A stretch of DNA of 64,000 bases from Norana najaformis (taxonomy: Eukaryota > Annelida > Clitellata > Crassiclitellata > Hormogastridae): NCBI GenBank assembly GCA_964023275.1, contig OZ029915.1, forward strand, positions 33,645,989 through 33,709,988, given 5' to 3'. The notes under the pieces were generated by a model. It made no database searches, was not told the origin of the DNA, and worked only from the letters and a program-made list of their open reading frames with translations. Made by a program: the position numbers and the translations under genes. How positions within the stretch are numbered: the stretch's first letter is position 1; each line of letters opens with the position of its first letter. This document shows positions 1 through 64,000 of this stretch, in pieces.

Positions 1-299
1 GATCGCCCTTCATCGTGTTAAAACAGCTTCACTTACCGAATCTGTACTTGACTGCATTCGCCATTCAAATCGCGTTCGCACTGTTTTAAAGTTTCTCCGG
101 CAATCCTGTCTGAAAGAAAAGGTAGAAACGTCAAGACTTGGGATTTGGCCAAATATCGTGCCACAAAAAACGTTTGCGCCCTTAACCTAAAAACGTTAGG
201 AAGAAACCATCGCTCTTTAAGTATGATTAGTTATAGGCAATTGTTTTCGAGAAAGTCCGGCTTACCTCAACGCAGAGTACTGAACGCCTAAAACTCGAA
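1..299. other. unassigned sequence
   Basis: I see no convincing reading frame, repeat family or signal in this stretch. Confidence 0.5.
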
Positions 300-830
300 A
301 TCCGAAGTAGATAGGCCCTCTAGCGGCGGTCACCGTCCTTCCTAGCGCCCATCTCTCGGCCGTCGACTCCCTAGTCTCGCCGACCCTCAGCTCCTCCAAC
401 TCAGGTCGTGGAACTCGCCCTCGTCCTCTCCTTCTTCTCCTCTCCTCTTTCGTCCTCATCTACATCCTCCCACACAAACACACACGCCGCAGCGTGGCGT
501 ACTTGCTCACACGCTCTCAAGGCCTGCCTGCATGAATCGCCTGTGAATAGCGCGATGGGGTCGGCCATAGGCCTCGTCGGCTGGCCGGCCGGCCGGCCAG
601 CCGCTTGGGCGCCACGTCCTCCGCCGCCTCCTCCTCGTCCTCCTCTCTCCGTCGGTACTAAATCAATCGTTGTGAGGTCCCTGGCGCTGAATTATTTCTC
701 GCCGAATGAGGTTAGCAGGCCGCGAAAGGGGACCGTCTCCAAATCTGGTTCACCGCTGCATAGGCCCACTTGTTCAGGCGCGCGACCTCTGCCATGCAAA
801 TGACCACGTCCACCAGTAATGGGGCTCGAT
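300..830. other. GC- and CpG-rich, pyrimidine-biased segment
   Basis: The segment is clearly richer in G+C and CpG than its flanks, with runs of CCT/CTC around 410-460 and CCGCCT around 617-650. A frame open at 408-803 on the plus strand encodes only Ser/Pro/Ala/Arg-rich low-complexity residues and looks like a by-product of composition. It could be an unmethylated CpG-rich regulatory segment, but I find no defining promoter motif. Confidence 0.35.
578..603. repeat. 26-bp perfect palindrome
   Basis: A perfect palindrome built from tandem GGCC units, flanked by CGGCT and AGCCG and followed by CGCTTGG. Only two of its 26 bases are A or T. It could extrude as a cruciform; no function is evident. 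Confidence 0.8.
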
Positions 831-837
831 AGGTTAA

Positions 838-955
838 TTCATTGTGATCGTTCATTCACTTCAATTCACTAATACAGTCACTCATTTGCTGTTGAATTCG
901 TTTATTCATTCACTTGTCAGGTCATTCACTTCTTTACTCATTCACTATTCTCGGC
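838..955. repeat. degenerate TTCATTCACT tandem repeat
   Basis: Variants of TTCATTCACT recur every 10-20 bases across about 115 bp. It is a decayed minisatellite with no coding potential. Confidence 0.6.
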
Positions 956-1139
956 AGCTCTAGTTAAGCAAACTCTTCAGATTATGGTGGGATAAACTAA
1001 GGCAGGCGATTTGTAAGATGCCTGTATCAGCAGCAATCGTTAGAGTTGTGGTCTTGAAGGGTGAACAGTCTTTCGGCTGAAGCGCAGACACAACTACAAT
1101 TCAACCTCTGAATAACCATGACTCGTGATTTACTCAGTT

Positions 1140-1255
1140 GAATTTGGTGTCAACTGTAACTCGATTTGGTTCTACATGTGTGCGGAAGCGCGGCAGTGGC
1201 GACTTTTCCAGCTACTCAACGAGCATTAACCGCTTACAGATGAACTTAATGTCCT
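1140..1255. repeat. dispersed repeat, copy 1
   Basis: It shares the exact 18-mer CAGTGGCGACTTTTCCAG (1194-1211), plus looser flanking similarity (GAGCAT, ACAG.TGAACTT), with 18660-18775 in the same orientation. The family is unknown to me. Confidence 0.5.
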
Positions 1256-1454
1256 TAGTGAATGCTAACACCTATAGGAACTGGGCACGAATGCCTTCGG
1301 GAAGTACTGACTGACTGACCGACCGAGTTACTTTAAAATAGTGCACGATACATGAGGTCAGTGACACCGAATGTGAGTAATCGTAATCAGATTTGCATAG
1401 CGCCTCTTCAAGAGACGCTGGTTACCTGGCAACACAAAACCACTATCGGCCAGA

Positions 1455-1670
1455 ACGGTCTTCAATCGGTGACGGAAAAGAAGCAAAGAAAACCAAGAAG
1501 TTCATTCCGTAGGTTGCTATAGGCAACCAATTCCACTCAAAGGTGGATTGACCTAAGCGAGGCTACAGTGCTGCAGTGTGGAAGTTTGGACTGGGAGAAC
1601 AACTTGTTGTTACGTGTTAGAAATCGAAGGAATCTGGGGCCTCATATAGACGAGACCGAGACACTTACTA
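1455..1670 (-). pseudogene. LINE ORF2 C-terminal fragment
   Basis: Read on the minus strand with frame changes, this encodes a decayed version of the C-terminal signature of L2/CR1-type LINE ORF2, of the form W-N-x-L-P followed by a Phe/Leu-rich segment and L-K-T. It aligns over about 150 bp with 17170-17440, roughly 70 percent by eye. Only the 3' end is present, as expected from 5'-truncated insertion. It is non-functional. Confidence 0.5.
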
Positions 1671-1829
1671 CCTCTTCCCTATCTCCTAGACTGTACTGCA
1701 TTCCCTTCATCGCTACTTATAAATAGGCCCCTATAATATCTTGTACGAAGTAACTTGGCCTATTTCTACATAAATCACAATCATTTGTTTCTGTTTGATT
1801 TGTATCGAGTTTCTTCTTTCTATGAATGT

Positions 1830-2146
1830 CAAAACACGAGTGGTCCAATCGGAGGTTAGGCTACAGGGGGCCAAAACACACAAGGCCTACATTCAACAGT
1901 CAAAACCACCATGCCAAGGTCTTTAGGCTGGCTTCTACTTGTCTTTATTGATGATCCATCAGATGCAGCGACCTGCGATCTGCCAAATCTTAGGTCAAAA
2001 TGTAGTGATATATAAGAATACATAATTGACATTCACGCAATCGTGACCCGATTCTAAATCTGTAAAACACGAGGCCGATTTGAATGTAGGCTTCATGTGT
2101 TTTAGCGCCCTGCAGCTTAACCTACGATTGGACCACTCGTGTTTTG
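1830..2146. mobile_element. non-autonomous element with 67-bp terminal inverted repeats
   Basis: Arm 1830-1896 begins CAAAACACGAGTGGTCCAAT and is the near-perfect reverse complement of arm 2080-2146. Mismatches are few and the two arms have equal length. The roughly 180-bp centre has no coding capacity, so this is a miniature inverted-repeat or foldback element moved by a transposase encoded elsewhere. The target-site duplication is unclear: at most GT flanks both ends. I therefore do not assign a superfamily. Confidence 0.8.
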
Positions 2147-3735
2147 GTCTCAGCCTTGGTCACGACAATCTAGGACTTATCAACCTACCTGATATGCACT
2201 TTACGGATGCTTATGATCTGTTCTTATTCAGCCAACGTTTGACTCTTGAAACTGTTTCAATCGATCGGCATAGAGGAAATTTGGTGGCCCCATCCTTTAG
2301 TACCTTCCCCTCCCTATGCTCCCTTCTCTCCCATTAAGGTAACGTCACTCGTATGAGTTTCACCAGAATAATAAATAAGTAAGTGTGATTTCGAGCCCAT
2401 TAAGCACTCTGCATCAATGAGCGTTAATTTCCACTTAACGGTTGGGTTTTGATGAGCCTCGTCGGCCAGTGGGTTATAAACTTTATAGTGAGCCACAATT
2501 TCCGCCAGTTTTACTATAGCACAAAATTTCAAGGCCAAAAATTGGACAGCCCCTAGCCATTTGGCAGCCCTATTGAACACTTGGAACATGCCTATAAGTT
2601 CGGCTTTGATGGTACATCACATGTGTTTAGATGTAAAGCACCGGTAATTCGGCCTAATGTAATTCAATAAAGACATTTTAAAGAATATCATAATGGGCTG
2701 ACATATGAATCGCCCCTCATCGTGCTCTTTAGTCTGTATGTGTATTGCGTTTATATACACAGTGCAATTACCATCATATTTAAGTAATAAATGAGAGGGT
2801 GTGTTTTTAAAGTTTCAAGACTCTCAGCCTCTTAAAGTGTTATGATTTTTATGTTCCGTTACAGAATTAGTTACTTATTTTGTATGATCATGTTACCTGG
2901 CATTTAGTTTACTTAGGGTTTTAATTACATTTTCATCAAAAGTGGGTCCATAATATTGAAATTCTCTTTCGGCTACCTTAACAAATACATTGTCTTTAAA
3001 ACATTTCAAAACAGAACTAGAGCATTATTTTGTTCAATTTTGACAAGCATTATGATGTGTAAATCTGAAGGACTTTCCCGTTTCGTAAACTTTCCAGGTT
3101 TTTATTTAAGTTTTTACCTTACTTTTTCGAAGAATATCATTTATGAAGTGCATTTCTAACAAACGAAACTGACAAAAATCGTTTGCCCACTTGAAACACT
3201 GTTAATGGTAAGGCGACAGCCCTGAACCTAGCGGTTTTGTTGACTCGTTGGGGGTTGTCCTTTTGAGGACAGCAACAGAAAACATTTGCAACTGATATTA
3301 TTATTACATTGTATTTTTGCGTTGTTGTGAATCAATAAAAGCTTAGTCAATCAATCAAATCACTGACTGTGTTAAACTCAACGAGTTTGAAAAAGTTCCA
3401 AGACTTTAGTCATCGAGTTTTGCGCATTTCCCATCTGGATCTGCACATTTATTTCTCTGCACTATTAATCATAATCATAATTCCGAAATTTCTACATAGC
3501 CAAACAGCGTCCTATATTCAGAGGGCTCCAACACTCTTTAGTCTGTTACCGTCCATCAAACTTTGTTAAATATGTCATCACACAATTTTCGAGACAAATT
3601 GCCCCTTGGGATTTAACTCAGTTAACATAATATAATGTGAATTATGTAATGTAACTAGACTCTTTAACTATGCTTTAGGACTCGCAGAAACTTACAGAGA
3701 ATTATAAAGGACAATTCCAGCTAAATTTATTGGAA
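2147..3735. other. AT-rich intergenic stretch
   Basis: No gene is recognised. Around 3225-3360 a segment ends in AATAAAAGC followed by three CAAT-type units (AGTCAATCAATCAAAT), which looks like the 3' terminus of an old plus-strand retroposon. A 91-codon frame at 2314-2589 on the minus strand has no recognisable motif. An AATAAAG hexamer context at about 2668 is isolated. Confidence 0.4.
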
Positions 3736-3915
3736 TCGTAATTGTAAACTCGAAATTTCTAAAACTCTACTTAAAAGCTAAGCGCAGGGCAACAGCTTAT
3801 TTACGAGCGCTGCGTCAAGTCCGTGGCGTCGTCCAAAGTTGCCATGTCAAGAATCAAGTCCGATCGCCAGGAGACCAGAGAAAGGAGGGGAGAGGGGACT
3901 AGGGTGGGTTGTTTT
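3736..3915 (-). mobile_element. LINE/SINE 3'-tail fragment
   Basis: The minus strand ends in a motif CTGCGCTTAGCTTTTAAGTA, then an ATTACGATT-type tail. It matches 27370-27590 (same strand) along CTTGACATGG, TTGACG and GTAAATAAGC blocks, and the tail portion matches about 10400-10495 on the plus strand. It is a retroposon 3' end related to the GATTACG-tailed family at 8231-8565 and 9540-9905. Confidence 0.55.
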
Positions 3916-4797
3916 TAAGCGCCTTCACTTCTCGAATGCGCCTCCAACCAATCTAACTGATGCATGAGTTCGTTGAGAATGAGGAGTTCATTCGCAAACT
4001 AACGACGCTAGTTGGAAGCTAGAAGTCTCCATTGGATTTCAGGCAGGCTCTTGAACTCATGTGGAACCCGACTGTGACCAGGCATGTAATGGGAAGCCCA
4101 GTTCATCACCACGATTGCACCAAAATGCCAGGTAGGTCTATTCCGAATCGTTATCTTCTACACGCCGTATACAATAGCGCTAATCTTGTTGTTCACTTCC
4201 TTTGACAAATCTAGACGTGGTCTTGAAAAGCACATTTGTATGGAAAAGTGCAGGATTTAAACAATAGAACAAGCTAGTCCTCATGGATGTTTGAATCAAA
4301 GAAAGTAATTGCCAGTTTTCTGCTTAAGTCTGGTCCATTCCATGCCAGTCTGCAACAATGTTTATCGGTTACAATACTTCTAATAATGAAACCGAAAATG
4401 ATAACCGCAGTAAAAATGAAAATCGCAGATTTTTTGGCCTGCATTTCGACGTAGAAGTTGCTCGTTTGGTCTAAACTGTTCGAAATCGACCGTTTTGCCA
4501 CTGATGAATTACAAATGACCCGAAAACGCAGCTACGCAGATCAATTCCTATGCATTCAACTGCATTCAACCGCATTAAGTCAGACCAGCAGAATAATGCT
4601 ATAATCAATCACCGTCGTTGTCATCATCATCATTATCAGTATCTGTATCATCATCATTCTCAAGAACCATCATAGTCAACGACACTGTAGTTATCATTAG
4701 CTACTTGACATCAACCTAATTATCAAATGAACAATTTCATTGTTCTTTCATCAATGCATTTTGTAGGTTATCATTACCATCGCAATCGTTGTTATCA
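3916..4797. other. intergenic stretch with ATC microsatellite
   Basis: Nothing gene-like. A short imperfect (ATC)n lies at about 4617-4665. The right end is the insertion site of the transposon that follows. Confidence 0.4.
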
Positions 4798-4800
4798 TAA
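4798..4800. repeat. target-site duplication, left (TAA)
   Basis: TAA immediately precedes CACTGG and is repeated directly after CCAGTG at 7425-7427. Confidence 0.75.
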
Positions 4801-4812
4801 CACTGGCCAACA
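4801..4812 (+). repeat. left terminal inverted repeat
   Basis: CACTGGCCAACA, the exact inverted copy of 7413-7424. The similarity stops after 12 bases on the inner side. Confidence 0.9.
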
Positions 4813-4905
4813 GAAAATTTTTTTTTATTGTTGCCTTCGGATTTAGACCTGTTCTTGGGGTAATTTTGGGCGCTGATTCAGAAAATGTCATTGGATTGAG
4901 TGCAT

Positions 4906-4926
4906 CAGGTCTAGTTTCTGAGATAT
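4906..4926 (+). repeat. left subterminal inverted repeat
   Basis: CAGGTCTAGTTT followed by two variable bases and GAGATAT. It is the inverted counterpart of 7308-7328 with two mismatches in 21. Sitting about 105 bp from the end, it is a likely transposase-binding or end-pairing site. Confidence 0.8.
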
Positions 4927-5026
4927 CGTCGATTTTGTAAAGAAAACCCAGTCCACTCTTTAAACGATGTCTTTGGCAAAACTAAAATGTCATAATAAGC
5001 TTTATTTATGGCTAATTATAATTCTT

Positions 5027-5103
5027 GCTGATTCATATAATGCCTACATCCTTATAATGTAAAATCAGCATATCTTGCCGCGTACTGAGATATTGCTGAT
5101 TCA
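5027..5103 (+). promoter_or_regulatory. repeated GCTGATT motifs in the transposon 5' region
   Basis: GCTGATTCA occurs at 4872-4880, 5027-5035 and 5095-5103. The reverse form AATCAGC is at 5063-5069, and GAATCAGC is at 7355-7362 near the other end. Clustering of one motif at both ends suggests protein-binding sites; this is inference. Confidence 0.45.
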
Positions 5104-5240
5104 ACGAAATAACTATTCCGTAGCCTACAGCTTACTCAGCACTAAATTCATGGCCTCATTTAGAATTTATTTGTGCTTATACAGCGTTTCATGGTTTCGA
5201 ACTATGTAAATAGATTATGCTGAAGTCAGCATTTATAGCC

Positions 5241-5247
5241 TATATAA
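5241..5247 (+). promoter_or_regulatory. TATA box of the transposase gene
   Basis: TATATAA lies 158 bp before the transposase ATG. A GCAGTCG sequence about 30 bp downstream (near 5274) could be the initiator. Confidence 0.5.
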
Positions 5248-5324
5248 ACCGCTTCCTGAAAGCTAGAGCAGCCGCAGTCGTCTTAGGGCATATTAAGAGT
5301 TGGTCGCAAGAACAATCTGTGAAT

Positions 5325-5384
5325 GTGAGCATTAAATAACTACATGTTCTTACTATTTTTTAGGTTAGTCATTTAATTCCTCAG
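5325..5384 (+). other. candidate 60-bp intron in the transposase 5' UTR
   Basis: A GTGAGC donor at 5325 and a pyrimidine-rich TTAATTCCTCAG acceptor ending at 5384 frame a 60-bp interval. Removing it does not touch the main reading frame. An ATG at 5385 is followed at once by TGA, so it is not the start. Confidence 0.35.
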
Positions 5385-5404
5385 ATGTGAACATCCTTAA
5401 GGTT

Positions 5405-7108
5405 ATGGCTACTTCCAGACGGAGCTGCATTAACCATCCAGACATATTCTGCTACATTTGTGGGGAATACACACTAAAAGCAAACAGGAAACCGATTTCT
5501 GAGTTTGTAAAAAGAGCATATGTAGGTTATTTTGGTGTCAGACTTGGAGATCAAGATAAGCAATGGGCTCCTCATACAGTATGCAAAACTTGTATTGAAC
5601 AATTGCGCCACTGGACAATTGGAAAGAGAAGCTGCCTGAAATTTGGTGTACCGATGGTTTGGAGGGAACAGATAAACCACTTCGACGACTGTTACTTTTG
5701 TATGGTTAATATCATAGGCATTAATCGAAATAATCGTCACAAGTTGTCTTACCCTGATATACCTTCAGCCAGGAGACCTGTTCCGCATTCGGATATTGTA
5801 CCAGTTCCACCTTTTCGCGAACTACCTCAGCTCTCAGACGATGACACTTGCATGTCCAATATCGGACAAGATGACGAAAGTGAAGAAAGTGGGGGCAGTG
5901 ACAGTGATTTCCAATCAACTTCACACAGTGAACGTTTTGACCAAAAAGAGTTGAGTGATCTGATCAGGGACTTAAATCTTTCCAAAGAGTCCTCTGAATT
6001 GCTTGCGTCCAGACTAAAGGAAAAGAATGCACTTCAGCCTGGAACGAAAATTACAATTTATAGAAACAGAGAAAAGGATTTGCTGCCATTCTTTACCGAA
6101 GACAACAACCTAGTATTCTGTAATGACATCAGCAACTTATTGAAGAAAATTGGTCTGTCGGATTACAGCCCAGATGAGTGGCGTCTTTTTATCGACAGTT
6201 CAAAACGTAGTCTGAAATGTGTGCTTTTAAATAACGGCAACAAATTTGGTTCTATTCCAATCGGTCACTCCACCAGGATGAAAGAAGAGTACAATGCCAT
6301 CTCTTTAGTACTGGAAAAGATAAAATACAAAGAACATCAATGGGTAATTTGTGTAGACTTGAAGATGGTAAATTTCCTCCTTGGTCAACAAAGTGGCTAC
6401 ACAAAGTATCCCTGCTTTTTGTGTCTTTGGGACAGTAGAGCCAAGCATGAACATTGGACAAGAAAAGATTGGCCTTCGAGGAAAGACATGGTGGTTGGAG
6501 CTCAAAATGTAATCAAGGAATCTTTGGTGGCACGAGATAGGATCATACTGCCACCACTACATATAAAGCTAGGCATGATGAAACAATTTGTCAGGGCTTT
6601 GAATAAAGAAGGTTCATGCTTCGAATACATAGTACACAAGTTACCAGGAATTACAATGGAAAAATTGAAGGCTGGAATCTTCGATGGTCCACAGATCAGG
6701 CAACTTATGAATGACCCACTTTTCATACCATCAATGAATGAAATCGAATCTTGTGCCTGGTCTTCCTTTGTTCTTGTAAGTAAAAATTTTCTTGGCAACA
6801 AGAAGGCAGACAATTATGCACAACTAGTAGAGGATATGCTTCTTCATTTCAACAAGCTTGGCTGCAACATGAGCATTAAAGTCCATTATCTCCACAGTCA
6901 CTTAGATCGCTTTCCAGAGAATCTTGGTGACTTCAGCGAAGAGCAAGGTGAAAGATTTCACCAAGACATCAAAACAATGGAAAATCGATATCAAGGAAGA
7001 TGGGATGCACACATGATGGCAGACTATTGCTGGAATATTATGCGCGATTGTTCCGGCAGATGCCACACTCGGAAATCGTACAAAAGGAGCTTCTTCGGTG
7101 TCGAATGA
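5405..7108 (+). CDS. intact DDE-type transposase, 567 residues
   Basis: This is the only long intact gene in the window. I start it at ATG 5405, which has G at -3 and +4; the frame is open from about 5369 but has no earlier ATG. The N-terminus has a ZAD-like zinc module (Cys16-x2-Cys19 and Cys60-x2-Cys63) and a further Cys96-x2-Cys99 pair. An acidic linker (about 143-168) follows. The catalytic half looks like an RNase H-fold transposase: Asp264, Asp318 in VDLKMVNFLLG, then a Cys337-x2-Cys340 with His348/His350 insertion, and Glu512/513/516 in SEEQGERFHQD as candidate third acidic residue. The D...CxxC spacing recalls CACTA/Chapaev, Transib and RAG1-type enzymes. I recall near relatives as multicopy uncharacterised proteins in arthropods and cnidarians. 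No stop or frameshift is present. It should cut and paste the surrounding element by binding its ends in the nucleus. Confidence 0.88.
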   Translation: MATSRRSCINHPDIFCYICGEYTLKANRKPISEFVKRAYVGYFGVRLGDQDKQWAPHTVCKTCIEQLRHWTIGKRSCLKFGVPMVWREQINHFDDCYFCMVNIIGINRNNRHKLSYPDIPSARRPVPHSDIVPVPPFRELPQLSDDDTCMSNIGQDDESEESGGSDSDFQSTSHSERFDQKELSDLIRDLNLSKESSELLASRLKEKNALQPGTKITIYRNREKDLLPFFTEDNNLVFCNDISNLLKKIGLSDYSPDEWRLFIDSSKRSLKCVLLNNGNKFGSIPIGHSTRMKEEYNAISLVLEKIKYKEHQWVICVDLKMVNFLLGQQSGYTKYPCFLCLWDSRAKHEHWTRKDWPSRKDMVVGAQNVIKESLVARDRIILPPLHIKLGMMKQFVRALNKEGSCFEYIVHKLPGITMEKLKAGIFDGPQIRQLMNDPLFIPSMNEIESCAWSSFVLVSKNFLGNKKADNYAQLVEDMLLHFNKLGCNMSIKVHYLHSHLDRFPENLGDFSEEQGERFHQDIKTMENRYQGRWDAHMMADYCWNIMRDCSGRCHTRKSYKRSFFGVE

Positions 7109-7220
7109 CTTGAAATTTTTATAACAAACTTGTTCTGTTTGGTATCATATAAGTACAGTTTCAGGTACTACCATTTTCTTTTAAGTATTTGTATTATTAT
7201 GTTTATTTAGTGTATCACAT

Positions 7221-7226
7221 AATAAA
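7221..7226 (+). promoter_or_regulatory. polyadenylation signal of the transposase gene
   Basis: AATAAA lies 113 bp after the stop codon in an AT-rich 3' UTR, inside the element. Confidence 0.6.
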
Positions 7227-7307
7227 TTGAGCACTACATAATTATAGCTATAGCCTTATGTTTTATGGGCGAGCAGAGGCAAGGACTGGTATATGGCATA
7301 ATGTTCT

Positions 7308-7328
7308 ATATCTCGAAAACTAGACCTG
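7308..7328 (-). repeat. right subterminal inverted repeat
   Basis: The inverted partner of 4906-4926, ending 96 bp from the right end of the transposon. Confidence 0.8.
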
Positions 7329-7412
7329 CTGGGAGAAAACTGGTGCCTTTTCTGGAATCAGCAGGTCAAATATACCCAGAAACAGTTCTAACATTTGAGA
7401 CAACAAATTATG

Positions 7413-7424
7413 TGTTGGCCAGTG
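7413..7424 (-). repeat. right terminal inverted repeat
   Basis: TGTTGGCCAGTG, the exact inverse of 4801-4812. Confidence 0.9.
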
Positions 7425-7427
7425 TAA
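7425..7427. repeat. target-site duplication, right (TAA)
   Basis: TAA directly after the right inverted repeat, matching 4798-4800. Confidence 0.75.
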
Positions 7428-7810
7428 TCTTACATAGTCAGCATCATTATCTCGCATCTTGAATACTCACAATGAGCCGCCCGTGATTTACCAACGTAGA
7501 GATGTGACACGGATCAAAAGCAGTTCCCATGGAACGCCTTGCCCGCGTTAAGCATATTGGGCGTTTTGAGAGAGTCCCCAGCGGACGAGGCCAAGACCGG
7601 CCTCTGTTGACCTGAAGCATCAAGCGCCTTGCAGCCTCGCCCGTTAGTCGGCTTGCGAGCAGCGCTGGGCGCAGTGCTGCCTGAGCTAGCCACTGCCTCC
7701 TCAGAATACACAATGGTTCCGCTAATACCAGTCACTAACTGAGCCGCAAGAGCATTGACCCTCGAGGTCATGAGAGGAGCAAGGACATCTGAGGCCAAAT
7801 AGAGCAAAGG
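7428..7810. other. intergenic stretch right of the transposon
   Basis: Somewhat GC-rich with no recognisable gene. The minus-strand frames here are extensions of microsatellite translation. Confidence 0.4.
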
Positions 7811-7839
7811 TAGACAGACAGACAGACAGACAGACAGGC

Positions 7840-7882
<43 letters not shown>
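7811..7882. repeat. (CAGA)n microsatellite
   Basis: About 18 units with one interruption (CAGG near 7840). Reading frames through it are artefacts. Confidence 0.95.
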
Positions 7883-7902
7883 GGCTATATTGACACGACG
7901 GA

Positions 7903-8100
7903 TGCATACATACATACACAAATACATAATTACATACATATATATATACACATACATATATACATATGTGCATGCATTCATACATAATAAACACACTCAT
8001 AGTTTATATTCTGTTCTGTTCTGTCTATTCTAAACATAAATATGCATACATGCATGCATATATACATGCATTCATTCATACACACATACGCATGTACGTA
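7903..8100. repeat. (ATAC)n-rich microsatellite cluster
   Basis: Imperfect ATACATAC, ATGCATAC and TATATA units over about 200 bp. Confidence 0.85.
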
Positions 8101-8230
8101 CAGTGGCGTAGTTAGGATCGTCTGCGCCTGGCGACAAGACACTAAATCTTTACCCAGTGTCCAAATTTAAGCTAAATAATATTTCGAACGGGGGAAATAG
8201 AACGAAATCTAAAGCTTGCATATAATTTTA

Positions 8231-8565
8231 GCTGCTCCACCTCTCTGGATTAAACTCCCACCAGAATTACAACAATTATCTGACCCATCATACGAACTCA
8301 CCAACACGTCACCCCTTGCAATCTCTGTGGCAGTCTTTCACTCATAACTGAAAACACTCCTCTTCCACAAACCCCATCCTGATTCTTCCTCTCCATATCT
8401 CTCTTTCCGCTCCAATTCCGAGCATCATCCACCACAGCTGACTGTCTGACTCTTGGATCTTGATATGATCTTGCCTATCAATTTTGTTTTGATTGAGCGC
8501 CTGTGAATAAACTGGCTCCCGTGACTTGGCTTTCGTTGGGCGCTATAGAAATCTAAAGTTTGCGA
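8231..8565 (+). pseudogene. LINE ORF2 C-terminus and 3' UTR
   Basis: From 8231 the plus strand encodes APPLWIKLPPEL, then YELTN...F-H-S, a stop, and LKTLLFHK. This is the standard C-terminal signature of L2/CR1/Jockey-type ORF2. It continues into a 3' UTR shared with five other copies here: a GAGCGCCTGTGAATAA..CTGG block, then GTTGGGCGCTATAGAAATCT, then a degenerate GATTACG-type tail. 5'-truncated and stop-broken. Confidence 0.7.
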
Positions 8566-9039
8566 ATAGGATTAGTGTGAAATGCGGTAAAATACGTTTC
8601 TTGCATACATAATTACTTCCTTGTTTACATATTGAAGGTAACTTTGCGTCTTCTCAAACCTGGTCCGGGGACCGATGTTCATCCTCTGCACTCCATCTTT
8701 ACGCCCTTACGTGCTTATGTACATGCACATGTACACGGTTTTATATAGCGGCTGTATGTATGTAGGGTCTACATACATAAGTATGCATGTATGGGCGATG
8801 CACATACATGCATAGCTTCTTTACCCTCTGAAATGTTTGCTTTGCCATATGCAACACTTTTTACTGCAAATATGACTTTCAAAACGCTGTTTGCGATTGT
8901 AGTGTGGATGGGAGCTCAAAGTTTTGACAAGACCTGAACCACACCAACATTGAAATCTTTAGAGTCAAGTGGGATACATCATCTAGACCCAGGTTTGGAG
9001 CGGAAGCTATAACCTTCTGGCCTCCTGTCGACGCACTTG
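8566..9039. other. intergenic stretch with ATGTATG units
   Basis: TACATACATAAGTATGCATG-type repeats occur around 8700-8812. Nothing gene-like. Confidence 0.4.
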
Positions 9040-9245
9040 CATACATACATAAAACCACATGCACACATACATACATACATGCATGCATGCATACATACAT
9101 ACATACATACTTACTAACATGCATACATACATGCATACATATATATACACATAGGCCTATATATACATAAATACATGCATATACTTACATACATATAAAT
9201 ATAGTACATACGTACGTAAATACATACATACATGCATGCATATGT
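9040..9245. repeat. (ATAC)n microsatellite cluster
   Basis: Long ATACATAC runs with ATGC variants and one TAGGCCTA palindrome (9152-9159). Confidence 0.9.
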
Positions 9246-9539
9246 TCACAGACAAGTATTGAAGTAAATACAGAGAGACCTAAACATAAGAAGATCTATA
9301 GAAGAGGGAGACCTGTGAAGTGATAGTATTTTCGAACAACTTCTTTCTTAGAGGATAATCGAGCCTGACACTGGAATTGATCATCCATCGGCTGTGATTA
9401 CGTACCTCTTTAGTTCTTTCGACAAATGCATAACGAAGAGTATTTTAGACAGTGCGCAATATAAAGGTACAGTTATGCCGCACTAATGTCAACGAGGGTT
9501 AATGTCGACATCGGTTAATGGGAAATTTTGTGTAGCGAA
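9246..9539. other. unassigned sequence
   Basis: No feature recognised. Confidence 0.4.
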
Positions 9540-9905
9540 TGTAGTCTGGTCACTACCTGGTCACTATCTTCATGCATCCTTCGAACTGACCAACATTTCA
9601 TCCTTTGCCATCTCTGCGCAGTTTTCGCTCGACACTTAAAACACATCTCTTCCGCAGATCCTATCTTGATCCCTCTTCTTTTTCTCATCTGTCTTACCGC
9701 TCAAATTCCAAGCACCATCCACAGTAGCCGGCTGACTGTCTTCATGCCTGGCCCTTGGATGATATCATGGAACTGAATTTGACCCTTCCTGTCTATCGAT
9801 TTGGTTTGACTGAGTACCTGTGAATACGCTGGTTCCCGCGACCTAGCTTCTTTGGGCACTGTATAAATCTCGAGTACACGATTACGGTTATAATTACGAT
9901 GGTCT
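9540..9905 (+). pseudogene. LINE ORF2 C-terminus and 3' UTR
   Basis: Same family and strand as 8231-8565. The translation carries SFELTNISSFAISAQFSL with a stop before the LKTHLF-like block. Then come the pyrimidine-rich 3' UTR, the TGAGTACCTGTGAATACGCTGG block, GGGCACTGTATAAATC and an ATTACGGTTATAATTACGAT tail. Confidence 0.7.
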
Positions 9906-11214
9906 GTATCTGTCGATTTTTTCAAACGAGATATTCAGCGCCCTTTTCGATGGGGATTATAGGCTACATACTGTGTTATTATCAGTAGCTTCTATAGCGT
10001 CCTCATTTGTTACACAAACCATGAGCCAATAGTGGTTCTAATAACACTGCAAAGACGTTTGTTAATTAAGTAGAAAGTCAACTTACACGGACATATAATT
10101 AAGTGCACCAGTTGAAGTGCCATGCAAAGTGTCACTTGAGAGACACATTTGGCTAATTGAGTTTAGGCAGAAAATCATTTCATGCAGCATTGCAACTGAA
10201 CAGTTAGTGAAAACTGATATAACTTGTAACTGCTAAAAATGACGGTTAAAAACGGCAAGAAGATGCAAATGAATTGAATTAACACATAAGAAGCAAGTTT
10301 ATGTTCTATTCTATTCTATCCCATGCTATTCTAATATATGTTGGGTCAAATAGCCTATCAAAATCGCATCTTGTGCTTCATATAGTGCATTTCAAAAATC
10401 CCTCTCACTTGATGCCTTGCTCCTAAATACCTGATGCCCCACGCTTAGCTTTTAAGTAGTGCTTTTAAAATTTAAAGTTTGTGACCGTGATTTCTAGTCC
10501 AAATAATAAGTCAGTATATAGTCTAACTTAAGCCAGTTGTATCCTATACTATCCTACCCTTTCCTTCCCCATTGCATCATAATAGTATCGTAATCTATCC
10601 TATGTTATCTTGCCCTGTCATGTACCCTGTCCAGTCATGCCCTAGTCTGTCCTATCGTACTCTACCACATCTTGCTAACCCTATCTCATTCAATCGTATC
10701 TTATCACATCGTGTTATATTCTATCTTATCCTAACCCATCCGATACATTATCGTTAAAGTCTGCAGAGCAATAAGGTAAAAACCTTTAGGTTTGTTTAGT
10801 CTAGGTTTATGGCATCCGGGAGGCCTACAGCTCAATTCAAACCACGTTATCTATAATTCACAGTTCCTCTTCTAACCTACCCTACCCGGAAACCACCAAA
10901 ATTGAAAGAAAGAAACATTTCAGATGCCGGTCGCTCGTTGGTCCGATGAGACCAAGAGACAGTTGACGTGGGATACGACGATTTGGAAAAGCATAATGTC
11001 AAATGGAGATAAAACGAAAGTCGGAAGACATCAGACTCAGCCGATGCGCAGACCAGTATCTTGTTACTGAGAAGATTCAGCTCGCCAGGCCTTTCTCACC
11101 AAATGAGAAAATTCAGTGAACTGACTTATTCCATGTTCCACATAAATTATTCCACTAACTTGTTCCACATCTCGCGACTCAGAAACGCCCCTCTGCCCTT
11201 AATGCAGCGTAGAA
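9906..11214. other. intergenic stretch with old repeats
   Basis: About 10400-10495 holds a plus-strand copy of the CACGCTTAGCTTTTAAGTAG retroposon tail seen inverted at 3736-3915. About 10540-10755 is a pyrimidine-biased degenerate (CTATC)n-like tract; the 61-codon frame across it is low complexity. No gene recognised. Confidence 0.45.
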
Positions 11215-11483
11215 GAAGAGACTACATACCTTGAGAGGCAGCCATGAGTATGAATTGTTAGCAATTTCCTTTTCTTGGCCTCGGCATATGAGGGCTGGTG
11301 GTCAGTTCTTTCCCTCGCCGCCTGATCTTTCCATCAACAGCGTACGGTCAGTGTACTCATTTTATAGCTGGGTTCGCTAGGGGCGCAACTGTCTCGCACA
11401 ATCTTTCTGCCCTGGCGGAGATTTGAACCTCCTGACCTGTGGGTTGAGAGTCACGCTAACCACTAGACTATCACGCAAACCCG
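11215..11483 (-). mobile_element. tRNA-derived SINE (family 1)
   Basis: On the minus strand the head shows a Pol III A box in TAGTCTAGTGGTTAGCGTG and a B box in GGTTCAAATC, followed by TCCGCCAGGGCAGA. The body then matches 55239-55506 block by block (TATAAAATGAGTAC, GACCGTAC, CAGGCGGCGA, CTCATATGCCGAGG, TTCATACTCAT, GCTGCCTC). It is a full-length or nearly full-length non-autonomous retroposon, transcribed if at all by RNA polymerase III. Confidence 0.8.
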
Positions 11484-12117
11484 AATGCAGTAGTATAGCA
11501 TAACTGTGAAGCTGAGAATAATTTAAAAAAAGACTTTTGAGATCCTATCTATTATCTACTAACAGCTAAAATTTTCTGTTTACGGTCTAACTCCAGTATC
11601 AGCATCTGATTTTGATTTTCTACATCAACCATTTATCATTCATTGTTTGAATCTTGTGCGCACCGTCCGTCATTTGACATTGTAAAGCTCCCTTGAAGTA
11701 GCTTGCTCCTGGCGATGCTGCATAAATTGTCGTGATTAATATTACAATTACAGTAACAGCTGTGTAGCAATTATAAAAAAGCCCAAGTCCATAATATGTT
11801 CCCTCTAACCAACAGGATTTCCACTAAAAAACAAGCAGGCCAAGGCTTGGCTCTGCTTATGCGCCGATAACAGTTGCAGTGAACTTTAAGTGACGTTAAG
11901 CAATGCCGAGCCAGGTTAGTACTTAGAAGGTAATCGTCCATGGCATATCAGGCCATCTAATACTTACTCATGCTCGAATGATGAGCGTGAATTTGCGATG
12001 GTTTAGCCACGTAGAAAAATAATTTTAAAGAATCACAAGAGATTTTGCGATTTCAGGAGATACATCTGAAGAAAAATCAGAGAGATCTAAACGAATATAC
12101 AAATGCACACGAGCAGT
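11484..12117. other. unassigned AT-rich stretch
   Basis: No gene or repeat family recognised. Confidence 0.4.
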
Positions 12118-12119
12118 CC

Positions 12120-12150
<31 letters not shown>

Positions 12151-12718
12151 AAGAAGAAGAAGAAGAAGACGACGATGATGATGATGACGATGAAGAAGAT
12201 GATGATGAAAGAACCAGAACAGGAAGAACAAGAGCAAGAGTAAGAACAAGAAAAAGAAGTGAAAGAAGAAAGTGACGATGAAGAAAACGAAAAGGAAGAA
12301 GTAGAAGAAGAAAAAGAAAAAGAACTGGCACAAGGAGAACAAGACGAACAAGAATAAAAGCAAGAACAGGAGCAAGAACAAGTACAAGAAGAACAAAAAT
12401 AATCAAAAGTGGAAGAAGAGGAGCATGAATAAGAAGAAGAATTAGAATAAGAAGAAGAAGATGATGATGAAGATGAAGAAGAAAAAGAAGAACAAGAAGA
12501 ACAAAAATGAACAAAAATGAACAAAAATGAACAAGAACAAGAAGAACAAGATTAACAAGAAAAATAACTAGAAAAAGAACAAGAAGAACAAGAACAAGGA
12601 CAACAAGAAGAACAAGAAAAACAAGAAGTAGAAGGAGAACAAGAAGAACAAGAAGAACAAGAAAAACAAGAAGAATGAGAAGAATAAGAACAAGAACAAG
12701 AAGAACAAGAAGAGATCA
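12118..12718. repeat. 600-bp polypurine tract, (GAA)n and (AACAAGAAG)n
   Basis: Almost pure A/G on the plus strand with sparse C and T. It opens with about 16 GAA units (12120-12168) and later becomes GAACAAGAA-type repeats. Several long minus-strand frames of Ser/Phe/Leu arise here only from the repeat. Its length and strand asymmetry make triplex (H-DNA) formation plausible. Confidence 0.9.
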
Positions 12719-14511
12719 TGAACTCCCACAAATTGCTGTGACTCCGGTGCATTTCGTTTGGCTGATAAAAAGTACATCACATCAGGTCTTCTTCCAGCGA
12801 TGCGAGCTCTTGCATCTCGACAGGCGTTCTGGGGGCCAATGAGGCTAGAAATTCCCAGCTACAGAGAACAGTCACAGATGCAGAGGCCACAAAATTTGCA
12901 CCCTGTGCCTCCAACGAGAACTGATTTATTTCTAAAACGCGTGAGAAAGCCTGGCCAATCCAACTGCCTAAGTATGAATGGCTGCCCAAGTTAACACCTT
13001 CAGTCTAATATGCTGATAATCATGACTGACAAACCACCCACGACTTTTAGCTTCTCTCAGAAGTTGAAGAATAGGAATACTTGCATCTAAACATTCGTTA
13101 GTGCAAATGAAAATATTGCGCTTCATATTGCATTACATTACGCTACATACATTCCGATCTATTAGGTAGCCGTGCCTCAGCGCCTTTTTGAGGTTCTTAT
13201 AACGCGCTATATAAATTTCTAGATACGTGCATACAGTGTATTGCTAATCGCAAATCGCATTTGCAAGTACAGTATTATCTCGTAAAGGCTCAGTTAGAGA
13301 GGCTGGAAGTGCGCTTTGCAAGTTGGACATGGCTTGAGTTTAATTTTTAAAGAATATTGGCAGCTTCATTTGCATAACGGATATCCGACGCATACATTTA
13401 AATTGTTGACCTAACATCTTGCCAGCCGTTTATTTCAGCAATTAAATCGTTAGTACCATCGCAAAACCCCTTCGCATTGGGCTTGGTAAGATTTAGACCA
13501 GGCACCAAACTTTTTTTCTGTATAACGCCACCAATTTGGCTGAGATACGAAGACTGTACTGGCTTCGGTGCAGGTGTATCGTTAGCGCACGCTAGTTTAG
13601 TGATAGTCTACTTTGAAGCCCAATTCTGTTAGATGCGAGAAATCTAAATTTACAAAGAGCCATGAACAACATTTTCTTGCCTATTATTCAGATTAGTCTA
13701 CTGTATATTAGGTTCTTAAAGGGCTCTATAGTTACAGTTCTGGGATGGTCCGGGAGCGCCTCTGATGAGGCTACCTTGAAGAGGCGCTTTACAAATTTAC
13801 GATTACGGTTCAGAGACACACATACATGAGTACATATACACAAACATACATACGTACGTAGTACATAAATAAGCCTACATGCATGCATACATGCAGTCTT
13901 CCTGAATTCATAAGTTAGCGCGATATAAGTGTCTATTTAAAAATAACCTCGAATATCGAGTTGACGAGAAAGGGTTGCGCTCACTAGCATTCGACAGAGA
14001 GCAGGACTTTCAGATTCGCCGTTTTTCTTTGTTTTTATGGGCGCCATTTATTGCCTTAGTTGCCACGAGCTGACCAGGAATTATCGATCAGCCACTCAGC
14101 CACTTAGACCCATCACAGCTTTAGTCTGAGATTAGCCAGTGTGACAGGCTAAGTCTCAGCTTTGCTGCGTAATGACTCTAATTGCAGGTTTTAACAGTAG
14201 CAGCGCCATCTGGGCAAAAGGACTAAGACTGATTTTCAGCAGAACATGTTTGATAAGTAAGAAATTACTAAGGAAGTTTACTATCGGTTAGCTAACGTGA
14301 TGAATAATGGCGCTGGAAACATAAGACTTCGACAGCGCCGTTCCTTTGACTTTGTAAATTGAGCCTAGCATCGCTTTGAAGAGGTTCTGGAGTCGCTTGA
14401 ATCGTTGGCATCGCGTATCTTGAGAAATTTTGCTCCATGAGCAGCAGAGGAGGGCAAAGGAGGAGGGCGACCTTAATCATCTTCTTTATGAGACAGCGTC
14501 GTTAAACAGAA
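12719..14511. other. intergenic stretch with LINE-tail remnants
   Basis: 13150-13225 carries CAGCGCCTTTTTGAGG and GCGCTATATAAATTTC, a LINE 3'-end-like stem. 13690-13815 ends GAGGCGCTTTACAAATTTAC then GATTACGG, another retroposon tail. An ATACATAC cluster lies at 13815-13890. No gene recognised. Confidence 0.45.
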
Positions 14512-14548
14512 ACCACACACACACACACACACACCTACCCACACACAT
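14512..14548. repeat. (CA)n microsatellite
   Basis: Ten or more CA units with a short imperfect extension. Confidence 0.9.
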
Positions 14549-14684
14549 GAGGAACAGCTGCCCGAATATAGAGTGGCATGCGTCCAATCAAAGGCGTTTT
14601 TTAGAGTCGGTGCTTGCTCTAATGGATCGTATTTCGTTTAGCCATTTGGTCGACTCGAAAGAGACGGCAAATCAAGGAAAGGGT

Positions 14685-15275
14685 GGTAAGAGGAGGACGA
14701 GGAAAGGAGAAGAAGGCAAAAGTGGGTGGGAAGATGAGGATGAGAAGACGGAGGAGGAGCTTAATGGAAGGATCAGTAAAGAGAAGACGGACGGATGTGA
14801 CAGTGGAAATGTAGGAAGAAAGGTATGAGTGGGATGAGCGACGTTGACGACAGAGAGAATTGGAGGAGGAGTCAAGGAGGAGCAGATAAAAAGGAAGGAG
14901 GAGGATTGTACAACGGGAAAGTAGAGGAGGAAAAAGGTAAAGGATGAGAATAGGGGACGAGCAACGACATGATGAAAGTAGGTGGATGAGAAGCAGGAAG
15001 AAGACAACAAGAGGACGCTGACGATGAAAGGGAGAGCGAAGAGTAGAAGAATGGGTCAGAAGCAGAGGAAAGAAAAACTGGAGGGGTGCGAGAAAAGGAA
15101 TCAGAGGGTAAATGGATTGGCTGTTGAGAAGGATGAAAGTGGGAAGAGTAATGATCAAAGAAATGAAGTGGAACAGGGGACAGACGAATTTGATAAACAA
15201 GTAAAGAGACAACTAGAAAGTGATGCGCAACAAAAAAGGACAGAAAGATATCAGATCAAGATTCATGTTAATATT
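14685..15275. repeat. degenerate purine-rich GGA/GAA tract
   Basis: Nearly 600 bp dominated by A and G (AGGAGGA, GAAGAGG, AAAGGAA) without a fixed period. Frames on both strands here (Lys/Glu/Arg on plus, Ser/Leu/Phe on minus) are compositional. Confidence 0.75.
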
Positions 15276-16254
15276 TAAAAAAGAAAGCGGAAGATATTTC
15301 GTTCTCTTCCTCTCTCTTCTCGTTCGTCTTGGTGGCTCGAGGATTTTGAATATGAGGGGCTGAGCTCTGGGGTCCAAAGGCGGTGAAGTGGCCTCCATGG
15401 GGTCAACCGACCAAGTGCCTGAAATGGAAATAGAAATTAAACTGAAAACAGTGTTTTGTGCTGGCTAAACTATCGTTTAATTATGCAGAAACTGAGGTTT
15501 GAAGACAGGAAGTCAAGCTACTGTTATTTTGGTTTTAAATCCTGCTAGTGAAATATTTCCTATTATACACGTTTTTTAATCAGCTTAAATCTTTAGAAAG
15601 TGACGGATCTAGTAGTTAGTCTGTTTCATCGAGGAGGTATTTTATTTTTACTCCGTTTAGTTTAATATAATTTGTATTTTGTTTACTTTGGCAAACCTCC
15701 TCTTTCCAACATTATTGTCCGTTCATTCACACTTCCGACTGTTTACTTTCCGAAATTCCGAAATGCCTTTAAGTTGCACGCAGCTTCCATAAGCCACAAA
15801 GGCTACATACACAGACTTCTGCAGGACCGCAACTGACCGAGATATAGACAAATTATGTCTGTTAAACACCATTTGGTTTAAGCTCAACCGAACAGAACTA
15901 GCAGCAGGGCGGTGATAAAGCGACGTTTGTCTAATGACCAGATAGTGACTCAAGCTTGATGTTACCTACTACAACGACTTTCACAGTCAGTTGCAGCAAC
16001 GACAAAGGCAGAAGTCCTGTTTACTGTACTTTACAGCTGCATCGCTGTTGCGGATGGTTAATCTAAACCGTAGGTCTACAAAGGTCACGAGTGGGGTTGT
16101 GGAAACTTGAAAATTAACTGTAGCTTTCGTTAAGGGGTCAGTTTTTTGAATAGTTAAACATTTCTATCACTTATGATCGAGTGTTTAGATTTTCGATATG
16201 TTCCCTCATTCATTCCTGTTAATTATTCTTTACATTTATTTAAGCAATTTAGGT
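15276..16254. other. unassigned stretch
   Basis: No gene, repeat family or signal recognised. Confidence 0.4.
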
Positions 16255-16262
16255 CCTATAAT

Positions 16263-16666
16263 CAGGGCCGTTTTAAGGTCGTCGTAGGCCCTAGGCACTC
16301 TCGCATTGGCAATCCCCAACTGCCAACTCTCCATTAGAGCTAATCACGTTCACATTATTTCTTGACGTCTATCTTGCCTTGCACTTCTTTCAATTGAAAA
16401 CGGCTTAATGCGGGAAATGACGTTTGAGGACATATATGTGATTTTGCTAATGCAAAGAGCCGCAAAGTTAACATAATGTAGCACGGATTAACTTAAACTG
16501 TTCAGTACATACTTTAAGGTTATTAAATTTGTATTTTATTTTTCTATTTTCGGGTCAAACAATAAATTTATTTTTTTCAATATCATTTTTGACTTTCGTA
16601 GGCCCCTATAAAGTTCGTAGGCCCTAGGCACAGTGCCTACTGTGCCTAATGGATAAGGCGACCCTG
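16263..16666. mobile_element. hAT-type non-autonomous transposon (404 bp)
   Basis: The element starts CAGGGCCGTTTTA and ends with the inverse form TAAGGCGACCCTG (three mismatches in 13). A perfect 8-bp duplication CCTATAAT flanks it at 16255-16262 and 16667-16674. CAGGG-type ends and an 8-bp duplication are diagnostic of the hAT superfamily. A 16-mer CGTAGGCCCTAGGCAC is directly repeated near both ends (16283-16298 and 16616-16631). The interior is AT-rich and non-coding. Confidence 0.93.
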
Positions 16667-16674
16667 CCTATAAT

Positions 16675-17169
16675 CCTGTATATTGTTATTATGCTGAATT
16701 TGTTAATATCTTATTTGATTTATCAATGATTCTGTGTACAGCTATAAAATGTTTAACCAACATATAGTAAATTACAAGTTACTCTATGATTCCTAACTGA
16801 CCTGGTTTCACGTCTTCGATTAGGTTGAAGTCGTAGACATTTGATGAGATCTTTCAATGGAACCTGTTAGATAACTGTAAACTAACTCTTTACTAATATA
16901 GATTTAATTTATAAACATGTACACATTTGGGATCTGCACAACATCACGGAGGTTATGCTCCCAAGAAAACCCTGGACGGATAACTCCGTGTAGTACTATA
17001 TTTAAATTTAAATACAGAAACCTTTATCTTGAATTTATTTAATTATTTTAAATTTCCTTTATCTCAGTGTTGACGCCCCATTTAACTTAGCGCCTTATGC
17101 GGTCGCCTAGGTCGCCTTTCGTAAAGAATATCGTAGTTGTACTCACAAATTGTTATAGCGCCGTCACAG
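16675..17169. other. unassigned AT-rich stretch
   Basis: 17050-17115 (CAGTGTTGACGCCCCATT and CCTTATGCGGTCGCCTAGG) resembles a transposon end, but I find no partner. Otherwise nothing recognised. Confidence 0.35.
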
Positions 17170-17440
17170 AGAAACTGCTCAGAGCTGCTCTCTACCGGAG
17201 AACGCAAGACCACAATCAAACAGAACGGGTTTCAAGCGCTTACAGAAAGGAGGCCGAGAAAGACCAAGGAGTGCTTGTCATAGGTTACTAGGCAACCTAT
17301 TCCAGAAAGATGGGCCGACCAGAGCGAAGCTTCGATGCTGGACTGTGGAAGTTCGGGCTGGCGGGACAACTTAATTACCTTGCGCAGCAGAGCAAAGTGT
17401 CCTGTGGCCAGGTATGGATGAGACAGAGGCATCTAGCTCA
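17170..17440 (-). pseudogene. LINE ORF2 C-terminal fragment
   Basis: The minus strand encodes FALVGPSFWNRLPSNL, then a stop and PPFCKRLKPVLF. This is the V-x-P-x-x-W-N-x-L-P...F-x-x-x-L-K-x-x-L-F signature of L2/CR1-like ORF2 C-termini. It aligns with 1455-1670 over about 150 bp. A stop and frame changes show it is dead. Confidence 0.65.
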
Positions 17441-18659
17441 CGAGACGCGCAGCTGTCATATATATGGATGAACAATCCCGGATAAGAGGATAATTTAGTT
17501 TATGTAGAGGAAGTATCTTAAATTCATTTGAGTAGAGTTGGCTGCCTGCCGTTTTCAGGTTTTCAAGCGCCATTAGTTGTTGCCTTTGGGTATACATGTA
17601 ATATCCGCATAGAAGCCAACAGATAGGAAAACATGATCGTAAACATAGTGGAAGCGACAAGATTCTACGCTGAGCGATGCAGAGCTGCAGGTGTCAATGA
17701 TGAGAAGACTGCAGACGAGACGCAGCCAGAAAGCCAAAAGGTGAATTGCAGTATGCATGCTGTTTACATAATTTATCGGTCTACTCTTGTATAAAAGTGA
17801 ATTACTTACAAACAGAATGATCAGTAATTTGCGTGATAATCTTGTTCGGTCAGTGTCACATGGATATGGTGTTGTGATTCAGTATTGAAAGCACAAAAAA
17901 GCTTTCCTTGATTGAAACAGACACTGATTGGAAGGTTGCCAGAGAAGCAATCAGTCGTTTACGCATAGTTTAAAGTTTTATAACGTGTAAATGATAGCCA
18001 ACGCTATAAGATCATTGGAAGCCGGAGCTCCAATAAGGAACCCCGCCACAGAGCTTACTGACTAGGTCAAAGGTCAGTCTTCCCTGTCTTCATCGAAAAG
18101 TTCATGCCAATTACCAACCGTTTTTGCACCAATTACTTTTCAAAGTTAAAGTTTCAATACGTACTTTTAAAAGATACGCCCCAAACCGTCGGCGGTTGGA
18201 ATCTGACCAATTCCGATGGGAGGGCTTACGATGCTCCACGCACCCTGTAGTGGGAAAACCGTGGCAAAGCTTTAGTCACCTTGAAAAAGGTTTTGCATCA
18301 TGCAATATATTTACCCGTGATCAACGGCAATAAAACGACTCCGTTAAATACACCCTTAAAGTGCTTTTGTTGGACGCATTATTGCCGTTAATTTAGTTTA
18401 GTTATGACAATAGAGCTTCATGTCGAATAAGTCGTTGTATGTAATTCGTCTAATAAGCTTATTGCATATCGTTTTCGTTTGGAATTATAAACCTTTATGA
18501 CACTACTGTAGACCAAGTCTAAGTCACTGGCTATACAGCTTCTAACCTGTATTTGGAACTGCCACGCGAAGGTAAACAAGCACTTCATTCGGTTGCCATT
18601 TTGCCTAAACCTCAGTGCAACACAGATCAAGAACGCTGAACATGTTGTCAAGTGTGAAA
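17441..18659. other. unassigned stretch
   Basis: No convincing gene or repeat. A 69-codon frame at 18124-18333 has no recognisable motif. Confidence 0.4.
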
Positions 18660-18775
18660 GCTGGTTGCAACTACGTTGATTCTTCTTACGTGTGGCTGTG
18701 TGCGAGAGTCCACCAGTGGCGACTTTTCCAGTTATTCGAGCATCATTTGCATACAGGTGAACTTTCTCTTCTTAA
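18660..18775. repeat. dispersed repeat, copy 2
   Basis: Shares CAGTGGCGACTTTTCCAG (18714-18731) and flanking blocks with 1140-1255. Confidence 0.5.
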
Positions 18776-20116
18776 CGAGATCTAAAATAATTTAGACCAG
18801 CGAGAAGCGCAATAGAGAGGAAGTTAGAAGGCATCATAAAATGTTTAATCACATTACATTACTTCATGTCACATTACAACAAGAAGCATAACGAAAATCT
18901 GCAAAATGTAATTATAGGCCTACATTACAATAATTCCGAACATATTACGGGGAGAAACCATCAAGTAGTTCGGATTATGATTGTAGTATGTACAGAAATG
19001 AGCCAGAACACGTCATCACTGCTCCTCCCTCCCTCTTTCCCCCTCTCCCTCTCTCTCGCCCTTCCTCTCTTCTCCTACTCGGAGGCTGTCATTATGTCTG
19101 TCTGCCTGAATGCTCGCCTTTCTTCTTTTGTGATTGCATAACCTTGTTTCTTTCTTTATGAGATATTTTCTACTTCTGCTATTTTACTTTAATTTCTTAT
19201 TCTAATCGCCCCACTTTTTTGTGTCTGTTCGTAGGCCTATTCAGAGCTTGATAGAAAGAGACTAGAATCTAGCTAATGGCCAATTCCTCTCCCTTCTTTT
19301 CTGCCTACTTCTGCTTACCTTTATCTCTAGAAGGCTTCTATCTGCCTGTTTAATTTTACGAAATTTAAAGTGATTTTCACACAGATTACTAGTCGCAGAA
19401 CCACTTCAAAACATTGTAGTGTTATGTTATGCTTGCCTTATTACCTGCTTTCGTTCATCTTTGTTTTTCTTTTCTTATATGTCTGTCGGCCTTCGTTTTG
19501 TCCTACCACCTATAATTGTTGGTTCCTCTTTGGCTTTTCCTGCCTTTATGCTGTCTCTTCAGTTTGCTTTTCTTCCTGCCTGGACTTTTCATTTCATGCC
19601 CGTCTTCTGTATGTCCATCCTGCCATTCCCTGTGTATCAATGCTTCCGTTATGCCTGCCTTTCTCTGCCTTTTTTGAATATCTGTAGCTGTCATTTTTAC
19701 CTGTTTTTTTTGATTCTTCTATTCTCTCTGCATGCCTTTTCTTGACTGCTTTCCTCCATCTGTTTCGCGTGACTTCATCGCTTCCTGCCTGCCTGCGTGA
19801 TGTACATCCCGTGTGTCTATTTTCCCGCCTTCCTTCATGTTCCATTCCCGCTTGCATGATTTATTTGCGTCCTTCTTGTTTAATCTGTTGTCCGCCTTAT
19901 GTAGCGCCTGCCTTCTTGGCTGTCTTGAAGGCCTGGCATTTGTATTTGTCTGCCTCAGCCAGTTGAGAGAACTTCCTCCGACTCGGCTGTTGGGTTGTCG
20001 CCGAAGATCACGACTCAAACTCGACCCAGTGCAATCCACTAATTGCTACTCGAGAGACAATGCTGATGTACGAGGTGTGTGCACTGCAACTTGACACTGC
20101 CACGTGTAAGTCAGGC
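18776..20116. other. pyrimidine-biased intergenic stretch
   Basis: 19020-19980 is rich in CTCCCT, CTGCCT and TTCTTT. Overlapping frames on both strands (for example 19370-19745) are low complexity and mutually shadowing. Two TAGGCCTA palindromes lie at 18915-18922 and 19232-19239. Confidence 0.45.
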
Positions 20117-20141
20117 TGCCAGGCGTATTTGTCGCCTGGCA
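20117..20141. repeat. perfect 9-bp hairpin
   Basis: TGCCAGGCG, a 7-base loop, then CGCCTGGCA. Isolated; no terminator-like U tract and no known RNA context. Confidence 0.6.
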
Positions 20142-21749
20142 CGACGATCAAAGTCGCCTGACAGCACCACGGACTGCTGTGGCTGCAAGGGCTTCATCGG
20201 GAGCCGCATCTCAAGGATGCTGGAGCTGCAGATTTTAATGACAGTCGGCGTTATCGAGCTTAGTCGCAGATGTCGGTTATCACTCGGCCTTTGCGACAGG
20301 CGCCGGTTGCTGTTGACGACCTGATAGCCCAACTGGTCCTCTTGTGACAATGCATCAAGTTCTACGAGCCAACATCAAGGAGGCACAGGAGCACTCTAAT
20401 GCACTTCATCAGGTGCCAAACGATTATGTCTCGCTTCGCCTCTTTCGATTTATTTATGCAGTCCTTTCATCCTTTCGTCCTTTTATGCAGTCCTTTCATC
20501 TTTTTCATTCGAAAACTTGCCAGTATATGGTTCTTACTTTCAGAATCGTCTGTTCTGTTCGGTTTCCCTAACAGTTACTTTAATGTGTCGACGTATTGTG
20601 CAAGTGGAATGTACACGAGGGAATGGCTGAAAATGGAACAGCAAGACAATGACAGCTCTGGGCAGATGAAAGAAATGAAATAAAAGGAGTAAGAAGCGAC
20701 TAGAGAAGAGGAGGATTGGTTGCTAGAAGAACACTTTAGTCATGATTGAAAAACTTGCAACAGCAGAAAGAGGAAACGTGCACAACAGAAAGACATCAAA
20801 GAGCAAGATTTTATTGCGAAATTAACAATTTGCTATGGTTCTATTTTCAGTTAAAATTTAGTGTCCGCCAGTAAATAGGCAAATAAGAAAACAGGCAAAT
20901 AATCTATTAGGTTAACAGGGAAAAGGGATAATAGAATAATAAACAGGCCAACGAGTGTCAAATAAACATAAAGTCGCATAGTCGAATTAAACATGTTAGT
21001 CTATCTGCCTGTGATTGTGTCGCTTCTTCTACCTGTCAGCCCATCTTTCCCCGATGTTCTTCTTTACCGCCTTTCTGCGATATTCTCTCCGAATCTTTCT
21101 CCCAAAATCGATTTATTTTCTTTTTCGCCATTTTTAAACATTGCCTTCGAATTTTTCTTTCCCAAAAATCAATATTTCTTTTCACTCTATTATTTTCTAT
21201 AAAATTTCTATGGCGCATCGTGCGTTAAATCTCACTGGTTTAGTTATGTCTGCATGTCATGTATGCCTGTTTTCTTATCTGTCTGTCTTTCTATCTATCT
21301 CCAGCAGGTCTATTATGTCTGTATTTTGCAAATGATATTTTGCATCTATTCCTCTGTCTGTTTCAGAAACAGACAGACCATTATTTCTGTCGGCAAAGTT
21401 AGAGTTATGCATATTTGTAATGCCAAACAGAAAACACTTGCTCACTTTAGACGGAGCCTATAGCTGGATAAACGATTCTATTATGGCATTTAATGGAAAT
21501 GCAGTCATTGAAGGCTGAAGTGCAAAGCGTCACGAACGAAGATTTCCCAACCGCGAGTAGACTGAATTCGCAATACTATTTCCGTTCATGACAAAATGCC
21601 AAGCTGAAGAATCGACGCAACAGTTTCCTGTGATTGGCTTATCTCTTGCAGGATCCTTAGAAAATTATTTTGCAATTGGTTATATCTTAATATAGCACCC
21701 GAATAAATAGACAATAAATGGATCGGGAGCTATGCAGGAGCGTACGTTC
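20142..21749. other. unassigned stretch
   Basis: CT-rich low complexity continues around 21000-21300. Frames such as 20344-20683 have no recognisable domain. Confidence 0.4.
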
Positions 21750-22450
21750 TAGTTTAGCCAGAGGGATTCAGTACCTGGATAAAAAATGAGGGTTCTGCGA
21801 GACAATAGCGTAACTATGGGCTCGCAGGGCCCACAACTAAGGGGAGGCCGGGTCCGAGTGTAAAAAGAAGGGGGCCCGCTCAGAGCCTAATAAAGTAGGA
21901 ACTGTTGAAATTTGTCATATGTAATCTGCAAGAGGGCACGAAGTGTGGAGTTAGGCCTACTCTACTTCGTGGACAACGAGCTCCCTAGCGACTACGGGGG
22001 CTAGGGAACTTCAGGAGCTCCCCAGCGGGATCAGGGGTGGAGCCCCGTAAGCCATCGCCTTTTAAAGCATTCAATATGAAATTTAACACATTTGGGCTAG
22101 TTGTTTATGCGACTTTTTCTAGTCAGAGGTCAGTACCTGGATGAAAATTAAGAGGGTCGGAAAAAGTATTGCGAGTGCTGATGGCGCAAAGCCCCTAACG
22201 AATAGAAGGCCTCAAGAGCGTCGTAAAGGCTTCGGGCGGAGTGCCGCAAGCAAAAGCATTTTGCCGAAGTAAAACAGGACAGGAATCAAGTACGTGAATC
22301 GGAAAATGCTGTTTTTTGCATGACACTCGTTTCCGTCAACGGAGCAAAGTCAAGAGTCACTAATCGGGGTGAGGGGTACAGCTACAAAAATCCCATTGGA
22401 TCTAAACGAACCCCAAGGTCTATAGTATTTGTGTCGGGAGAGTCCAGAAC
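21750..22450. repeat. degenerate three-module direct repeat
   Basis: The motif CAGTACCTGGAT(G)AAAA recurs at about 21769 and 22129 and more weakly at about 22287. Each is followed by GGAGCCCCGTAAGC or GGAGTGCCGCAAGC style blocks. This looks like an old, duplicated repeat of unknown family. Confidence 0.35.
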
Positions 22451-23929
22451 CTAGGCCCTCCGGCCAGATATGCAATTCTACATGAAGAATAGACTCTAAA
22501 CAGCACTTTGAAAGCTAGTAGTCAACCAGTTAGCATAAGTCCATAGACAGCTTTCTGTTACTATAAATTTATGAGCTATCCGTATTCAATAAGGTGCAAG
22601 GTGTAATATTATGCCTAAATACTGCATTAATTATTTTCAATTCAGCAGTGTATGCTGCTTTTGTGAAAAGTTTGATAATACAGACCATTCCTAAGTCAAA
22701 CGTATTTTGCCATCTGTCATTCTTTGCATCATGACCTGACATTGATTTGCATTAATACAGAACTACTGCACTGCAAAATTCTGCAAAGAGTACTCATCAT
22801 AGAGACCATACTTTGCATATTCGGGTTTCCGTTAATACATAATCTTTCTGATGTTGTCCCAAGACTTTCCAAGCGGCTTTGCTCACCACCATAGAGCCAG
22901 CGATCGAAATTTGTTGTCTGGGATTTATTTCTTCAGGACGTTTTGCTTCTGAATGCCTTGCACTTGATGACACTAAAAAGGTAATTTTAGACGATTGGTC
23001 GATTTGTATGACTCAATCGCGTGCGCAGACGTCGGCGACTGCCGCGTGTCACTGTCCCTGTGTCTACAATTATTATTCTTCGTCGTTCTTAAAAGTTACA
23101 CCCCTTACTTTGAAGTGACGTTCGATGAATGGATTGTGAAACCTTAGGAGACGATCGATCTAGTCGTCTAATTCGAATAGGAACGGAAACCTTAAATATG
23201 ACTCACACGCAGAAGTAAATTGCCACCAATCGAATGTCACAGACTGAAGTCTAAGAAGTGCCACCCTAGACTGTCATGGTCTCAGCGTCTTATGTCTTCA
23301 GTCTCACTTCCGGCATACGCTTTAAAAATCATACCTGCAGCTGAGCCGAACAAGCACTAGAACTATGATTAGAACCCTCACAACCATAAACTGTCGGGGG
23401 CGGGGGTAAGGGACATTCATTGTCGCCCGCCGCCATACAGTTTTGCCTAATTGCTACAAAAGGCTACAATAATGTCTGACTATAGGTTACAGTGATTGTG
23501 CTAAATTAGTAGATAGTTGTTGTCTATGAACATTTGCTACCATAGTGTCTGGTTCTGATGTTTTGAGAGATAACTTTTAGTGGCTGAGATCAGCATATCT
23601 AGTTTACGCTATAGACTTCACCAAGCATATGAAATAAACCGCTATACCCTGTATGAATTATGATGACTGCAATAGGGAGGTTAAATATTAAAGGTTTAAT
23701 ATTAGGGGCAGAATTAGCTTGAGCTCCTCAATTTGCTCCTATCTCAGTTTCACAGGCGACTGAAGTCTGTCTTATTTGACAGTGGTGTCACTGGTCTGAG
23801 TCGAGTCTTTAAAAATGTCAAATTACAATTACAATTGCAAACGGAGGACTGGTCGGTGTGCATGTAATAGACAGGGGCGAAGCAACATGGTGCTTAAAGA
23901 TGCTGATAATGGTAATGCTGATACACATA
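22451..23929. other. unassigned stretch
   Basis: No gene recognised. A small retroposon-like (ATTACAATTACAATTG) tail sits at about 23819-23840. Confidence 0.4.
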
Positions 23930-24080
23930 TACCGTCAACAGGAATGTAGTCTTGGTTTCCGTGTCTTGGTCTCGAGACTTACGTAGGATCTCGTCTCGGT
24001 CTTGTCTCGGTCTCAGGTTTCTTCTCAGTCTCGAGGCAGATTGTCTCGCGTCTCGTCTTGGTCTCGCCTGTGAAGAACAG
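23930..24080. repeat. degenerate (GTCTCG)n minisatellite
   Basis: GTCTCG and GTCTTG variants recur about 15 times. Confidence 0.7.
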
Positions 24081-24539
24081 CACTGCATTTGACAAATTAC
24101 CGAAAAGAATGGAGATCATTTATTCGCACCCATCGCCTTAAAACGGCTGATGATGACGACGACGACGATGATTAACTAAGTTGCTTTGCAAGACTGGAGA
24201 TAACTAAAGTAACTAACGCAACATAATTGCAACCGTCATAAATAGATACCAAGCAATTTATCAAAATATGAACACAGCAAAACCTACTAAAGAGGCAGTC
24301 AACGTTCTCGAGCAGACCCGCTATTGAGCTTGACTTTACCTGCCTTTCGATTTTGTAATTGTAATTGTAATAGTAATCACGACAATTTATGCAGCAGCGT
24401 CAGGAGCAAGCAACTTCAAAGGTGCTTTACAATGTCAAATGACGGTGCGCACAAGATTCCAACAATAACTGATAAATGGTTGATGTACAAAAAACAAAAT
24501 CAGATGCTGATACTAGAGTTAGACAGTAAACAGAAAATT
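24081..24539. other. unassigned stretch with retroposon tail
   Basis: A (GTAATT)n tail at about 24354-24378 follows TGCCTTTCGATTTT, echoing the LINE 3'-UTR family. The 77-codon frame at 24324-24557 is not convincing. Confidence 0.4.
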
Positions 24540-24850
24540 TTAGTTGTTAATAGATAATAGATTGGATCTCAAAAGTCTCTTTAAAACAAAAACATTTTCG
24601 GCTTCTTGGATGGCTACAGGAAGACTGTTCCAGGCATGCGGACGGGCGACTCTAAAGGCACGATCACCAATTCTAGGCTTAGTTGCCGGTATGTATACCT
24701 GAGAATGACCTTGATGATCGGATCTGGAATAGGGTAGGATCGTCAGACAGCAACTTGGTGCTGTCGGTAAGATAGCTTGATGCACGACTGTGAAGGCATT
24801 TGTACATAAGAAGACAAAGTTTATATCTGACACGTTCGCCGATCTTCAAC
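24540..24850 (-). pseudogene. LINE ORF2 C-terminal fragment
   Basis: The clearest LINE C-terminus in the window. The minus strand reads GDRAFRVARPHAWNSLPVAI followed by a short linker and FVLKRLLRSNLL. Upstream, in a neighbouring frame, LCLLMYKCLHSRASSYLTD corresponds to the preceding conserved block, so one frameshift separates the two parts. Confidence 0.8.
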
Positions 24851-24904
24851 AAGTGAAGCTGGTCCTGCAGCAGAGGCGTGATGTGATCGAGGCGAGCAGC
24901 AGCA

Positions 24905-25020
24905 TTAATGACTGCCTGTAACCGAATTTTGTTTTGACTGAGCGCCTGTGCATATGCTGGTTTACGCTACTTTGCTTTCCTTGGGCGCCGTAGAAACTAG
25001 AAATCTCGAGGTTACGTTTG
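24905..25020 (+). mobile_element. LINE 3'-UTR fragment
   Basis: TTTTGTTTTGACTGAGCGCC, then TGTGCATATGCTGG and TTGGGCGCCGTAGAAAC, the same tail as 8231-8565. It lies just downstream of the opposite-strand LINE fragment. Confidence 0.65.
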
Positions 25021-25210
25021 CGATATTTGAGTCTGTTACACTAGGTCCCTCAGACCCTAGTTTCTTTGAGTAAACATTGCAAAGTAAGTAAGTACTCTTC
25101 AGCTGTAGGCCTAAATTACAGCAGTAACAAAACTTCTCGGACGTCTCGGATTCATTCGCGACTCTTCCACATGTAAGATGCCGAAAACAATTCAAAGTCT
25201 ACATTACAAT

Positions 25211-25224
25211 CGTCGTCGTCGTCG

Positions 25225-25267
<43 letters not shown>

Positions 25268-25268
25268 T
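25211..25268. repeat. (CGT)n/(CAT)n microsatellite
   Basis: Five CGT units followed by about fourteen CAT units. His runs in the plus frame are artefacts. Confidence 0.95.
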
Positions 25269-25283
25269 ATCATTCCCTTCTTC

Positions 25284-25475
25284 CGCTTATATCTCATTCC
25301 GCCCCAATCCCAGACATCACCCACTGTAGCTGCCACGCTGTCTCTCTGCCTAACTTTTGGATCTTGACCTGGAACCGAACCCTTTTTGCCTATCGATTTT
25401 GTTTTGACTGTGTGCCTGCGAATGAGCTGGTTTCCGTGACGTGGCTTTTGTTGGGCGCTGTAGAAATCTCGGGAT
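25284..25475 (+). mobile_element. LINE 3'-UTR fragment
   Basis: The best-preserved copy of this 3' UTR: TATCGATTTTGTTTTGACTG, GAATGAGCTGGTTTCCGTGA, GTTGGGCGCTGTAGAAATCT, GGGATTACAAT. Confidence 0.75.
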
Positions 25476-25939
25476 TACAATATCATCAACATCATCTTCA
25501 TCATCGCCGTCGTCATCATCATCATTATCACCTGTTTATCATAATTCACAAGGCTGATAATCATTAGTCTTGATCGCTTTCTCCCTCCGCTTACCTCTGC
25601 CGCTGTCACCAGCCTCCCTCCCCTCACTCGACTAACTGCAGCCTCCGTACCTTCGTGTTTCAGACAGGTCCCCTCCCCGATCAGATCAATATCGCCTTCT
25701 ACCTGTGTCCGTGCATGCGTCAGAAGTCAGACAACAGGCAGACACACCACCCCAGCGGCTGCTGCAAACGAGAACCCCCTCCTCCTCCTCCTCCTCCATC
25801 TCCTCATCTTTCTCCTATTGCTGGTTCTTCTTCCTCCTTCTGCCCAGTCCTCCTTATCCTGCTTCTACTCTCCCTCTCTCTCTCCATCATCTGCTCCAAC
25901 TGAACCTTCATGCTGCTTTCTCCTCAGCAGCCCATCGCG
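25476..25939. other. CT-rich stretch
   Basis: CCTCCT and ATCATC simple sequence; frames across 25655-25903 are compositional. Confidence 0.45.
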
Positions 25940-26376
25940 TCTGTCTGTCGGACATTGGTGCCTGCTGGCGTGGATGCGCCACAATTGAGATAAATATAGC
26001 AGCCGACGCCGTGGCCTGCATTCGCGCATGCGCCGCCGCCCCTGCCTCGTACGGCGCATGCGTGTCCACACGTGCCATTCCGCCAGACGATCGGATCAAG
26101 TCGTTTGGACATGCATGGGTTCGACGCTTGATGACGAGTAATGCTTTTTTCGTCTAGGCCTATAGGAAATTGCTTGACCGGTCCATCGCAGCTGTAGGTC
26201 TATCTGATGGATCGGCGATAGTCACGTGCGTGTCAGGACGACAGCTAATGACAAAGCTGACCACCAGGCGTCGGTAATTGGGCGCTGGATCCGTTAAAAT
26301 TGCAGCCTCTACGGACTATACTTAGCGGAGGATCACCGTAACTACTTAAGAAGCGGCGCCTGTTGGAGAGGTGAGT
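25940..26376 (+). promoter_or_regulatory. candidate CpG-rich promoter and non-coding first exon
   Basis: CpG density rises sharply here. Two NRF1-like sites lie 30 bp apart: CGCGCATGCGCC at 26023-26034 and GGCGCATGCGTG at 26053-26064. About 310 bp further on, GAGAG/GTGAGTAAAT places a consensus splice donor at 26371. Together they resemble a housekeeping-type promoter with a 5'-UTR exon transcribed rightward. No downstream exon is identified, so this is inference. Confidence 0.35.
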
Positions 26377-26555
26377 AAATGCAATTATCCTCGGCTAGAC
26401 TTCTTGTCCTCTCCTTTCCTCTCATTTCACTCCATTTCATGCGCTGTTATGCACACGTATCACTGTCGTCTCTGTTTCAGCGATGGTTTGCCTCTGGGAA
26501 AACGATTTCAGAGGTTGACATACTTTGCTAACATAGCGTGAAAGACACTGCTTCA

Positions 26556-26560
26556 GCACA

Positions 26561-26591
<31 letters not shown>

Positions 26592-26826
26592 CAGACACAG
26601 ACAGACACAGACACAAACACAGTCAGAGACAGATATAAAGACGGAGAGAGACAGACAGAGAGAGACAGAGGCAGAGAGAGACAAAGACAGAGAGAAAGAG
26701 ACAGAGACAGAGACAGAAAGAGACAGAAAGAGACAGAAAGAGACAGAGACCGACAGACAGACAGACAGAGACAGACAGAGACAGAAAGAGACAGACAGAG
26801 AGACGGAGACGGAGACAGAGACAGAT
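26556..26826. repeat. (GACA)n/(GAGACA)n microsatellite
   Basis: About 270 bp of CAGACAGA grading into GAGACAGA variants. Frames on both strands are repeat translation. Confidence 0.95.
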
Positions 26827-27369
26827 GAGTTATCAGCTTTGGTTTGGCTTTACGGAATACGCCTTCCTTTGTCCTCAAATAGTTTAATTCTGCTTTCTTG
26901 CCACAGAATTGTCATCAGAGCTGAAACAATTTCGCGTATGTCTCTCATCCACAAGTTGATTTACCACAAACTGCGATATTGTTCATCAAAAACTTCTCTG
27001 AGCGGCTACTTTTCAAAACCTGTATGCTTTATGTAAGAAACAACTTTAACTTGGCATCTACCGTTTTGGAAGAGCTCTCTTCTACCAACGGAATAGTATT
27101 CTGACCCTTTTTTGTCTTCCTTTTCGAGAAGATGGAAAGAACTCTTCTGAAATAAAGCCATTTTATATAGTAAACATACTGAATCATCGCCCTCACTGTC
27201 ATCAGAAACATGTGACAATGGCGAAACTTATGGTGAGGCGATTCTTGCAGCTATCGGTAAACGGCAAGTTGATGAAAAGGGCGATTTTATATGACCTATC
27301 GATGAATGTTGTGCTCCACGTTGCCTATTTGTCAACGTCAAACCCAGCGCCCTACTAGCTATCAGACCA
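26827..27369. other. unassigned stretch
   Basis: No gene or repeat recognised. Confidence 0.4.
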
Positions 27370-27590
27370 GAGCTCGTAATCGTAATCGTAATCGTAAACT
27401 CTGAACAACTGCTTTAAAGCTAAACGCAGGACACCGGCTTATTCACTAGCATCGACGTCAAGTCAGTAAGGTTGTCCAAAGATACCATGTCAAGAAACAA
27501 ACCCGGTTGCCAGAAGACCACAGAGAGAAGGGGAGAGGAGCTGTTAGGATGGGTTGTGTTTAAGCTGAGAGAAATGGGACTTGGCTGGAA
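27370..27590 (-). mobile_element. LINE/SINE 3'-tail fragment
   Basis: A minus-strand copy of the family at 3736-3915, ending in three clean GATTAC units (27377-27400). Shared blocks include TTGACATGGTA, TGACTTGACG, GTGAATAAGCCGG and TGCGTTTAGCTTTAAAG. Confidence 0.6.
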
Positions 27591-28365
27591 CTAATCTTAG
27601 TAGTTTCTTCTGGTTTCGGAAGAGATTTAAAAATTTAGTAGTGTAGACTTACATGGGTGACGATCTGTATAATGCCATACCCCTAGTGCTCACTCAGTCT
27701 TCATTATTTCCTGGTCGGTAAATGAGAACTGACGCAAGTTGGAGGGGGGTAAGAGAGGTGCTGTTGTTTGATTGCTGCTGTTGTGTTTACACTTAGCCAA
27801 ATGATCCATCTACTTCGGAATCACACTTTGGACGAGTTTCCATAAAGGTGTGTAAAACATTGTAGCTTCTTGAGCCTTTTAACCTTTAAACTTTTACCAT
27901 TCACGCTGTAATAGATCTATAATGATTTTTCTCTGCTATAATAGATAGGCCCATAGTTTTGTTTCAGCCTTTTGCTATGGTCATGTCGCCTTATATTCAT
28001 GCTTTCATTACCTGCATTCTGACATTTTCCATCTTCGGTGTATTCTGGTCCATTGTTCAACCGTCGTGTGCCTTCCTTTATCTCGAAACAACTGTCACTT
28101 TTGTTTTCGCACCACTTCTTTCTCTGCCGTCTGAGCCTCACACCAAAAATTCTCTTACGCGCTGACTGCTAGTTTTGTTACGAGCCCAAATTAGGTTTCT
28201 GACTGACAGCAGTTTGTCTTGTCTGTCTGCCCGTCCGTTTATGTATCCGTCTGTCTGGTTGTCTCTGCCTGTCTGTCCGAAGGTGTCTTTTTCTCCTCTA
28301 TCCCTCGTGCTCTCACTAACTACTCATTTCACTCCCTCTATTATCTGCCTTACTCTGTCTCTGTT

Positions 28366-28398
<33 letters not shown>

Positions 28399-29379
28399 AT
28401 CTCTCTGATCTTTCATAACAAAATGTCTATTTATCACTCTCTATGTCTTACTCTGTCTTTGTCTTTCCCAATCTCTCTCGCTCTGCTTCTCTGTCTCATT
28501 CTTACTGTCTGTTTCTCTGTCTCCCACTCTATCTCTGTGTAAACACTCGAAAACGACACTGTAAATCTCGAGATAAGATCAGATCAGCCTCTGGAGGTCA
28601 GACTTTATTAGCATTCGCTTTATTTGCATTACTCGGAGAAGTGAATCTCATATCGCATTTACTGGCGTTACTGGTCCTGAAGATAGATGAATGGGAAAGG
28701 CGTACAAGAGTTTGAAATTAATTGAGAAGTGCAAGCTAAAGTTTCCTTGACTTTTTATTGAATTACATTTGCTATTGAGGTAAACTTTACATCTCCAGTA
28801 AATTCTTATCTTAGCTAATCTATTCTAACATAACCTATTCCAACGTAATCTAATCGAATCCAACACGGCCTAGTCTAGTCTGCTATTATATGATATGGAG
28901 TGGTGTGATCTAGAATGGTCTACACTATTATCAGAAATATTCTAGCATCACAAGCTATATTGTTGTTATTATTCCCCGTGTCGATAAAATTATCATTTAT
29001 AGGCCTATATGGTGATACATTACACTAGAAGTCAGTAGATTTGACTACATCGATTGGAATCATAAGACAATCCCGAGTGTAGTTCAGAATCAAAACAGTT
29101 AATAAGTAAATTGTGGACAGAACAAATGTCAGCAGCAAAAACAGTGCTAACTAAAACAGCTAAAGCACTCATGGCCTAAGATAGCATAGCATAAACAACG
29201 ACATCCCTATGGCAAATGTTAAATGGCTAATCGTAGCAACTGATGTTCTAGTATTCGCAGAACAAGATAATGTGTTGCATTTTTATTCTTGTCTTTGCTA
29301 ATTCGATTAATGTAAACCTGGTAATGCGCTGCTTAGTCAGCGAGTTTTGAATGTGCCTTTGCATAGAACCTTTCCATAA
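27591..29379. other. intergenic stretch with (TCTG)n
   Basis: 28216-28545 is pyrimidine-rich with a (TCTG)n core at about 28366-28400. 28800-28930 holds degenerate TCTAAC/TCTAAT units. No gene recognised. Confidence 0.45.
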
Positions 29380-29550
29380 GTTATTGGCTTCTTTATTAGT
29401 TTTTGCACGCGCTGATCACGTGCTGGCTGGCATGCACAGAACACATGGCGGGAACTATGTGATTGGCTGGCAGAACCCTGCGGGCAGGCGGGTTGACATC
29501 AGCCGTAATCATTGCTGACGCGTATTTCATCATGAACGCGCTCGCGCGGC
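29380..29550. promoter_or_regulatory. candidate promoter with E2F and CCAAT motifs
   Basis: Reverse CCAAT boxes (ATTGG at 29383-29387 and 29462-29466) flank a GGCGGGAA E2F-like site (29447-29454). A CACGTG E-box is at about 29418, and the segment is CpG-richer than its surroundings, ending in GAACGCGCTCGCGCGGCC. The motif set suits a cell-cycle-type promoter; direction and target gene are unknown. Confidence 0.3.
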
Positions 29551-29960
29551 CTGAGTTATGATAGAGGATTTTTGGAAACCCACTAATGGGTAATACAAGA
29601 AGGTTGTTCTAAACTATTTTGTAATGGTCCACTGTCTTGGCAGGAAAGGACCCATATAGAAGTGTGCGAAGATTTTGTAGCAGCGAGCGCGAAGATTTTT
29701 ATAGCACTGGTTTGCCGTGTTCTAACTTGAAAGTTTGAGTCACGAGTGTCGTTGATAGATTTGTGCGTTTAGAAAATGACTATTCAAGTACCGCTGCAAT
29801 TTAACTGTTCGAGTAATTATAACATATAAAATCAAAGACTGTATGTCTTTACTCGAGTTAACGCTAACCTACGACACGGGCGAGTCGACGGTTCGAAGCC
29901 CGATCGAGTGACACTTCAAAAATTGTCTACATCTTTGCTGCGAAATAACTTATTTTTATT
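29551..29960. other. unassigned stretch
   Basis: GGTTCGAAGCCCG at about 29890 resembles a tRNA T-arm but lacks a matching A box at the right distance. Confidence 0.35.
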
Positions 29961-29968
29961 AGTGTTGA

Positions 29969-30235
29969 CAGTGCTTTTTTCAGACGGAACGCTCTGGAAC
30001 GGCGTTCCGGCACCTTCTTTCGGCTAATAAAAAATAATTTGGTTTTTAATAAAATAATTGTGTTACTAAGTTATTTTAATTATATAATATAATGTAACTT
30101 ATTTTAATTCAATTTCAGCGTTTACAACTTTACACTGTTTTCGGTGTTTATTGATTGATAAAAATAATGAAATTTTAGCACAAAATTCCACAATTGTTCA
30201 GTTCCGGAACCCTTTTTTCTATAAAAAAAACACTG
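29969..30235. mobile_element. hAT-type non-autonomous transposon (267 bp)
   Basis: Ends are CAGTGCTTTTTTCAG and the inverse form (CTATAAAAAAAACACTG). A perfect 8-bp duplication AGTGTTGA lies at 29961-29968 and 30236-30243. Inside both ends a GTTCCGG/CCGGAAC block is also inverted. The interior is A/T-rich and non-coding. The 8-bp duplication and CAGTG ends fit hAT. Confidence 0.92.
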
Positions 30236-30243
30236 AGTGTTGA

Positions 30244-31138
30244 AAATCAATTGAAGTGTTATTGGTCTCTGTTTTACTTGTACAACTCCATTGTAAGCAT
30301 TTGCCCGGCGCGCTAAAATGTTAATGAAATTATCATCAATACGCTTATATAATATTTATTTTACACTCATTCATACTGATTGCAATTTGGCTATTCGTAT
30401 TTTTGCGTCAATGGTGTTTCTGGTTCGAGATTATTGCTAATGATTTATTAATATTTGTATTTCTATTGTTATTTGTGGCAGTATCAAGGCCCGCTATTGT
30501 TTTGTGAGTGTTCTTGGTTTTCGTTGTTTTTTTTTCGCAATTACGACGTTTGTTTTACGAGGGTCCACGTGCATTTCCCTCAAAGCGAACGACATCCCAG
30601 TTGACACTTTGATAAAGTGTTACTTCCTTACTTAACCGGCAACTCCCGGGGTTTTCCTGAGGGACTCATTGCACCCTCCTCCCACCAGAAATGCACAAAC
30701 GGCTGCGCCACCTGAAATACCTAACACGATAATGGCCTAATGGAAGACAAAAGACGAATACTCGCGCCCTTGATGGATGACTCCGTTCTTGCTTCGGCTT
30801 CTTTCCCGTCTCGCACGCCTGCGTTATAACTTCCACTTGCCGGTAACATCTGCCGCCGATTTATTACCGTCGCAGGGTGGCGCTAAGGTGATGCTAAGAG
30901 GATTATATGGCGGCAAGAAAGGAAGACGGTCGACCAGGCGACGACCGAGTCCCAGCTGGCCACGTCTACCGCGGCCGACTCTCAGTCCGGCTTTATTTAC
31001 CATTGGACGGATGCAGTGGCGCGCTGTCCTCCACTGGACGCTCGCTGACCGACCGACCGACCGACCGACCGGCTGGGCGGCCGGTGACCATTAAAGCATT
31101 AAGGGACGAAAGCTGTTGTGTTTCCGGTGGAAATGTCT
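30244..31138. other. intergenic stretch, CpG-rich at right
   Basis: 30760-31100 is GC-rich with a (CCGA)n run at about 31044-31070. A 105-codon frame at 30777-31094 is Arg/Pro/Leu-rich and not convincing. Confidence 0.4.
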
Positions 31139-31375
31139 ACTACATTTCTTCTTCTGCTCCTTCTCTTCTTTTTCCCCTGTTCTCCTCTTCCTCTTTCTTC
31201 TTCTTGCTGTTGTTCTCCTTCTTCCACTTCTTCTTTCATTCCTTTCTTCGCTTCTTCTTTTTCCACTTCTTTTTCTTCTTCTTTAACTTTGTTATCTTTT
31301 CTAACTTCTTCTTCTTCTTCTTGTTATTGTTTTGTTATTTTTCTTTCACTTCTTTTTCAAATTCCTATTTTTAAT
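31139..31375. repeat. polypyrimidine (CTT)n tract
   Basis: About 235 bp almost purely C/T on the plus strand, the strand-inverted counterpart in composition of 12118-12718. Confidence 0.85.
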
Positions 31376-31491
31376 CTTAGATCACACGATGACGACGTGA
31401 CGAAGAGAAATAGGCCAAAAGGTCGATTCCTTTTGTTCACTGCAATTAACTCCGCTCGTTGATGATTAAATAGCGTCCGAGTTTAGATCTT

Positions 31492-31842
31492 TCAAGCTCT
31501 CTCGACACATGAAGGCAAAGGTGGCCGCATATGACATCGTCTGTTCTCTGTAGCTGGAAGGTCTGCGTTCGATCGAATTACTTTGACTATGGACAAACAA
31601 TTCAGTAGTTCATACTGAGGATAAAGGCCATAGCTTTCAGAGTAGAAGGCTGTAGGACCGTCTGCGGTGGTAAGCGATTCAGCGAATGCCGTCACCATCG
31701 CTGGAGTCCAGGACAGCCTCCCGTTGTGATCGTCGCCTTTAGCTTGGTATTGCTGAGTTTCAGCTCCGCACCGGCCTACTCTCCTTTCTTCTTCATGATA
31801 AGGGCAACCTGTCATTTTGTCATCACGAGTTTGTCCTTCCAT
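31492..31842 (-). pseudogene. possible Ty3/gypsy-like pol remnant
   Basis: A 116-codon minus-strand frame contains LSWTPAMVTAFAESL. This resembles the W-T-x-x-x-x-x-A-F segment near the RT/RNase H junction of Ty3/gypsy polyproteins. Only this block is persuasive; the rest does not align by eye. If right, it is a short decayed fragment. Confidence 0.3.
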
Positions 31843-32034
31843 GAAGCAGTCCAGATGTCAGCCTTATTGTGACATCAACACCATCAGTGGGCAGCCCTTG
31901 CCAGTGTCGCCTTTTGCCCTTCGTTGAGGGTTAACTGAATGTGACATACGCCGACTTTGTACTCGTTCAGATTTCAGAATCCACGTCGATGTTGAACGGT
32001 CGCCTTTCTACATGTAAATGCGAACCCGTGCGGC

Positions 32035-32470
32035 CTAGTAAAAGGCGTTGAACTTGCTCTCTTCCGATATGATAAACAGGATACGGGCTATTCCCAAATC
32101 CAATGTCACAACCCGCTTAAGCTTCCAGCCGGATCCGTCATTAGTGAACTTCTCTACGTGCCGAAGCATCTGCGCTTTCGCTTCTGCGAGTGTTGCCCAC
32201 ATTGAGGATGGACGCTGCTTCAGAGCAAAAGTAGACCGCGGTTGTGGGGGTGCCGGACGCAGCACTCCTGTGGTAGACTTGCTTTTCTTTCTGCGCTGCT
32301 GGGACCGCACTGAACTTGAGACCTTCGAGGCGAACCAAGGCCTCATCCAAGAGGGTGTTTGTGCGTGGCGTCATTGCATTGAGAAATGCCAGCACAATTC
32401 CCTTCATCCTGTACCCTAATGGGACAATGGCGACAATATGTACTGAGGCAGATTGCCCCATTAAATTCTG
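32035..32470 (-). pseudogene. frameshifted remnant of a mobile-element protein
   Basis: Two minus-strand frames read as one broken protein. The first gives TNTLLDEALVRLEGLKFSAV and a TTAVYFCSEAASIL segment. The second continues with HVEKFTNDGSGWKLKRVVTL and DLGIA. The order L-x-E-A-x-x-x-L-x-G-L-K-F then D-G-S-G-W is one I recall from multicopy uncharacterised proteins of invertebrate mobile elements. I cannot name the superfamily. At least one frameshift and a stop make it non-functional. Confidence 0.4.
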
Positions 32471-33189
32471 CGAGCAGCTGGTCGATGTGCTCGTCCACTG
32501 ACATATTGCCAGCCATGAGGGCCTGTCGTGGCCGCTCGCGCCGTGAGGCTAGCTGCTGGAGAGGAGAGGGCCCACTGGCATATGCTTGGGTGTGATCAAC
32601 CCCTGTCGAAATAGGTCAGGTTGAGGCAACAACCCATTTTACTTCTACTTGTCTCTAACTCCGTGTAAAAACTGCATGTACAATTCATTGCCAATCGTTA
32701 AGGCAAATCGTGACACTTGTCTCCGAAAGATTTCTGAAAGTACATTTGCTTCTAAATTGTCCGAGTCTTTCAGTTGTCAATTACAATTCCAAGCCTAAAT
32801 GATTTCTTCCAATCCCTTGTTTCTTCTGTTGCTCAGTGTGTAGTTGCTGTCAGCAGTCCGTCTATTCAGACTGGCAGCACTTGTTCGCTGGCTGTCAACC
32901 AAGAAATGAGTCCTTAAGCTGCCAACAGGCGGCGCCGCCAAGCTCTGTCCCTCTACCCTCCTCAACCATCAATACTACATCCAGATAATAATAGATTTGC
33001 CTAAGTTACTAACATTAGCATGTTTAACGAAGTCTTCATAACAATTCTAAGCTTTATTTATATATTCATGCAATTGTTATTTTGGCGCGAACAGTGTTCG
33101 GATTGTGCCACCTTCCGCCTGTCACAGAGTCCGACTTAACGGCGCCAAGAATTCTGTGCATAGACAAGGAGCAGCCGTCGCCAGTCATT
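32471..33189. other. unassigned stretch
   Basis: No gene recognised. Confidence 0.4.
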
Positions 33190-33284
33190 CAACCAGACAG
33201 ACAGAAAGACAGACAGACAGACACACACACAGACAGACACAGACAGACAGACTGACTGACTGACTGACAGACAGACAGACAGAC
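33190..33284. repeat. (CAGA)n/(CTGA)n microsatellite
   Basis: CAGACAGA with CACA and CTGA interruptions. Confidence 0.95.
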
Positions 33285-33818
33285 TACTTGAATGGCAAAT
33301 ATTGAAGAAAACACAGACATAGCCAGGTCTATATAGAAAGAAATATAAGATGGTCGACAAGGAGAGGCAGAGCCAGAATCAGATATAGACGGATTAGTCC
33401 TCGTTATCTGTCATCATTCATGATGACTAGCAGACGCTGTTAATTCTCTGGTCAACAGTCTTTGCATCTGTCTGTCCGTTCGTACCTCGGTCTGTCCTAC
33501 TGCGTGTCACTGCGTCCATCGATCTATCATTCCATCTGCATCCTTGGCATTTATGTATTCATGCGTGGATGTGTGTATATTTGCAGCATGCAGGCATGCA
33601 CGAATACTTATATACATGTAGGTATGCATTTGTATATATGTTTTGTGCAATCATGTGCTTACTGTTAATCAGACCTAGAAATGAATAAATTCGGCGAGTA
33701 TAATGTCCTTCAATTGTTTGCGACATGAGAAAAAGCGACATGTGAAACTGAGCGTAAAGAATTTCACATAGTCAGCTGCACTCAGCTTGCTTGCCATTCT
33801 GTCGAGGTCCGTAATCGA
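33285..33818. other. unassigned stretch
   Basis: Imperfect ATGTATG units at 33550-33650; otherwise nothing recognised. Confidence 0.4.
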
Positions 33819-34184
33819 GTCGATTTACCAATGCTATTTTGGAGGTTTAAAAAGGTGTTCTATTATTGGATTAATTACAGTCGTCACGTTTGCGCTTCAG
33901 TCTAGAGATACTTCAGACTACGCTGCTGGAGAGTCTGTTGGGGCTTTTAATCATGTGCCTTTTAGCTTCACCAAATTAAGCGCAATATAGTGACTGTTTC
34001 CTGATCCGTGTTTTCCAATATGGTATGTTCAGCTTAATGAAATAAGCCACAAGTTGCTTCGATAATTATGGTAGTATGGGTTGATTATTTGCCAAAAATA
34101 AAACAGTTCCGAGTGCCATATTGACTACTAAAGTGACACAGGAACAGGTTTTGACATGTCTGTCAGCAGTCCGATCCGAACACT

Positions 34185-34300
34185 TTAGCCTATCGATTTT
34201 ATTTTGACTGAGCACACCTGTTAATAAGCTGGTCTCCGTGACGTGGCTTTTGTTGGGGGCTGTAGATATCTCGGGATTACGAATACGATTACGATAGCCG
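34185..34300 (+). mobile_element. LINE 3'-UTR fragment (copy A)
   Basis: TATCGATTTTATTTTGACTG, AATAAGCTGGTCTCCGTGAC, GTTGGGGGCTGTAGATATCT and a GATTACGAATACGATTACGA tail. Same family as 25284-25475. Copy A has GAGCACACCTG where copy B has GAGCACCTG. Confidence 0.75.
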
Positions 34301-35493
34301 CCATTTTGCTTTTGGTGGTCATTTGGTTTAAAACAAGACACAAGTTACACGTTGCTCTTTATTGTTGTTTCTATAAGTTAGACACCCAGAAACTTTTTCA
34401 AGTTTCGCATGGCCGCCATTGTGTGTTGTTAGGGATTTGGAACATAAAGCTCCGAAAATGACCGTGGAAAACAAATTATTCGCAATCAACACAATGAAGT
34501 CACTCAGAAAAAAATTGTTTATTTGTTTTCCTTAAAATGCTTCTTCACTTTTAAAACCGCATGCTTTCTAATTTATCCTAGTCTTATCAAATGAATGACT
34601 TGACAGTGATGTGGGAAACCACGAAGGGATTTAATTAGTCCATGCTCATACCCACAAATAATTTAAATATTTTTGGGCATTGACCTGATTGCCACTCGAT
34701 GGTGCGCCATCGGTTCATGCCTTGTGCAGTAGACACCGGCGCGATAGAAGTTATTAATATACAAATTATGATAATAATATTTATAAGCGAAGGAGTTTAT
34801 TGCCTCAGCTAGAGCGTTTCGAATGTAGTTTTGCTTGGTAGGACATATTTGACAAACGTCAATGATAGCTTTTTCATGTAAAGTTGTTTGATATATTTTC
34901 TGTCAGCATGAATTCTCTGATTCAGGAAACCAAAGACCCAACTTCAGTGAGTCCTCAAGACTCCTCCGTGGGCCATTCATGTTGTTGTCCCCACAGTTAT
35001 GATAGCATTCATTTAAGTATGCACAGAATAAGTGGAAATGGAAGGTTTTATATGCCAAATGTAAAATTTGGACTGGTGCTTATATTTTATGGTGGTGGTT
35101 GTGGGAGCTCGTGGTCGTTGTGCTTGCGGTGGTAGCCGTGGTGTGCTGGTGTGTATTTGTCATGGTGGTGATAATGACGGTACTGATGAATGAAAGGGCT
35201 GATGATTCGTGTGCATGGTATAGGACAGATGAGGCATTGCTCTCGTGTACGGATCTGGACATTTGTATAGCGCCTTTTAGGAACCTCTTTAAGGCGTGGA
35301 ATGCTTCAAATCTGGTGGAGGAACCAAGAACTAGCATGTATTTATGTCGGATCGACATCGTATTCAAACATATGTGAATATACGTTTGCCATAGAACTAT
35401 TGTATGGCTTTATGTATTTTTGCATTCGCCATATATGCCGGCCTTACGTAGGTTTATGTATACAAGCCGCGTATACTTACTGCATATCTACGA

Positions 35494-35519
35494 ATATATA
35501 TATATATATATATATATAT
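35494..35519. repeat. (TA)n microsatellite (copy A)
   Basis: About 12 TA units; the homologous tract in copy B is 46261-46286. Confidence 0.9.
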
Positions 35520-37930
35520 GTCTCTGCTCGTTGAACACATTATGAAGTTGATGGCCATCCTTTGTGTCTGTCGACGCATATAAAGCCGCAATAGTCAGAC
35601 GAGGAACATATATCGACAGGGCAAATTAGGATGGAACAGCGTATGATGGCCAAAATGGCCCTGTGCAACAGTCGCCTTTTATTCTTATCCACAATGTATG
35701 GTTTCAAGAATGAAAAATAAACTGCGTCTGTGTGCTGCCCTTGCAGGCTTCCGTAATAACTCGAACTACCTGTGCTTTGGCATGCATTGTTCTGATTCCG
35801 CCCTTTCCTTTAGTAACTGGCCTAACAAGAAATGGAGCACGAACAAGAAAAAGTTTTCGATGATTTAACCTTGCAGACAGCTTAGATCAGTTATCAATCA
35901 ACACAGGCTTTCTACAGATTTGCGTCGCCATGACTTTTATTACGCGTGTTCAAAAAGTAAGCGTCTTTGACGCTTTGGAATGGATAGCAATATTCTTATG
36001 AAAATCTGAACAACGAATTGTGAAATACGCAAGTATTTTGACGAGAAGGCGCTACATAATCCGGTACGAAATTGATCGATGGTTGCATGTATAAAATACA
36101 CATGCAGATGCAAATCCGAGACAGAACAATTCCCTTCTTGCTGATATTATCCGGCGTGCTTCCATAACAACCAATTAAATGAAAAGTATGCATTCTGTGA
36201 TTTCAGATTCTAACGAATAGACACCTTTTTACTAATTAATTCACACCATGTGGACAGTAATTTAAAGCTGCTAACGACCATTTCATTTCTGTGGCGGAAT
36301 TTATAACCTAAGTGTGATATTGCTATATATAGTTCTTCACATAGTATTTACTATTAACTATAGTACTACATTTATTGGTATTAATATTACAAAAGTGTCA
36401 TTCCTGATATACCATTACTATGTGCGTTTAACTGCGCGATTTACGATTATTATTGAATCATTTGTAATTCACGTGGTCATTTTAAAATTCTCTTTAGTTA
36501 AATGTACACTCGCATGTCAATTAAATAGCAGTGGTAGTACTTATAACACTTTTATGAACATGCTGTACAACATCAAACCTGTTCCTGACTGTTCAGTAGT
36601 AGTAGTAGTAGCAGCAACTGCTAAAACTGTATTACAATGACAATAGTAGGCTTAGTTTGGAAAGAGCAGTTCTTGGTGTCTATGTAAATATCTTTGCTGT
36701 CACTTAAACGTTCAAGAAAAGCAATTTAGAAAAATTCTGAAACATTATGTATGCGAAAGAAGTAGCCATCTCTTGCAATTATTGATGGCGATGTTGTTGT
36801 TGTTGTTGTTTGTGTTATTTCTGTTGTTTATGACTCACGTTTGTGTATTGTATTGCAGGCAGAATTTGAGACTGCCCCTCTTGTGTAGTTGCGTTGAACA
36901 GTTTAAGGGATCAGCTATTTTCTCACCAATTATATATCTGCTTGAATGGAATTCCTTCAAAATTGAGCGTCCAAACAGGGGATCTTTCGTGCCTCGGTGA
37001 CTTTTGAAATAAACTGCGTACTTCTTGACCACCGAAAATTTATCCTAAGCTGCTTCGAAGGAACTTTCACTGTATGACCAAAGCTAAAAGGGATCATTCC
37101 GACTGATTTATCGGTTACGCTGTGACTCAAATCTGCCTCAAAGTCCCAAGTTCTCCGGAGAATTTTGCAGATGTTCTTTATAAAGGGATTATTCATAGTT
37201 GATGAAACGGTCGTTAAGAAGGGATCCTTCACATTCTGATTAAACGGCCCTGGCAGAAGTTTTTATCGGCTTGGATGAGAGACTGGGAAACAGGCAAGGG
37301 TGGAACGACTTTCATGTCGCTCTGAATTCGTGTGCAAACTAATAAACGGCTTATAAAATCATTTGCCACTGACAGACCGCGGTGCAAAAAGCTAAATAAC
37401 AAGGGCAGCTAAACTGACAGACATAGCCGCTCGTGCTGGAAAAGACGGATAGGGAGAAAGATGCAGAAAACTACACAGATGGACAAAAGGACACGAAGTA
37501 AACGTGAGATATTAGGAGAGTGAAGGAGCAGGATATGTCCGTACAAATATCAAGTCCATCAGAGTAGGAATGAAACTGGGTGGACGTTGAGCGAACTTGA
37601 AATCAAAAAGATTGTCATGTTTGTAGTCGTTATCATCAACAACGACGACGTTAATGACTACGGTATTATCATCAGGCTGCAAGTTCAGCATGTCTTCGGC
37701 GAAGCACAGGCGTCGTTGCCTTGACAACGAAGCATCACAAGGAATCTCATCGATTGATCGACAGGCGGACAAACGCAGATGAAGACAAATGCACGCAGAC
37801 GGACAGACACATACAGACAGACTGTACATTAAGTACGGGTCGTAAAGAGAGAGGGGTGGCGGTGAGACGCAGGCTACAGCCATAATAGGAAGCAGTGGCA
37901 ATTGATGGCAACATAAACCAGGGAAACGTC

Positions 37931-37978
37931 GACAGACAGACAGACAGACAGACAGACAGGCAGACAGACAGACAGACG
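37931..37978. repeat. (CAGA)n microsatellite (copy A)
   Basis: Differs from copy B (about 48690-48740), which has an ATCAGACAGAG interruption: a length polymorphism between the blocks. Confidence 0.9.
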
Positions 37979-38563
37979 CTAACTACCACGACTGATAGGC
38001 AGGCATTTATAGATGAACTGAGAGGCATAGACAAATAAATAGACAGAGTCGGAAAGAAGAACACATATAAAATATGTCGGCAGAGCGATACAGACATACA
38101 CAATGACAGATAGACAGACACATTGGCTGTGATAGACGGACGAAAGCAGTGAGACGGGTGAGACAAACTGTGCGACCATTCTCCAACAGTGGACACAGAA
38201 AATCAACCGGTCATCGCAAAAACTCCGCGTCTCTCTGCTTGTCCGTCTCCATTTCCATGTCACCGTCTCCCTATGAATCCCTGCATCTGCCTGTGCACCT
38301 AATTCTTACGGTCATCGCCTGTGAAGGCAGAGATGCATCTCTGTTGAGCAGGGAGGGACGCAGGTGAGGCTGAAACGAGATTAAAGAGGATTACCTCGTA
38401 TCGAACGCTGATCCTTCGTCGACTGACGAACTTGATCGAAACGTCGTCTTCGTCTGTTTCCGGTTTAAGAGGAATGATGGAGCGACGGCCGAAAAATCTT
38501 TTGCCCGATAAAGGAGCCCTTCGAAAGACTGGAACAGCCCACCTGGCACCTGTCCTCCACACA

Positions 38564-39078
38564 ATGGCCTTGACCTACCTTGTCCTACTGACAGGTTAGT
38601 CAAACTTCGTTTCTAACAGAACAAGCACTAATCCAACTGTTATTACTAGCAATATTGATAGTAACTGAAATAGTATTATAACTAACAACAACAGTAACGA
38701 TAATAACGCAGATGATTATGCAGTTTATGGGAGAATGATGATTATGATGGCGGTGATGATAGGGGTGGTGGTGATGATGATAGTCATGATGATGATGGTG
38801 ATGATGATGATGACTGAGATTCGTTTATTACACATCATGCTCAACAGCATCACCAGTTGAGTTATCTATCTCAAATCGTGCATCTATCCTTGCGTGCTAC
38901 TCCACTTCGTTATCACCCACCTCATCATCATTCTCATCTTCGTCGTCGTCATCATCATTGTCATTAATCGTTCGTCGTTTTTCAAATATTCGCAGTCTTC
39001 GCCACGATGTTCATGTTTTCTACGTCCTCAGCGGAAGTTCAGTTTACAAAGGAAGGATTTCATCTGTCGATCCCTTGA
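38564..39078 (+). CDS. candidate two-exon secreted peptide, 37 residues (copy A)
   Basis: Exon 1 (38564-38594) starts in good context (CACACAATGG), encodes MALTYLVLLT and ends at ACAG/GTTAGT, a good donor. Exon 2 would start at 38996 after AAATATTCGCAG. In the resulting phase it continues VFATMFMFSTSSA, then about a dozen polar residues, and stops at TGA 39076-39078. Together the two exons give a textbook signal peptide with a predicted cut after SSA. The roughly 400-bp intron holds a (GATGAT)n tract. The splice join is my inference; neither exon is identified by homology, and exon 2 might instead splice onward. The structure is unchanged in copy B, which is not independent evidence. Confidence 0.25.
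38729..38816. repeat. (GATGAT)n imperfect microsatellite (copy A)
   Basis: ATGATG/GTGATG units within the candidate intron; the homologue in copy B is about 49490-49573. Confidence 0.85.
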
Positions 39079-40481
39079 TGTGTGTCTCCTCTTGTCTTTC
39101 CGCCTGCGTCTGTCCGGCAGTGTGAATGTTTGCATTCGTTTTTATATCAGTGCCCAACCAACATCCATTTTATTCCCATGACCAACTCTGACTCGTCGTT
39201 TGCTCTTTTTGCTTTGCTAGGCAAGGTTCAAGTCTGTTTGTGGAACCGGAACACAGATTTTGTATTGGGAGGGGAGAGGGAGGTAAACAAAGGAACAATC
39301 CAAAAAAGAAGAAGGGAAATGAAGAAAAGGAAGAAGTGAATCACAGAAGGGCGAGTGAATGAAGAGATATGCGAGCAGCTGAATAGTAAAAGAAGAAACA
39401 AACACCGTAGGTAAATGGATAGAAGGGATGGATGGATGAATGGATGGTGGAAGGAAGGACGGACGGACGGACGGATGGAACTGATAGGTAAGAGAAGAGA
39501 AGAACAGTGAAGGAGAAGAAGGCAGTGAAACAGACAGAAGTGATGAGACAAAGAGACGAACGGGTGTTGGAACCGAAGACACATAAGAAAGCATTTCATT
39601 GTCTTCGACGATTCGCCTTCGATTACGAACCACATCTTATCGCATATGCACCAACACCCACACATATGCACAAGCACACAGACACAGACTGACGCACACA
39701 GACACAGGCAAACACGCACAAAAACTCGACGCAAATACAGACACACACAGTCACGCGGAAACAATAAAGCAAATTGCGGCATAATGACGTCATAAATTCT
39801 TGGTACGACGAGGCGTTCGACGTGCCATATGGGCTTCGTCTCAGCCACGGAAACAGTGCATCTTAGCACTGACTTCCTATTTTCTCGGCACTTGGCACTT
39901 GTTTCGGCACTTGGAACAGCGCTCATTGGACCACGTCGAATGGCGCATTTGTCGATTACAGACAGAGAGACAGACATACAGACATATAAGCAGACCTAAG
40001 GATAGTAGCACACGCAGATACAGAAAGACATGGAGCGTAGCTTTGCAATTTGCGAAATCGTTAAATCTTCCTGTCATTATTATTATCCAAATATTTATTG
40101 GTTTACGCCAAATCGGGCGACTTGGCTGGCTAAGCATCGCTTCGAAATCTTGGAAAGCCAGACTCAGGGTCATTTCCACGAACGAAGCAATAGTATCAAG
40201 GCCATCACAGTCTTCAGTTCTCCTACAAAACCTTTCTTACTGTAAACGCTCAATACACGATCGCTTCTCCATCCTGCACACTCACCAGAAATTACAGATA
40301 TAGCTTTAAACCTTATACATACAGATATAGATATAAACCTTTTCCCTCACCCGCCTGACATATTTCCCTCATCTGAGACCTGGCAGTAGACACAACAGGC
40401 CAGATAAAGTAGTAAGTAATTCAACAATTAACACCATTCTATTTATCTACAATCCTCGTGATACGATCCAAAAACGCCTAG
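39079..40481. other. simple-sequence-rich part of copy A
   Basis: Purine-rich at about 39270-39560 with GGAC and GGAT tetramer runs, then CACA-rich at 39655-39760. Long minus-strand frames (39217-39977) are Ser/Leu/Phe translations of this composition. Confidence 0.5.
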
Positions 40482-41165
40482 ACGAGCCTTATTGACTGTC
40501 ATCGAGTAGCATTGTTGAATGTAATGAACTTCTATTCGCTGAAGGTTACAGCAGTAGTTTATTAGATCATAGCCAGAATTTATCAGACGCCAATTCCTAA
40601 ATAAATGTGTTAATGTATTATCAGTAATGTGTAAATGACTGCATAGTGCCACTCTTGGTTAGTTAATTTGCAGTATTCAGTCGTTTTTTTTTTGGAAGAA
40701 CTTTATATTGCTACTGACTCGCTTTGGGCAGGGCTGAGGCGAAATTTGTGGGCTTTAACCCCTTAACCCTATAGCTGGCGCTACCTCTGGTTTCAGCGAA
40801 GCGCTTTTACAATATGCATGTGTGTGTGTGTGTGTGTGCATTTAATGTGTGTATTTAATAGTGCCTTTTAAGTACGTTACAACAGTACTGCACACATGAT
40901 CACATGTTATGGCAATGACCCTCCTCTAAGGATCGCAGTCCTGTTTGTAGAGCCTTGGAGGCGTAAGAACCAAATCTTCCAAGCCAGGGCGGGGATTCGA
41001 ACCTTGAATGATGGAAACTGTGGGTCTTGACCTAAAACCGGTTTCCCCATAATACACAGGTTGTCTAAATTATGGACACGAACCAATAGAGAACTATTGT
41101 AACCTTCAGTGAGTAGAAGTTCATTACATTCAACACTGTTAGTCAAGAAGAGCCAATAAGGCTCG
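40482..41165. repeat. inverted-repeat-flanked element (copy A)
   Basis: GTTGAATGTAATGAACTTCT plus a further 17 bases of near-identity (40514-40550) is inverted at 41098-41134. An outer ACGAGCCTTATTG block is also inverted (40482-40494 and 41153-41165). About 550 bp lies between, including (TG)n and a GGTTCGAATCCCCGCC block on the minus strand. It may be a foldback element or two opposed copies of one short repeat. No target duplication found. Confidence 0.5.
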
Positions 41166-43384
41166 TTCATGTGTTATTCTGATCGTGTCACCAGAACTGT
41201 AGCTTCTAGGCCATCCCCTAGACGAGGATCATGTGCCAGAACATATGATCAGTTAGATAGTCAATGGTGCAGGGCTTTTGTAAGGTGCTTAAAAGGTTCT
41301 ATGCTTAACCTAGACTGCGCAGTAAAGAAGGGGCTTTGGAGAGGGAAGTCTCATTGGTACAGTTCTATCAGATGGCGACCGGCTTCAAAAGAGCCTTTGA
41401 GAGATGAAAGTTGCCTCTTCTCTTAAGCAGACTTCCAGGGGTTCGTTTGTGGCGCCGTAGCAGGATCTTCTTTGTCTCCTTCGCTTTCTCTTTCCTCCTC
41501 TCCATATGTCATTTGTACTCAGTGATATTCCTGCACTTGTAGACGCCTTTAGGTAGTCTTCTAAGCTAGACTGGCGCTCCATAAGTTAATTTTTAAAAAT
41601 TTGCCATAAGAGTCACCATTAGCTGAGCCAAATACTGGCTTGAAACAGAATCAGTAGCTGTGCTAGAGTCATTCTTGCCTTTACTGTCTATTTTAATACT
41701 AATTTAAAGCTTAACGGAATACAGTTGTGTAATCTAAACCACACAAATACTTTCATTATTAGAATGTTGGCTATAAGTTATCTCTTTTTCGCACTAAAGC
41801 CGAATAACCCTATCGACCTATCGAAGTCGCTATTTAGTTTAAACTAAATTTCTAACTTGTACTCTTCAACACAGAAATTTCTATTCATAAGAACAAGAGT
41901 AATTCTAGGTATGGTAAGGTAATGTAAGGTAAAATAAGGCGAAAAAGGACAAGGCGAAGAGAGGTAATCAATCACTTCATCGCTAACGTGCCTCTATCAT
42001 TTATCGCCCGAGAGACGTAACTCAGGAGCTCGATGACACTTAGACTGAAGCGCAAACATGACCAAAGCAATCCAGCAACTGGACAACCTTGCATTGATTG
42101 TTATCCGGTTATAAGTTGCTCGATGACGACGTGTCGTCAGATGACCAGCGTTCGAGTGAATCAGGTGAGAAGGTGAATCAGATTCCGACAAACAGTTAAC
42201 TCCGGTCACAGAGATGACAGACAGACAGACAGACAATCAGGACCAACATGCGACGCGAGCGGAAACAGCGTAGTTATCACTTAATTCCTGTCGTACTTGT
42301 TCCTTTTTCCTCAGGAGTTTTCTGTTGTTGGTTGATTCTAATCCAGGAGGAAATTCAGCGGTTTTTTGCGGGGACTGACTCATTCGGCCACAGAGGACGC
42401 TTAAGTCAGAAACTTCTCTGTAACCGGGCCTCAGCAGCAGCAGCAGCGGATCAAATCCGCTGAGAAATTAGACGCGCAAATGTCCAGATATATAGGCCTA
42501 CGAGACCCACTGCATGTGGCTGAGGGTGAGTGACGACGGCCAGACAGACAGCGCATACAGGCACACACAGGCAAACAGACACACAGACAGACGGTTCTTT
42601 GGCTTCCATGGTTACGGCCGAGCACCTACCTATCCGGTGTACGCCCGAGGCAATTGAAGTGATTGAATGGACACTGGACGCCATTGTCTGCCTTCACCAC
42701 CTTCTCCTCCAAGTATTACTCCTCCTTCCATTGCGTTCCCTTTTCCTCCTCTTCCTCTTGCAAAGCACGAAGAACAATTTCCCATCCGCGCAATGACTGC
42801 GTTCCGCAACAACCGCACCTAGTCCGGTTAGGGTCTGGGAAAGTAAGTCGGGGCAAAGGTCCCGTTTAAGGTCAGAGTTGGAATTAGGCTCTAATTCGGG
42901 TTACTGATCGAAGAAGTCTGTGTTAAAGATTCAGATTTGAAAAAGACGTCAAACGTTTTCTTACCACACCTGATGCGATTGACTCGTTATACAACCAACC
43001 ATCTGACGGATTTGTTGAACGCGTGACTCCGTGTCTCATCCAGGCAACGAGTCACATAAACAACTACGCTGTATGATAATGAATGAGACAACGACTACGA
43101 CGACTACAGATACGATAACTATGACATCAGTCGGGAAGCCATAAAGTATATGCAAAACGAATCTGCGAGTCAGGGTTGCTGCCCCGTTTTAAAATACTTA
43201 AAAGCGCCAAATGTTTTGGCTTATAGTAATCGTAATTTCCCGATTTCGTTAGAGATCTCGTATTCAAACCATCAACCGCTAAGAATAGATTATCTGGCTG
43301 TTGTAAATCTATTAACAACAAAGTCTTATTTCGAAATTACCAAAATCCTATCGTTTCGACTATGATAGCAACAGCGGTTTATTT

Positions 43385-43416
<32 letters not shown>

Positions 43417-44454
43417 TTTTGTTTGTTTATTTATTTATTATATAACGGATTCATATCATGACTCGATCGTTCAGTTGATTCTCATTTTAAAAATCCTGCT
43501 GATTATGCCGTTGCTATCCTTCAAAGCACTTGTCATTAGCGCCGATTTCTAGGGATTAATTTTTTTTGCTGTCCACGTGCTGGTTCTGCGAGGCGCTACA
43601 ACAGTTTTAATTACATTTGATTGATGATTCTTGATCATTTCAGTCATTGGCGGCATCCCGGTCACCTTTGAAGCGGTAATTAACTCGGTCAGTCGTCAAC
43701 TGGAAAGAGATTGCATTTCCTAAGGACCTGCAAAACGCTCGTTAGTCCGAGCGAAATTAGTTTAGAGCCGCAGTTAAGTTCACTGCTCAACGTGTGGCTT
43801 ACCTCATCTTATATTGCATTTCCTCGTCTAGCAGGCCTTGTGTTACGATGCTCATTTTTCGGCATTGTCTTAATTGTCTTGTGTGATTTTACCTTGCCAG
43901 TCTTATCTGATAGTAGTTATCTGGCCTTGTCTAGCTGTTTCACGTGTTTTGTGAGCTCTTTTCTTCATTGCTCTATTCGTCTTGTGTGATCTTTTCTTGC
44001 CAGCTTTATCTTGTAGCGTTTGTCTTGCAAATCCTTGTCTTACTTTTTATTTTATTTTTTTGCATTGCGTTAAATGTCTTTTCTTGTCTTTCTTGGCATC
44101 ATCTCGACTTTCCATATCTTTTTGGCTTTTGATGGCTTCTTACGCAGCCGTCTTTCTTTTCATGATCTTGTCTAACCTTGCGCTCTATGACTGTGCGTTG
44201 TATATTGTATTGTCTTGTCTCAGTTTGTCTTGCCTTGCTTCGGATTTCTTAACACATCCCTCTGGAACTTACCTTGTTTCAAATCGCTTCATCACCAAAT
44301 GCCACTTCTGACCAGTCGATGGTGATCGTCAGTGTAGGAGCCGGCTTAAATTCGGAGGCTACTTTTTAACAATAAGCATCGCTGTCTCATACAGAACCAG
44401 AATAATACAAACAAATTAACGACCTCCATATATAGGCTTCTTTTTAAAACTATC
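41166..44454. other. non-coding part of copy A
   Basis: Contains (CAGA)n at 42213-42236, CpG-richer DNA around 42370-42640, (TTTA)n at 43381-43440 and a TTGTCTTG-rich tract at 43850-44240. No recognisable gene. Confidence 0.45.
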
Positions 44455-44574
44455 GGTGAGCGATAGTATAATGGTTAGCGTGCTGGATTGTCAATCGAGA
44501 AGGTCGGTGGTTTAAATCCCCGCCAGGGCAGAAATTTGTTTCAAGATTTCGGCTCCACTTGCTCCACTCAGATA
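44455..44574 (+). mobile_element. tRNA-derived SINE family 1, truncated by the gap
   Basis: The head and first part of the body are identical in layout to 55239-55506. The sequence stops at CTCAGATA and runs into Ns, so the truncation is an assembly edge rather than biology. Confidence 0.8.
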
Positions 44575-44584
44575 NNNNNNNNNN
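44575..44584. other. assembly gap (10 N)
   Basis: Ten ambiguous bases between the two duplicate blocks. A fixed small number of Ns usually marks a contig join of unknown or negative size. Confidence 0.98.
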
Positions 44585-44947
44585 GTCGATTTACCAATGC
44601 TATTTTGGAGGTTTAAAAAGGTGTTCTATTATTGGATTAATTACAGTCGTCACGTTTGCGCTTCAGTCTAGAGATACTTCAGACTACGCTGCTGGAGAGT
44701 CTGTTGGGGCTTTTAATCATGTGCCTTTTAGCTTCACCAAATTAAGCGCAATATAGTGACTGTTTCCTGATCCGTGTTTTCCAATATGGTATGTTCAGCT
44801 TAATGAAATAAGCCACAAGTTGCTTCGATAATTATGGTAGTATGGGTTGATTATTTGCCAAAAATAAAACAGTTCTGAGTGCCATATTGACTACTAAAGT
44901 GACACATGAACAGGTTTTGACATGTCTGTCAGCAGTCCGATCCGAAC

Positions 44948-45060
44948 ACTTTAGCCTATCGATTTTATTTTGACTGAGCACCTGTTAATAAGCTGGTCCC
45001 CGTGACGTGGCTTTTGTTGGGGGCTGTAGATATCTCGGGATTACGAATACGATTACGATA
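44948..45060 (+). mobile_element. LINE 3'-UTR fragment (copy B)
   Basis: Allelic or duplicate counterpart of 34185-34300. Confidence 0.75.
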
Positions 45061-48000
45061 GCCGCCATTTTGCTTTTGGTGTTCATTTGGTTTAAAACAA
45101 GACACAAGTTACACGTTGCTCTTTATTGTTGTTTCTATAAGTTAGACACCCAGAAACTTTTTCAAGTTTCGCATGGCCGCCATTGTGTGTTGTTAGGGAT
45201 TTGGAACATCAAGCTCCGAAAATGACCGTGGAAAACAAATTATTCGCAATCAACACAATGAAGTCACTCAGAAAAAAATTGTTTATTTGTTTTCCTTAAA
45301 ATGCTTCTTCACTTTTAAAACCGCATGCTTTCTAATTTATCCTAGTCTTATCAAATGAATGACTTGACAGTGATGTGGGAAACCACGAAGGGATTTAATT
45401 AGTCCATGCTCATACCCACAAATAATTTAAATATTTTTGGGCATTGACCTGATTGCCACTCGATGGTGCGCCATCGGTTCATGCCTTGTGCAGTAGACAC
45501 CGGCGCGATAGAAGTTATTAATATACAAATTATGATAATAATATTTATAAGCGAAGGAGTTTATTGCCTCAGCTAGAGCGTTTCGAATGTAGTTTTGGTT
45601 GGTATGACATATTTGACAAACGTGAATGATAGCTTTTTCATGTAAAGTTGTTTGATATATTTTCTGTCAGCATGAATTCTCTGATTCAGGAAACCAAAGA
45701 CCCAACTTCAGTGAGTCATCAAGACTCCTCCGTGGGCCATTCATGTTGTTGTCCCCACAGTTATGATAGCATTCATTTAAGTATGCACAGAATAAGTGGA
45801 AATGGAAGGTTTTATATGCCAAATGTAAAATTTGGACTGGTGCTTCTATTTTATGGTGGTGGTTGTGGGAGCTAGTGGTCGTTGTGCTTGCGGTGGTAGC
45901 CGTGGTGTGCTGGTGTGTATTTGTCATGGTGGTGATAATGACGGTACTGATGAATGAAAGGGCTGATGATTCGTGTGCATGGTAAAGGACAGATGAGGAG
46001 GCATTGCTCTCGTGTACGGATCTGGACATTTGTATAGCGCCTTTTAGGAACCTCTTTAAGGCGTGGGATGCTTCAAATCTGGTGGAGGAACCAAGAACTA
46101 GCATATATTTATGTCGGATCGACATCGTATTCAAACATATGTGAATATACGTTTGCCATAGAACTATTGTATGGCTTTATGTATTTTTGCATTCGCCATA
46201 TATGCCGACCTTACGTAGGTTTATGTATACAAGCCACGTATAGTTACTGCATATCTACGAATATATATATATATATATATATATATGTCTCTGCTCGTTG
46301 AACACATTATAAAGTTGATGGCCATCCTTTGTGTCTGTCGACGCATATAAAGCCGCAATAATCAGACGAGGAACATATATCGACAGGGCAAATTAGGATG
46401 GAACAGCGTATGATGGCCAAAATGGCCCTGTGCAACAGTCGCCTTTTATTCTTATCCACAATGTATGGTTTCAAGAATGAAAAATAAACTGCGTCTGTGT
46501 GCTGCCCTTGCAGGCTTCCGTAATAACTCGAACTACCTGTGCTTTGGCATGCATTGTTCTGATTCCGCCCTTTCCTTTAGTAACTGGCCTAACAAGAAAT
46601 GGAGCACGAACAAGAAAAAGTTTTCGATGATTTAACCTTGCAGACAGCTTAGATCAGTTATCAATCAACACAGGCTTTCTACAGATTTGCGTCGCCATGA
46701 CTTTTACTACGCGTGTTCAAAAAGTAAGCGTCTTTGACGCTTTGGAATGGATAGCAATATTCTTATGAAAATCTGAACAACGAATTGTGAAATACGCAAG
46801 TATTTTGACGAGAAGGCGCTACATAATCCGGTACGAAATTGATCGATGGTTGCATGTATAAAATACACATGCAGATGCAAATCCGAGACAGAACAATTCC
46901 CTTCTTGCTGATATTATCCGGCGTGCTTCCATAACAACCAATTAAATGAAAAGTATGCATTCTGTGATTTCAGATTCTAACGAATAGACACCTTTTTACT
47001 AATTAATTCACACCATGTGGACAGTAATTTAAAGCTGCTAACGACCATTTCATTTCTGTGGCGGAATTTATAACCTAAGTGTGATATTGCTATATATAGT
47101 TCTTCACATAGTATTTACTATTAACTATAGTACTACATTTATTGGTATTAATATTACAAAAGTGTCATTCCTGATATACCATTACTATGTGCGTTTAACT
47201 GCGCGATTTACGATTATTATTGAATCATTTGTAATTCACGTGGTCATTTTAAAATTCTCTTTAGTTAAATGTACACTCGCATGTCAATTAAATAGCAGTG
47301 GTAGTACTTATAACACTTTTATGAACATGCTGTACAACATCAAACCTGTTCCTGACTGTTCAGTAGTAGTAGTAGTAGCAGCAACTGCTAAAACTGTATT
47401 ACAATGACAATAGTAGGCTTAGTTTGGAAAGAGCAGTTCTTGGTGTCTATGTAAATATCTTTGCTGTCACTTAAACGTTCAAGAAAAGCAATTTAGAAAA
47501 ATTCTGAAACATTATGTATGCGAAAGAAGTAGCCATCTCTTGCAATTATTGATGGCGATCTTGTTGTTGTTTTTGTTATTTCTGTTGTTTATGACTCAGG
47601 TTTGTGTATTGTATTGCAGGCAGAATTTGAGACTGTCCCTCTTGTGTAGTTGCGTTGAACAGTTTAAGGGATCAGCTATTTTCTCACCAATTATATATCT
47701 GCTTGAATGGAATTCCTTCAAAATTGAGCGTCCAAACAGGGGATCTTTCGTGCCTCGGTGACTTTTGAAATAAACTGCGTACTTCTTGACCACCGAAAAT
47801 TTATCCTAAGCTGCTTCGAAGGAACTTTCACTGTATGACCAAACCTAAAAGGGATCATTCCGACTGATTTATCGGTTACGCTGTGACTCAAATCTGCCTC
47901 AAAGTCCCAAGTTCACCAAAGAATTTTGCAGATGTTCTTTATAAAGGGATTATTCATAGTTGATGAAACGATCGTTAAGAAGGGATCCTTCACATTCTGA

Positions 48001-49320
48001 TTAAACGGCCCTGGCAGAAGTTTGTATCGGCTTGGATGAGAGACTGGGAAACAGGCAAGGGTGGAACGACTTTCATGTCGCTCTGAATTCGTGTGCAAAC
48101 TAATAAACGGCTTATAAAATCATTTGCCACTGACAGACCGCGGTGCAAAAAGCTAAATAACAAGGGCAACTAAACTGACAGACATAGTCGCTCGTGCTGG
48201 AAAAGACAGATAGAGAGAAAGATGCAGAAAACTACACAGATGGACAAAAGGATACGAAGTAAACGTGAGATATTAGGAGAGTGAAGGAGCAGGATATGTC
48301 CGTACAAATATCAAGTCCATCAGAGTAGGAATGAAACTGGGTGGACGTTGAGCGAACTTGAAATCAAAAAGATTGTCATGTTTGTAGTCGTTATCATCAA
48401 CAACGACGACGTTAATGACTACGGTATTATCATCAGGCTGCAAGTTCAGCATGTCTTCGGCGAAGCACAGGCGTCGTTGCCTTGACAACGAAGCATCACA
48501 AGGAATCTCATCGATTGATCGACAGGCGGACAAACGCAGATGAAGACAAACGCACGCAGACGGACAGACACATACAGACAGACTGTACATTAAGTACGGG
48601 TCGTAAAGAGAGAGGGGTGGCGGTGAGACGCAGGCTACAGGCATAATAGGAAGCAGTGGCAATTGATGGCAACATAAACCAGGGAAACGTCGACAGACAG
48701 ACAGACAGACATCAGACAGAGACAGACAGACAGACAGACGCTAACTATCACGACTGATAGGCAGGTACTTATAGACGAACGGAGAGGCATAGACAAATAA
48801 ATAGACAGAGTCGGAAAGAAGGACGTATATAAAATATGTCTAGGCAGAGCGATACAGACATACACAATGACAGATAGACAGACACATTGGCTGTGATAGA
48901 CGGACGAAAGCAGTGAGACGGGTGAGACAAACTGCGCGACCATTCTCCAACAGTGGACACCAACCGGTCATCGCAAAAACTCCGCGTCTCTCTGCTTGTC
49001 CGTCTCCATTTCCATGTCACCGTCTCCCTATGGATCCCTGCATCTGCCTGTGCACCTATTTCTTACGGTCATCGCCTGTGAAGGCAGAGATGCATCTCTG
49101 TTGAGCAGGGAGGGACGCAGGTGAGGCTGAAACGAGATTAAAGAGGATTACCTCGTATCGAACGCTGATCCTTCGTCGACTGACGAACTTGATCGAAACG
49201 TCGTCTTCGTCTGTTTCCGGTTTAAGAGGAATGATGGAGCGACGGCCGAAAAATCTTTTGCCCGATAAAGGAGCCCTTCGAAAGACTGGAACAGCCCACC
49301 TGGCACCTGTCCTCCACACA
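45061..49320. other. non-coding part of copy B
   Basis: Same content as 34301-38563; no gene beyond what is listed there. Confidence 0.45.
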
Positions 49321-49836
49321 ATGGCCTTGACCTACCTTGTCCTACTGACAGGTTAGTCAAACTTCGTTTCTAACAGAACAAGCACTAATCCAACTGTTAT
49401 TACTAGCAATATTGATAGTAACTGAAATAGTATTATAACTAACAACAACAGTAACGATAATGACGCAGATGATTATGCAGTTGATGGGGAGAATGATGAT
49501 TATGATGGCGGTGATGATAGGGGTGGTGGTGATGATGATAGTCATGATGATGATGGTGATGATGATGATGACTGAGATTCGTTTATTACACATCATGCTC
49601 AACAGCATCACCAGTTGAGTTATCTATCTCAAATCGTGCATCTATCCTTGCGTGCTACTCCACTTCGTTATCACCCACCTCATCATCATTCTCATCTTCG
49701 TCGTCGTCATCATCATTTTCATTAATCGTTCGTCGTTTTTCAAATATTCGCAGTCTTCGCCACGATGTTCATGTTTTCTACGTCCTCAGCGGAAGTTCAG
49801 TTTACAAAGGAAGGATTTCATCTGTCGATCCCTTGA
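49321..49836 (+). CDS. candidate two-exon secreted peptide (copy B)
   Basis: Counterpart of 38564-39078. Exon 1 is 49321-49351 with donor GTTAGT, and exon 2 begins at 49754 and ends at TGA 49834-49836. Exon sequences match copy A exactly by eye, whereas the intron differs at a few bases. Same caveats apply. Confidence 0.25.
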
Positions 49837-51271
49837 TGTGTGTCTCCTCTTGTCTTTCCGCCTGCGTCTGTCCGGCAGTATGAATGTTTGCATTCGTTTT
49901 TATATCATTGCTCAACATCCATTTTATTCCAATGACCAACTCTGACTCGTCGTTTGCTCTTTTTGCTTTGCTAGGCAAGGTTCAAGTCTGTTTGTTGAAC
50001 CGGAACACAGATTTTGTATTGGGAGGGGAGAGGGAGGTAAACAAAGGAACAATCCAAAAAAGAAGAAGAAAAAGGAAGAAATGAAGAACGAATGAAAGAA
50101 GAAGGGAAATGAAGAAAAGGAAGAAGTGAATCACAGAAGGGCAAGTGAATGAAGAGATATGCGAGCAACTGAATAGTAAAAGAAGAAACAAACACCGTAG
50201 GTAAATGGATAGAAGGGATGGATGGATGAATGGGTGGTGGAAGGAAAGACGGACGGACGGACGGATGGAACTGATAGGTAAGAGAAGAGAAGAACAGTGA
50301 AGGAGAAGAAGGCAGTGAAACAGACAGCAGTGATGAGACAAAGAGACGAACTGGTGTTGGAACCGAAGACACATAAGAAAGCATTTCATTGTCTTCGACG
50401 ATTCGCCTTCGATTACGAACCACATCTTATCGCATATGCACCCACACCCACACATATGCACAAGCACACAGACACAGACTGACGCACACAGAGACAGGCA
50501 AACACGCACAAAAACACGACGCAGATACAGACACACACAGCCACGCGGAAACAATAAAGCAAATTGCGGCATAATGACGTCATAAATTCTTGGTACGACG
50601 AGGCGTTCGACGTGCCATATGGGCTTCGTCTCAGCCACGGAAACAGTGCATCTCAGCACTGACTTCCTATTTTCTCGGCACTTGGCACTTGTTTCGGCAC
50701 TTGGAACAGCGCTCATTGGACCACGTCGAATGGCGCATTTGTCGATTAGAGACAGAGAGACAGACACACAGACATATAAGCAGACCTAAGGATAGTAGCA
50801 CACGCAGATACAGAAAGACATGGAGCGTAGCTTTGCAATTTGCGAAATCGTTAAATCTTCCTGTCATTATTATTATCCAAATATTTATTGGTTTACGCCA
50901 AATCGGGCGACTTGGCTGGCTAAGCATCGCTTCGAAATCTTGGAAAGCCAGACTCAGGGTCATTTCCACGAACGAAGCAATAGTATCAAGGTCATCACAG
51001 TCTTCAGTTCTCCTACAAAACCTTTCTTACTGTAAACGCTCAATACACGATCGCTTCTCCATCCTGCACACTCACTAGAAATTACAGATATAGCTTTAAG
51101 CCTTATACATACAGATATAGATATAAACCATTTCCCTCACCCGCCTGACATATTTCCCTCATCTGAGACCTGGCAGTAGACACAACAGGCCAGATAAAGT
51201 AGTAAGTAATTCAACAATTAACACCATTCTATTTATCTACAATCCTCGTGATACGATCCAAAAACGCCTAG
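49837..51271. other. simple-sequence-rich part of copy B
   Basis: Counterpart of 39079-40481, with the 36-bp purine-rich insertion at about 50069-50104. Long minus-strand Ser/Leu/Phe frames are compositional. Confidence 0.5.
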
Positions 51272-51962
51272 ACGAGCCTTATTGACTGTCATCGAGTAGC
51301 AATGTTGAATGTAATGAACTTCTATTCGCTGAAGGTTACAGCAGTAGTTTATTAGATCATAGCCAGAATTTATCAGACGCCAATTCCTAAATAAATGTGT
51401 TAATGTATTATCAGTAATGTTGAAATGACTGCATAGTGCCACTCTTGGTTAGTTAATTTGCAGTATTCAGTCGTTTTTTTTTGGAAGAACTTTATATTGC
51501 TACTGACTCGCTTTGGGCAGGGCTGAGGCGAAATTTGTGGGCTTTAACCCCTTAACCCTATAGCTGGCGCTACCTCTGGTTTCAGCGAAGCGCTTTTATA
51601 ATATGCATGTGTGTGTGTGTGTGTGTGTGTGTGCATTTAATGTGTGTATTTAATAGTGCCTTTTAAGTACGTTACAACAGTACTGCACAAATGATCAGAT
51701 GTTATGGCAATGACCCTCGTCTAAGGATCGCAGTCCTGTTTGTAGAGCCTTGGAGGCGATAAGAACCAAATCTTCCAAGCGAGGGCGGGGATTCGAACCT
51801 TGAATGATGGAAACTGTGGGTTTTGACCTAAAACCGGTTTCCCCATGATACACAGGTTGTCTAAATTATGGACACGAACCAATAGAGAACTATTGTAACC
51901 TTCAGTGAGTAGAAGTTCATTACATTTAACACTGTTAGTCAAGAAGAGCCAATAAGGCTCGT
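51272..51962. repeat. inverted-repeat-flanked element (copy B)
   Basis: Same structure as 40482-41165, with a longer (TG)n inside. Confidence 0.5.
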
Positions 51963-54900
51963 TCAGGTGTTATTCTGATCGTGCCACCAGAACTGTAGCT
52001 TCTAGGCCATCCCCTAGACGAGGATCATGTGCCAGAACATATGATCAGTTAGATAGATAGTCAATGGTGCAGGGCTTTTGTAAGGTACTTAAAAGGTTCT
52101 ATGCTTAACCTAGACTGCGCAGTAAAGAAGGGGCTTTGGGGAGGGAAGTCTCATTGGTAGAGTTCTATCAGACGGCGACCGGCTTCAAAAGAGCCTTTGA
52201 GAGATGAAAGTTGCCTCTTCTCTTAAGCAGACTTCCAGGGGTTCGTTTGTGGCGCCGTAGCAGGATCTTCTTTGTCTCCTTCGCTTTCTCTTTCCTCCTC
52301 TCCATATGTCATTTGTACTCAGTGATATTCCTGCACTTGTAGACGCCTTTAGATAGTCTTCTAAGCTAGACTGGCGCTCCATAAGTTAATTTTTTTTTAA
52401 ATTTGTCATAAGAGTCACCATTAGCTGAGCCAAATACTGGCTTGAAACAGAATCAGTAGCTGTGCTAGAGTCATTCTTGCCTTTACTGTCTATTTTAATA
52501 CTAATTTAAAGCTTAACGGAATACAGTTGTGTAATCTAAACCACACAAATACTTTCATTATTAGAATGTTGGCTATAAGTTATCTCTTTTCGCACTAAAG
52601 CCGAATAACCCTATCGACCTATCGAAGTCGCTATTTAGTTTAAACTAAATTTCTAACTTGTACTCTTCAACACAGAAATTTCTATTCATAAGAACAAGAG
52701 TAATTCTAGGTATGGTAAGGTAATGTAAGGTAAAATAAGGCGAAGAAGGACAAGGCGAAGAGAGGTAATCAATCACTTCATCGCTAACGTGCCTCTATCA
52801 TTTATCGCCCGAGAGACGTAACTCGGGAGCTCGATGACACTTCGACTGAACCGCAAACATGACCAAAGCAATCCAGCAACTGGACAACTTTGCATTGATT
52901 GTTATCCGGTTATAAGTTGCTCGATGACGACGTGTCGTCAGATGACCAGCGTTCGAGTGAATCAGACGAGAAGGTGAATCAGATTCCGACAAACAATTAA
53001 CTCCGGTCACAGAGATGACAGACAGACAATCAGGACCAACATGCGACACGAGCGGAAACAGCGTAGTTATCACTTAATTCCTGTCACTTGTTCCTTTTTC
53101 CTCAGGAGTTTTCTGTTGTTGGTTGATTCTAATCCAGGAGGAAATTCAGCAGTTTTTTGCGGGGACTGACTCATTCGGCCACAGAGGACGCTTAAGTCAG
53201 AAACTTCTCTGTAACCGGGCCTCAGCAGCAGCAGCAGCGGATCAAATCCGCTGAGAAATTAGACGCGCAAATGTCCAGATATATAGGCCTACGAGACCCA
53301 CTGCATGTGGCTGAGGGTGAGTGACGAGGGCCAGACAGACAGCGCATACAGGCACACACAGGCAAACAGACACACAGACAGACGTATTCTTTGGCTTCCA
53401 TGGTTACGGCCGAGCACCTACCTATCCGGTGTACGCCCGAGGCAATTGAAGTGATTGAATGGACACTGGACGCCATTGTCTGCCTTCACCACCTTCTCCT
53501 CCAAGTATTACTCCTCCTTCCATTGCGTTCCCTTTTCCTCCTCTTCCTCTTGCAAAGCACGAAGAACAATTTCCCATCCGCGCCATGACTGCGTTCCGCA
53601 ACAACCGCACCTAGTCCGGTTAGGGTCTGGGAAAGTAAGTCGGGGCAAAGGTCCCGTTTAAGGTCAGAGTTGGAATTAGGCTCTAATTCGGGTTACTGAT
53701 CGAAGAAGTCTGTGTTAAAGATTCAGATTTGAAAAAGACGTCAAACGTTTTCTTACCACACCTGATGCGATTGACTCGTTATACAACCAACCATCTGACG
53801 GATTTGTTGAACGCGTGACTCCGTGTCTCATCCAGGCAACGAGTCACATAAACAACTACGCTGTATGATAATGAATGAGACAACGACTACGACGACTACA
53901 GATACGATAACTATGACATCAGTCGGGAAGCCGTAAAGTATATGCAAAACGAATCTGCGAGTCAGGGTTGCTGCCCCGTTTTAAAATACTGAAAAGCGCC
54001 AAATGTTTTGGCTTATAGTAATCGTAATTTCCCGATTTCGTTAGAGATCTCGTATTCAAACCATCAACCGCTAAGAATAGATTATCTGGCTGTTGTAAAT
54101 CTATTAACAACAAAGTCTTATTTCGAAATTGCCAAAATCCTATCGTTTCGACTATGATAGCAACAGCGGTTTATTTATTATTTATTTATTTATTTATTTA
54201 TTTTATTTGTTTATTTATTTATTATATAACGGATTCATATCATGACTCGATCGTTCAGTTGATTCTCATTTTAAAAATCCTGCTGATTATGCCGTTGCTA
54301 TCCTTCAAAGCACTTGTCATTAGCGCCGATTTCTAGGGATTAATTTGTTTTGCTGTCCACGTGCTGGTTCTGCGAGGCGCTACAACAGTTTTAATTACAT
54401 TTGATTGATGATTCTTGATCATTTCAGTCATTGGCGGCATCCCGGTCACCTTTGAAGCGGTAATTAACTCGGTCAGTCGTCAACTGGAAAGAGATTGCAT
54501 TCCCTAAGGACCTGCAAAACGCTCGTTAGTCCGATCGAAATTAGTTTAGAGCCGCAGTTAAGTTCACTGCTCAACGTGTGGCTTAGCTCATCTTATATTG
54601 CATTTCCTTGTCTAGCAGGCCTTGTGTTACGATGCTCATTTTTCGGCATTGTCTTAATTGTCTTGTGTGATTTTACCTTGCCAGTCTTATCTGATAGTAG
54701 TTATCTGGCCTTGTCTAGCTGTTTCACGTGTTTTGCGAGCTCTTTTCTTCATTGCTCTATTCGTCTTGTGTGATCTTTTCTTGCCAGCTTTATCTTGTAG
54801 CGGTTGTCTTGCAAATCCTTGTCTTACTTTTTATTTTTTTTTGCATTGCGTTAAATGTCTTTTCTTGTCTTTCTTAGCATCATCTCGACTTTCCATATCT

Positions 54901-55238
54901 TTTTGGCTTGTGATGGCTTCTTACGCAGCCGTCTTTCTTTTCCTGATCTTGTCTTGTCTACCCTTGCGATCTATGTCTGTGTGTTGTATATTGTATTGTC
55001 TTGTCTCAGTTTGTCTTGCCTTGCTTCGGATTTCTTAACACATCCCTCTGGAACTTACCTTGTTTCAAATCGCTTCATCACCAAATGCCACTTCTGACCA
55101 GTCGATGGTGATCGTCAGTGTAGAAACCGGCTTAAATTCGGAGGCTACTTTTTAACAATAAGCATCGCTGTATCATGCAGAACCAGAATAATACAAACAA
55201 ATTAACGACGTCCATATATAGGCTTCTTTTTAAACTAT
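51963..55238. other. non-coding part of copy B
   Basis: Counterpart of 41166-44454; (TTTA)n at about 54170-54225. Confidence 0.45.
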
Positions 55239-55506
55239 CGGTGAGCGATAGTATAATGGTTAGCGTGCTGGATTGTCAATCGAGAAGTCGGTGGTTTAAA
55301 TCCCCGCCAGGGCAGAAATTTGTTTCAAGATTTCGGCTCCACTTGCTCCACTCAGATATAATGAGTACAACGACCGTACACTGTCAGTGTAAAACACAGG
55401 CGGCGAAGCAGAGGGCTGGCCACCCGCCTTCATATGACGAGGTTAAGAAAATGAAGTCACCAACACTTCATACTCTTAGCTGCCTCAAAGGTAGCTTAGG
55501 GGACTG
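55239..55506 (+). mobile_element. tRNA-derived SINE (family 1), complete copy
   Basis: The head carries an A box in TAGTATAATGGTTAGCGTG and a B box GGTTTAAATCCCCGCC. The body shares with 11215-11483 the blocks ATAATGAGTACA, GACCGTACACTGT, CAGGCGGCGAAG, TTCATATGACGAGG, ACTTCATACTC and GCTGCCTCAAAGGTA. The head resembles a degenerate tRNA-Asp-like sequence (GTC at the anticodon position), but the acceptor arms do not pair, so it is not a tRNA gene. Confidence 0.85.
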
Positions 55507-57550
55507 TTAGTCTTCTTCTATTTCAAATCTCATCAGAAGATAACGGGCTCTAGGTTCGGTCCCTTTCTCCATGTTCTCCTCCATGCTCCGGCTTCCACTC
55601 TGTGATGTAGAGAGGACTCTAGAGCCCACCTTCCCTATGCCATTATTTCCTGATGGAGTCTTATATGATGATATATGTAATGAAACTTAGTAGTGCCACA
55701 TCAAAGTCCATCGTTGTCGTCGTCGCCGTCATCTCTTGGGTCATATTACTTTGTCCAGTGGCTTCGTTTCAAGAAGCCTCATCGTCAGTTGCTGATATCA
55801 TCACTGATTAGTATTAGAGATTTAGTGCTGATGTAAACACCACATTCCCCACCGTCCTCATGGCTTCCTAAATATCCTGTCACAATGTCATCATCATTGC
55901 CATTGTCGTCAATGTCATCATTACCTGCTGTATTTACTTTATTCAGCTGTATTCGTCAGCATCATATTAGATTCCATCGCCATGCACAGTCCTCGCAGTC
56001 TTTATGACTTCCTATGATTGATTTCATATCATGATAATCATCAAACTATGCTGTGTAATCAGTTGTAATTCTACTCATTCTACGCTTTGCTATAGACATC
56101 AATTGTCGTCCTCCGGGAATGACGAACGAAGTATATCATTTCTGGGTTGTACGATTGTCTTTGTATGAATGTATGTATGTATATATGCACGAGTCAGCCC
56201 TTTTATGAACACGCAGTATTAAATGGGGTGAGGAAATTTGAACGCCGAGTACAATGCAGGCGTGCATTCCTGGAAATGCCAGTGTAGTATACTTTTGCCT
56301 CGGACTAGTCTAGACATGTTCAGGTAAGCAGAAATATATAGGCTTGAATGATATATAGGTACACGTGTTTTGTCTGTACATAGAGTTGATTTTAGGCTTT
56401 CGATAAGATGACGGGTAATATATAATGGAAGCTAATAATTTGGAAATTCTTCACGAATTTTAAATGATGAAAGACATTGTTGAAAAGAAGAAAGTCAATA
56501 TAAATCAAAAGAAAAGCCAAGTTTTTGATTTGTACGTAGAAACAGGCCACGTTACTTCGTACAAGATGTTATAAGTAGAGCCTAAAGTAGTACAGTACAG
56601 TCTTGGAGATAACACTCACAGTATGTATGCATGTAAGTGTGTATGTAAGTGTGTATGTAAGGGTGTATGTATGTATGTATGTATGTATGTATGTATTTAT
56701 GTATGCATTTACGAATGTATCTAGACGCTTAATATAGCGTCTTTTAGGTCTTATTCAGTTTAAAGTGCCTCAGATTTGAAAAATTCTGTATTTCTGAGCT
56801 CACTAGAGATTCTGCTTTTTCTGCCATTCATAGTAAAAATGTCTGTAGATTCTGATCTGTCTTTTGTCGGAGTGGAGTTGAATGGAGAAAGATCAAGTGG
56901 AGAAAGGTGGTAAGGGTAAAGACAGCATCCTTGTGTGCATGCCTCTAGAGAGACTTCTAAGAAGCTTGATATCCATGGTTGAAGGATATTTGGGATATGG
57001 CATAAACACCACTAAAGCAGTCCAACAGCAAAATCCCTTTTGAAGCTCACAAAAGTCATTGGTACTCCTTTACCTACTGCGAAAGGATGGAGGACCGAGT
57101 TGGCTTATTTGGCTCGGAATGGCATGGCCGGTTATCTGTCCACGTTCTAACTAGCTCAGTGTCGATTAATTTCGCTGTGCTTGTCAGCTTCGTATCCATA
57201 GCACCAAGCCCACAAGGGACAGCATGGCCAGAGGAGATAGTTCGGGAGGCAGAGGAGGGCAGGGGAGAGAACCAGTCAATCAATCCTGAGCCCGTTATTC
57301 TTCAGACGGGCTTTCGAAGTCTAGTATAAAGACACTGCAATTTATATGCATAATATATAGGTGGACATGAATCAGGATTATATATTGGCCAATTGATCCC
57401 GAGGACAATAGATCATATCAATTGTGGCTAAATTTAGACAACCTTTGACTAGAAATTGATGATGCGTGCAACGGTGATCAATCATTGAACAATGCAACTA
57501 TACATAACATCATAAAAGTGAAAGACTTGCCGCCGATGGACTTGGGAGCA
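55507..57550. other. intergenic stretch with (ATGT)n
   Basis: (ATGT)n at about 56620-56706 and ATC-rich DNA around 55700-55925. A LINE-tail-like ATATAGCGTCTTTTAGG is at about 56733. Frames at 57074-57329 on both strands have no recognisable motif. Confidence 0.45.
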
Positions 57551-57709
57551 GGGTAGTCGGTCAGTGAATAGCAGGGCTATGACGCTGAATGCCCCGTATG
57601 GTAGGCGGGTTAAAGCTTGGGTACTAGCGGGGTAGTAGGTTAGTGGATAGCAGCGCTATGGCGTCAGATTTACCCGTATGAGACTCACCGTGTTAAAGCG
57701 TTAGATGTC
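57551..57709 (+). repeat. 79-bp tandem duplication with tRNA-like units
   Basis: GGGTAGTCGGTCAGTGAATA at 57551 recurs as GGGTAGTAGGTTAGTGGATA at 57630. Each unit then has GCAG.GCTATG.CG, CCCGTATG and GTTAAAGC. The first part resembles a Pol III A box; the B-box match is weak. It could be a dimeric tRNA-derived repeat. Confidence 0.45.
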
Positions 57710-58494
57710 GTAACTCGCTATTTATATAGCGCACTGCGTATTATAAGATGCGTCCTGGCCGTAAGACGTGCTAGATTGATGCGACTCAGAGGAAGAGGGA
57801 TGATCTAGGATCACCGTGGTCAGACGCAAATTAGCCTCCAGCCTTTGTGTTGCTGTTGCTCTCCCTCTCTGCCTCGCTCCCTACTTCCCTATCTTCCTCT
57901 CTCCCTCCCTTCCTCCTTCTCCCCTCCCTCACATACACATAATGACTTCCGTCTCTCGAATATTAGACTCTGTCGACGATATTAGTTTGATCTTTCGATC
58001 TCTGACAACGATGCTAAGTCATTTATCTTTACATATGCATGTATGTTTGTATATATGTAATACACATGCGCATAAATGCATAACAACAGAGTCATACAAA
58101 CAGGGACACAGACAGGCAGAAAGAGAAAGAGATAGCGACACTGAGAAAGACAGAATCCACGTACCAGTTTATGGGTTTGCATATGTAGGGAAGATATTTT
58201 CTCGCCCGGACAAAATATTGCAGTCAAATATCGTCCGTCCAAAGAGACGCAAGAATCCATAAACCAACTTCCTATTGGCTGCCATATATACATGGGACGT
58301 GCGCTGCTGAGCGCCGCGCGGCCCGAGGTTAAAGGTCAGGGGTCGGAGTTTCTGCTGTTCTGTCCGACTGTCATAAAGTTGAAAGAAAGAAATTGGAAAA
58401 AATTCGTTGGACCGTTGTAAACAGGCGCAGGGCGCAGATTAGCTCGCTAACCGAGGAAGACAGGACGACCGATGATGTCCGGTTGCTTGTGTGG
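57710..58494. other. unassigned stretch
   Basis: CT-rich at 57850-57940 and AGA-rich at 58105-58150. The frames at 57816-58293 look compositional. Confidence 0.4.
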
Positions 58495-58625
58495 TTGTTG
58501 TGGGTGGTTAGGAGGAGCGGTGGTGGCGTGGTGGTGGGTGGTGGTAGTGATGATGATGGGTGGTGGTGACGGTGGGTTGGGTGGGTAGGTAATGGGTATG
58601 TGGTGCTGGGTGGCGTTGGCAGGCT
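58495..58625. repeat. GGT-rich minisatellite
   Basis: TGGTGG and GGGTGG units with strong G bias on the plus strand. Confidence 0.8.
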
Positions 58626-58648
58626 ATGGCTCGCGGTGTTTTATCGGT

Positions 58649-58705
58649 GGATCCGTTTGGGCCATTTCGAAGGATCCGTTTGGGCCATTTCGAGGGACCC
58701 GTTTC
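58649..58705. repeat. 24-bp tandem repeat, about 2.3 units
   Basis: GGATCCGTTTGGGCCATTTC plus GAAor GAG is repeated twice and begins a third, divergent unit (GGACCCGTTTCG). Confidence 0.85.
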
Positions 58706-58877
58706 GCCAATGTGCATCCGATCGACGTAGCCTTGCGTTTTGCAGGGGTTTGTAACCGCAGAAGGCGATTGGGGGTTGTTAAGCCAGGGCTTCTGGCGGT
58801 TAACTGCAATATAACTGCAATAGCACTCGTTACAAAAGCTGCATCAGTTGTATTATGATCGCCATTGCTATTAATGA

Positions 58878-59252
58878 TTATAAAACTATTTCTAATGCTA
58901 CACTTTCCATATTACGTGTATTCCTGAAAACGTATGAAGAGCCTTTTTTAAAACTCACAGATGTCCTGTTACTATTGCAAATAGTATTATTATTAGTCCC
59001 ACTAACCAGGAGTGGCTTGATATTGTGGATATGACGCTGGGAAGCACAGGAAAGTTGTGCGTGACCTTCCATGAAATACCAGGTCATCTGGAACAGCTCA
59101 GCGCCCATTCCTTCATGGTCGGTCAAGTTGGGTGTGTAATAAGGTGTGCATGTGCTGCAGCGATGTGTTGGCATATGCGCTTCAGCCAAAAGATCCTTTA
59201 GATTTGGAATCAGACGCCTTATGAGTGGCCTTACAGACGTATAAGCAAGCAT
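58878..59252 (-). other. unrecognised 124-codon open frame
   Basis: The central part is rich in Cys, His and Thr (THRCSTCTPYYTPNLTDHEG) and locally more GC-rich than the flanks. A GTTAGT donor-like site interrupts the frame on the minus strand at about 59003. It could be an exon or an old element fragment; I do not recognise it. Confidence 0.2.
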
Positions 59253-60013
59253 AGTATCATTGCCTTTACTATTTCATTGTTACTGTTGGACCTACTCGTG
59301 ACATTTGGCTGACTGTTAGAACATCTTTCACATCTGCATGCTAAGTTACAATCTGGATACTTCAAGTGAAACTGACAATTTCCTATTGAACCGTGTACCA
59401 ACAGAGAAAGGATGTTCGATATTTCGATTGTTGCTGTTTTCTTTGCACTTAAATCTGAAGCTGTTTCAACCTATCCATCACTGTCACCTGTTCATTTAGA
59501 CATGATGAAAATAGCGCTTGGTTTACCTTACTAAGACTGGGATATGTACCTGGCTTGGATTGGTAATAATTCAACATAAACTTTGCCTCTTTTTGGTTAG
59601 AATTGCTGCTACTCTACTACTACTTCTGGCCAATTCCAAGTATCATTGGGCTACTATAGTCTCCTGCTTGAGCTATTTTACGATATTCTTGCTGTTCTGA
59701 CTGATGGTTACAAAGCTACTATTAAGTGCGTTGCTATAGCATAAAATAAATTAAGTAACCTGTTAAACGTGACTTTGAAGGCGACGAAACTCTCATTAAA
59801 CCACTGGCTAATCATAAGATTAAGCTTCACTGGACAGCAGACGACGACGACGCTGTATAAATTTCTATATCCAATTTTCTGGCATTAGTTTTCTTATTAC
59901 ATTCCTATAAATCGGAACTCCAATATATATATATATATATATGCGTATATACACATATATGTATATAAAATTCACGTGTTGCCACCGTAGCTGATTAGTA
60001 TATATAAATCAGA

Positions 60014-60052
<39 letters not shown>

Positions 60053-60454
60053 GCAAATTGATTATCTAGGCGGATTAATATCCGGCCATGGCGTAATCGA
60101 CTGAAGGTTCTGGAAATGTTGTTGCAAATTGAATGACTGTCTCCGTTAATTGTATCTACGACCAAAGAGTTCCGAGCGGCTGTTACATGCAATCTAGCGA
60201 TGGGGCGATGAACGAGAAAATTGTTTGTGCGACGTCGACTATAAATAGAGAAGCGTAAATAAGTAGGTCTTGCAAACGAAAACTTACTTTTCTCTGAAAA
60301 TCAGCTTAAGACTGAAGAACCAGTTGCAATCAGTTGTAAGTTGACTGATTTATGTATAGTAGATTCCAGCGCTATAGAAGGTATTGTGTTAGATTATGCT
60401 GTAGGTAATTATGGGTCTCGTATAAGTGCATTGTCTGGGCTTTGCGTTTATGGA
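59253..60454. other. AT-rich stretch with TA repeats
   Basis: (TA)n tracts at about 59923-59942, 59945-59968 and 60016-60050. No gene recognised. Confidence 0.45.
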
Positions 60455-62600
60455 CAATATATTTTATTTATTTTATTTATTTAAAGCACTTATTACGCAG
60501 GCAGTGTAAGTAAATCTGAATCTGAGGCACAGATGTATGGTCGCTAAGGGCCAAGATAGAGTCAGGAAAAAGCCTGAGTGAACTAATTAGTCTTAACAAG
60601 TGACTCAGATGATGATAGTGAATTGACAACTGGGGCCATTTGTGGTAAACGATTTCAAACACTAGAAGCACAGCAGCTGGAAGAACGTGATCCTACAATT
60701 GTCCTGCAGAACCTAGGTTCTTGCAACAAACCAATATCAGAAGAAGGCAACAGTCTAGAAGGCGATATGGAGTAAGCAGTGCATTAAGATATGACGGAAG
60801 GCTGGTGTTCGAGGCTTTAAAGGTCAGTCTTAAACTTATTATGCCATTCAACAGGATTCCAGTGAAGTTCACGAATCTGATATAATGCATAGTTCAAGAA
60901 GAACATGTTACAAACCTAAGAAGAAAGTTTTGAAGTCTTGGGAACGTTTTGATATTAAAAGAGGATATAACACATAATATCGCTTTTGCGAGTCAACAAG
61001 TGCACAAGCACAGCATCTGTTTTGGCCACGTCATCAATCAGAGAATGCCTGCTGTGACAAAATGACCAGACGTCGTAGAAACAAGACTTGCAAATAGAAG
61101 ATATATGTGAAATCATGGTGAGCGAATTATCAATGGTGACGCAAAGAGTTTTAGTTTGTCACATAATGGGATTTTGGTTAATGCAAGGTCAAGAGATGAA
61201 TGCGAAGAGAAAGACTGCACACGTTGGTGGGTTGCAAAAAGAATTGTTTCTGACTTACCTGGGTTGATTGCAAGGTCAGAACCTGAAATGCCGAATGATG
61301 TGTGGAGTAGAGACAATAAAATTACATGATCCACACAATAAAATGCAGCATTGAAATCGAGAGATACACAAAGATGCTTTGCAGAAGACCATATATTGTT
61401 AACTGTGCCCGAGACAGCAGTCTTGGTTGAATGATGTTTAAGATCAGCTGAAGAGGATTGAAAAGGACTAAAATTCAGAGAAGATGTTATATTCCCCTGA
61501 ACACGTACTAGAAATAGACATTCAAGCAGTTTAGAAAAATCATTCAGATTGGAAACAGGTCTGTAATTAGTCAGACAGTCGTTATCTAGATCACGCTCTT
61601 TTAATAGAGGTATCACAAAAGCAGTTTCAGAGCAGAGGAAAAGCGACCTTTTGCTAAAGGAGAGATTAGCTGAATGAGCAACGAGGATGGAAAAAACATT
61701 AGATCAGGATTTAGTAAGAGAAGTTGGAATGAAGTAAAGCGGTAATGACAAAGATGGAACATTTCCAATGAGTCTTTCAACCTCTTGTACTGTAACTGGA
61801 GATATTGTACAGAACTCATAGCCGGCGTGTCGAAATCATGACGTGGTTTTGTCTAGCCCAGATCTTTGTTTTGATACTGCGCCTCAGATTCAGGTTTACT
61901 GACATTGCGCGCGTTACAAGTGCTTTAAATAAATAAACAAATAAATAAAATAAATAAGTTAGAAATTTTAGCATCAGAAATTTTGAAAAACCTAAACTAA
62001 ATTGATTTTTGTCCTCAAGATCATTACAGTCATTGCAAAACCGTTCGAAGGCCAAGCAGTTTCTTTACAATGCTCCATCAGTCTCTGGCAATTTCAACAA
62101 TGTCCAACTGGTCATGGTGTAACTACTGGCGAGATGTTATAATTAGTTTGTTCGACACCTTGCGAGCTCTTCGGTAGGCAGTTCTGTGGCTATCTTGTTG
62201 AGTTTTCTTCCAACGACTTTCCAGATGACGACGATCTCGCTTGGTTTGCTTTGCTACAGAAAAAGCTATTTACTGTAATTGGCTGGCAGTCTTCTAAAGC
62301 AGGTGCAAATCAACGCAACTTTTCCCAGCCTCCTTAAAATAACAGTATAAATTGCTCTAAAAAGCATCTGCTCTTTAGGATGGCTTTAAAAACAGGGCTT
62401 TGTTGATCAGGGCCCTCTCAAACTCGATTGTGTTGATCTGCTTAATCGGGCGACATGAAACTTCAACTGGACGTCTGGAAGTACTCATTGCCACTGTAGC
62501 ATCGATGAGACTGTGTTCACTGGCTACGATATTTCCAACAGTAGCGACATTACCACTGATCAATAAATTCAGCAGAATTCCATAGTGGGTTAGAGTCGAA
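60455..62600 (-). pseudogene. 5'-truncated L2/CR1-type LINE, ORF2 remnant
   Basis: The minus strand, 5' to 3', shows four conserved stretches. An endonuclease C-terminus reads SEHSLIDATVAMSTSRRPVE and CRPIKQINTIEFERAL (about 62560-62380). A basic linker reads RDRRRLESRWKKTQ (about 62250-62190). The RT start reads PLLKE and NYRPVSNL (about 61620-61550), then motif A SLDFNAAF...VDH (about 61370-61335). An abrupt jump follows to INPGKSETILF, so the segment with the catalytic YxDD is missing. The C-terminus (LQEPR, WNRLPQMAP) and an AAATAAATAAAAT tail end near 60455. Frameshifts, stops, an internal deletion and a nested insertion make it dead. Confidence 0.85.
61840..61960 (+). mobile_element. 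nested LINE 3'-end fragment
   Basis: A plus-strand segment reading CGCCTCAGATTCAGGTTTAC, TGACATTGCGCGCG and AAGTGCTTTAAATAAATAAA matches the 3' end of the surrounding minus-strand LINE (60455-60540). It therefore inserted into, or was inverted within, a relative of itself. Confidence 0.7.
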
Positions 62601-63029
62601 ACATGCTTTTTGAGATCGATTGATGTTAATAAATAGGATAAGGCGTCGTCAATATGATTTCCATCACTGCCCAGACAGTTAAAAATTTCCTATTAATCTT
62701 CATCACATCCTTCAAGCTACACCTGCATCAAAGTGTCGGATGTTGTTTTGTTCTGAATGAGAAGATTTTATAATAAATGTACATAGAATATAGACTCAAA
62801 AACAAAGGCTAATGAATCAAGTGTTACTTTCCAACTTCATGTCAAGCCTAATAGTCTTTATATTCGCATGTTGAGCATTTTACTGTCGCGATATATATGG
62901 GAAATATGGGAAATCGATTTTCAATGACAACTAGTCAAAAGCGAATGGAATTTCTCCCTCCTCCCCCGAAATTGCATCCTACCGCAGACTAATTAATTAT
63001 TGTTAGAATAGTAAATTACATTCATCACA
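62601..63029. other. unassigned AT-rich stretch
   Basis: No gene recognised. Confidence 0.4.
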
Positions 63030-63184
63030 CGCGCAATGTCAGTAAATCTGAATCTGAGGTGCGAAGCAATTGTGATTGAAGGACTTGGCCAAAGCCCTAT
63101 AAAGTATACTTTTCAGAGAAGGTTCGAACCCATCTTTCCAAATTTCAAGCCGAGCACTCTAACCAATTGCTACCGTGCCCCACA
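63030..63184 (-). mobile_element. tRNA-headed SINE-like element with LINE-like tail
   Basis: The minus strand starts GGGGCACGGTAGCAATTGG (A box near 63172-63163), continues TTAGAGTGCTCGG, and has a clean B box GGTTCGAACC (63130-63121). Its far end reads CACCTCAGATTCAGATTTAC, TGACATTGCGCG, matching the LINE 3' region at 60455-60540 and 61840-61960. A tRNA head plus a LINE-shared tail is how SINEs borrow a partner's reverse transcriptase. The tail after GCGCG diverges. Confidence 0.65.
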
Positions 63185-63319
63185 AGATAGTCTTAGACTT
63201 AGCTGGTCTCATTTGTCTGATAGCTTAATAAGCTTTCTTGTGTTGCTAAGTTGTATCATTGAGATCGAGTTTCGATTTTGTTTGTGCGTTGCTACTTTCC
63301 TGTCGACGTGGATATCGTC

Positions 63320-63378
63320 TGCGCCATCGGTTGACGTCTCTTGTGCATTAGACACCGACGCTCTGGAAGTTTCTAATT
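63320..63378. repeat. dispersed old repeat
   Basis: GCGCCATCGGTT, CTTGTGCA.TAGACACCG.CG and GAAGTT.TAATTAAT blocks match 34702-34757 (and copy B). Confidence 0.5.
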
Positions 63379-64000
63379 AATCTGCATGCCAGTGTTTGAA
63401 CAGCAGCGGCGTTTCACTGGCCTTCTTCTTCGATGGGATCGGAATCTGACCTGGAGGGGTTCTGTTGCATGTGGTTCGGGATTGAACCACCTTATCTGAA
63501 CTCTCTGTTGCACGCACCACTTTCTTTCTGACCGTCCTTCACATCTGATATTGATCGGGTCCCTCCTGGAAAGCTGTTGCCCATCGCTCTACCGTCGAGT
63601 GACGGACGATGCCAGCTCCCGTCTTCTTCTCCCAGCTTCCGATAAATTAGCCATTATTTCTGTTCGCATGATCCGTTGCACTGCTGACTGGTCTTCCTCG
63701 ATCGAGCTGCGATGAGTCCTAATCCTCCGCTTCCAACTAGCAACTTCCCAGGGCCGGATCCTGCCTGGCACGTCCTCCATAACGCCCGGTAACACCCTGA
63801 TCCCCGGATCCCCGAAGGAGGAAGTTAAAGGCAGTGGGTTGCGAGGGGGCGCAGTATAAGCGGTGGCGTGGTGAAAGGTGTAATGAGACGGTGAGTGGTC
63901 TGATGCCAGGTGATTAGTGTAGGTCAGGCTCAGCAGCTGTAAACGTCGGAATTAAAAGTTTGTTGCATCGTATTAAATCTCATTCCTCTCCTGCGTTGCT
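63379..64000. other. GC-richer unassigned stretch
   Basis: A minus-strand frame ending at 63589 (63589-63837) is Arg/Glu-rich. A pyrimidine-rich CTTTAACTTCCTCCTTC segment ending in CAG lies just before it, so it could be an exon. I do not recognise it. Confidence 0.25.

What the first reader, a model, noticed from the sequence alone, without database searches (positions are those of the whole stretch)
4798..7427. Complete, apparently intact DNA transposon with CACTGG ends and TAA duplication
Seen directly: 12-bp perfect inverted ends, a 3-bp direct duplication, a second inverted pair about 100 bp inside each end, and one unbroken 567-codon transposase between them. Intact copies are uncommon, and this one may still be mobile. 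Known: CACTR ends with 2-4 bp duplications define the CACTA-Mirage-Chapaev group. Inference: this is a member or close relative, possibly an unnamed family.
Basis: partly seen in the sequence, partly recalled or inferred. Interest (0 to 1): 0.85.

Follow-up and report, generated by a model that had tools for sequence, protein, structure and literature searches.

The report
Ordinary Chapaev3-type DNA transposon, apparently intact
This is a complete-looking cut-and-paste "jumping gene" that fits a kind (Chapaev3) already known from many animals; its single gene is unbroken, so it might still move, but nothing seen in its design is new.

Summary
A 2,624-bp element (4801-7424) has 12-bp perfect inverted ends (CACTGGCCAACA), TAA on both sides, and one unbroken 567-codon gene (5405-7108). 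One correction: the "second inverted pair" is part of one long imperfect inverted repeat; the ends align over 154 and 142 bp (score 44; best of 1,000 shuffles 22). The CAC/GTG ends, the 3-bp TWA duplication, the A and T outside it, and the order D264-D318-C(2)C-LH-H(4)H-E516 in the protein match published hallmarks of the Chapaev3 subgroup of the CACTA-Mirage-Chapaev (CMC) group. I file it as a probable new member of a known kind, moving by DDE cut-and-paste; the mechanism is inferred. Not testable: copy number, host, Repbase identity, mobility, tree position. The own-genome search did not complete (7 attempts), structure prediction was off, and no named relative was found in Pfam, PDB, PHROGs, phage, plasmid, prokaryotic or viral collections, which hold few animal transposons.

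The parts
4798..4800 (.). TAA target-site duplication, left copy (preceded by A)
4801..4954 (+). left imperfect terminal inverted repeat, 154 bp; outermost 12 bp perfect (CACTGGCCAACA)
4906..4917 (+). left arm of the inner perfect 12-bp block, inside the long inverted repeat
5241..5248 (+). TATA-box-like sequence TATATAAA, 164 bp upstream of the ATG (candidate promoter, inference)
5405..7108 (+). transposase gene, 567 aa, single unbroken frame; proposed catalytic residues D264, D318, E516 (E512/E513 not excluded); C337-x2-C340, L385-H386, H494-x4-H499
   Evidence: the choice of acids is inference from motif order
5450..5701 (+). N-terminal cysteine-rich stretch (CxxC at residues 16, 60, 96); weak resemblance to zf-AD and double zinc ribbon; candidate DNA-binding 'Chapa' zinc finger
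   Evidence: matches below Pfam cut-offs
7221..7226 (+). AATAAA polyadenylation-signal-like hexamer
7283..7424 (-). right imperfect terminal inverted repeat, 142 bp
7317..7328 (-). right arm of the inner perfect 12-bp block
7425..7427 (.). TAA target-site duplication, right copy (followed by T)

Best explanation
A structurally complete, probably autonomous Chapaev3-type DNA transposon. Its single-frame gene encodes a DDE transposase. The N-terminal cysteine-rich stretch probably binds the long terminal inverted repeats. The RNase H-like core (D264, D318, E516, with a C(2)C...H(4)H zinc site) probably cuts at the CAC/GTG ends and inserts the element at A-TWA-T targets with a 3-bp stagger, giving the TAA duplication. 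Shown: ends, duplication, long inverted repeats, open gene, motif order. Inferred: fold, catalysis, Transib/RAG-like chemistry, current activity.
For: Ends, TAA duplication and the A and T outside it match the Chapaev3 rule read in PMC4079192 (passages and section 14): CAC/GTG ends, TWA duplication, A on the 5' side and T on the 3' side. The protein has C(2)C, LH and H(4)H between the proposed second D and last E, the order given for C(2)C and H(3-4)H in PMC12730594 (passages). H-x4-H occurs once in the protein, at 494. Size fits: 567 aa and 2,624 bp against 556 aa and 2,289 bp for Garfield_BM; most Chapaev3 transposases appear single-exon. Long inverted repeats: 0 of 1,000 shuffles reach the score.
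Against: No named homologue could be aligned. Pfam gave only sub-threshold matches; neither DUF1280 (assigned to Chapaev in PMC3985635) nor RAG1 was listed (I did not check that both models are in the held library). PDB, PHROGs, prokaryotic contigs, IMG/VR, phages and plasmids gave nothing. CxxC occurs 4 times and LH 3 times in the protein, so short motifs alone are weak. No second copy in the window; the genome was not searched, and the duplication rests on one copy.
Confidence: 0.9

Rival explanations
1. A member of another CMC/Transib lineage (EnSpm/CACTA, Mirage, 4-bp Chapaev, Transib), working in the same cut-and-paste way.
For: EnSpm also has CAC..GTG ends with 3-bp duplications, and C(2)C and H(3-4)H are shared by EnSpm, Mirage, Chapaev, Transib and others.
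Against: TWA with A and T outside is described for Chapaev3, and a 567-aa single-frame gene in a 2.6-kb element fits Chapaev3. The 3-bp duplication speaks against 4-bp Chapaev and (lengths recalled) 2-bp Mirage and 5-bp Transib.
Confidence: 0.07
2. A Chapaev3 copy that is young but no longer able to move: the frame is open, yet a missense change, a worn end or silencing stops it. (A sub-case of the best explanation, not exclusive of it.)
For: Inside the outer 12 bp the two arms differ: 29 of the first 60 bases match without gaps, and 105 of 157 columns with gaps. No activity data exist.
Against: No stop or frameshift in 567 codons; proposed triad and zinc ligands are present. Divergent arms are common in long subterminal repeats (recalled).
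Confidence: 0.4
3. A domesticated host gene that happens to keep transposon ends.
For: Intact gene; no second copy in 64 kb.
Against: The outer ends and the target duplication are perfect, which an old domesticated gene would usually have lost (inference).
Confidence: 0.02

Closest known systems
Chapaev3 transposons (Merrow, Garfield, Conan; PMC4079192)
   Same: CAC/GTG ends, TWA 3-bp duplication between A and T, a transposase of similar size (556 aa in Garfield_BM) with C(2)C, LH, H(4)H; most Chapaev3 transposases appear single-exon
   Different: Sequence identity to any named family could not be measured; 2,624 bp against 2,289 bp for Garfield_BM, which has two exons
Rest of CMC: Chapaev with 4-bp duplication, Mirage, CACTA/EnSpm
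   Same: CAC..GTG-like ends, DDE with C(2)C and H(3-4)H
   Different: Length or sequence of the target duplication; often other protein sizes (recalled)
Transib transposase / RAG1
   Same: Share C(2)C and H(3-4)H between second D and last E (PMC12730594); PMC4411706 (figure legend) counts Chapaev and Chapaev3 as clades of a wide Transib superfamily
   Different: No RAG1 match listed by Pfam and no PDB chain matched; 5-bp duplications in Transib (recalled)

Membership tests
Chapaev3 (CMC group) | Inverted repeats beginning CAC and ending GTG | tested here: met
   CACTGGCCAACA / TGTTGGCCAGTG
Chapaev3 (CMC group) | 3-bp TWA target duplication | tested here: met
   TAA on both sides; one copy only
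Chapaev3 (CMC group) | A outside the 5' duplication, T outside the 3' one | tested here: met
   A-TAA-CACTGG...CCAGTG-TAA-T; rule from PMC4079192
Chapaev3 (CMC group) | Transposase motifs C(2)C, LH, H(4)H with DDE | tested here: met
   C337/C340, L385-H386, H494/H499 in order with D264, D318, E516; found by motif only, acids assigned by inference, no alignment to a named member
Chapaev3 (CMC group) | N-terminal Chapa zinc finger (PMC4411706) | tested here: inconclusive
   CxxC at 16, 60, 96; only sub-threshold zinc-finger matches
Chapaev3 (CMC group) | Transposase groups with Chapaev3 in a tree | not testable with these tools
   No named Chapaev3 protein was available; no homologue
Chapaev in the wide sense (DUF1280, PF06918) | Match to the Pfam model | tested here: inconclusive
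   Not listed up to E=1 or, core alone, E=10; presence of the model in the held library was not checked, and PMC3985635 links it to Chapaev, not to Chapaev3 by name
Any multi-copy transposon family | Other copies in the genome with the same ends | tested here: inconclusive
   None elsewhere in the 64-kb window; genome search unanswered (7 calls)

The most novel reading that the evidence does not exclude
A currently active, unnamed Chapaev3 family with long (about 150-bp) inverted repeats whose inner conserved block is a second transposase-binding site, perhaps recently acquired by horizontal transfer, and usable as a model for RAG-like transposition.
Probability: 0.1. Interest if true: 0.4.

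Novelty: new member of a known kind. Interest (0 to 1): 0.17.

Why it matters
Chapaev transposases share zinc and catalytic motifs with Transib and the RAG1 recombinase. In the titles listed by searches (15 of 22 listed; 10 of 38 listed) I saw none on an experimentally active Chapaev3 element, so an intact copy is a reasonable candidate for such a test. A Hydra paper reports cell-type-specific expression of CMC-Chapaev-3 elements (PMC12220107, passage). In itself this element is an ordinary genome resident.

Tried and rejected
Homologue searches. Prokaryotic genome contigs: 4 stretches matched a pattern, 0 of 4 confirmed. IMG/VR: 0 stretches. Both start from exact peptide patterns of one protein and find close relatives only. 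Phages, plasmids, PDB and PHROGs: 0 matches. Pfam: sub-threshold matches only. Motif-pattern scans gave 1 locus, 0 and 2; tblastn of the transposase against these 3 gave a best E of 0.20, so I take them as chance.

Other. No second copy in the window: tblastn best E 1.1, blastn best E 0.49 over 23 bp, and no second pair of ends. No Rfam match and no tRNA, so the host was not identified; an animal is likely from the element type and the simple repeats (inference). A 5' intron was considered by eye only, without a call: the acceptor-like run upstream of the ATG had no convincing donor, so a single-exon gene is preferred.

Papers. PMC4079192: passages, section 14, and part 3 of 6 of the whole text. 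Passages only: PMC4411706, PMC3985635, PMC10294476, PMC3630058, PMC13282606, PMC12730594, PMC12220107. All others only in search listings. Repbase reports and Yuan and Wessler 2011 were seen only as citations.

Full report
What is there. The window holds a 2,624-bp element at 4801-7424. Its outer 12 bases are perfectly inverted (CACTGGCCAACA), and TAA stands directly outside both ends. A single frame, 5405-7108, runs 567 codons from ATG to TGA without a stop, while the other two forward frames hold 37 and 33 stops. The chance of such an open frame at this composition is about 5e-18. A TATA-like box at 5241 and an AATAAA at 7221 flank the gene; their use is inferred.

The "second inverted pair" is a conserved block within one long imperfect inverted repeat. 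The first 154 and last 142 bases align with a score of 44, against a maximum of 22 in 1,000 first-order Markov shuffles and 28 in 1,000 block pairs from elsewhere in the window. The alignment has 105 identities, 34 mismatches and 18 gap columns in 157 columns. Without the outermost 30 and 20 bases it still scores 37, against a shuffle maximum of 17. The 12-bp perfect end taken alone is weak evidence: 136 of 2,000 shuffles have such a match somewhere between the 1-kb flanks, 3 of 2,000 with an identical 3-bp flank. The long alignment and the gene between the ends carry the case.

What it is. PMC4079192 gives these marks: CAC/GTG ends for Chapaev; for Chapaev3 a TWA duplication with A outside on the 5' side and T outside on the 3' side; and C(2)C, LH and H(4)H in the transposase. 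Here the insertion reads A-TAA-CACTGG...CCAGTG-TAA-T. The protein has C337-x2-C340, L385-H386 and H494-x4-H499. The last is the only H-x4-H in the protein; C-x2-C occurs four times and LH three times. These sit between a proposed second aspartate (D318) and last glutamate (E516), the order described for CMC, Transib and RAG1 in PMC12730594. The choice of acids is inferred from motif order and from recalled RAG1 spacing. The N-terminus has three more CxxC pairs and sub-threshold zinc-finger matches. This is in keeping with the Chapa zinc finger that PMC4411706 reports for Chapaev3 but does not prove it.

What could not be shown. No homologue came from PDB, PHROGs, prokaryotic contigs, IMG/VR, phages or plasmids, and Pfam gave only sub-threshold matches. 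These collections are poor in animal transposons, so this says little either way. DUF1280, which PMC3985635 links to Chapaev, was not among the Pfam matches; I did not check that the model is in the held library. The host genome could not be searched, so copy number, age and whether the family is named stay open. No structure could be predicted.

How it most likely works. Inferred: the transposase binds the long inverted repeats, brings the ends together, cuts at CAC/GTG in a DDE reaction related to that of Transib and RAG1, and inserts at ATWAT with a 3-bp stagger that repair turns into the TAA duplication. That this copy arrived by such a route is well supported by its anatomy; that it can still move is only possible.

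Verdict. A probable new member of a known kind, ordinary in design, worth naming only after a Repbase comparison. Chapaev3 families are already reported from many animals, with horizontal transfer (PMC4079192), and as CMC-Chapaev-3 in 8 papers of the library (listing only, one passage read).

Noticed in passing
33819-44574 and 44585-55358: A direct duplication of about 10.8 kb at 97.8% identity whose two copies abut a 10-N gap at 44575-44584. This looks like two haplotypes joined by the assembler rather than a real tandem duplication (inference).
   Followed up: partly
8469-8563, 24914-25008, 25384-25478, 34186-34280, 44950-45044: Five copies of a dispersed 95-bp repeat; the other four are 63-87% identical to the reference copy at 25384. 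Possibly part of a SINE (inference). The last two lie in the two halves of the 10.8-kb duplication.
   Followed up: no
61113-61703 (- strand): Open frame with a weak reverse transcriptase match (RVT_1, E 0.00066, 19.9 bits, below the Pfam cut-off of 29.6), probably a decayed LINE fragment.
   Followed up: no
11527-11758 and 24354-24582: Two pairs of inverted arms, 92% and 91% complementary and in matching order: an inverted pair of dispersed repeats.
   Followed up: no
12121-12713: A 593-bp purine-rich AAGAAG-type tandem array on the + strand.
   Followed up: no
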